A stretch of DNA of 27,645 nucleotides, from the IMG/VR virus record IMGVR_UViG_3300034283_001218, positions 1-27,645 of that record. The stretch is one strand, 5' to 3'. The notes under the pieces were generated by a model. It ran no database searches. It was not told the origin of the DNA and worked only from the letters and a program-made list of their open reading frames with translations. Of the stretch, positions 1 through 27,645 are shown piece after piece; positions within the stretch are counted from its first letter, which is position 1; every line of letters begins with the position of its first letter. Source of the stretch: a virus. The position numbers were made by a program, and so were the translations under genes.

Positions 1-41
1 TGTATAACAAGGGGTTACGATAATTTAAAAAATTAACAACA

Positions 42-1115
42 ATGGCTAATTATACAGCAGACCAAGCCCTTAATTCAAAGAACTGGGGATTCACAGTAAG
101 AGATGACTCATACTGGAGAATGCTTGGTCAGAATATTTGGAATGACCCACAGTTGATATATGAGGATGTTTTGAAGACTGGTGCAATAAGAGGAACAGAA
201 AACTATTCAAAGGACGCTTATTTTTCATACGGAAGCCCAGAGCCATACTTTGCACAGGATAGATATATCCCTAACTCAAATTATGTAATAGAGGCAACTA
301 AGAACTTTGACCCTAACACCAACCCATTATATCAAAATAATGTATACAAACAAGGTGTCCAAAGAATCAAAGTAAATGGAGTTAGTTTGCCATCTCCTAG
401 AGAATCAATGGACCTAGGTTCTAGGTGGCAGAGTGAAAAAGTTTTAGGAACAAGACCATCATGGGGAACATACTCAACTATTGTCCCAAACGAACAAACA
501 AGTTTCCTTGATAGAATAAACCCACAAAATCAAAAGCATTTGAGGATGGGTCATTTTGAGTCTGGAGAAGCAGTTGGAAAGAAGTTTATAAATCCCTTGC
601 AAGGTTTTCAAGGAGGACCGCCTAAAGTAAACTGGCTATTTGATTATACAAAGCCGTTTATGAAAACAAGCCCTATGCAACATGTTAAAAACGCATGGCA
701 CATAGCAGAAACTGTCGTTGCACAGCCAGAAGTTGCTAAGGCGGCAAATGTAGCAGGAAAGACTTTAGCAGTTGTTGGTGGGGCTCTTGAGGTGGCTAAG
801 GTTCCAGATAGGGTCAAGGGATACTACATGAACGCTTTAAAGAACGACCCGAACTGGAGGCCAGATGCTTCAGATAAGTTTGGCATGTCACTATTTGCTG
901 GATTGGAGACTGCATTGAACTTTGGTTCGATAGGTTTCTATGACCAAAAAGAACGCATCTACAATGACATGACATCTGGGGCTGGCTACGGAAAGGGTTA
1001 TTACGGAACAATGGTTCCTCCATCTGGCACTACTAGCGTTCATTATAATCCAGAATCGAGATACGAAAGACAAGGCGTATCATTTAACCATGTATATCCT
1101 CAAGCACCTCAATGA
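42..1115 (+). CDS. Late protein of unknown function, probable virion or internal protein
   Basis: This 357-residue protein is not recognised. It is rich in Tyr, Asn, Pro and Gly. An Ala/Val-rich helical stretch (about residues 222-255) is the only likely membrane-active or amphipathic segment. There is no signal peptide and no catalytic motif. It lies immediately before a membrane lipoprotein gene, and its end overlaps that gene's start in an ATGA arrangement, so the two are translationally coupled. The A-ending codon preference (AGA, ATA, CCA) matches the virion genes at the right of the window, so it probably belongs to the late region and may be an internal, ejection or tail protein. The start follows an AT-rich stretch ending in AACAAC with no Shine-Dalgarno sequence. 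The coding call is secure; the function is inference only. Confidence 0.85.
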   Translation: MANYTADQALNSKNWGFTVRDDSYWRMLGQNIWNDPQLIYEDVLKTGAIRGTENYSKDAYFSYGSPEPYFAQDRYIPNSNYVIEATKNFDPNTNPLYQNNVYKQGVQRIKVNGVSLPSPRESMDLGSRWQSEKVLGTRPSWGTYSTIVPNEQTSFLDRINPQNQKHLRMGHFESGEAVGKKFINPLQGFQGGPPKVNWLFDYTKPFMKTSPMQHVKNAWHIAETVVAQPEVAKAANVAGKTLAVVGGALEVAKVPDRVKGYYMNALKNDPNWRPDASDKFGMSLFAGLETALNFGSIGFYDQKERIYNDMTSGAGYGKGYYGTMVPPSGTTSVHYNPESRYERQGVSFNHVYPQAPQ

Positions 1116-1834
1116 GATACATTCTAGCGTCAATACTACTGGTGGGCTGTTCTTCTACGGAGCCAGTCACACCAGTCGCACCAGTCATAATCAATAACAA
1201 GGAGAAAGACACATACATTGAGAAAGTCGAAACAGTCATTTCTGACTCGGCTTCAGCCCTTACTGCTGTCGCTCCTTCCGTATCTTCTGGAGTTGCTAGA
1301 GAACTTGTTGAAAACCAAATCACAAGGCTCAGCGGAATCAGCAAGCCGACAGTCGAAAGAACAGACGCTTATCGAAAGATTCTTAGCACCAACGACCAGT
1401 CAGCGGTCAAGAAAGACAAAGAAGAAGCGTTGAAGATTGATTCTGAGGTTAACAAACTGTGGACTATAGTAGAGGAGCAGGAGACTGCAATTGCTATCGC
1501 CAATGAGATGGCAGAAAACGCTGAGAAACAACATCAGTTAGAGTTAAAAGAAAAGATACTTTGGAAGTTTAGCACAGCGGGTCTAGCCATGTTTGTCATG
1601 GGGCTTGCTATTGTTGCGTTCACTCCATTCAAGAAGAACGGAGGAATATTTATGGCTGGCGGTTCGCTTGCCATGGCATCCATGTGGATATTTGACAGCA
1701 AGTGGTTTACATGGATTGTCGGAGTGTCTATCGGCCTAGTGATTGGCTCGATAGTCCTTGGGATAATCAATCATATTCGTCCTCGTCCACAGGTTCGTGA
1801 TACACAACAGGGTGAAGAGGGGAAACAGGCTTGA
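1112..1834 (+). CDS. Membrane lipoprotein with three C-terminal membrane segments (spanin/holin candidate)
   Basis: This 240-residue protein begins with a very short lipoprotein signal: a hydrophobic run followed by the lipobox LVGC with Cys13, then SSTEP. The middle (about 30-150) is charged and helical. The C-terminal third has three hydrophobic segments at about 153-170, 178-194 and 199-221, ending in a hydrophilic tail. A lipid-anchored N-terminus combined with a C-terminal membrane anchor is the topology of a unimolecular spanin, which links outer and inner membranes during lysis of Gram-negative hosts. Three membrane segments are more than a classical u-spanin has, so a holin or other envelope protein is possible. 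The start overlaps the stop of the gene before it. Its last 68 bp overlap the end of the leftward operon (1767-2063) tail to tail. No endolysin is adjacent; the lysin gene is at 15654. Confidence 0.85.
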   Translation: MRYILASILLVGCSSTEPVTPVAPVIINNKEKDTYIEKVETVISDSASALTAVAPSVSSGVARELVENQITRLSGISKPTVERTDAYRKILSTNDQSAVKKDKEEALKIDSEVNKLWTIVEEQETAIAIANEMAENAEKQHQLELKEKILWKFSTAGLAMFVMGLAIVAFTPFKKNGGIFMAGGSLAMASMWIFDSKWFTWIVGVSIGLVIGSIVLGIINHIRPRPQVRDTQQGEEGKQA

Positions 1835-2063
1835 AGTCGATATTGTAATCGACCCACGCCTCTGCGGAATTGTCATCCCATCCATTCATTTCCATGAATG
1901 CTAACACAAGCCTGTCGTAGTTATACTCGACAGCACCTGTGGTAGGAACCTTACGCTGGATAGCCCAGTCAAGCCACTCTCTAGGCTCAAGCATGATGCA
2001 ACCCTTGTAGAGTTCATCATTTGCCTTTATCTCTTCTTCAGAGAGTTTCCTTGCTTTGAGCAT
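1767..2063 (-). CDS. Small hypothetical protein, last gene of leftward operon
   Basis: This 98-residue acidic protein is not recognised (begins MLKARKLSEEEIKAND). It contains a Trp-rich patch (REWLDWAIQRK) and ends in an acidic tail (EPVDEDEYD). An upstream in-frame ATG at 2117 would overlap the preceding gene by 80 bp. The ATG at 2063 is preferred because the overlap is then short and it is preceded by a purine-rich GAGAAGAGAA, one of the few SD-like sequences here. It is the last gene of the replication and recombination operon and runs 68 bp into the opposite-strand lipoprotein gene. No terminator-like hairpin is visible between the two. Confidence 0.7.
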   Translation of the reverse strand: MLKARKLSEEEIKANDELYKGCIMLEPREWLDWAIQRKVPTTGAVEYNYDRLVLAFMEMNGWDDNSAEAWVDYNIDFKPVSPLHPVVYHEPVDEDEYD

Positions 2064-2253
2064 TTCTCTTCTCGGTTCGATGTCCGTGTTCCTTCCAGAT
2101 TTCAAACTTCTCGTCATTGAGTCCGTTGATATACTGGAGCATTGGCAAGCATGCCTCGATTACCTTGGGGCTTACGCCAAGGAGAACGGATGCACCCACG
2201 ATGGAGGAGTTATGCTTCTTCTCCTTAAGGACTTTGTTATTATCTGTATTCAT
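2038..2253 (-). CDS. Small hypothetical protein (71 aa)
   Basis: This 71-residue protein starts MNTDNNKVLKEKKHNSS. The sequence SIVGASVLLGVSPKVIEACLPML could form a helix-turn-helix-like pair of helices, but no family is recognised. The ATG at 2253 lies inside the end of the preceding gene (14-bp overlap), matching the tight overlaps along this operon. The same frame stays open upstream to 2388, but that part overlaps the 92-residue gene before it and has poor protein character, so the short start is chosen. Moderate confidence as a gene; function unknown. Confidence 0.6.
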   Translation of the reverse strand: MNTDNNKVLKEKKHNSSIVGASVLLGVSPKVIEACLPMLQYINGLNDEKFEIWKEHGHRTEKRNAQSKETL

Positions 2254-2518
2254 ATTCTTTGAGCAGTTGGTCACGCTTGGCCTTGGCCTTCCCCAAGTCA
2301 ATATCAAGAGGATGCGAGATGCACTTTCCGTTCTTGATAAGTTTGAAATAATACCTGCCGTGGGACTTTTGCAGATGATGGTTCTCATTCATCGTGGCTC
2401 GTTCCTTCATTGTAGGAAGGTTAACAGGCTCGCTGAATGTCTTAGCGTCAAGCATACGCTCGATGGTCTTTCTGGACAGCCCCAAGGCAAGTCCACGCTC
2501 TATAATATCTTGGTTCAT
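2240..2518 (-). CDS. Small basic hypothetical protein (92 aa), possible HTH
   Basis: This 92-residue basic protein has an N-terminal helix-turn-helix-like segment (DIIERGLALGLSRKTIERML, about residues 4-23). A C-terminal Lys-rich part (YYFKLIKNGKCISHPLDIDLGKAKAKRDQL) resembles a small beta-hairpin plus helix of the kind found in nucleic-acid-binding modules. The start overlaps the stop of the preceding gene by 4 bp (ATGA). A DNA-binding role is inferred only from charge and the HTH-like pattern. Confidence 0.7.
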   Translation of the reverse strand: MNQDIIERGLALGLSRKTIERMLDAKTFSEPVNLPTMKERATMNENHHLQKSHGRYYFKLIKNGKCISHPLDIDLGKAKAKRDQLLKEYEYR

Positions 2519-2751
2519 TTTTTGATGCGGTAGTGAGGAATAGGTCTGACAACTAAGCCAGATTTAGTTTTAAAGTTTTTAACCTCCAAAAGGTTTTGGG
2601 CAACATATTTGCTGAGAAGCCGACTGCAATGTTGTTCTCCAACATTCCATTCGCTCGCCCATTGTCTTCTTGTCTTGAATCCTTTTGGGGGATTATCGAT
2701 GTTCCTGTTCTGGAAAATGGTTTCCAGTTTTCTAAGTTTGATTCTGTTCAC
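2515..2751 (-). CDS. Small basic protein, possible winged-helix DNA-binding protein
   Basis: This 78-residue basic protein starts at GTG (2751), overlapping the stop of the metallophosphoesterase gene by 4 bp (GTGA). The middle, RRQWASEWNVGEQHCSRLLSKYVAQNLLEVKNFKTK, has the pattern of a winged helix: a recognition-helix pair followed by a turn and a beta strand (residues about 28-65). It may be a DNA-binding regulator. No family can be named. The next gene overlaps it by 4 bp, so it is well embedded in the operon. Confidence 0.7.
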   Translation of the reverse strand: MNRIKLRKLETIFQNRNIDNPPKGFKTRRQWASEWNVGEQHCSRLLSKYVAQNLLEVKNFKTKSGLVVRPIPHYRIKK

Positions 2752-3500
2752 AGTCCTTTGATGGAATAGATGAATTCTTTACCGACTCGGTGGGCTTGCC
2801 AGACCTTCCAATCAGACCCTTGGGTGAACCCATAAGTCCATCCGCTACCCCACTTGCTGGTCCCCAAGCGATTCTTAGCGTATGCCATGGCCTTCTTGTC
2901 ACACAGACAGCCACCAGAGAAGCCAACGGCTCCCCTGTGCCTTCTGGCGTTGATTTGCTGGATGCTGTGAAGATGTCCCATGATGACAGCACCTTCAGCC
3001 TCCGCATAATGGATTGCATGCTCTTCTACGGCTCTCACTCCGCAGGTATATCCATGCACGAAAGCAACCTTTCCTATGCGGTGAACGCCAGTCTCCGCAT
3101 GGTAATCGTAAATCTTCTTACAGCCCTTTGCCTTAAGGTGGTTGTAGATGTCGGACTGCAAGTCCATGCAGTAGTCCTTAAGCATGCCGTTGGTCGAGCC
3201 CTCGATAATCTGGTTCAACCTATCGTCATGGTTGCCGTTCATAAAAATGGTAGGCTGAACCCTGCTGATGAAATCCTTTCCAGCCTTCACATCGGATACA
3301 AGGGACTCATCCTCTTCCTTCCTGCCAGCACCCCTGCGGATACTGCGAAAGTCAAAGTTATCGCCTAAGTGAACAATCTCTATTCTGTCATTCCCTTTGC
3401 TGAACCAGCGGAGGAACTTATAGAACTGCTGAGCCACATCCTTGTCGATATGGTCACCATGGTTATCGCCCACGGCTACGAACTTAATCATTTTGGACAT
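2748..3500 (-). CDS. Calcineurin-like metallophosphoesterase
   Basis: This 250-residue protein carries the metal-binding motifs of the calcineurin-like phosphoesterase superfamily in order: GDNHGD (residues 11-16), GDNFD (46-50), GNHDD (89-93), a histidine in FVHG (148-150) and GHLHS (175-179). These residues bind two metal ions that hydrolyse phosphoester bonds. The length fits a stand-alone catalytic domain. Phage members act variously on DNA, cyclic nucleotides or nucleotide signals; the substrate here cannot be told. Its place between recombination genes suggests DNA processing, but removal of a host signalling nucleotide during defence is also possible. The start lies 3 bp after the previous stop, and the following gene overlaps by 4 bp. 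Confidence 0.92.
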   Translation of the reverse strand: MSKMIKFVAVGDNHGDHIDKDVAQQFYKFLRWFSKGNDRIEIVHLGDNFDFRSIRRGAGRKEEDESLVSDVKAGKDFISRVQPTIFMNGNHDDRLNQIIEGSTNGMLKDYCMDLQSDIYNHLKAKGCKKIYDYHAETGVHRIGKVAFVHGYTCGVRAVEEHAIHYAEAEGAVIMGHLHSIQQINARRHRGAVGFSGGCLCDKKAMAYAKNRLGTSKWGSGWTYGFTQGSDWKVWQAHRVGKEFIYSIKGL

Positions 3501-3503
3501 AGA

Positions 3504-3671
3504 TTATTTGATTGGATGCCACTTATTCCAAGGCTTGGACATGAGTTCGTTCCACCTGTCTCTGTCGGCTTTGGTAGCCTTCTCGACACGCTGGACTTCT
3601 TCCCATGTAAGACCCTTCTTAATGAAGCGGGTATTCTTACAGGACATGCCTACTTGTTTAGGATGCTTCAT
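3504..3671 (-). CDS. Small basic hypothetical protein (55 aa)
   Basis: This 55-residue basic protein (MKHPKQVGMSCKN, ending KPWNKWHPIK) is likely translated from an ATG at 3671 that overlaps the preceding stop by 14 bp. GGAATC just upstream could act as a weak ribosome-binding site. The frame extends further upstream, but that part overlaps the preceding gene and is low-quality. The core (FIKKGLTWEEVQRVEKATKADRDRWNELM) is predicted helical. Function is unknown; it precedes the metallophosphoesterase with a 3-bp gap. Confidence 0.65.
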   Translation of the reverse strand: MKHPKQVGMSCKNTRFIKKGLTWEEVQRVEKATKADRDRWNELMSKPWNKWHPIK

Positions 3672-3861
3672 TGCGGATTCCAAAGGTATCGTTGCGGATA
3701 AAATGAAATTGGTCAGAAAGGAAATGACGCAGGCCACCATCGTGGTCAAGCACAATGGCGAACACATCATTAGAGAATGTTCCTCCGTCACGGACATACA
3801 CCAGCATGCCGTAACCAAGCGTTGTTTCTACAGGCATAGGATTACGGAACTCGTAAATCAC
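3658..3861 (-). CDS. Small conserved-type phage protein with FRNPMPV motif
   Basis: This 67-residue protein is best started at GTG (3861), which gives (M)IYEFRNPMPVETTLGYGML and overlaps the previous stop by 20 bp. An ATG at 3837 would cut into the patterned N-terminus. The sequence has an alternating beta pattern (GMLVYVRDGG, NDVFAIVLDHDGG, LRHFLSDQ). It resembles a small beta-rich protein common in phage replication regions, in which FRNPxPV is followed by a strand and a D/N-D-x-F-x-V-V-L strand. No function is established. It sits mid-operon between two other very small genes. Confidence 0.65.
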   Translation of the reverse strand: MIYEFRNPMPVETTLGYGMLVYVRDGGTFSNDVFAIVLDHDGGLRHFLSDQFHFIRNDTFGIRNEAS

Positions 3862-4027
3862 GGCTACGCTTTGCTTGCTTGTTAGCGACAGGGTAATACT
3901 TGTCCAGTTCTTCAAGGATGCCCTTGAGTTCCTCTGGACTGAAAGAGGCATGCTTGCCCCTGCCCAATGCTTGGGAGCCTACCATACGCAGAAGCCTAAG
4001 ACCTTTAGTCTTTTTCTGGTAATTCAT
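3842..4027 (-). CDS. Small basic hypothetical protein (61 aa)
   Basis: This 61-residue basic protein (MNYQKKTKGLRLLRMVG, ending RSRDLRVP) starts at an ATG that overlaps the end of the preceding 53-residue gene by 23 bp. The middle, FSPEELKGILEELDKYYPV, is a clear amphipathic helix. No family is recognised. It belongs to the run of tiny overlapping genes downstream of ERF. Confidence 0.65.
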   Translation of the reverse strand: MNYQKKTKGLRLLRMVGSQALGRGKHASFSPEELKGILEELDKYYPVANKQAKRSRDLRVP

Positions 4028-4166
4028 TTTCCCAAGCGTCCATTTTCTTTTTCAAGGCTTCCAGCATATCCAAGGCAAGTTCAAGGTCTTGAACAGAGAT
4101 ACCAAGGATAGTGGAAGCCTCTAAGATTTTGTAGGGCGTAAGTTTGTTCTTAGGCTTCTTAGCCAT
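4005..4166 (-). CDS. Small protein (53 aa) directly after ERF
   Basis: This 53-residue protein is coupled to the ERF gene through a TAATG junction: the ERF stop codon and this ATG share one base. It begins MAKKPKNKLTPYKILEAS. The rest (STILGISVQDLELALDMLEALKKKMDAWENEL) is helical and looks like a short HTH followed by a coiled helix. It overlaps the next gene's start by 23 bp. TAATG coupling also occurs at the portal and fibre genes in this window, which supports this being a real gene. Function unknown. Confidence 0.7.
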   Translation of the reverse strand: MAKKPKNKLTPYKILEASTILGISVQDLELALDMLEALKKKMDAWENELPEKD

Positions 4167-4975
4167 TAGAAGGGAACCTCATCCTGCCCCTGCGACTGAC
4201 CGCTGGAGGCCATTTCATACAGGGCTACGGCAGTTGCCTTCAACTTAGCATCCTTAGCCGTCACTTTGCCAGTCTTCTCGTAAGGACGAGGCTCCCACTT
4301 GGTAGCCCAGTAGGTCAAGTCATTAAGGCCAAGGTCACCGATAGCGGTTCCCTTGTTGTTTCCAAAAGGAACAGGAATAGAAGGGTCGATATCTGCGACA
4401 CCACTAGGAACAGGCTCACTACGAGGAGCAGGAGCAAGAGCAGGGGCAGAGACAACTTCTGTAGGCTTAGGGCCATTGTAGGACTTGTTAGGGATAAACT
4501 TTCCAGCAGGAGCAGAGGTGGTCTTCACCTGTCTGTCGGTTTCTGCATCGTCATCGTCCAGACTGATACCCGCAATGGAGGCCAGCGAATATCTACGGAT
4601 GTAGGAATAGATGCTACCTGCATGCTGACCCTGCATGCCCTTGTCGCAAGGGATAAGAGCGTTGCTAGAGATGGAGCCACCATCCTTGTGCAGGATGATA
4701 TTGCGGACACCTACCACATCGATATCACCGACAGGCATCTGAAGGATAGCCAGACCATGCTTGTGAGCAAGGGGCTTAAGATATTTCAGATGGGCTTGGA
4801 GACTGGCGAACTTATTTTTAAAATGAGGGTTATAGTCATCAGCAGGGATATCCTCTGCTTCATGGACAAAGGCAATCAGAGCCTTGACGAGACTGAGTTG
4901 TTGTTCGGGAGTATTATCGGTCATGCGGGTGGGATGGTTATAGGTGTAGGAAGAAAAGGAATCGAATACGCTCAT
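4166..4975 (-). CDS. erf: ERF-family single-strand annealing protein
   Basis: This 269-residue protein matches the ERF family of phage single-strand annealing recombinases. An N-terminal helix (QQLSLVKALIAFVHEAEDI) is followed by the family-type NPHFKNKFASLQAHLKYLKPLAHKHGLAILQMP (about residues 47-81) and GSIYSYIRRYSLASIAGISLDDDDA (about 121-145). The C-terminal half is a Pro/Ala linker, then an acidic tip DEVPF like those that SSB-type proteins use to contact partners. ERF proteins coat ssDNA and anneal complementary strands, usually with an exonuclease such as the one at 6756. The ATG at 4975 is chosen because a promoter (5019-4991) and an AATCAACCAC leader sit directly before it. It heads the second leftward transcription unit. 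Confidence 0.9.
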   Translation of the reverse strand: MSVFDSFSSYTYNHPTRMTDNTPEQQLSLVKALIAFVHEAEDIPADDYNPHFKNKFASLQAHLKYLKPLAHKHGLAILQMPVGDIDVVGVRNIILHKDGGSISSNALIPCDKGMQGQHAGSIYSYIRRYSLASIAGISLDDDDAETDRQVKTTSAPAGKFIPNKSYNGPKPTEVVSAPALAPAPRSEPVPSGVADIDPSIPVPFGNNKGTAIGDLGLNDLTYWATKWEPRPYEKTGKVTAKDAKLKATAVALYEMASSGQSQGQDEVPF

Positions 4976-5019
4976 GTGGTTGATTGGCTTGTTATACCAT
5001 AGTAGTTTCTATTCGTCAA
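4976..5019 (-). promoter_or_regulatory. Promoter and SD-less leader of the ERF gene
   Basis: On the - strand, TTGACG (5019-5014), a 17-bp spacer and TATAAC (4996-4991) form a near-consensus sigma70-type promoter. The leader ends AATCAACCACATGAGC, the same ACCACATGAGC context used by several accessory cassettes on the + strand. No Shine-Dalgarno sequence is present. It lies just downstream of a leftward terminator, so the ERF unit can be transcribed independently of the loader operon. Confidence 0.7.
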
Positions 5020-5029
5020 GGGGTATTTT

Positions 5030-5067
5030 AAAAAAAAACTCTCTCAACCTACCACAGTCGAGAGAGT
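5030..5067 (-). terminator. Intrinsic terminator (leftward)
   Basis: On the - strand an 8-bp stem (ACTCTCTC pairing with GAGAGAGT, + strand 5060-5067 and 5038-5045) encloses a 14-nt loop and runs directly into a run of nine U residues (+ strand A tract 5030-5038). This is a textbook rho-independent terminator for the transcript that carries the replication genes, or for the short RNA that starts near 5110. The ERF promoter lies immediately after it. Confidence 0.85.
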
Positions 5068-5110
5068 CCAAACCTTTCGGTTATTGTCTGCATGAATCAA
5101 CCCACAGAAC
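5030..5110 (-). ncRNA. Candidate small RNA of about 80 nt between loader and ERF genes
   Basis: A promoter (TTGACC 5145-5140, 17 bp, GATACT 5122-5117) predicts a transcript starting near 5110, and an intrinsic terminator ends it near 5030, giving an RNA of about 80 nt. The -35 box overlaps the stop codon of the DnaC-like gene. The RNA contains a possible 14-codon reading frame (5093-5049, MQTITERFGLSRLW) whose end lies in the terminator stem, so a leader peptide is an alternative to a non-coding RNA. It belongs to neither flanking gene. No RNA family is recognised. Confidence 0.45.
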
Positions 5111-5116
5111 GAGAAA

Positions 5117-5145
5117 AGTATCTCATGTTTTTCCGCATCGGTCAA
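5117..5145 (-). promoter_or_regulatory. Promoter overlapping the stop codon of the DnaC-like gene
   Basis: TTGACC, a 17-bp spacer and GATACT on the - strand match the -35/-10 pair of the + strand cassettes, including the GATACT hexamer and the -35 overlap with the TGA stop of the upstream gene. It would drive the short RNA unit ending at the terminator at 5030. Confidence 0.6.
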
Positions 5146-5837
5146 CCCCCGATGATATCAAAATAATCTCGCATTCTTCTGATGATTGCAACGCCAGTTT
5201 CCTTGTTGGTGAAGCGGTCAAGCAATGTGTCACCAGTATAATTTGTGGTGATGATTGTAGTCCGCAGGCCAGAGGTTCGCTCATCGATTACAGCAAACAG
5301 GTCAGTCTCCATGCGAGCAGTCAGACGCTCCTTGCCAAGGTCATCCAAAGCCAGCACCGAACAATTAATCAAAGTGTCAAGAACCTTAGAGTGCTTCTTC
5401 TCATCAAAGCCTTTCTCAATGAAGCCCTCAAACTTACGCATCTGGAGGAATAAGGTATCAGTATGGTTGTAGACGAAATACTGATTATACAGCCACCAAG
5501 CCGCACGACTCTTGCCAATGCCTGTCTGCCCATGCAGAACCACGCCACACTTTTCTGGCTTAGGCTCCCACTTCTTCACCTTACGCATGAAGTCGTTAAA
5601 CTCCATATCCGTGTTTCGGAAGGCCATAGGGGTGTCTGGATGGATGAAATCTCCAATCCAGATAAGCCCTTCCTTCTCAAAGACCTTGGCGTAGGAATGG
5701 GGATACTTGAGAGCCCAAGCCTTTTCATAGCATTCCCCGCAGAGAGTCATCTTCAGAAACTTCTGCGTGGTAGGGACATAGATAGGATATCCAATCCTAT
5801 CGCAATGGTGGCACTTTGGAGCCGTGTTAGAAGCCAT
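5142..5837 (-). CDS. DnaC-like AAA+ helicase loader
   Basis: This 231-residue protein has an N-terminal zinc-finger-like CxxC pair (C9, C12, C33, C36), then a AAA+ ATPase core: Walker A GQTGIGKS (103-110), Walker B VLALDD (161-166), sensor 1 ITTN (196-199) and the RRMRDYFDI segment (220-228) with the arginine typical of DnaC/IstB-type loaders. Such proteins load the host or phage replicative helicase onto the opened origin. It follows the winged-helix initiator gene with an 11-bp overlap, the usual phage initiator-loader pair (lambda O and P, or DnaD and DnaC-like pairs). Its stop codon lies within the -35 box of the next promoter. No phage helicase is in the window, so it probably recruits the host's helicase. 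Confidence 0.9.
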   Translation of the reverse strand: MASNTAPKCHHCDRIGYPIYVPTTQKFLKMTLCGECYEKAWALKYPHSYAKVFEKEGLIWIGDFIHPDTPMAFRNTDMEFNDFMRKVKKWEPKPEKCGVVLHGQTGIGKSRAAWWLYNQYFVYNHTDTLFLQMRKFEGFIEKGFDEKKHSKVLDTLINCSVLALDDLGKERLTARMETDLFAVIDERTSGLRTTIITTNYTGDTLLDRFTNKETGVAIIRRMRDYFDIIGG

Positions 5838-6513
5838 TTTGGTGCTGAGCCTTGGTGGTTACATGCCCCGCCTGCTTAAACGAGCCCTGCAAGGCAAACA
5901 GACCCACCCAGCCCTGCTTGATGCTCTGGTTGATGGTAGCGATTGCCTGTGCCTCCGTCAGAACACGCAGGTCATTCAACTGCATGTCAATAGTCCTGTC
6001 GGTCATGGGCTTCTTCTTCTCCTTGCGGTAAGCCACCCATGCATCCCATGCCTGTCGGAAAGAGCCTCCATGAGGAAGCATATGATGCACCTCCTTTGTA
6101 TCTCTTTTACTCTCAGTATTATCTTCTTGTCTATTAGTAGCCGATTTTTCGGCTGGGGGGTAGCCAGTTTCTCGGCTGGGGGTAGCCGATTTTTCGGCCC
6201 CCTTAGTCTGGGGCTTGGTAAGGCCAAGAGACGAGAATGTGATGAGGATTCTGTATCCGTTGTCACCCTCTCTGCGGAAGACAAACTTGTTGTCGATGAG
6301 AGCAGAGATGTGGTCTTTGACTGTGGACTCAGAGATGCCACAAGCGTCTGCAAGGTAGGCATTGGACGCATAGCATCCGTTGTTACCATCGAGGCATTGG
6401 ATGACACCATAGAGCAGTTTAGCCATAGGGCTGATGTCAGAGTTAAAGACTTCTCTGGGGATGTAAACACCCCCAAAGGTAATCTTGTCATTTGTGGTAG
6501 GACTGTGGGTCAT
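5827..6513 (-). CDS. Replication initiator-like winged-helix protein
   Basis: This 228-residue protein has an N-terminal winged helix: FGGVYIPREVFNSDISPMAKLLYGVI, then the helix-turn-helix YLADACGISESTVKDHISALIDNKFV and the wing FRREGDNGYRIL (about residues 12-92). A low-complexity linker (about 100-140) contains the repeated motif AEKSAT. The C-terminal helical domain (about 150-215) has the pattern of phage initiator proteins that contact the helicase loader. Phage O/DnaD-type initiators bind origin repeats and recruit the loader, encoded directly downstream with overlap. Iteron-like repeats at 12637-12752 are a candidate target. The ATG at 6513 lies 4 bp after the previous stop, without an SD sequence. 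Confidence 0.8.
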   Translation of the reverse strand: MTHSPTTNDKITFGGVYIPREVFNSDISPMAKLLYGVIQCLDGNNGCYASNAYLADACGISESTVKDHISALIDNKFVFRREGDNGYRILITFSSLGLTKPQTKGAEKSATPSRETGYPPAEKSATNRQEDNTESKRDTKEVHHMLPHGGSFRQAWDAWVAYRKEKKKPMTDRTIDMQLNDLRVLTEAQAIATINQSIKQGWVGLFALQGSFKQAGHVTTKAQHQNGF

Positions 6514-6517
6514 AGGA

Positions 6518-6763
6518 TTATTTTAATTTGATGTTCTGTTCAAGCATCTGCCATCCGTCTCCCTCGACATAGGCACGAACAGTAATGCAGAGACTGTCGT
6601 ATTCAAAACTGGCGTTGATGGTATACTCATCACGCTCAATAGTCATGTTGCCCTTATTGGACAGCATGTCATCTTTCCAGTCTTCCATGAAGTTGACGAT
6701 GATATTCTCAGCCCAAGCACCATAGCCAAGGCGATTGATTTGGTCTTTCATGTTATCAGACAT
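6518..6763 (-). CDS. Small acidic hypothetical protein (81 aa)
   Basis: This 81-residue acidic protein starts at an ATG overlapping the exonuclease stop by 8 bp (ATGTCTGA). A helix (MKDQINRLGYGAWAENIIVNFMEDWKDDML) is followed by two or three beta strands (TIERDEYTINASFEYDSLCITVRAYVE). It lies between exonuclease and initiator genes. It is not recognised; an accessory role in recombination or replication is suggested by position only. Confidence 0.75.
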   Translation of the reverse strand: MSDNMKDQINRLGYGAWAENIIVNFMEDWKDDMLSNKGNMTIERDEYTINASFEYDSLCITVRAYVEGDGWQMLEQNIKLK

Positions 6764-7553
6764 CGATGATAGTGCTGTTGGTGTCGTAGCCCATCCACAT
6801 TTCGTGTTCAACGCAATGCTGGATTTGAGCAATGGCAAGAAGCATCTTCTCTCTGGACTTCTTGAGGCTGTTCACCGAAATCTCGAAACAACGCACACCA
6901 TGAGGCGGGTTTTTCTCGACCATTATGAAGATAAAACGGAAGTCTGGATGTCCGTTATGCTCAAGGAGCATGACATACATAGCGTTCTGAATGGCATACA
7001 TGTTGTCCAGAATCACATTCTTGACCTCATACATGTTCGACAGGTTAGCGTTGGTGGTCTTAAGGTCGAGGATGATACGCTGTTCCCAGTTCACCCAGTC
7101 CATGCGTCCCTTGAGTTTCACATCCTCGTAAGGAAGGACATCAGAGAACACAGAAACTTCAGCGTCACCCTTGCTGGTGACATCCATGAAGATGGGGTGT
7201 TGACGAACCTTGTCAGCCATGCTGGAGACAGAATCAAACTCCTCGTCATTGATGATAATCTTGCCAGCGTTATCCTCGACAAACTTGGCGTGGTCTGCCT
7301 TGTCTTGCGTCTTACGCATGTCGAACTTCTTGGACACGACAACTTCCTTGCTGAACAGGCTAGGCTGGAAGCAGGCAAGGTGAGTAGCAGTTCCGATAAG
7401 CATCGGCTTGGTGACCTCTCGCTGTTCATCGAACTGTGCGATGTAATGTTCTGGAGAATAGAACATAGGCTTGAGGGTGCTTTGACTGATGCCGATTTCG
7501 GAACGATAGTCCGCATCTGGCATGTTTTTTACGATTCTGGTGTATTCGCTCAT
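6756..7553 (-). CDS. Phage exonuclease, PD-(D/E)XK / RecE-like
   Basis: This 265-residue protein has the layout of the exonuclease VIII/RecE-like PD-(D/E)XK family. ISQSTLKPMFYSPEHYIAQ leads to MLIGTATHLACF (H58), then GDAEVSVF (129-136), the catalytic LKGRMDWV (148-154, D152) and ILDLKTT (161-167, D163 and K165), and a later Tyr/Gln helix (YAIQNAMYVM). These enzymes resect dsDNA ends to give ssDNA for an annealing protein, here ERF at 4166. The ATG at 7553 is chosen over the longer frame (to 7667) because a promoter and the leader CTTCACCCACATGAGC precede it, and because the extra N-terminus overlaps the rusA gene. Confidence 0.88.
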   Translation of the reverse strand: MSEYTRIVKNMPDADYRSEIGISQSTLKPMFYSPEHYIAQFDEQREVTKPMLIGTATHLACFQPSLFSKEVVVSKKFDMRKTQDKADHAKFVEDNAGKIIINDEEFDSVSSMADKVRQHPIFMDVTSKGDAEVSVFSDVLPYEDVKLKGRMDWVNWEQRIILDLKTTNANLSNMYEVKNVILDNMYAIQNAMYVMLLEHNGHPDFRFIFIMVEKNPPHGVRCFEISVNSLKKSREKMLLAIAQIQHCVEHEMWMGYDTNSTIIDV

Positions 7554-7598
7554 GTGGGTGAAGATGTATTGTTTACCACGAACACCTCGTAATGTCAA
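7554..7598 (-). promoter_or_regulatory. Promoter and CTTCACCCAC leader of the exonuclease gene
   Basis: On the - strand, TTGACA (7598-7593), a 17-bp spacer and TAAACA (7575-7570) lie inside the last codons of rusA, whose TAA stop is part of the -10 hexamer. The leader ends ATCTTCACCCACATGAGC, the same CTTCACCCAC sequence as in the + strand accessory cassettes. There is no SD. The cassette-type control element is therefore used on both strands. Confidence 0.65.
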
Positions 7599-7992
7599 TG
7601 AGTATCCGTGGGCCAGAGACAGAAAATAATTTGTGCGTGTGTTTGGAGCAGACGAGGGAATCGTCAACCATGTAGCCAGCCTCTACCAGACCATCGAGAA
7701 CCATCTTCTCAAGGTTATCCAAATCGGGTCTGGTTGTCTTAGGCAACACATCAGTCTCACCCTTATGCTTCTTGAGGAAGGGATATTCAAAGGTGATTTC
7801 GACATACAGAGGGAAGTCGTATGGCTTCTCTGGCTTATCCTTCATAACCTTGGCAACAAACTCCTTCTTCCACCTGCTTGCCTTGCTGGATGCCATTTTT
7901 CCTACAAACATTTTCCCTGCTTTGTTCTTAAGAATACGCAAAGCACTCTGCTGAGTAGGGGAAGGCTCTATGTATACTGTGATTCTTTTCAT
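7573..7992 (-). CDS. rusA: RusA-family Holliday junction resolvase
   Basis: This 139-residue protein matches the RusA family. It has an N-terminal strand-rich part (MKRITVYIEPSPT), a basic stretch KASRWKKEFVAK, then the catalytic RPDLDNLEKMVLDGL (88-102, with D90 and D92) and YMVDD (107-111) with the family's further aspartates. RusA dimers resolve Holliday junctions during recombination and packaging. The length fits a stand-alone RusA (about 120-140). The ATG at 7992 is preferred; the frame is open to 8043, but that extension is hydrophobic and atypical. It is the first gene of the leftward unit, divergent from the HTH gene at 8123. Confidence 0.9.
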   Translation of the reverse strand: MKRITVYIEPSPTQQSALRILKNKAGKMFVGKMASSKASRWKKEFVAKVMKDKPEKPYDFPLYVEITFEYPFLKKHKGETDVLPKTTRPDLDNLEKMVLDGLVEAGYMVDDSLVCSKHTHKLFSVSGPRILIDITRCSW

Positions 7993-8122
7993 AATATCAG
8001 TCGTTATTGGTGAATATTTCGTAAATAAAAATAGGAATAACAAGGAATACTGTGAACGCTACAGCGGCGGCGGTAATCGACATATGGGTTGCAATAGGAC
8101 GATTCTTCTACACTATCTGCAC
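7993..8122. promoter_or_regulatory. Divergent intergenic region between rusA and the HTH gene
   Basis: This 130-bp stretch separates the leftward and rightward genes. On the - strand TTCACA, a 17-bp spacer and TATTTT lie about 40 bp before rusA. On the + strand TTGCAA followed at 17-18 bp by ACTATCT lies just before 8123 and would give an almost leaderless transcript of the HTH gene. Both are weaker than the cassette promoters. The region is AT-rich around 8015-8050 with a GC-rich patch (CGGCGGCGG) near 8065-8073. Confidence 0.4.
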
Positions 8123-8650
8123 ATGGAGTTCAAGTCAAAACAGGAAATAATCAGCAATGACCAGAAGCAAAATCACACAGGTGAGAGGCTTCCAGAAGGG
8201 TTGCGTAGCCAGATTAAGCAGATGCTTTCAGAGGGTAAATCTCAGCGGCAAATACAGTCAGAGACAGGCGTATCAGCCCACACGATAGTCGGAATACGCA
8301 AAAGCATGCCAGCCCTTGACGAGAAGAGTTGGAAGAAAAATGTCATGGAAACTTTGCGTGATGTTGTGAGCCGTGGTGCGAGCAGATTGAGCGATGAGAT
8401 TGATGACATCCCCATCACAGCAATGCCTGTTTCATTGGGTATTCTCATTGATAAGATTAATGTCCTCAATGACCAGCCCACGGCTGTGGTCGAGCATCGT
8501 ATGCGTATCACGCACGATGAGATAAATAATATTTTGCTAGATGCTAATGTCATTGACGAAAAGCCCTTGACAGAATCGTGTAAGTCTGGCAGTCTTGCCG
8601 AGAACTCACATGAGCAACGACAAGATATTCAACAACAAGAGGGAACTTAA
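8123..8650 (+). CDS. HTH-domain phage protein, probable regulator
   Basis: This 175-residue protein (from ATG 8123) has a resolvase-type helix-turn-helix: LRSQIKQMLSEGKSQRQIQSETGVSAHTIVGIRKSM (about residues 27-62). A conserved-looking helical domain follows (LRDVVSRGASRLSDEIDDIPITAMPVSLGILIDKINVLNDQP, about 78-120). That arrangement is common in small phage DNA-binding proteins near replication modules. It may regulate the divergent early units or bind the origin. The frame is open back to 7970; ATG 8084 and ATG 8123 are both possible, and 8123 is chosen because a -10-like CTATCT lies just before it. The end overlaps the next gene by 41 bp, and the next promoter lies within its coding sequence. 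Confidence 0.75.
   Translation: MEFKSKQEIISNDQKQNHTGERLPEGLRSQIKQMLSEGKSQRQIQSETGVSAHTIVGIRKSMPALDEKSWKKNVMETLRDVVSRGASRLSDEIDDIPITAMPVSLGILIDKINVLNDQPTAVVEHRMRITHDEINNILLDANVIDEKPLTESCKSGSLAENSHEQRQDIQQQEGT
8567..8609 (+). promoter_or_regulatory. Cassette promoter 1
   Basis: TTGACA (8567-8572), a 17-bp spacer and CAGTCT (8590-8595) lie within the end of the HTH gene. The -10 is a weak match, but its final CT and the exact 17-bp spacing agree with the other cassettes. The leader ends GAACTCACATGAGC, the ATGAGC start context shared with later cassettes. Confidence 0.5.
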
Positions 8651-8918
8651 CCGCTTCCTCAAGCACACCAACAAGTTCTACGAGAACATCAACAACATCG
8701 ATGATGCGTTTGATGCTTTCGCCAAGGACAATTGCATCGATGCCTTTGAGGTAATCGCTCGCAACTGCAAAGACCCTGCGATTGGTTTCCCCAAGGAAGG
8801 TAAGGCTGGCTGGGCTAACACCCGCAGAGCCTATCGTGAGCATTGGGCTAAAGCAGACATTGCCATTCAGTCCTGCCTGTCCGAATGGAAGCGTAGGAAA
8901 GATATGCGAGCCTCTTGA
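8610..8918 (+). CDS. Small accessory protein (102 aa)
   Basis: This 102-residue protein starts MSNDKIFNNKRELNRFLK and is almost wholly helical, with a mixed acidic middle (NNIDDAFDAFAKDNCIDAF) and a basic end (EWKRRKDMRAS). It is not recognised. ATG 8610 is preferred over the in-frame ATG at 8595 because of the CACATGAGC context and because 8595 lies in the -10 element. Its TGA stop is part of the next cassette's TTGACA. As the first cassette gene it probably acts early, but nothing in the sequence shows a function. Confidence 0.75.
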   Translation: MSNDKIFNNKRELNRFLKHTNKFYENINNIDDAFDAFAKDNCIDAFEVIARNCKDPAIGFPKEGKAGWANTRRAYREHWAKADIAIQSCLSEWKRRKDMRAS

Positions 8919-8955
8919 CACTAATCTGCCAATAGAGTATAACATCATCTCTCCC
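8915..8955 (+). promoter_or_regulatory. Cassette promoter 2
   Basis: TTGACA (8915-8920), 17 bp containing ATCTGC, then TATAAC (8938-8943) form one of the best promoters in the array. The -35 contains the TGA stop of the upstream gene. Only 12 bp separate the -10 and the ATG, so the predicted leader is about 6 nt (nearly leaderless). Confidence 0.75.
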
Positions 8956-9171
8956 ATGAAGAAGACCCGCAAATCCCGAAAGGCAACCACGCTGTGCATC
9001 AAGCAGGTTCGGAATATCATCCGTTCCTATGGCAAGCAGGCGAAACCCGAATTCATCGAGGCGTTTGAACGCTTTGTGAATTTCAAACTGCGACAGGCTA
9101 TCGAAACCCCCAACGGCAAGGCCAAGCGTCTTGATGCTACTGTCGCTGGATTCTGTTTCGGCAACCATTGA
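8956..9171 (+). CDS. Small basic protein, histone-fold-like pattern
   Basis: This 71-residue basic protein starts MKKTRKSRKATT. After a Lys/Arg tail come a short helix (IKQVRNIIRSYG), a long helix (KPEFIEAFERFVNFKLRQAIE) and a Lys/Arg-rich loop leading to LDATVAGF. Short helix, long helix, basic loop and short helix is the order of a single histone fold, as in the short histone-like proteins known in some bacteria and in archaea. This resemblance is by pattern only. A DNA-binding role is likely from the charge. ATG 8956 is set by the promoter. The tRNA-Arg gene follows 7 bp after the stop and is probably on the same transcript. Confidence 0.7.
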   Translation: MKKTRKSRKATTLCIKQVRNIIRSYGKQAKPEFIEAFERFVNFKLRQAIETPNGKAKRLDATVAGFCFGNH

Positions 9172-9178
9172 TTAATCT

Positions 9179-9250
9179 GACCCTGTAGTTCAACGGATAG
9201 AACATCTGCCTTCTAAGCAGAATATCTTGGTTCGATTCCAAGCAGGGTCA
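9179..9250 (+). tRNA. tRNA-Arg (anticodon TCT)
   Basis: A 72-nt cloverleaf: acceptor GACCCTG with CAGGGTC, D stem GTTC/GAAC, anticodon stem TCTGC/GCAGA with loop CTTCTAA (anticodon TCT, reading AGA), T arm CTTGG/CCAAG. CCA is not encoded. It lies inside the accessory cassette array, 7 bp after one gene and 27 bp before the next ATG, so it is presumably processed out of a mixed mRNA-tRNA transcript. Confidence 0.93.
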
Positions 9251-9277
9251 ATTTTCACCCACATTTCCTACCACACC
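9251..9277 (+). promoter_or_regulatory. Cassette-type G-free leader between tRNA-Arg and 9278
   Basis: The 27 bases between the tRNA 3' end and the ATG are ATTTTCACCCACATTT then CCTACCACACC, a clear variant of the cassette leader with no G and no Shine-Dalgarno sequence. No promoter hexamers precede it; the tRNA gene occupies that place. Cleavage at the tRNA 3' end would leave an mRNA beginning with this leader. Confidence 0.55.
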
Positions 9278-9589
9278 ATGAATAAAGATTACGAAACGGA
9301 AGTCATCATTGATGGCATCCCTTATGCAGTCGCTTGCGAACTTGAACTTGAAGTTATCGATGATGGCATCGGTGACTATGAATATTGGGGCTCCAAAGGC
9401 ACAGACCATAATTATGTATGGGACTTGGCTGATTACTCTTTTGAAGCCTATGATGACAAGGGAAACCTTGTTGAGGATTTAGTTTTAAAGGTTAAAATCG
9501 CTTTTGCTGTTGAGAAGAAAATCCTCAACTACATTGCCGAACTCCCCATCGAAAAAGAATCTTACGATTCCGAGGAGGACACCTATTGA
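9278..9589 (+). CDS. Small acidic accessory protein (103 aa)
   Basis: This 103-residue, strongly acidic protein starts MNKDYETEVIIDGIPYAVACELELEVIDDG. It has alternating beta strands (EVIIDGIPYAVACELELEV, YSFEAYDDKGN, LVLKVKIAF), then a helix and a Glu/Asp tail (EKESYDSEEDTY). The strongly acidic character and small beta-rich build recall DNA-mimic inhibitors, but no family is recognised. The longer in-frame start at 9227 lies within the tRNA and is rejected. The TGA stop forms part of the following TTGACT. Confidence 0.78.
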   Translation: MNKDYETEVIIDGIPYAVACELELEVIDDGIGDYEYWGSKGTDHNYVWDLADYSFEAYDDKGNLVEDLVLKVKIAFAVEKKILNYIAELPIEKESYDSEEDTY

Positions 9590-9634
9590 CTTTAATTCGC
9601 ACACCTGCGATACTATTCACCTTCACCCACCGAT
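9586..9634 (+). promoter_or_regulatory. Cassette promoter 3 and leader
   Basis: TTGACT (9586-9591), a 17-bp spacer and GATACT (9609-9614), followed by ATTCACCTTCACCCACCGAT to the ATG. The -35 includes the upstream TGA stop (9587-9589). The spacer has TTCGC where most copies have TCTGC. Confidence 0.8.
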
Positions 9635-10012
9635 ATGAATACCGATACTAACTACCTCAACGATAACGCTGAAGCCGAACAGCAACTTGATGCCAAAATC
9701 AAGGAGCGAGCCCAGCACCCCAAGATGCTGGAACTGTCGCAAGACAGGAAGGACAGCAAGTCCTACTACATCGTAGCCTACAAGACGGCCTTTAGCGACA
9801 GCGTGAACCAACTTTGGCACATGACCGCTATCGAGGCTATGGGCTTCATCACCAAGGAAAAACTGGTCTTTGGTGTCAACCAATACAGCGTTATGAAGGT
9901 CTGCGTTAATGGCGATATGTTCCCCAAGTTCAAGGATATCACTATCCAAGAATTGCAGGATGAGTCGTTCATGGAGAGCAACCACGCCATCGCTCAAATC
10001 ACAGCCTCTTGA
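9635..10012 (+). CDS. Accessory protein (125 aa) of unknown function
   Basis: This 125-residue protein starts MNTDTNYLNDNAEAEQQLDAK. An N-terminal helix (about 10-45) leads to a mixed alpha/beta part (SYYIVAYKTAFSDSVNQLWHM, EKLVFGVNQYSVMKVCVNGDMF). It is not recognised. It has its own promoter and cassette leader. The TGA stop is part of the next TTGACA. Nothing suggests membrane insertion or secretion. Confidence 0.78.
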   Translation: MNTDTNYLNDNAEAEQQLDAKIKERAQHPKMLELSQDRKDSKSYYIVAYKTAFSDSVNQLWHMTAIEAMGFITKEKLVFGVNQYSVMKVCVNGDMFPKFKDITIQELQDESFMESNHAIAQITAS

Positions 10013-10062
10013 CAGGGGCTTGTAAATCTACGATACTTCAATCCTCAACCCACACCTACCAC
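10009..10062 (+). promoter_or_regulatory. Cassette promoter 4 and leader
   Basis: TTGACA (10009-10014), 17 bp, GATACT (10032-10037). The leader is TCAATCCTCAACC then CACACCTACCAC to the ATG: no G, no SD. The -35 overlaps the upstream TGA stop (10010-10012). The spacer here lacks TCTGC. Confidence 0.8.
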
Positions 10063-10392
10063 ATGAGCAAACGAGAAATCCAACTGGCTGTCACACAGCA
10101 CTTCACCAAGCCTGTTCGCATGACCTATGCGAATGGAGAAGACCAGACCAAGACCAACGGCTTTACTGTGAATGTCACAGTATTCAAGCATGACGCAGAC
10201 GCTACGCACATCAGCGGTGCGTGGGAAATCTGTAGCGATGACTCCTCCTGTTACGGAGAAGGAACGCTGTCCTTTGACCTGCAAGGCAACTGCTTTGATT
10301 ACGATGGCTGTTATGACCTGTCTCACCATGTGTGCGACATCCTCAACGCTAACGGATACAACGCCAAGGAAGTCGATTCTCGCCTCTTCTAA
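10063..10392 (+). CDS. Cysteine-containing accessory protein (109 aa)
   Basis: This 109-residue protein starts MSKREIQLAVTQHFTKPVRMTY. Five cysteines lie in the second half (EICSDDSSCYGEG, GNCFDYDGCYDLSHHVCDIL), an arrangement that could bind metal, though no zinc-finger family fits. The protein is acidic. ATG 10063 follows the standard leader. An earlier in-frame ATG at 10009 lies in the promoter and is rejected. The next gene starts 5 bp after the stop with no promoter between, so this cassette carries two genes. Confidence 0.78.
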   Translation: MSKREIQLAVTQHFTKPVRMTYANGEDQTKTNGFTVNVTVFKHDADATHISGAWEICSDDSSCYGEGTLSFDLQGNCFDYDGCYDLSHHVCDILNANGYNAKEVDSRLF

Positions 10393-10396
10393 TCAC

Positions 10397-10636
10397 ATGG
10401 ACAACACCCAGATTCAAAGTATTGCCGTAGACGCTATTCACCGCATAAGCAGGGAGGCAAAGATGTGCGTTTTTATTTTAGTTGATGAAGATTTGGCTAT
10501 GTGTGATGGCTACGAAAGCCTCACGCAGGATGAGAAGGAGCAAATCTATGACAACTTCCATGAAGCAATGTTAGACCACTATCACGAAATCATGGAGCAA
10601 GCGGTTCGTGATATCATCGATGACCGCAACGATTGA
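10397..10636 (+). CDS. Small acidic helical protein (79 aa), second gene of cassette 4
   Basis: This 79-residue acidic protein (MDNTQIQSIAVDAIHRISREAKM, ending RDIIDDRND) is mainly helical, with the patterned stretch YESLTQDEKEQIYDNFHEAMLDHYHEIM. The ATG is 5 bp after the preceding stop in TAATCACATGG, again a CACATG context. Longer in-frame starts lie within the gene upstream. The TGA stop forms part of the next TTGACA. Not recognised. Confidence 0.72.
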   Translation: MDNTQIQSIAVDAIHRISREAKMCVFILVDEDLAMCDGYESLTQDEKEQIYDNFHEAMLDHYHEIMEQAVRDIIDDRND

Positions 10637-10686
10637 CATAACTCTGCACATAGACGATACTGTTCACCTCAACCCACCTACCACAT
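10633..10686 (+). promoter_or_regulatory. Cassette promoter 5 and leader
   Basis: TTGACA (10633-10638), 17 bp containing CTCTGC, GATACT (10656-10661). The leader is GTTCACCTCAACC then CACCTACCACAT. The -35 overlaps the upstream TGA stop. Confidence 0.85.
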
Positions 10687-11070
10687 ATGAGAAACAAAGA
10701 AATTCGATACGACTACCAAACTGAAGCGGAAAAGGCTTCCTCTCGGAAACATCGTGAGGAGGTATACGAAACCAGAAACAAAATCCTGTCTCACGGACAT
10801 AAGGACAGGGAGGAAAGCCTTATGCCTTACAGAAACGCATTGCAGAAACAACTTGATGCCATGACGGAAGCCTGTGCTTCTGATATGTCCAAAGAGAGCA
10901 ATGAGGACTTGGAGCAAATTGTTTTTGCCATTATCAACGACTTGCTTGGTGAGGCTCAAGACTGCAATAACCACCACATGGATTCGCACACCTTCTTTGT
11001 CCTGCGACAGGCTACGGCAATCAAGGAATACCTCAAGAGAGCCCCCCTTGACATTCCTCCACAGTCTTGA
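10687..11070 (+). CDS. Helical accessory protein (127 aa)
   Basis: This 127-residue protein starts MRNKEIRYDYQTEAEKASSRKHREE. The first 40 residues are basic, the rest mostly helical (NALQKQLDAMTEACASDM, EDLEQIVFAIINDLLGEAQ). It is not recognised. Its last 8 codons contain the -35 box and spacer of the next promoter, and its TGA stop ends one base before the GATACT. Coding and promoter DNA are thus fully shared. Confidence 0.78.
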   Translation: MRNKEIRYDYQTEAEKASSRKHREEVYETRNKILSHGHKDREESLMPYRNALQKQLDAMTEACASDMSKESNEDLEQIVFAIINDLLGEAQDCNNHHMDSHTFFVLRQATAIKEYLKRAPLDIPPQS

Positions 11071-11101
11071 GATACTGTTCACCTTCACCCACATCACACA
11101 C
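11048..11101 (+). promoter_or_regulatory. Cassette promoter 6 and leader
   Basis: TTGACA (11048-11053), 17 bp, GATACT (11071-11076), leader GTTCACCTTCACCC then ACATCACACAC. The whole -35 and spacer are inside the end of the upstream gene. Confidence 0.85.
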
Positions 11102-11455
11102 ATGGAATACACCGATTCTGAAAAACTTATGAACCGCATCAAGGCGTTGCTCTCCCTTGATGAAAACACCACCCGATTCGGGGAAGGTGACGAGGAGGTT
11201 ATCCGCATTTACTGCAATAATTTCCACATCACGCATAAGGACATCACCACCGACACCCTCAACGACATTGAAGAGGCTTATCAAGGTGAATACCGCAATG
11301 GTAAGGAATTTGCGGAGCAACTGGTAGACGATACTGGTATGCTGTCCAATGTCCCCGATAACATTCGCTTTTATTTCGATTATGAAGCGTTTGCTAGGGA
11401 TTTGTTCATGGGCGATTACTGGATTGAGGATGGTCATGTGTTCCTCAGTCTCTGA
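11102..11455 (+). CDS. ArdA-like antirestriction protein (C-terminal half)
   Basis: This 117-residue acidic protein ends in a segment of ArdA type: EEAYQGEYRNGKEFAEQLVDDTG, then VPDNIRFYFDYEAFARDLFMGDYWIEDGHVF (about residues 82-114). ArdA proteins mimic bent B-form DNA and block type I restriction and modification enzymes. The FDYEAFARDL signature and the final GHVF are recognisable family features. ArdA proteins are usually about 165-180 residues with three domains; this one lacks most of the N-terminal part and has instead a short helical segment (DSEKLMNRIKALLSLDE). It may be a compact ArdA relative. This is the only accessory gene here with a recognisable function, and it marks the array as probably anti-defence. 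The identification is by eye. Confidence 0.7.
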   Translation: MEYTDSEKLMNRIKALLSLDENTTRFGEGDEEVIRIYCNNFHITHKDITTDTLNDIEEAYQGEYRNGKEFAEQLVDDTGMLSNVPDNIRFYFDYEAFARDLFMGDYWIEDGHVFLSL

Positions 11456-11467
11456 GGACACAGCCCA

Positions 11468-11519
11468 TTGACATTGCTCTGCATCTGTGTGATACTGTTC
11501 ACCTTCACCCACACCTACC
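11468..11519 (+). promoter_or_regulatory. Cassette promoter 7 and leader
   Basis: TTGACA (11468-11473), 17 bp containing CTCTGC, GATACT (11491-11496), leader GTTCACCTTCACCC then ACACCTACC. Unlike most copies, the -35 sits 12 bp after the upstream stop. Confidence 0.85.
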
Positions 11520-11816
11520 ATGTTCGTCCTCAACTACACCCATCGTCTTCACCTTAACAACGGCTCCGTCATCACTATCCCGCAAGGGACTGAAATGGTT
11601 CCTACTGGATTTAAACCCCTTTGGGATAAGAATGGCGATGGCAAGCGGACGGCTCGTTACTACATCAAGGATGCTGTTGCCATTAATGGTAATGGTAACA
11701 ACTGGTGGGAAATCTCTGGTGCTTCCTTCCATTCCCACAAAGTTTCCCGCATCAGCAAGGCACAGTTTGCAGAGTGGAAGGCAACCCACCTTGACACTAC
11801 TCTGCGGATGGGGTAA
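11520..11816 (+). CDS. Small accessory protein (98 aa)
   Basis: This 98-residue basic protein starts MFVLNYTHRLHLNNGSVITI. It looks beta-rich, with a Gly/Asn-rich central loop (AINGNGNNWWEISGASFHSH) and a C-terminal helix (ISKAQFAEWKATH). Not recognised. The last codons hold the next -35 and spacer, and the TAA stop is the start of the next -10 (TAATCT). Confidence 0.75.
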   Translation: MFVLNYTHRLHLNNGSVITIPQGTEMVPTGFKPLWDKNGDGKRTARYYIKDAVAINGNGNNWWEISGASFHSHKVSRISKAQFAEWKATHLDTTLRMG

Positions 11817-11862
11817 TCTTCAATCGTTCACCCAACACCACCCACAACACACCTACCACACC
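11791..11862 (+). promoter_or_regulatory. Cassette promoter 8 and long leader
   Basis: TTGACA (11791-11796), 17 bp containing CTCTGC, TAATCT (11814-11819). The leader is longer than usual (about 43 nt): it repeats CACCCA-type blocks and ends AACACACCTACCACACC before ATGAGC. The -10 includes the upstream TAA stop. Confidence 0.75.
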
Positions 11863-12276
11863 ATGAGCCTTAACTTCAAATTCCCCGATGGCATCGACAA
11901 GAGCCTTATCGAAATCCAGAGGGAGGACGGCCTTCATTGGCATCCTAGAGCCTCCAGCCTTGTCTACTACACCATGCTCCTCCAGCATGACATGAGTGGC
12001 GAAATGACCGATGCCAAGTTAAGGGAGATTGACCGAAGGATTCGGCTTATCGACCTGCACCATGACCATTGTGCTTACTGGGAAGGAACGCAGGGGTATC
12101 GCATCCAACTGGCTGATATTGTCACTTATTGGGGGCTTACTGTTAATGTCTGCCACCTGTCTGCTGGACGCTGGAACACCTACTACAATCGTTGCTTCAC
12201 CAAGCGAATCGATGCCACAGCCAAGGACAAACTGCGGGACACCACCCGCAAGGCATACACCACCCGCCCCGCTTGA
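11863..12276 (+). CDS. Accessory protein (137 aa)
   Basis: This 137-residue protein starts MSLNFKFPDGIDKSLIEIQRED. The central part (DAKLREIDRRIRLIDLHHDHCAYWEGTQGYRIQLADIV) is helical and rich in His; the end is basic. Not recognised. The HDHC and nearby His residues might bind metal, but no motif is diagnostic. The TGA stop overlaps the next TTGACA. Confidence 0.77.
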   Translation: MSLNFKFPDGIDKSLIEIQREDGLHWHPRASSLVYYTMLLQHDMSGEMTDAKLREIDRRIRLIDLHHDHCAYWEGTQGYRIQLADIVTYWGLTVNVCHLSAGRWNTYYNRCFTKRIDATAKDKLRDTTRKAYTTRPA

Positions 12277-12326
12277 CACTAATCTGCAACCCTGCGATAC
12301 TGTTCACCTTCACCCACACCTACCAC
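12273..12326 (+). promoter_or_regulatory. Cassette promoter 9 and leader
   Basis: TTGACA (12273-12278), 17 bp containing ATCTGC, GATACT (12296-12301), leader GTTCACCTTCACCC then ACACCTACCAC, followed by ATGAGC. This copy carries every shared element and is the best reference for the cassette. The -35 overlaps the upstream TGA stop. Confidence 0.88.
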
Positions 12327-12635
12327 ATGAGCAAATCCCGCACCAAACGCAACACAGCCACCCGCAAGCCGTTCAAGCCGTTCACCATTGACCACATGGA
12401 CAGCATCACCATCCTGTCCCTGTATCAGTCCCTGCACATGGCTGACCGACACAAGATGTATCTCGCCCCCGCTTGGCTGGTTCGCCAGTCTGCCGACACA
12501 TGGCTGGCAAAGGTTGGCGTAACCCTGCCCAAGGGAGCCCGATGGAAGACCATCCTCAACGAGGTTTGCGATGCCTATCGTGCCATCCTGCCCATCGATG
12601 CCGACAACAATCCCTTGCCCACCAAATCGGATTGA
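12327..12635 (+). CDS. Basic accessory protein (102 aa)
   Basis: This 102-residue protein has a Lys/Arg-rich N-terminus (MSKSRTKRNTATRKPFKPF), then helices (MDSITILSLYQSLHMADRHKM, WLVRQSADTWLAKVG) and a final helix (RWKTILNEVCDAYRAIL). The basic tail suggests nucleic-acid binding. Not recognised. Its DNA is richer in G+C than the cassettes to the left. The stop codon is followed at once by the AT-rich 11-bp repeats. Confidence 0.77.
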   Translation: MSKSRTKRNTATRKPFKPFTIDHMDSITILSLYQSLHMADRHKMYLAPAWLVRQSADTWLAKVGVTLPKGARWKTILNEVCDAYRAILPIDADNNPLPTKSD

Positions 12636-12636
12636 T

Positions 12637-12673
12637 TTACATTTAATTTACATTTAATTTACATTTAATTTAC
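12637..12673. repeat. Three 11-bp AT-rich direct repeats (candidate origin unwinding element)
   Basis: TTACATTTAAT occurs three times in tandem (12637, 12648, 12659) followed by a partial TTAC. The 11-bp period is close to one helical turn. Such AT-rich tandem repeats are typical of DNA-unwinding elements of origins; here they lie 21 bp from a cluster of G+C-rich short repeats. They might instead be an upstream promoter element or operator. The contrast with the GC-rich surroundings is sharp. Confidence 0.6.
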
Positions 12674-12693
12674 CTTACTATACGCACGCACGC

Positions 12694-12752
12694 CCACACA
12701 CAGGCACGCCCCACACACAGGCAGACAGGCACAGGCACAGGCAGACGCAGGC
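12694..12752. repeat. ACAGGC iteron-like repeat cluster
   Basis: ACAGGC occurs five times (12700, 12717, 12725, 12731, 12737), the last three in tandem, and a related GCAGGC lies at 12746. The first two lie within a 13-bp direct repeat, CCACACACAGGCA (12694 and 12711). The cluster is next to the 11-bp AT-rich repeats. Short iterons beside an AT-rich block is the usual layout of an initiator-bound origin. Simple low-complexity drift is the alternative. Confidence 0.5.
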
Positions 12753-12776
12753 TCCCCGCAGGCTCCTGCCTACCCC

Positions 12777-12850
12777 TTGACCAGCCTCTGCCGATGGCGT
12801 AGACTGCTCTCGTCAATCCGACACCCACCCACCAAACACCACACCACACC
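12777..12850 (+). promoter_or_regulatory. Cassette promoter 10 and leader
   Basis: TTGACC (12777-12782), 17 bp containing CTCTGC, TAGACT (12800-12805), then a C/A-rich leader of about 38 nt made of CACCCA and CCACACC-type units before the ATG. It is a divergent copy of the cassette promoter after the repeat region. Confidence 0.7.
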
Positions 12851-13150
12851 ATGACCGACACCATCACCCACCTGCTCACGCAGGCTCTCACCCAGTCCCT
12901 CAAGGACGCCCTCACGCCCATCGTGCGGGAAGCCGTCACGGAGGCTCTCGCCACCATGCCCCCAAAGGCTCTGGCTGACGAGACGCAGGCCGAGGACACC
13001 AGCCCCCTCCTTGAACGCATCAAGGCTCTGGAAGAGCAGGTTGCTGACCTCGAAAGCCAGATGAGCGACAAGGCCGACACCAACGACATCGAGCAGGCCG
13101 TAATCGATGCCATCGACAACGGCTCCTTCTCCATCGAGTTTCGAGGCTGA
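12851..13150 (+). CDS. Coiled-coil accessory protein (99 aa)
   Basis: This 99-residue acidic protein starts MTDTITHLLTQALTQSLKDAL. An amphipathic N-terminal helix is followed by an Ala-rich stretch and a clear coiled coil (LLERIKALEEQVADLESQMSD, about residues 53-73), then a short acidic end. It probably oligomerises. No family is recognised. G+C content is high for this genome. It is followed by a promoter for one more very small gene. Confidence 0.78.
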   Translation: MTDTITHLLTQALTQSLKDALTPIVREAVTEALATMPPKALADETQAEDTSPLLERIKALEEQVADLESQMSDKADTNDIEQAVIDAIDNGSFSIEFRG

Positions 13151-13175
13151 CCCACCTGCCCACCTGCCCACCCTC

Positions 13176-13210
13176 TTGACCGAGGGCTGGGCATCTGGTA
13201 GGCTCTCCAC
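13176..13210 (+). promoter_or_regulatory. Cassette promoter 11, apparently leaderless
   Basis: TTGACC (13176-13181), 17 bp, TAGGCT (13199-13204), and then only six bases (CTCCAC) before the ATG at 13211. With normal spacing the transcript would start at or next to the A of the ATG, so the mRNA is predicted to be leaderless. Confidence 0.6.
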
Positions 13211-13375
13211 ATGACCCGCAGACACTTCAAGGCTCTCGCCCAAGCAATCGCCAGCCTGCCCCGCCAAGAGGACAGGGACAGGCTTATTGCCTACTGGCTC
13301 CCCTACTGCCAAGCCGTCAACCCCCGCTTCAACCCTTCCCGCTTCATCCAAGCCTGTCAGCCTGCCAAAGGCTAA
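13211..13375 (+). CDS. Very small basic protein (54 aa) with HF-LA-I and NPRFN motifs
   Basis: This 54-residue protein (MTRRHFKALAQAIASL, ending FIQACQPAKG) resembles small phage and plasmid proteins that share an N-terminal R-HF-LA-I helix, an aromatic-rich middle (RLIAYWLPYCQAV) and a final NPRFNPSRFIQAC. These have no assigned function as far as I know. It starts immediately downstream of a promoter and is probably translated from a leaderless mRNA. It is the last gene of the array. Confidence 0.72.
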   Translation: MTRRHFKALAQAIASLPRQEDRDRLIAYWLPYCQAVNPRFNPSRFIQACQPAKG

Positions 13376-13450
13376 CGCCCACCCAACCCACACCATGCCC
13401 AGCCTCCTATCATCAACCATGCGGGTAACGCCCGCAACTGGGGATTCATC

Positions 13451-13508
13451 CAACCCCTTTCCCCCCTCATGCATCACCCTTAAAAGGGCTTAGGGGGGGA
13501 GGGGGTTG
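13451..13508 (+). terminator. Strong long hairpin after the accessory array, probable terminator
   Basis: A 17-base arm (13451-13467) pairs along its full length with 13492-13508, using two G-U pairs; it is mostly C-run against G-run. The 24-base loop holds a second hairpin (CCCTT/AAGGG, 13477-13488). It follows the last accessory gene. There is no long U tract afterwards (only CCCTTT), so it is either an imperfect terminator or an RNA-stability or processing structure. Confidence 0.5.
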
Positions 13509-13717
13509 CCCTTTGCATCCATAAGGTCTAGGTATTCGGGTTACACCATGAACAATTTTTATGCAAAAAGGAACACGACCCGAACCTTTAGGTGAGGGTG
13601 AGGAAGGGGATTACTAAGGGGATTGTCAGAAACATAGTCAAGCGGGAAATGTAGATTGTGGATAATTTATATGATATAAGGTCAATGGAAGAAATCTGGT
13701 GGTGGTGAATCTGTCAC

Positions 13718-13746
13718 TTGACTTAATCGTAAAAAGATTGTAAAGT
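13718..13746 (+). promoter_or_regulatory. Possible promoter for the tRNA cluster and late genes
   Basis: TTGACT (13718-13723), a 17-bp spacer and TAAAGT (13741-13746) lie 150 bp before the first tRNA of the cluster. The -10 is a weak match, and the spacer lacks the TCTGC element of the cassette promoters. Confidence 0.4.
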
Positions 13747-13893
13747 CCGAGTGTTCTTTGAATTTGCTGGCGTTCTCCGTGAGAAATAGTAGCGGCATAT
13801 GCGTTGTATAATGGGCGTTTCGCCAATGTTGTGTTGTGAAGAAGCATATCGCTGATACAAGAGTGGGCTGATACCCACCCGCCAGTCCATTTA

Positions 13894-13965
13894 CATCAAG
13901 TAGCGTAATGGCAACGCACCTGCTTTGGGTGCAGGGGATTGCAGGTTCAAGTCCTGTCTTGGTGA
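13894..13965 (+). tRNA. tRNA-Pro (anticodon TGG)
   Basis: A 72-nt cloverleaf: acceptor CATCAAG with CTTGGTG (one T-G pair), short D stem GCG/CGC, anticodon stem CCTGC/GCAGG with loop TTTGGGT (anticodon TGG), T arm GCAGG/CCTGT. The C1-G72 pair is typical of bacterial tRNA-Pro. CCA is not encoded. First of four adjacent tRNA genes. Confidence 0.9.
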
Positions 13966-13969
13966 CTTT

Positions 13970-14054
13970 AGAGGGTTGGCAGAGTGGCCTATTGCGGTAG
14001 TCTTGAAAACTACTGGGTGTCAAAGCCCCATCCGTTCAAATCGGATACCCTCTG
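13970..14054 (+). tRNA. tRNA-Ser (anticodon TGA)
   Basis: An 85-nt class II tRNA: acceptor AGAGGGT with ACCCTCT, discriminator G, anticodon stem GTAGT/ACTAC with loop CTTGAAA (anticodon TGA, reading UCA), a long variable arm (TGGGTGTCAAAGCCCCA) and T arm ATCCG/CGGAT. It starts 4 bp after the tRNA-Pro gene. Confidence 0.93.
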
Positions 14055-14056
14055 CT

Positions 14057-14111
14057 TTAATAGCGTCAATCCTTATTAAAGGAAAACGCTTTTGGCGTTA
14101 ATAGCGTCAAT
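14057..14111 (+). repeat. 14-bp direct repeat with hairpin between tRNA-Ser and tRNA-Gln
   Basis: TTAATAGCGTCAAT occurs exactly at 14057-14070 and 14098-14111, 41 bp apart. Between them lies a 5-bp hairpin, AACGC/GCGTT (14085-14099). The spacing and position between two tRNAs suggest a relic of duplication or of a lost tRNA, or an RNA-processing signal. Confidence 0.7.
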
Positions 14112-14121
14112 GTTAATTAAC

Positions 14122-14192
14122 ACCTCGATGGTGTAATGGCAACACAGGAGATTTTGATTCTCTTATTCGGGGTTCAAATCCCTGTCGAGGTT
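14122..14192 (+). tRNA. tRNA-Gln (anticodon TTG)
   Basis: A 71-nt cloverleaf: acceptor ACCTCGA with TCGAGGT, D stem GTGT/ACAC, anticodon stem GGAGA/TCTCT with loop TTTTGAT (anticodon TTG, reading CAA), T arm CGGGG/CCCTG. CCA not encoded. Confidence 0.9.
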
Positions 14193-14197
14193 CTTTC

Positions 14198-14270
14198 GGG
14201 GGTGTAACTCAGCGGTCAGAGTGGGCTCTTTATAAGGGCTAAGTCGGGAGTTCAATTCTCCCCACCCCTA
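14198..14270 (+). tRNA. tRNA-Ile (anticodon TAT)
   Basis: A 73-nt cloverleaf: acceptor GGGGGTG with CACCCCT (G-T first pair), anticodon stem GGCTC/GGGCT with loop TTTATAA (anticodon TAT, reading AUA), T arm GGGAG/CTCCC. Most bacteria read AUA with a modified CAT-anticodon tRNA; an encoded TAT anticodon avoids that modification. ATA is frequent in the late genes here. Confidence 0.87.
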
Positions 14271-14290
14271 CTTTTAAATTTTATTGTATT

Positions 14291-14722
14291 ATGAGTGAAA
14301 ATATATCAGAAAAAGACCTTTCGGAAAGATTGGGCCTGTCAAGAGACGAGGTTCGCCTATGGCGTTCCAAATCTCCCACCAAGTATGTCTTCCAACAACA
14401 AAGCAAGAAGCCCAGCAAACTGTGGCCTTGGATGTGGACTAGCGATGGTGTTTCTTGGCTGACTGACCAACTGAATGCCGAAAGCGACACTATTGCCAAA
14501 GAACTTTATGAAGAAATTAAGCCAGAAGAAAAGGATGTTGAAGTTGTCCGTTGTAACTTTCCTAATCTACGATTTTTACTTGTCAAAGACAAACACGGCA
14601 GTCAGTTCTCCGTTGTTTGTAAGGACAACAGGGCTTTTCGTGTCGGAGTAAAGATTGCTGTCAAGAAGGACCGCATCGGCTGGTTCGTTAAGCGTAATCC
14701 CGCATATAAGCAAAATGGCTAA
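14291..14722 (+). CDS. HTH-containing protein (143 aa), first late gene
   Basis: This 143-residue protein starts with a helix-turn-helix-like segment (EKDLSERLGLSRDEVRLWRSKSPTKYVF, residues about 6-33), followed by a Trp-rich stretch (LWPWMWTSDGVSWL) and a C-terminal beta-rich basic part (RFLLVKDKHGSQFSVVCKDNRAFRVGVKIAVKKD). It lies 20 bp after tRNA-Ile and is coupled to the next gene by an 8-bp overlap. It may bind DNA: a late regulator or small terminase subunit are possible. No family is recognised. Confidence 0.82.
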   Translation: MSENISEKDLSERLGLSRDEVRLWRSKSPTKYVFQQQSKKPSKLWPWMWTSDGVSWLTDQLNAESDTIAKELYEEIKPEEKDVEVVRCNFPNLRFLLVKDKHGSQFSVVCKDNRAFRVGVKIAVKKDRIGWFVKRNPAYKQNG

Positions 14723-15011
14723 GAAGAAATCGTCTAAAAAGAACAAATCGCAGTTCAATGACGAGCAGTTTGAAGCCCACGCTTTAGACTCTCTTTCCAA
14801 AGACATGCGGACATGGGACATCCCTTGGTGCGTCTCTGTTTTTGGTAAGCCGAACTCCGATGATGTCAAGATAATGATTGCTGGCAAACCAGCAAACATT
14901 GACAAAGACCAGAATGTGCTGTTTATGAAGTCTCTGATGACTATTGCTATCATGGCCTTACAGGAAGGTCTTGACGATAAGAACCAGAGGTATGACATAA
15001 TTGACACTTGA
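14715..15011 (+). CDS. Small hypothetical protein (98 aa), Lys-rich start
   Basis: This 98-residue protein starts MAKKKSSKKNKSQFNDEQFEAHA. The Lys-rich tail is followed by an alpha/beta region (WCVSVFGKPNSDDVKIMIAGKPANIDKDQNVLFMKSLMTIAIMALQEGL). ATG 14715 overlaps the preceding gene by 8 bp and is preferred to the in-frame 14655, which lies deep in that gene. Not recognised. Confidence 0.78.
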   Translation: MAKKKSSKKNKSQFNDEQFEAHALDSLSKDMRTWDIPWCVSVFGKPNSDDVKIMIAGKPANIDKDQNVLFMKSLMTIAIMALQEGLDDKNQRYDIIDT

Positions 15012-15105
15012 CTATATAAAAATTTTTTAAACCTTGGTGGTTTATGTTGCCCTCTGACCCAAACGAATCAGAAGAGGATGACGAAATCCCCTTTGAAGAA
15101 CTTAT

Positions 15106-15567
15106 ATGGCTAAAAAACAAGACCAATTTTCCAATATGCAGATGCCTCCTCTCTGGACTGGAGTTGCAGGGCAGGGCAACCAGAAGATATATTCGCTTGG
15201 GGGGAAGTGGTATCCTGCTGGCACAACCCTCCAGAGTGGTTACAAGATTGTCGGTGACGATGGGAAAGGAACCCTAAAGATGTCTTGGAATGGCCTTCCA
15301 GTTAATGTAGCCATGCAAGGGGCTACCATACAGCCATATACGCCACCACAGACTTTTAATCAAGCCCCTGCTTGGATGGGTGGCGGTGCTATGTCCACCC
15401 AAGAAGAAGAGATGGCAGGAATGTATAACCCTTATAGTGACCCTACTTTAGTTCTCCAAGAACAGGAAAACAGGAAATATAACGACATGATAATGTTGAA
15501 AATTAATCAAATTAAAAACAAGTATCCAAATCTTGAATTAACTGACATGGAAGGCAATTTCCGATAA
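15106..15567 (+). CDS. Hypothetical late protein (153 aa)
   Basis: This 153-residue protein starts MAKKQDQFSNMQMPPLWTG. It is rich in Gly, Pro and Gln, with a beta-like first half (KIYSLGGKWYPAGTTLQSGYKIVGDDGKGTLKMSW), a Pro-rich middle and a helical C-terminus (DPTLVLQEQENRKYNDMIMLKINQIKNKYPNL). It looks like a minor virion or assembly protein but no family is recognised. GAAGAAC precedes the start by 4 bp, an SD-like exception. The tRNA-Thr gene follows 6 bp after the stop. Confidence 0.8.
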   Translation: MAKKQDQFSNMQMPPLWTGVAGQGNQKIYSLGGKWYPAGTTLQSGYKIVGDDGKGTLKMSWNGLPVNVAMQGATIQPYTPPQTFNQAPAWMGGGAMSTQEEEMAGMYNPYSDPTLVLQEQENRKYNDMIMLKINQIKNKYPNLELTDMEGNFR

Positions 15568-15573
15568 TATTTT

Positions 15574-15645
15574 GCCTTGTTAGCACAGCGGTAGTGCGAC
15601 TGTTTTGTAAACAGTAGGTCGTTGGTTCAATCCCAACACAAGGCT
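15574..15645 (+). tRNA. tRNA-Thr (anticodon TGT)
   Basis: A 72-nt cloverleaf: acceptor GCCTTGT with ACAAGGC, D stem GCAC/GTGC, anticodon stem ACTGT/ACAGT with loop TTTGTAA (anticodon TGT, reading ACA), T arm GTTGG/CCAAC. It stands alone between a late gene and the lysin gene, 8 bp before the lysin ATG. Confidence 0.93.
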
Positions 15646-15653
15646 CCTTTAAA

Positions 15654-16382
15654 ATGACACCACAAGAATTAGCAAAATACGAGGCAGATGTCTCGAAACA
15701 GTATAGTAGTTGGGCTCCATCAATGATGAATGCCATGACCCTAAAGGGTTGGGGGCCAGAAGAAAAAGCAAACATCCTTCATCAGTTTAAGTTTGAAAGT
15801 AATGGCGTTCAGATGCGTCCAGAGAATCTGAATTACAGGCCAGAAGTAATTGTGGCTAAGTTTGGAGACAGGCCGCATTTTGCTGGAATGAATCCAGCAC
15901 AAAAACTTGCTGAAGCAAAAAGAATTGTATCACTTGGTCCTGTTGCGATTGCAGATGCGGCCTATGGTGGCATACTTGGTAACGCAAGAAATGAAGGATA
16001 TAAATACAGAGGAAGAGGATTTGTCCAACTTACTGGAAAGGAAAATTATCAGAAAATTGGTGAAAGGCTTAAACTCGACTTGGTAAACAACCCAGACCTC
16101 ATATTAAAAGACCCTAAGATTGACGAAATGGTTTCACTTGAATACATGAAGTGGAAACAAGAGCAATTTGGATATGACTTTAAGCAATTAAGACAGGTTT
16201 CAAAAGCGATAACTCCAGAAAAATTTGAACACAGAATGGAACTCGCTGGCAAGAGAAAGATTGTTAAACTTAACTCTGACTATATAGGTGCAATGACTCC
16301 AGCAGAAGACGATAAAACTCTTGCTCTTCTAAAGGAAGGTAAGATATCTCTTCAGACATATTACGAAAACAGAGGATGGTAA
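15654..16382 (+). CDS. GH19-type endolysin
   Basis: This 242-residue protein matches the GH19 (chitinase-like) lysozyme fold used by phage endolysins. Key regions are ILHQFKFESNG (Glu48), RPENLNYRP (Glu57), YGGILGNARNEGYKYRGRGFVQLTGKENY (104-132) and VNNPDLI. The two glutamates nine residues apart in these motifs are the probable catalytic acid and base. The enzyme would cut the glycan strands of host peptidoglycan at lysis. There is no signal peptide or membrane segment, so a holin is needed. The stop overlaps the terminase start, so lysin and packaging genes are co-translated. Confidence 0.9.
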   Translation: MTPQELAKYEADVSKQYSSWAPSMMNAMTLKGWGPEEKANILHQFKFESNGVQMRPENLNYRPEVIVAKFGDRPHFAGMNPAQKLAEAKRIVSLGPVAIADAAYGGILGNARNEGYKYRGRGFVQLTGKENYQKIGERLKLDLVNNPDLILKDPKIDEMVSLEYMKWKQEQFGYDFKQLRQVSKAITPEKFEHRMELAGKRKIVKLNSDYIGAMTPAEDDKTLALLKEGKISLQTYYENRGW

Positions 16383-17989
16383 TGAAGTTATCTGAGCATC
16401 CAGTCTTGGTAATGCCTACGCAGGAGCAGATAAAGTCTCTTGTGGAAAAGCATGGAAAGGATTTTGTAGCCACTCTATTACAGAATAGAGAAGACAAGAT
16501 ACAGGCTGAAAAACTTGACCCATACAGGCATGGTTATGAACCAAAGCATTGGCATGACGCAGACACGCTTATGTCATCATTTGATGAGATATGCGTGATG
16601 GGTGGCAATCGTGCTGGCAAGACAGAATGGGCGGCTAAGAAGGTAATGCAGATTCTTACCAGTAAGCCAGACGCAAGAGTTTGGTGTCTACACACAACCT
16701 CTCAATCTAGCATGCAGATGCAACAGAATGTCATCTGGAAATACATGCCTGCCGAACTTAAGACCGCCAAGAAAACCAAGATTACCAACATCTCGTATTC
16801 CCAGAAAAACGGATTTTCAGACAACACATTCATTCTTCCCAATAAGAGCCAATGCTTCTTTATGAATTACGCTCAAGATAAGAAGGTTATTGAAGGTGGT
16901 GAAGTTGACTTTATCTGGTGTGACGAACTTGTGCCTCTTGACTGGATTGAAACATTGCGATACCGCATAGTTACACGCAGAGGAAAGATGGCTGTTACTT
17001 TTACGCCTGTGCAGGGTTTCTCGCAGGTTGTTAAAGACTATGTTTCTGGCTGTAAAATAAAAGAGCAACGGAAAGCCTCATTGCTTGATGCAAAGTCACA
17101 ACATGTCTCTGGATGTGAAAATGGCAAGATGCCATACATAGCCCACTCTGTCAGAAAGAACTCAGCCTGTATTTGGTTTCACTCTGACCTTAATCCTTAC
17201 AACCCATTTGACCAACTAGCCAAAACTCTTGAAGGGAAAAACACTTCTGAGATAAAAATTAGAGCATATGGCTGGGCTGAGAACACAATTGGCTCTCAAT
17301 TCCCAAGATTTGATGACCATAACATTATAAAACATGACCAAATTCCAAAGGAAGGCACAGATTACATGGTTTGCGACCCTGCTGGAGCAAGAAATTGGTT
17401 TATGATATGGGCTAGAGCAGGAAAAGATGGAAATATTTACATTCACAGAGAGTTTCCAGACATTTCAATGGGCGAATGGACACTTCCAAGCGAAAAACCA
17501 GACGGAAAAGCAGGAACAGCACAAAGAAATGGTGCTGGACGAGGCATTGACGAGTATAAACTGCTTATTCGTGAGTTGGAAGGCGATGAAAAGCCAGAAA
17601 GACGCTATATTGACCCAAGAGCAGGTGCTACACAGGCTGTTGGGCGTGATGGAGGCACTTCTCTGATAGAATTGCTTGATTCTGGAGATGACCCGATGTT
17701 TTTTGAGCCTGCCGCAGGCTTACGGCTTGAAGAAGGCATCGCAATCATCAATGACTGGCTTTGCTATGACACATCACAGCCCAGAAGTCCCATCAATCAA
17801 CCTAGGCTCTTCATTTCTGAAGAATGCGAGAACCTTATATACGCAATGCGAGAGTGGACAGGTGCTGATGGAGACAAAGGAGCATCAAAAGACCCAATTG
17901 ACTGTCTACGATATCTCGCAGTCATGGCTCCAGAATACAACGATACATCTGCATACACTAGAGGGAATAATCAAGGTTATACATATTAA
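16376..17989 (+). CDS. terL: Terminase large subunit
   Basis: This 537-residue protein is the packaging motor ATPase and nuclease. Walker A GGNRAGKTE (residues 76-84), Walker B EVDFIWCDEL (176-185) and the coupling motif TFTP (208-211) form the ATPase; D334 (VCDPAG), D413 (IDPRAG) and D509 (KDPIDCLRYL) mark the RNase H-like nuclease (Terminase_6 type). It cuts concatemeric DNA and pumps it into the prohead through the portal encoded downstream. An alternative start at 16382 gives a TAATG junction with the lysin stop and may be the real one. Codon use favours A-ending codons. Confidence 0.95.
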   Translation: MVMKLSEHPVLVMPTQEQIKSLVEKHGKDFVATLLQNREDKIQAEKLDPYRHGYEPKHWHDADTLMSSFDEICVMGGNRAGKTEWAAKKVMQILTSKPDARVWCLHTTSQSSMQMQQNVIWKYMPAELKTAKKTKITNISYSQKNGFSDNTFILPNKSQCFFMNYAQDKKVIEGGEVDFIWCDELVPLDWIETLRYRIVTRRGKMAVTFTPVQGFSQVVKDYVSGCKIKEQRKASLLDAKSQHVSGCENGKMPYIAHSVRKNSACIWFHSDLNPYNPFDQLAKTLEGKNTSEIKIRAYGWAENTIGSQFPRFDDHNIIKHDQIPKEGTDYMVCDPAGARNWFMIWARAGKDGNIYIHREFPDISMGEWTLPSEKPDGKAGTAQRNGAGRGIDEYKLLIRELEGDEKPERRYIDPRAGATQAVGRDGGTSLIELLDSGDDPMFFEPAAGLRLEEGIAIINDWLCYDTSQPRSPINQPRLFISEECENLIYAMREWTGADGDKGASKDPIDCLRYLAVMAPEYNDTSAYTRGNNQGYTY

Positions 17990-17991
17990 AG

Positions 17992-18186
17992 ATGGAAAAG
18001 TATCCAATATTACTGAGCAAAGCGGAAGCCTCACAGATGACAGGCTTCAATAAGCAATACCTTGACAAACTTAGAAAAACAGGTCAAGTGTCCGTCTACA
18101 TTACCAAGGGTGGTCATCACAAATTTTACAGAGACTCTTTAATCGAACATATTAACAATAATCTAAAAAATGGAATCAGAAAATAA
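17992..18186 (+). CDS. MerR/excisionase-type HTH protein (64 aa), possible small terminase
   Basis: This 64-residue basic protein is a single MerR/excisionase-type domain: ILLSKAEASQMTGFNKQYLDKLRKTGQVSVYITKGGHHKFYRDSLIEHI (about residues 6-54), with the typical wing GGHHKFYR. It starts 2 bp after terL and overlaps the portal start by 17 bp. No integrase is visible, so excisionase function is unlikely; a small terminase subunit or packaging-site binder is the better guess from position. Confidence 0.82.
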   Translation: MEKYPILLSKAEASQMTGFNKQYLDKLRKTGQVSVYITKGGHHKFYRDSLIEHINNNLKNGIRK

Positions 18187-20425
18187 CTATAAGAACGGCA
18201 TGCGTGATAAACTTGCGTTTGCCAGCGACACGCCAGACATCGAGGAACTGAACTTTGAGTTCAAGCGTTCCGTCTACAATGGCTCGTTTGCTACAGGTCT
18301 TGAGGCTGTCGATGACATGCGTTTTTGTCGTTGGGAAGGTCAATCTGATGACGGCAAGAAATATTCAGACTTCAGAGGCAACGGAAATCCTGCTATGCCG
18401 TTTGAAGGTGCTTCAGATGTAAGAATTAGACTTATTGATAGGGTTATTAACGAGGTTGTTGCTCTATGCGTGAACACTTGGAAGGCTAGTAAGATTCGTG
18501 TCACAGGAAACACCACGGAGGATGGGGCTCTTGCCGCCGCCTGCACTACGCTTCTGCAACATGTTATTGGTGGCAGACTTAAGATTGATTCCCTGCGTGA
18601 GGCTAAGTTGCTTGCTAACTACGCCAACACCTATGGTTGGTCAGCGATGTTTGTGGGCTGGGAGCAGGAAGTCGGTAAGCGTGAGCAAAAGATTACCATG
18701 ACACAGATTGAGGAAGTTTGCATGGCGGCTCTCCAGCAAGACCCACAATCTATCATTGGTCAACTTCCGCAATACATCAGAGACGAGCAATCTAGAGACT
18801 TGGCTGTTGGCCTACTTCAACTTGCGGTCGATAACCTTGATGAAAATGAACTTGCTAGAATGGTCGATGAACTGAGAGTTAATGGTGAGACTAAGACCTT
18901 CATTGAGCAGATTACCAGAAACCTGCCTGTCATTACTGCCCTTAAGCCGTATGACGAAATCTGCTTCCCTCCAGAAACCATTGAACTTCAAAAGGCCAGA
19001 GTTATCTTCAGACGAGTCTACATGACGGAAGTTGAGGTTCGCTCAATGGTCAAGACTGAGGGTTGGGATGAAGAATATATCGAAACAGCCGTTAACACCG
19101 CTGGTAAGACGGCTTGGTATAATGACCCAAATATTACTCCTCCTGTCATGTTGCTGGACAACAGACAATATCGTAACAATAACCTTATAGAGGTAGTTTA
19201 TGCGTATACTAAGCAAATTGATGAAACAGGAACTCCCTGCATATACTATACTGCGTTCACTCCACAGTCTAACTCCAGCGGATACTTTGTTCATAACAAA
19301 CTCAGTTATGCACATGGTCAGTATCCTTTCATTCCATATCGCAAGGAATTTATCCGTAAGTCAATAAACCAGAGCCGTGGCATCCCAGAGATTCTGATGA
19401 CTGAGCAAGCCGAGATGAAGGCACAGCATGACTCTCTGCGTGACAGAACCTCTATTGAGACATTCCCGCCTATTCTTGTTAAGCGTAGAGGACAGGGCAT
19501 CACTAAGATTGGGCCTGCCGTCCAAGTGCCTATCATGTCTCCAGATGACTTTAGATTCATGGAGCCTCCAAGAGGCACACCAAATCTGGCGTTCTCTATC
19601 ATCCAACAGGTTGAGAAAAATGCGGCTGTTTATTTTGGTATCCCAAATGAACTTGTCCCGCAGACAACTACTCAGATTATCCAGCAATCCATTGTTGATG
19701 ACTGGCTGACTGTTTGGGCTGAAGTCTACACTCATGTGCTTCAACTCTGCCTGCAATACATGCCTGCCGAGGAACTGGAGCGTATCACCTCTATCAGCCT
19801 TCCACAGAACATTACTGACATTGCCTCTCAGTTCGACTTTGAGGTTAAGTTCGATGTCCGTGACCTTGACAACGAATATGTGATGAAGAAGTTGCAGGCC
19901 ATTAATCAGTTCGTTCTTCCGATGGACTCTGGTGGTGCTATTGACAGAAACAAGTTGGTTGCCAAGTTGGTCGAGGCTATCTCTCCAGATATTGCCAAGG
20001 ATATCATTATTGACCAAACTACGGCTTCCCAGAAGATGTATCGTGATGTCCAGACAGACATCGCCCTCATGCTTATGGGGATTGAGGCTCAATACACCGA
20101 GAATGACCCTACAGCCCCTTCTAAGATGCAATACGCCCAAGACATCATCCAGAAGAATCCAAAGGCTCAGCAAGCCTTGCAGGGGGACCAATTCTTCCAA
20201 GCCCTATTCCAGAACTACGCCAAGAACCTGCAAATGTCAATACAGCAACAACAGAACGCTCAGATTGGTCGAACTGGTGTTACGCCTGTCTCTGACCAAT
20301 TTGCTCAAGAGCAACAGGCCATGGCTCAAGAAGGTCAACAAATGAGCCCAGAGCAACAGCAACAGATGATGATGCAAGAGGCTTATATGAGGGCTAATCC
20401 GCAGGCTGGTCAACAAATGCAATAA
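18170..20425 (+). CDS. Portal protein
   Basis: This 751-residue protein follows terminase and precedes scaffold and capsid genes, which with its size identifies it as the portal. It forms the dodecameric ring at the capsid vertex, through which DNA passes. The core contains a long helical stem region around 440-520 (SIIQQVEKNAAVYFGIPNELVPQTTTQIIQQSIVDDWL) of the type seen in large P22/SU10-like portals. The last 70 residues are very rich in Gln and Met (QQQQNAQ, QQQQQMMMQ), an extended tail that may reach the capsid interior. The ATG follows TCTAAAAA within the preceding gene, with no SD. Confidence 0.88.
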   Translation: MESENNYKNGMRDKLAFASDTPDIEELNFEFKRSVYNGSFATGLEAVDDMRFCRWEGQSDDGKKYSDFRGNGNPAMPFEGASDVRIRLIDRVINEVVALCVNTWKASKIRVTGNTTEDGALAAACTTLLQHVIGGRLKIDSLREAKLLANYANTYGWSAMFVGWEQEVGKREQKITMTQIEEVCMAALQQDPQSIIGQLPQYIRDEQSRDLAVGLLQLAVDNLDENELARMVDELRVNGETKTFIEQITRNLPVITALKPYDEICFPPETIELQKARVIFRRVYMTEVEVRSMVKTEGWDEEYIETAVNTAGKTAWYNDPNITPPVMLLDNRQYRNNNLIEVVYAYTKQIDETGTPCIYYTAFTPQSNSSGYFVHNKLSYAHGQYPFIPYRKEFIRKSINQSRGIPEILMTEQAEMKAQHDSLRDRTSIETFPPILVKRRGQGITKIGPAVQVPIMSPDDFRFMEPPRGTPNLAFSIIQQVEKNAAVYFGIPNELVPQTTTQIIQQSIVDDWLTVWAEVYTHVLQLCLQYMPAEELERITSISLPQNITDIASQFDFEVKFDVRDLDNEYVMKKLQAINQFVLPMDSGGAIDRNKLVAKLVEAISPDIAKDIIIDQTTASQKMYRDVQTDIALMLMGIEAQYTENDPTAPSKMQYAQDIIQKNPKAQQALQGDQFFQALFQNYAKNLQMSIQQQQNAQIGRTGVTPVSDQFAQEQQAMAQEGQQMSPEQQQQMMMQEAYMRANPQAGQQMQ

Positions 20426-20688
20426 TGGAAAACTACGATAAAGCAGTATTCTCGTTCACCGATGGTGTCCCCAAGCAATTGTGGACATCTATTATAATGA
20501 TTCTTGACCAAAATATTAAGGTTGAGACTGAATTGGCTCTTAGCCCAGAAACACAGGGCGAAAAGCGTGTTCATCAATGCGGAAGGGCAAACTCCTTGAG
20601 AGAACTTAAGGATATGCTTGTTGCCGAAAGAAAGGCCGCACTTGACCAAGCAAACATCAATTGGGCTACTGACGAAACCCTTAAGTAA
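20425..20688 (+). CDS. Small protein (87 aa) between portal and scaffold
   Basis: This 87-residue protein starts at a TAATG junction with the portal stop (MENYDKAVFSFTDGVPKQLW). It is helical, with a charged middle and the segment HQCGRANSLRELKDMLVAERKAAL. Not recognised. Its position suggests a capsid-assembly accessory. Confidence 0.78.
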   Translation: MENYDKAVFSFTDGVPKQLWTSIIMILDQNIKVETELALSPETQGEKRVHQCGRANSLRELKDMLVAERKAALDQANINWATDETLK

Positions 20689-20728
20689 GGGCAAAATCAT
20701 ATAAAATCGAAAAACAGCGGTCAGTTGC

Positions 20729-20818
20729 TTGACGATTACTATTTGGGCAGTAAATATGCCTTAAGTTTCTGAGAACTTAAAACTCTGATACAAAAAACAA
20801 AGGACTTGGACCTTAACC
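20729..20818 (+). promoter_or_regulatory. Possible promoter and hairpin before the scaffold gene
   Basis: TTGACG (20729-20734) and TAAATA (20751-20756) with a 16-bp spacer form a plausible promoter. A perfect 7-bp inverted repeat, TTAAGTT/AACTTAA (20761-20780), follows directly and would lie at the 5' end of the transcript. This 130-bp gap is the largest in the virion gene block and would allow extra expression of scaffold and capsid proteins. GATACA at 20787 is a second -10-like site without a -35. Confidence 0.4.
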
Positions 20819-21784
20819 ATGACTAACGAAAATAATATGGACGGCACTCCAGAGGTTACACCTCAATCTGCCAAGAATAACTCAGTTCTTAATGAAGCGT
20901 CCCTTAAGGATATCCTTATGCAGGATTTCTCGCTGGTTGAGCAAAGCGAGACGGATACTGGCGAATCCGAGACAAATGACCCAGAAGCCTATTCTAGCAA
21001 TGATGAAGACATGGACTCGTCCATGAACTTTGAAGAGCAGGGTAGCGAAACACAAGAACAAGACGCTGACGAGGAACCAGTCAACAAAGGTGTCCAGAAG
21101 AGAATCGACAAACTGACGGCTAAGCGGAGAGAGGCAGAAGCCAGAATCGCTGAACTGGAAGAGAAGATTAAACTCATGGAAGCCAAAGAGACTGAAGTAT
21201 CGGCTCCTAGGAACTACAAGGACCAAGCAAACCCATATACAAATCTCAATAGTCGTGCGGAAATCGAGGCAGAGATTGCCCAAGCAAGACAAGTGAGACG
21301 CTGGTGTGAGGAAAATGCTGACGGAGTTGTGATTACCCAAGAGAATGGTGAAGAAAAGATTTATTCCGCAGAAGATGTGAGAAGAATCAAAATCAACGCC
21401 ATGGATGCCCTCGATGAACATCTGCCCAAGCGAGCCCAATACATAACGGCTAAAGAGCAGATAGACAAGGTTGCTGAAAACGAATACAAGTGGTATAAGG
21501 ACCGCAGTTCCAAGGAACTGCAAATCGCCCAAAATTTCATTAAGGCGTTCCCCGAAATCACTAGGTTCCCAGACTATAAGATTGTTGTCGGTGATTACAT
21601 CCGAGGCATGAAAGCCAGAGAAGGTAACAGACAGCAGGGTATTCAGAAAGCACCAGTTCAGCCCACAGGAAACTCTTCGTATCCAATTAGCCGAAAGGAC
21701 TCTAATGCTAAGGATGCCACTTCAAGATTCCTAAAGTCTCGTTCTTCTTCTGACCTAACAGAAGTTCTGAAGCAGTTTATCTAA
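20819..21784 (+). CDS. Capsid scaffolding protein
   Basis: This 321-residue protein has an acidic N-terminal half (ETDTGESETNDPEAYSSNDEDMDSSMNFEEQGSETQEQDADEEP), then a coiled coil (KRIDKLTAKRREAEARIAELEEKIKLMEAKE, about residues 95-125), and a basic, Gln-rich C-terminal part. Acidic start, coiled-coil centre and basic end, directly before the major capsid gene, is the usual build of phage scaffold proteins, whose basic C-terminus binds capsid protein. No protease motif is visible. Confidence 0.85.
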   Translation: MTNENNMDGTPEVTPQSAKNNSVLNEASLKDILMQDFSLVEQSETDTGESETNDPEAYSSNDEDMDSSMNFEEQGSETQEQDADEEPVNKGVQKRIDKLTAKRREAEARIAELEEKIKLMEAKETEVSAPRNYKDQANPYTNLNSRAEIEAEIAQARQVRRWCEENADGVVITQENGEEKIYSAEDVRRIKINAMDALDEHLPKRAQYITAKEQIDKVAENEYKWYKDRSSKELQIAQNFIKAFPEITRFPDYKIVVGDYIRGMKAREGNRQQGIQKAPVQPTGNSSYPISRKDSNAKDATSRFLKSRSSSDLTEVLKQFI

Positions 21785-21811
21785 AGAGTTCAACTTCAAC
21801 ATATTATTCCC

Positions 21812-22885
21812 ATGGCAAGTCTTACAGAAAGAAATATCGTCTCTGGTAAGCGAGAAGCCCTCGCTGACCTCATCTCACTCGTTGATGCTAAGGACACCCC
21901 CCTTACATCGATGGCTCCCAAGGCCGCTAAACCTGGCAATACTCACTTCCGCTGGCAGGTTGACTCACTCCCGAATGCTACTGTCCACACCGCTGGTGTT
22001 GTCGATGGCACAGATGTGAATGTCGCTACAGACCCTGTGAACTTCGTTAAGGATGGCTCGACCCAGTATCGTTATGAACTGTCGAACCACATCCAAGAGT
22101 TCCGCAAGTCTGTCCGTGTCTCCCCTCTCACTATCGACATCGCTGTTGTCGCTGGCGTGAAGGATGAACTGGCTAACAACATCTCCAAGGGCATGACCAT
22201 GCTCAAGCGTGACATGGAAAGAACCTTTGGTTCTGCTAACCTTCCTAAGTCCGACAACGGCACTAACCAAGGTTATGTCAGCCGTGGCCTTGACTCATGG
22301 ATTCGCCCAGTCAAGACAACTGGTGGTGTGGTCGGTAACGACAACTACCTCGATGTCCCGACTGCCTTCCTCACCCCTGCGACTTCTTGCGTTGGTAACG
22401 CCACCGCCACAGTTGAATCGACAACGAATGTCAACACCCTCACGGAAATTACTGTGCAGGACATTCTGACCTCGATGTATCAGCAGACTGGTCAGTTCCG
22501 TTCCTACGATGCCCTTGTCGGCCCTGTCCTCAAGAGAGCGTTCACGAACCTCCTCTACACCAACAGAGCCGCCGCCACGGATGTCGCTCAAGCCCAAATC
22601 CAGACCATCAATCGCAATGGCTCTGACTCGTCATACATCTCGTCTGTCGATGTCTTTGAAGGCGATTTCGGTCAGATTCGCCTCCATCCGTCCCTGTTCC
22701 TTAAGAACATGAACTGCGGTTACATCCTCCCGATGGACCTCCTCGAAATCCGCTATGGCGGTTCCGTTGCTGGCATCAAGGAACTCACCGACAATGGTGG
22801 TGGCCCTGCTCGTCTTATCAATGCCATCGCTTCACTCTGCGTGAAGAACCCGCTGGCCTTCGGTAAGTTCGACTACGCTGGCTAA
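21812..22885 (+). CDS. Major capsid protein, SU10/DUF5309-type
   Basis: This 357-residue protein follows the scaffold gene and has features of the SU10-like (DUF5309) HK97-fold capsid family: an N-terminal GKREALADLISLVDAKDTPLTSM, then THFRWQVDSL, SPLTIDIAVVAGVKDELANNISKGMTMLKRDMERTF (about 110-145), and a C-terminal VDVFEGDFGQIRLHPSLFL and DLLEIRYGG. It would form the icosahedral shell. Codon use is more C/G-ending than its neighbours, as expected for the most abundant virion protein. The leader CAACTTCAACATATTATTCC is nearly G-free with no SD, like the accessory cassettes. Confidence 0.9.
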   Translation: MASLTERNIVSGKREALADLISLVDAKDTPLTSMAPKAAKPGNTHFRWQVDSLPNATVHTAGVVDGTDVNVATDPVNFVKDGSTQYRYELSNHIQEFRKSVRVSPLTIDIAVVAGVKDELANNISKGMTMLKRDMERTFGSANLPKSDNGTNQGYVSRGLDSWIRPVKTTGGVVGNDNYLDVPTAFLTPATSCVGNATATVESTTNVNTLTEITVQDILTSMYQQTGQFRSYDALVGPVLKRAFTNLLYTNRAAATDVAQAQIQTINRNGSDSSYISSVDVFEGDFGQIRLHPSLFLKNMNCGYILPMDLLEIRYGGSVAGIKELTDNGGGPARLINAIASLCVKNPLAFGKFDYAG

Positions 22886-22890
22886 TCAGC

Positions 22891-23256
22891 ATGGCTAACG
22901 AGATTATAACATCGTTAGCGGAATCGATTCCCTCCCACCTCCAAAAAGAGGTGGAGAGGGAACTTCTCCGTGGATGGAGAATGAGCGAGGTCAAGGCACA
23001 GCACCAAGCAAAGAGCATTGCCAACTTCGGTCATAACAACGAGGCTAACACCATTGATGGTGTTGGCGTTCTTAAAGCGAGAATACCCCCAGACGCATAT
23101 CACTACTGGGGACATAGGCTTGGCTATGAATGTTGGAGTGATAAACAATTTTTTAACGAATTCCTGCGAGACAACCCAGAGGTTGCCGTGAGAAATTACA
23201 CCAAGAAAACTGTTGTCCGTGGGGCTATCTTCACGGCTGACGGATACCTTACATGA
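22891..23256 (+). CDS. Hypothetical virion-region protein (121 aa)
   Basis: This 121-residue protein starts MANEIITSLAESIPSHLQKEVERELLRGWRMSEV. A helical first half is followed by IPPDAYHYWGHRLGYECWSDKQFFNEFLRDNPEVAVRN, rich in aromatic residues. It is placed between major capsid and connector genes and overlaps the latter by 4 bp (ATGA). It is likely a minor capsid or head-completion protein, but no family is known to me. Confidence 0.82.
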   Translation: MANEIITSLAESIPSHLQKEVERELLRGWRMSEVKAQHQAKSIANFGHNNEANTIDGVGVLKARIPPDAYHYWGHRLGYECWSDKQFFNEFLRDNPEVAVRNYTKKTVVRGAIFTADGYLT

Positions 23257-24014
23257 AGACTGTAGATTTCAGCAGAATACTAACTGATGCCATCCAACTA
23301 TGCGGTCTGGATGTCAATGATATCACAGTTGATACCTTTACCCAGATGCGGGATTTGGCAACAAACCGCCTCAAGATGGCTTGGGAACACGACAAGTGGC
23401 CCGACCTTACAAGATTTGAAGAGAGAACTGTCCAGAAAGAGAATGAAGTCTCTTATGTGACAAAACCTACTAACGCCTCAGAGGTGTTTGCCGTTTGGGA
23501 TAGAAACCCAAATGCTACAACTAGGGCTATGAATCTTGACTTCAAGATTATCCATACTGACACAGAAGAGCGTCTTGTCTTTAAGACCAGCGTTATCTCA
23601 AGCGTTTGGATTGAATACAGAATTGAACCAATAGTCCTTACAGGCACTCCTTGGAACTCTTCTACTACTTATTACCAAGGCTCACAGGTGGCATTTGACT
23701 CTGGCTCAAACACAGGCAGTATAATGCAGTCTGAAGGCCGTCCATTTTCACTTAAGTTTTATAACTGTCTAGTAACCAACACCAACAGTAATCCAGCGAC
23801 AAACACTACGAATTGGGCTGAAGTTAAGATACCATATATCTTTGCTCAGTATGTTTCTAGGGGTGTGTTTTCGGATTATCTGAGGTCTGAAAGTCAACTT
23901 GAGTCTGCAATGCAAGCAGAACAGGAGGCTAGATACTTCCTTGACACAGAGGTGGACAAGATTGCTAGACAGCAAGGCCAAATCAATAGACTTAACTTCA
24001 TAAAATCATACTAA
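23253..24014 (+). CDS. Head-tail connector (T7 gp11-like) with carbohydrate-binding-like insert
   Basis: This 253-residue protein starts with helices (MKTVDFSRILTDAIQLCG, about 1-60) and ends with another long helical part (YIFAQYVSRGVFSDYLRSE, then AMQAEQEARYFLDTEVDKIARQQ), the arrangement of adaptor proteins such as T7 gp11. Between them lies an insert (about 132-191): WNSSTTYYQGSQVAFDSG, then FYNCLVTNTNSNPATNTTNWAEV. This has the W-x-x-x-x-x-Y-x-x-G-x-x-V and final W spacing of small carbohydrate-binding modules (CBM5/12-like). Such inserts may decorate the virion. The function call rests on position and the helical ends. Confidence 0.75.
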   Translation: MKTVDFSRILTDAIQLCGLDVNDITVDTFTQMRDLATNRLKMAWEHDKWPDLTRFEERTVQKENEVSYVTKPTNASEVFAVWDRNPNATTRAMNLDFKIIHTDTEERLVFKTSVISSVWIEYRIEPIVLTGTPWNSSTTYYQGSQVAFDSGSNTGSIMQSEGRPFSLKFYNCLVTNTNSNPATNTTNWAEVKIPYIFAQYVSRGVFSDYLRSESQLESAMQAEQEARYFLDTEVDKIARQQGQINRLNFIKSY

Positions 24015-24015
24015 C

Positions 24016-24318
24016 ATGTCACACATATCCATATCATCTCCGTTCCTTGTCTCGTTTACACACGCTGACATTGCCGTTGATAACGCCACTCCTACTCAAC
24101 TTCTTCCCGCTGGTGCTTCTGGCACTAAGCGAGTCCTTACAGTCATCCAGAATAAGCATGCTTCTGCTGTCATCCAAGTGATTCTTAACACGACAGGTAG
24201 TGTTGGTATTGCGGTTGCGGCTGGTAGCAACATCTCGCTAGATAACTACAACGGCCCGATTCGTTGCATCAGCACAGTTGACGATAGCATCGTCCATCTC
24301 GCCTACGCTACAGTCTAA
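24016..24318 (+). CDS. Small beta-rich virion protein (100 aa)
   Basis: This 100-residue protein is almost entirely beta strands (SISSPFLVSFTHADIAVD, KRVLTVIQNKHASAVIQVILN, GSVGIAVAAGSNISL, RCISTVDDSIVHLAYATV). Its composition is Ala/Val/Ser-rich with hardly any charged residues, as in capsid decoration or fibre-base proteins. It is placed between connector and fibre, and its stop shares a base with the fibre start (TAATG). Decoration protein is a guess. Confidence 0.8.
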   Translation: MSHISISSPFLVSFTHADIAVDNATPTQLLPAGASGTKRVLTVIQNKHASAVIQVILNTTGSVGIAVAAGSNISLDNYNGPIRCISTVDDSIVHLAYATV

Positions 24319-25967
24319 TGAGCATCAATGTCAATGTCGGGAATCTGATTCCTGCTGATGTTGTTGAAGTTGGGCAGGAAATATCGGCAGACCAACTAGC
24401 GGCAATAACATCGGCTTCTAGCCCCTCTGCCGTAAATCCTTTTACTACGGCTAGTCATGGTCACGCCATTTCTGCCATTACAGGTTTGCAGACTGCCTTA
24501 GATGGAAAGGCTAGTGCTACACATACGCACATTCAGTCTGACATTACTGGATTACAAGCATCACTTGATGCTAAGACTCCATATGGTCATAGCCACTCTG
24601 TTGCTGACATAACAAGCCTTCAGACGGAGTTAGACGGAAAGGCGTTACTAACACATAGTCATGTCGTTTCTGATATTACTGGCCTTCAGACTGCCCTAGA
24701 TGGCAAGGCAAGCACTTCGCATTTGCATACTGGCGTTTACGCACCTGCTACGCACTCACACGCAATTGCTGATACTACTGGATTGCAGACAGCCCTTGAC
24801 GGCAAGGCAAGCACGACACACACGCATACAGGTTACGCTCTGCTAACAGGTGCTACATTTAGCGGAGAAATAGAGACTCCTTCTATTGGTAATCTTCTTA
24901 ACGCTGACCTTGTAATTGACTCGTATAACGACACGGGTGCTGGAACTCATTATTACCATAAATTTACTCCATTTGATGGCAGGTTTGTTCTTGCTCCTAA
25001 TGGAGGTGGCCTAGTTTTTCCAGACACTACAATTCAGTCTACTGCGTCCTACTCAAAGGCTCAATCTGACGCTCATCTTACAACAGTTGCTGGCTGGGTA
25101 AATACTAAGGCCGACTGGGGACATACGCATGCAATTGCTGATGTTACTGGACTTCAGACTGCCTTGGACTCCAAAATGGCGGCTACACAATCGTGGCTTG
25201 AGTTTGACATTGGCAGAACTTTTACCATAACAAATGGTGTTCTTTCTTGGGATAATGGAAGTTCTACATTAAGCCACCCCATGTCTGGCAATAATGCTGG
25301 CAATTTTGTTTTTAACAAGAAACTAGCCCTCTTGCCTCCTACCGCTACCGATGCTGGCATTAACATCGGCACAATTAATTCCACGGCAAACCTTACTAAC
25401 TCTGTTGCTGGCGATGTTTGGATTGGGACTTGGCAAATGGCCTACAAGACTGCAAACGGAACTCTTGTTTATAGTGCGGCTACAAACGCATCTAATGTTT
25501 TTGGGGCTCCTCAGATAATTGATACAACGCATAACTCTACACCAGCCCTGCGTGTTACGCAAAAGGGAACAGCAAATTCACTTGTTATTGAAGACTCAAC
25601 AACTCCAGACACATCTTCTTTAGTTGTTGACTCTGCTGGTCGTGTTAGTATAAATTCAAATCCTGCAAGCCCAATAAATACATATTCAGATTTCTGGGTT
25701 CAAGGAAGGGCAGAAAATCAGTATGTTGGATACATGTTTACTGGAGGAACTGGGCATGGTCTTTATATTCAAATTGCAGATTCAAGTAAAAATGCCCTTA
25801 CGACTACTGGTGGTGTTGCAAGATTTTATGACGGAATTGCATTTGGAACAAACACGGCAAAAATTCAAAATATTTCGGCTCCTGTAGTTGCTACTGGAAC
25901 ATATAATCAAGAAATACAAATTACCATTAATGGTGCTAATTATCGCATTCCCTGCCGACAGGTATAA
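24318..25967 (+). CDS. Tail fibre protein with repeated ITGLQTALDGKAS/HTH units
   Basis: This 549-residue protein has a row of related repeats between about residues 45 and 180, each of the form (D/A)ITGLQTALDGKAS followed by THTH or SHSH; another copy occurs at about 270-295. This is the phage tail-fibre repeat (collagen-like or His-rich beta-helix type) found in trimeric receptor-binding fibres. The middle and C-terminal part are beta-rich and Ser/Thr/Asn-rich (TLVYSAATNASNVFGAPQIIDTTHNSTPALRVT) and probably form the receptor-binding part. There is no chaperone-type Ser-Asp cleavage motif that I can see. It lies between connector and nozzle genes. Confidence 0.88.
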   Translation: MSINVNVGNLIPADVVEVGQEISADQLAAITSASSPSAVNPFTTASHGHAISAITGLQTALDGKASATHTHIQSDITGLQASLDAKTPYGHSHSVADITSLQTELDGKALLTHSHVVSDITGLQTALDGKASTSHLHTGVYAPATHSHAIADTTGLQTALDGKASTTHTHTGYALLTGATFSGEIETPSIGNLLNADLVIDSYNDTGAGTHYYHKFTPFDGRFVLAPNGGGLVFPDTTIQSTASYSKAQSDAHLTTVAGWVNTKADWGHTHAIADVTGLQTALDSKMAATQSWLEFDIGRTFTITNGVLSWDNGSSTLSHPMSGNNAGNFVFNKKLALLPPTATDAGINIGTINSTANLTNSVAGDVWIGTWQMAYKTANGTLVYSAATNASNVFGAPQIIDTTHNSTPALRVTQKGTANSLVIEDSTTPDTSSLVVDSAGRVSINSNPASPINTYSDFWVQGRAENQYVGYMFTGGTGHGLYIQIADSSKNALTTTGGVARFYDGIAFGTNTAKIQNISAPVVATGTYNQEIQITINGANYRIPCRQV

Positions 25968-25969
25968 TA

Positions 25970-27645
25970 ATGCCTAACGCAAACCGCCAATCAACAGGGG
26001 ACAATGGGTTTCTAGGAATAGATACTAGAAGCAACCCATCTACGCTTAAGGATGGCGTATTGCAGGATGGCAACAATATCAGAATAGACCTTGCCACATT
26101 GCAGGTCAGAAAAGGAATAAAAAGGCTTCTTGAGCCCAGCATTTGCACTTCTATTGGTAAGATATACGGAACTGGACTATACACTAAGCCAGACGGAAGA
26201 GAGTATATAGTTATCGTATGTGAAACCGCCTTGCATCTTTACGACATAGAGACACAGGCTGTCTCTAACTCGTATGCGTTTCCATACATGCAGGTTAATG
26301 GAAATAGATATTACAGGTCAGTAACGGAAGAGCAGACGCAGGTGTTGCAGGCTGTAAACAAAGTCTACATTCTGCGTGGAGAAACCAAGAGATTCATAGA
26401 TGGCAATGGCTCTGTAGGACAGCGTGTTAGTGCTACTAATGGTTCTACAACAGTAACTGTCACAACTAACCTTCCACATGGACTTGTTGTTGGCGATGAA
26501 TTCGTCATTGAAACACCGCATGTAGAACTTAACGGCCCGACACCGACATCGAATTTCATGGTGAAATCAACGCCATCGGTGTCATCGTTTACATACGAGA
26601 TTCCTGTTGCTTATAACCAAAACAATCACGGGCCATATGTCATACAGGTTGCAAAGCCTGTTCTTGTTTTTGACGGAAGCAATGTCTCAATAGTTAGGCA
26701 GGGCATAATTGACGGAAGTGTTTTTAGTGGAACTAGCCCTACTGCTTGTGACTTCCCTCCTACAAGTAGGGCTATATATCACAAAAACAGACTTTATTGT
26801 AAGTATAGCAGGGATGAAATTTGTGTATCAGATTACCTTCCCAATGTTAATGGTGATTGGAAGTTTGACCTTACTATACAGGCTCTGACTATTAACCAAG
26901 GTGACGAGCAAGAGATAATGGGTTTCTATCCTTGGACTAGAGACGAGATTCTTGTTTTTAAGACTAACAGTATATATGCGGCTAAGTTTGCGGACAATAC
27001 ATCAAGCCCATCTGTAATCCTTGCGGAATCTTATGTAAGAACGCTTACCTTTGAACTTGGCTGTGTGTCGCTTAGAAGCGTAGCCAATGTCGGTGGCGTT
27101 GTATTTTTCCTTTCTTCAAAGGGTATATATGCCCTAGAACCGCAACTTGATACAAATCTCCTATCAAACACGCTTCCTTTGTCGATTAATGTTCAAAAGT
27201 ATATCAACAGAATCAACCAAAGATTCGTTCATAAGTCGATAGGCGTTGTTTACAATGGTAGATATTATCTTGGAGTTCCTATTGATAATAGTGAGTATAT
27301 AAACCATATATTCGTCTATAACATCAATAACAAGATGTGGGAATCTGTAGACACATTTCCAAAAGATTTTGCTACATTTAGCCAATCCGAGTTCAATTCT
27401 CCATATGCAATATGGAACGATGATGTTAACAAGACATCTATTTACATAACAAACGATTGGGATGCTAATGATTCTGGAAGCCTTCCATCGGCTGGCCTTT
27501 TGCAGGCTGGTGACTTTGTAAACATTAGCCATGTGGAGAGTGGATACTTCCCTTGGACTACAGGAATCAAGTCAAACCATCAAGTTCAACTTGGCAGGAA
27601 TAGAACCAACTATCAAACCATAGACTTTGACATAAAGGCAGAGAC
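25970..27645 (+). CDS. Tail nozzle protein (T7 gp12-like), 3' end outside window
   Basis: A frame without a stop runs from ATG 25970 to the right edge (558 codons and still open). It starts MPNANRQSTGDNGFLGIDTRS and is beta-rich throughout. DGVLQDGNNIRIDLATLQVRKGIKRLLEP is followed by repeated strands (YIVIVCETALHLYDI, KVYILRGETKRFIDGNG, KPVLVFDGSNVSIV) like blades of a beta-propeller. This matches the tubular tail B (nozzle) proteins of T7-like and P22-like phages, which close the tail tip. The start is 2 bp after the fibre stop (TAATAATG). Incomplete at the right. Confidence 0.75.
   Translation, partial: MPNANRQSTGDNGFLGIDTRSNPSTLKDGVLQDGNNIRIDLATLQVRKGIKRLLEPSICTSIGKIYGTGLYTKPDGREYIVIVCETALHLYDIETQAVSNSYAFPYMQVNGNRYYRSVTEEQTQVLQAVNKVYILRGETKRFIDGNGSVGQRVSATNGSTTVTVTTNLPHGLVVGDEFVIETPHVELNGPTPTSNFMVKSTPSVSSFTYEIPVAYNQNNHGPYVIQVAKPVLVFDGSNVSIVRQGIIDGSVFSGTSPTACDFPPTSRAIYHKNRLYCKYSRDEICVSDYLPNVNGDWKFDLTIQALTINQGDEQEIMGFYPWTRDEILVFKTNSIYAAKFADNTSSPSVILAESYVRTLTFELGCVSLRSVANVGGVVFFLSSKGIYALEPQLDTNLLSNTLPLSINVQKYINRINQRFVHKSIGVVYNGRYYLGVPIDNSEYINHIFVYNINNKMWESVDTFPKDFATFSQSEFNSPYAIWNDDVNKTSIYITNDWDANDSGSLPSAGLLQAGDFVNISHVESGYFPWTTGIKSNHQVQLGRNRTNYQTIDFDIKAE

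Follow-up and report, generated by a model that had tools for sequence, protein, structure and literature searches.

Work by Arbiol in 2010 and Comeau in 2014 reportedly dealt with the promoter-early stem-loops (PeSLs) of T4-type phages. PeSLs are early-promoter units repeated between small accessory genes, for which gene shuffling by homologous recombination is proposed (PMC4503421). The ESAS/SAS of cluster K mycobacteriophages combine a 46-47-bp repeated SigA-like promoter with a repeated start-site sequence before genes of different families (PMC3203893, PMC11373665). Two further reports describe, in PAK_P1-like Pseudomonas phages, an early region with 41-nt repeats (5-6 copies, 32 positions invariant) in which a sigma-70 promoter, TTGACA-N17-TAgAAT, is embedded in conserved sequence (PMC4309531) and, in SPO1, a host-takeover module in which small early genes form a block with strong promoters (PMC6873191). 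Here we analyze an array in IMG/VR record IMGVR_UViG_3300034283_001218 (27,645 nt; this whole stretch is the window, W), which we think is probably an early accessory region with host-type promoters at intervals, each doubling as a short recombination joint.

Promoter-leader elements of the array

A + strand scan of the window for TTGAC-N18-NANN(CT/AC) followed by a G-poor run to ATG returned exactly 11 sites, which start at the left ends of the elements in Table 1; the eleven promoters of an earlier note, with their 17-bp spacing and -10 sequences, are thus all in place. Dinucleotide shuffles of the window, scanned on both strands, gave a mean of 0.36 elements (maximum 3). The same pattern matched the − strand at one further site, 5019, before the erf gene. 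Each element consists of a TTGAC -35, a 17-bp spacer, a -10 (GATACT in 6 of 11, five other hexamers in the rest), and a G-poor leader up to the ATG. TTGAC-N18-GATACT occurs 7 times versus 0.02 expected, and TTCACCTTCACCCA 4 times versus 0.005. About nine elements are solid and two (8567 and 13176) are weak; lengths run from 41 to 74 bp, with 35 bp for the weakest. "Near-identical," the earlier description of the control DNA, suits 6 or 7 elements and not the others. Exact tracts common to element copies reach 30 bp in W (between 11468 and 12273) and 28 bp in G003, a relative in which the -10 of element 1 is not retained (CAACTT).

Table 1. Array region and neighboring recombinase genes in the window
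Feature	Position	Strand	Basis or remark
Erf-like recombinase for ssDNA annealing; the repeated elements are its proposed substrate	4166..4975	−	PHROG 2324 E=2e-26
Exonuclease VIII-like protein, partner of the annealing recombinase	6756..7667	−	PHROG 412 E=3e-57
Helix-turn-helix (HTH) protein (Trp-repressor-like), head gene of rightward region, candidate regulator	8126..8650	+	Pfam Trp_repressor E=4.9e-6, at curated cut-off
Element 1, marginal, TTGACA-17-CAGTCT	8567..8609	+	short G-containing leader; within upstream gene
Cassette ORF, family 5, 102 aa	8610..8918	+	stop codon within following -35
Element 2, TTGACA-17-TATAAC + leader	8915..8955	+	the same in G001, G003
Cassette ORF, family 6, 71 aa	8956..9171	+	basic
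tRNA-Arg(tct) within array	9178..9251	+	ARAGORN, Rfam
G-free leader of family 7 ORF	9252-9277		same leader type as promoter-bearing cassettes
Cassette ORF, family 7, 103 aa	9278..9589	+	net charge -19; no own promoter, after tRNA-Arg
Element 3, TTGACT-17-GATACT	9586..9634	+	TG extended -10; leader ATTCACCTTCACCCACCGAT
Cassette ORF, family 2, 125 aa	9635..10012	+	
Element 4, TTGACA-17-GATACT	10009..10062	+	leader end CACCTACCAC
Cassette ORF, family 3, 109 aa	10063..10392	+	
ORF, family 8, 79 aa	10397..10636	+	second in family 3 cassette, 4 nt downstream; no own promoter
Element 5, TTGACA-17-GATACT	10633..10686	+	same promoter, different genes in G001, G003
Cassette ORF, family 14, 127 aa	10687..11070	+	window only
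Element 6, TTGACA-17-GATACT	11048..11101	+	TG extended -10; leader TTCACCTTCACCCACATCACACAC
Cassette ORF, family 11, ArdA-like anti-restriction protein, 117 aa	11102..11455	+	net charge -16; Pfam, PHROG
Element 7, TTGACA-17-GATACT	11468..11519	+	G001 counterpart drives unrelated gene
Cassette ORF, family 9, 98 aa	11520..11816	+	
Element 8, TTGACA-17-TAATCT	11791..11862	+	long G-poor leader; its TAA is the preceding gene's stop
Cassette ORF, family 0, 137 aa	11863..12276	+	most widespread family; each of the six related arrays of the window's type has it
Element 9, TTGACA-17-GATACT	12273..12326	+	TG extended -10; leader TTCACCTTCACCCACACCTACCAC
Cassette ORF, family 1, 102 aa	12327..12635	+	
Element 10, TTGACC-17-TAGACT	12777..12850	+	long G-poor leader; G001 counterpart at 11737
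Cassette ORF, family 4, 99 aa	12851..13150	+	acidic
Element 11, marginal, TTGACC-17-TAGGCT	13176..13210	+	6-nt leader; without G001 counterpart
Cassette ORF, family 10, 54 aa	13211..13375	+	

The TG of an extended -10 is present in 31 of 46 elements, and the TGA stop of the upstream gene falls within the -35 in 16 of 38, so that one unit supplies stop, promoter, leader, and start. These stops, the TG, and the equivalent arrays in relatives had escaped the first reading, which was correct about the G-poor leaders: in the related arrays, leader composition is 4.6% G and 49% C, compared with 23% G in the array's own ORFs. The leader regions are unpaired in predicted folds, and the idea that the leader is an RNA structure was rejected on that ground and because the only Rfam matches are tRNAs. 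No Shine-Dalgarno match longer than 3 nt was found at the array start regions, and no terminator-like site on the + strand within the array. Two ORFs, at 9278 and 10397, lack their own promoter. The genes for the annealing recombinase and its partner adjoin the array.

Conservation and junctions in related phages

Arrays are carried by six relatives; those of G001 and G038r occupy the same position, upstream of the terminase gene, and G038 has a diverged version of the element. No array with this element was found in eight more distant terminase relatives (G012, G019, G021, G024, G025, G035, G037, and G045), and IMG/VR, scanned three times for exact patterns, yielded no phages beyond those of this comparison. 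Between W and G001 the divergence is 2% for the -35, 10% for the -10, about 15% for the leader, and 35% for the spacer versus 32% at four-fold synonymous sites; because the first three diverge less than those sites, promoter and leader are under constraint. Leaders diverging at the neutral rate, in relatives with unchanged gene order, would have told against the earlier reading; the order is mostly kept, but the leaders are not diverging neutrally.

The payload varies less than had been claimed, since 11 of 13 window genes have same-order orthologues in G001. Shared families are collinear across W, G001, G003, and G007, and a moved gene occurs in G008 only; with most cassettes in constant order, exchange must be rare on this time scale. 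Relatives differ by single cassettes, with breakpoints within elements. The G001 element at 9916 is a hybrid, with its promoter side like W 10633 and its leader side like W 11048, and the family 14 cassette is skipped. The W element at 11468 is that of G001 at 10440, yet the genes driven are unrelated and homology stops at the ATG. Elements in the same slot before unrelated genes have 15 of 17 and 14 of 17 identical spacer letters. Families 9 and 12 are adjacent in G007, while W has only 9 and G001 only 12. Conserved control DNA with unrelated payload is real, and between phages the element at a given position can be one and the same while the gene behind it differs. The proposed cassette gain by recombination between leaders survives as cassettes gained or lost at breakpoints within the element, but not as exchange in the leader alone: a site anywhere in the element, promoter included, fits better.

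We regard it as unlikely that the copies are alike only by selection for the same strong promoter and start region, with turnover by ordinary illegitimate recombination in which the elements take no part. Such selection would agree with the constraint on -35, -10, and leader, with spacers that evolve on average at the synonymous rate, with the mostly constant gene order, and with leaders whose similarity is no greater inside a genome than across genomes. It leaves unexplained the identical letters of freely evolving spacers in one slot before unrelated genes, the hybrid element exactly at a cassette difference, and homology that ends at the ATG. Spacers are more similar within a genome than between genomes (0.447 versus 0.379, p=0.0005), but a control preserving each genome's column composition (23 pairs observed versus 13 expected, maximum 22) weakens this signal of within-genome homogenization.

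Operators are, in our judgment, distinctly unlikely to account for the repeats. They would be binding sites of a phage regulator such as the Trp-repressor-like head protein (89% identical in G001, 81% in G003), by which the promoters would be co-repressed or co-activated, the site being spacer TCTGCA. An HTH gene does head the array, the spacers of W repeatedly have TCTGC at one fixed position, and cluster K ESAS join a promoter to an inverted repeat (PMC11373665). Against this, the spacers taken together diverge as fast as synonymous sites, TCTGC does not occupy that place in G007 or G008, and inverted repeats found in 8500-13500, where a 17-bp imperfect repeat over the promoter was looked for, do not coincide with the elements. 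We give little credence to the G-free leader as the element proper, a translation-start signal for Shine-Dalgarno-poor ribosomes with promoters secondary: such a leader does precede the promoterless gene after tRNA-Arg, and array starts have 4.6% G in their last 20 nt versus 12-14% for other genes of the same phage, but the -35 is the most conserved part of the element (W versus G001) and a promoter stands at fixed spacing before nearly every leader.

Cassette proteins and host

As previously claimed, the payload proteins are mutually dissimilar: BLASTP found no match between cassette proteins within any one genome. Duplicated payload as the source of the repeated leaders was rejected, there being no paralogous cassette proteins. 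The ArdA-like product combines an acidic sequence with a Pfam ArdA match above the curated cut-off (E=2e-15, 58.1 bits versus 27), a match to profile positions 81-154 of 155 and so to the C-terminal half of the model only; its PHROG anti-restriction match has E=8e-14. For family 0, AlphaFold confidence was too low to use (pLDDT 47). The payload probably comprises counter-defense and host-takeover proteins, with ArdA as the sole identified member; it supports the idea that small genes behind such elements are candidate anti-defense or takeover genes.

The phage is tailed and most likely of Verrucomicrobiota; two MAG contigs, with terminase identities of 50-53%, are the basis for this host phylum. 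A terminase alignment search of bacterial genomes returned three MAG contigs, two of them Verrucomicrobia; a single-sequence terminase search of bacterial genomes gave no match. The best terminase match among isolated phages is 31% (phage C75C1), and a nucleotide search of 50,697 phage records found no informative match, only a tRNA. Verrucomicrobiota are Shine-Dalgarno poor (PMC10783764), so an array without Shine-Dalgarno sequences is ordinary for the likely host phylum, and their absence, which had been offered as a distinction from cluster K, does not serve as one.

How the elements may work

A model of promoters doubling as joints builds on four results: the elements exist, they are constrained, six relatives also carry them, and single-cassette differences have breakpoints inside them. 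Each element would combine a sigma-70 promoter of host type, with its -35, a spacer of exactly 17 bp, and in many cases a TG-extended -10, with a short, apparently unstructured, C/A-rich leader directly meeting the ATG; where the -35 holds the preceding gene's stop, as in many copies, the unit would close one gene and open the next. Elements would fire early via host RNA polymerase, and transcripts would nest and read through, since no terminators were found between genes; translation would start without a Shine-Dalgarno, behind a 5' UTR of about 20 nt. Recombination between copies, over exact tracts of 20-30 bp, may remove cassettes, add them, or give them a new promoter, plausibly via the phage's own Erf/ExoVIII annealing system. 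Accessory genes also turn over in many phages that lack such repeats, a point against the joint model. Recombination at promoter joints can be tested in relatives by counting breakpoints in their cassette order.

More tentatively, the locus could be an integrase-free gene-cassette system, in which interchangeable anti-host genes are joined by stop-promoter-leader-start units that the phage's annealing recombinase uses as joints. Different phages of the group would have evolved units of their own for this locus: one in the window clade, a diverged version in G038, and, in L044/L047, a structured start element. If so, a gene captured between two units would at once be correctly terminated, transcribed, and translated. 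One short sequence for both expression and gene exchange would be a compact case in a phage counter-defense region, in a group that probably infects Verrucomicrobiota, hosts for which few phages have been studied.

Comparison with known systems

The elements have the sequence features of sigma-70 extended -10 promoters: -35, 17-bp spacing, and, in the proportion given above, TGn before the -10. They resemble the SPO1 module in that small, putatively early genes form a block with strong promoters, here predicted ones; SPO1 is a Gram-positive phage with ribosome-binding sites and operons, and the available part of its description does not mention repeated promoters as recombination joints. With the PAK_P1-like repeats the -35 and spacing agree, whereas here the -10 is GATACT and the spacer variable, unlike a largely invariant unit; those repeats are fewer, and the accessible text describes neither a conserved leader to the start codon nor cassette exchange.

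Cluster K, named earlier as the nearest analogue, is apt insofar as ESAS carry SigA-like promoters (PMC11373665), and in both systems a repeated promoter and start-site sequence precede differing gene families. SAS have a 13-bp GGGATAGGAGCCC with a Shine-Dalgarno by the start codon, and ESAS a 17-bp imperfect inverted repeat overlapping the promoter, none of which was found here, where the array is compact with one promoter per cassette. The logic of the array is closer to that of T4 PeSLs and PAK_P1 promoter repeats. Like PeSLs, the array repeats a sigma-70 promoter, of early type as judged from its letters, between accessory genes, and in relatives the element marks the boundaries of shuffled genes (two junctions dissected, plus same-slot elements with different payload). 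PeSLs join the promoter to a terminator stem-loop, which was not found here, whereas our unit, in an unrelated phage, continues into a G-free leader that reaches the ATG, and in many copies also contains the stop of the gene upstream. By analogy, the array stands beside T4 PeSLs, cluster K ESAS/SAS, and PAK_P1 promoter repeats and is a member of none.

Elements and their setting

The window, 27.6 kb long, is part of the genome of a tailed phage whose core genes are podovirus-like. The genes that read leftward specify an annealing protein of Erf type, replication proteins resembling DnaC and O, exonuclease VIII, and RusA; the rightward-reading array lies between these genes and the tRNA cluster found ahead of the late genes. 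The earlier note had described eleven plus-strand elements, each with a TTGAC -35, a 17-bp spacer, and a -10, most of them followed by a G-free leader running to an ATG; all of the positions and hexamers were confirmed in the window sequence. Scanning the entire window on both strands returned exactly these eleven and one on the minus strand (5019, before erf), against 0.36 expected by chance from dinucleotide shuffles of the window. Nine of the eleven are solid; the element at 8567 is weak, with a poor -10 that the relative G003 does not keep, and that at 13176 is without a counterpart in the close relative G001. Two features had escaped the earlier note. The -10 is extended (TG one base ahead) in 31 of 46 elements. 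The TGA within TTGAC is the upstream gene's stop in 16 of the 38 elements having a nearby upstream gene, and in several others that stop, TAA or TGA, falls within the -10 or beside it. The element is thus the complete junction from one gene to the next, supplying the stop, promoter, leader, and start.

Coordinates of features in the window and in related phages
Feature	Source	Position	Remarks
Leftward element of the same design before the Erf gene	Window	4976-5019, - strand	TTGACG-17-TATAAC; leader ending AACCAC-ATG; counterpart in G001
Array	Window	8567-13375	
11-bp tandem repeat TTAATTTACAT	Window	12632-12675	Three to four copies, between cassettes 9 and 10; GC-rich CACACA/CAGGCA stretch adjoins on 3' side
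Promoter-like TTGACT-17-TAAAGT, then GTTCTTTGAATTTGCTGGCGTTC	Window	13718-13775	Immediately ahead of tRNA cluster; kept in close relatives; resembles an rRNA-type boxA antitermination leader
tRNA-Ile, anticodon tat (ARAGORN)	Window	14198-14271	Unusual for bacteria; may be misread
Terminase	Window	16376-17989	Recognised mainly through its relatives
Portal	Window	18170-20425	By position; no PHROG match
Major head protein	Window	21812-22885	
Diverged array	G038r (contig IMGVR_UViG_3300047095_000699)	11331-16156	-10 TCTACT without the usual A at position 2; TG extension present; two copies with 16-bp spacer
~90-nt structured element	Sister phages	L044:3076-5616, L045:3081-5615, L047:4780-7391, L048:32-122, L049:1-88	Overlaps the GTG start plus roughly the first 25 codons of genes that are unrelated; GGGGA and UCUCCCC may form a pseudoknot
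Near-identical intrinsic terminators before each cassette gene	Sister phages	L044:3398-6400 (CAGCCCCCAGCAATGGGGGCTTTTTT), L047:5120-7310 (CCCCGCAAGGGG type)	

Relatives, constraint, and copying

Among relatives collected by terminase from IMG/VR, six carry arrays (G001, G003, G004, G007, G008, and G038), with terminase identities to the window of 92% for G001 and 62% for the distant G038. The first five share the window's kind of element; that of G038 is TTGACA-N17-TCTACT with a CCTTCACCCAATCCTACC leader, ahead of wholly different genes. The G038r array lies directly upstream of the counterpart, judged by sequence resemblance, of the window's 14291 gene. A similar array was not seen in more distant terminase relatives, and exact-pattern scans of IMG/VR returned no further phages with the element.

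Comparison of the window with G001 bears out the claim that the control DNA is conserved: differences fall at 1 of 48 sites in the -35, 5 of 48 in the -10, and about 15% of the leader, versus 32% of four-fold synonymous sites in cassette genes and 35% of the spacer. By these sequence differences, the promoter and leader are under selection and the spacer is nearly free. Spacers of elements with different payloads are more alike within a genome (likeness, 0.447) than between genomes (0.379; p=0.0005), while leaders of such elements show no greater likeness within than between, which tells copying (spacer) apart from selection (leader). A stricter control preserving each genome's column composition gave a weaker signal (23 pairs observed versus 13 expected, maximum 22). 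Elements of one genome have exact tracts of 20 to 30 bp in common; annealing systems of the Erf and exonuclease VIII kind are known to act on short homologies.

Cassette turnover

Payloads are mutually unrelated, as had been claimed: within one genome, no cassette protein resembles another. Across six genomes the backbone of protein families keeps one order, family 1 in G008 being the exception, and individual cassettes are present in some genomes and absent from others. Beyond the array, nearly all window genes tested match in G001.

Order of cassette protein families (the window's 11102 gene is counted as family 11)
Genome	Family order
Window	5,6,7,2,3,8,14,11,9,0,1,4,10
G001	5,6,7,2,3,8,11,12,0,1,4,10
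G003	5,6,7,2,3,8,13,16,11,9,0 (contig end)
G007	2,3,13,11,9,12,0,1,4
G004	0,17,1,4
G008	18,1,12,0,10,19

Two junctions were aligned between the window and G001. At the first, the G001 element before family 11 corresponds to window element 10633 on its promoter side and 11048 on its leader side, and this hybrid skips the family 14 cassette exactly. At the second, window element 11468 and G001 element 10440 are the same (15 of 17 spacer letters), yet the genes downstream are unrelated and similarity ends at the start codon. In the slot after family 8, three phages retain the spacer CTGCACATAGAC, each with a different gene; in G003 this spacer occurs a second time, ahead of family 11. The proposal that cassettes are gained by recombination between leaders thus holds in part: single cassettes differ and breakpoints lie inside elements, but the backbone order, that one family aside, is kept.

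Host and payload

Bacterial genome collections yielded three relatives of the terminase, and Verrucomicrobia MAGs account for two of them (Pedosphaera, 50%; Verrucomicrobia bacterium, 53%), which makes this the likely host phylum. Bacteria in which Shine-Dalgarno sequences are scarce include members of this phylum (PMC10783764), so their absence from the array is to be expected. The low G content of the leaders goes beyond what other genes of the window phage show (4.6%, versus 12 to 14% in the same 20 nt of other phage genes).

For one cassette protein the ArdA match exceeds the curated cut-off by a wide margin; several more are highly acidic, and no convincing family was found for the remainder. 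With ArdA the one payload identified, we infer from this case, and from position and size, a role in counter-defence and host takeover.

Comparison with other start modules

A different start module occurs in the sister phages L044/L045, L047, L048, and L049; in L044 and L047 it occupies the same place as the window's array, upstream of the tRNAs and terminase. There, near-identical terminators are followed by a short gap and a GTG start inside the 90-nt element, the hairpins of which covary strongly, with compensatory changes (both partners altered in 11 of 17 pairs across at least 13 copies; 0 of 500 shuffles as high). This element had no Rfam match at E 0.1 and was seen only in a few sister phages, not in the window clade. 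By inspection, orthologous payloads of L044 and L047 appear behind different versions of the module. Its shared locus and differing versions support a view in which the locus as a whole is made up of interchangeable genes, preceded by a start module particular to the genome.

The repeated terminators of L044 and L047 are like those of the T4 PeSL and are absent from the window clade. Going by PMC4503421 for the PeSL, the window's element works as they do but is missing their stem-loop. Cluster K ESAS, reported to contain SigA-like promoters, together with SAS have a similar layout, but their SAS sequence and inverted repeat are missing here; the promoter repeats of PAK_P1-like phages are also laid out similarly, but the repeat itself differs. 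Because it lacks a defining feature of each, the window's element is a member of none of these systems and a variant of the same kind.
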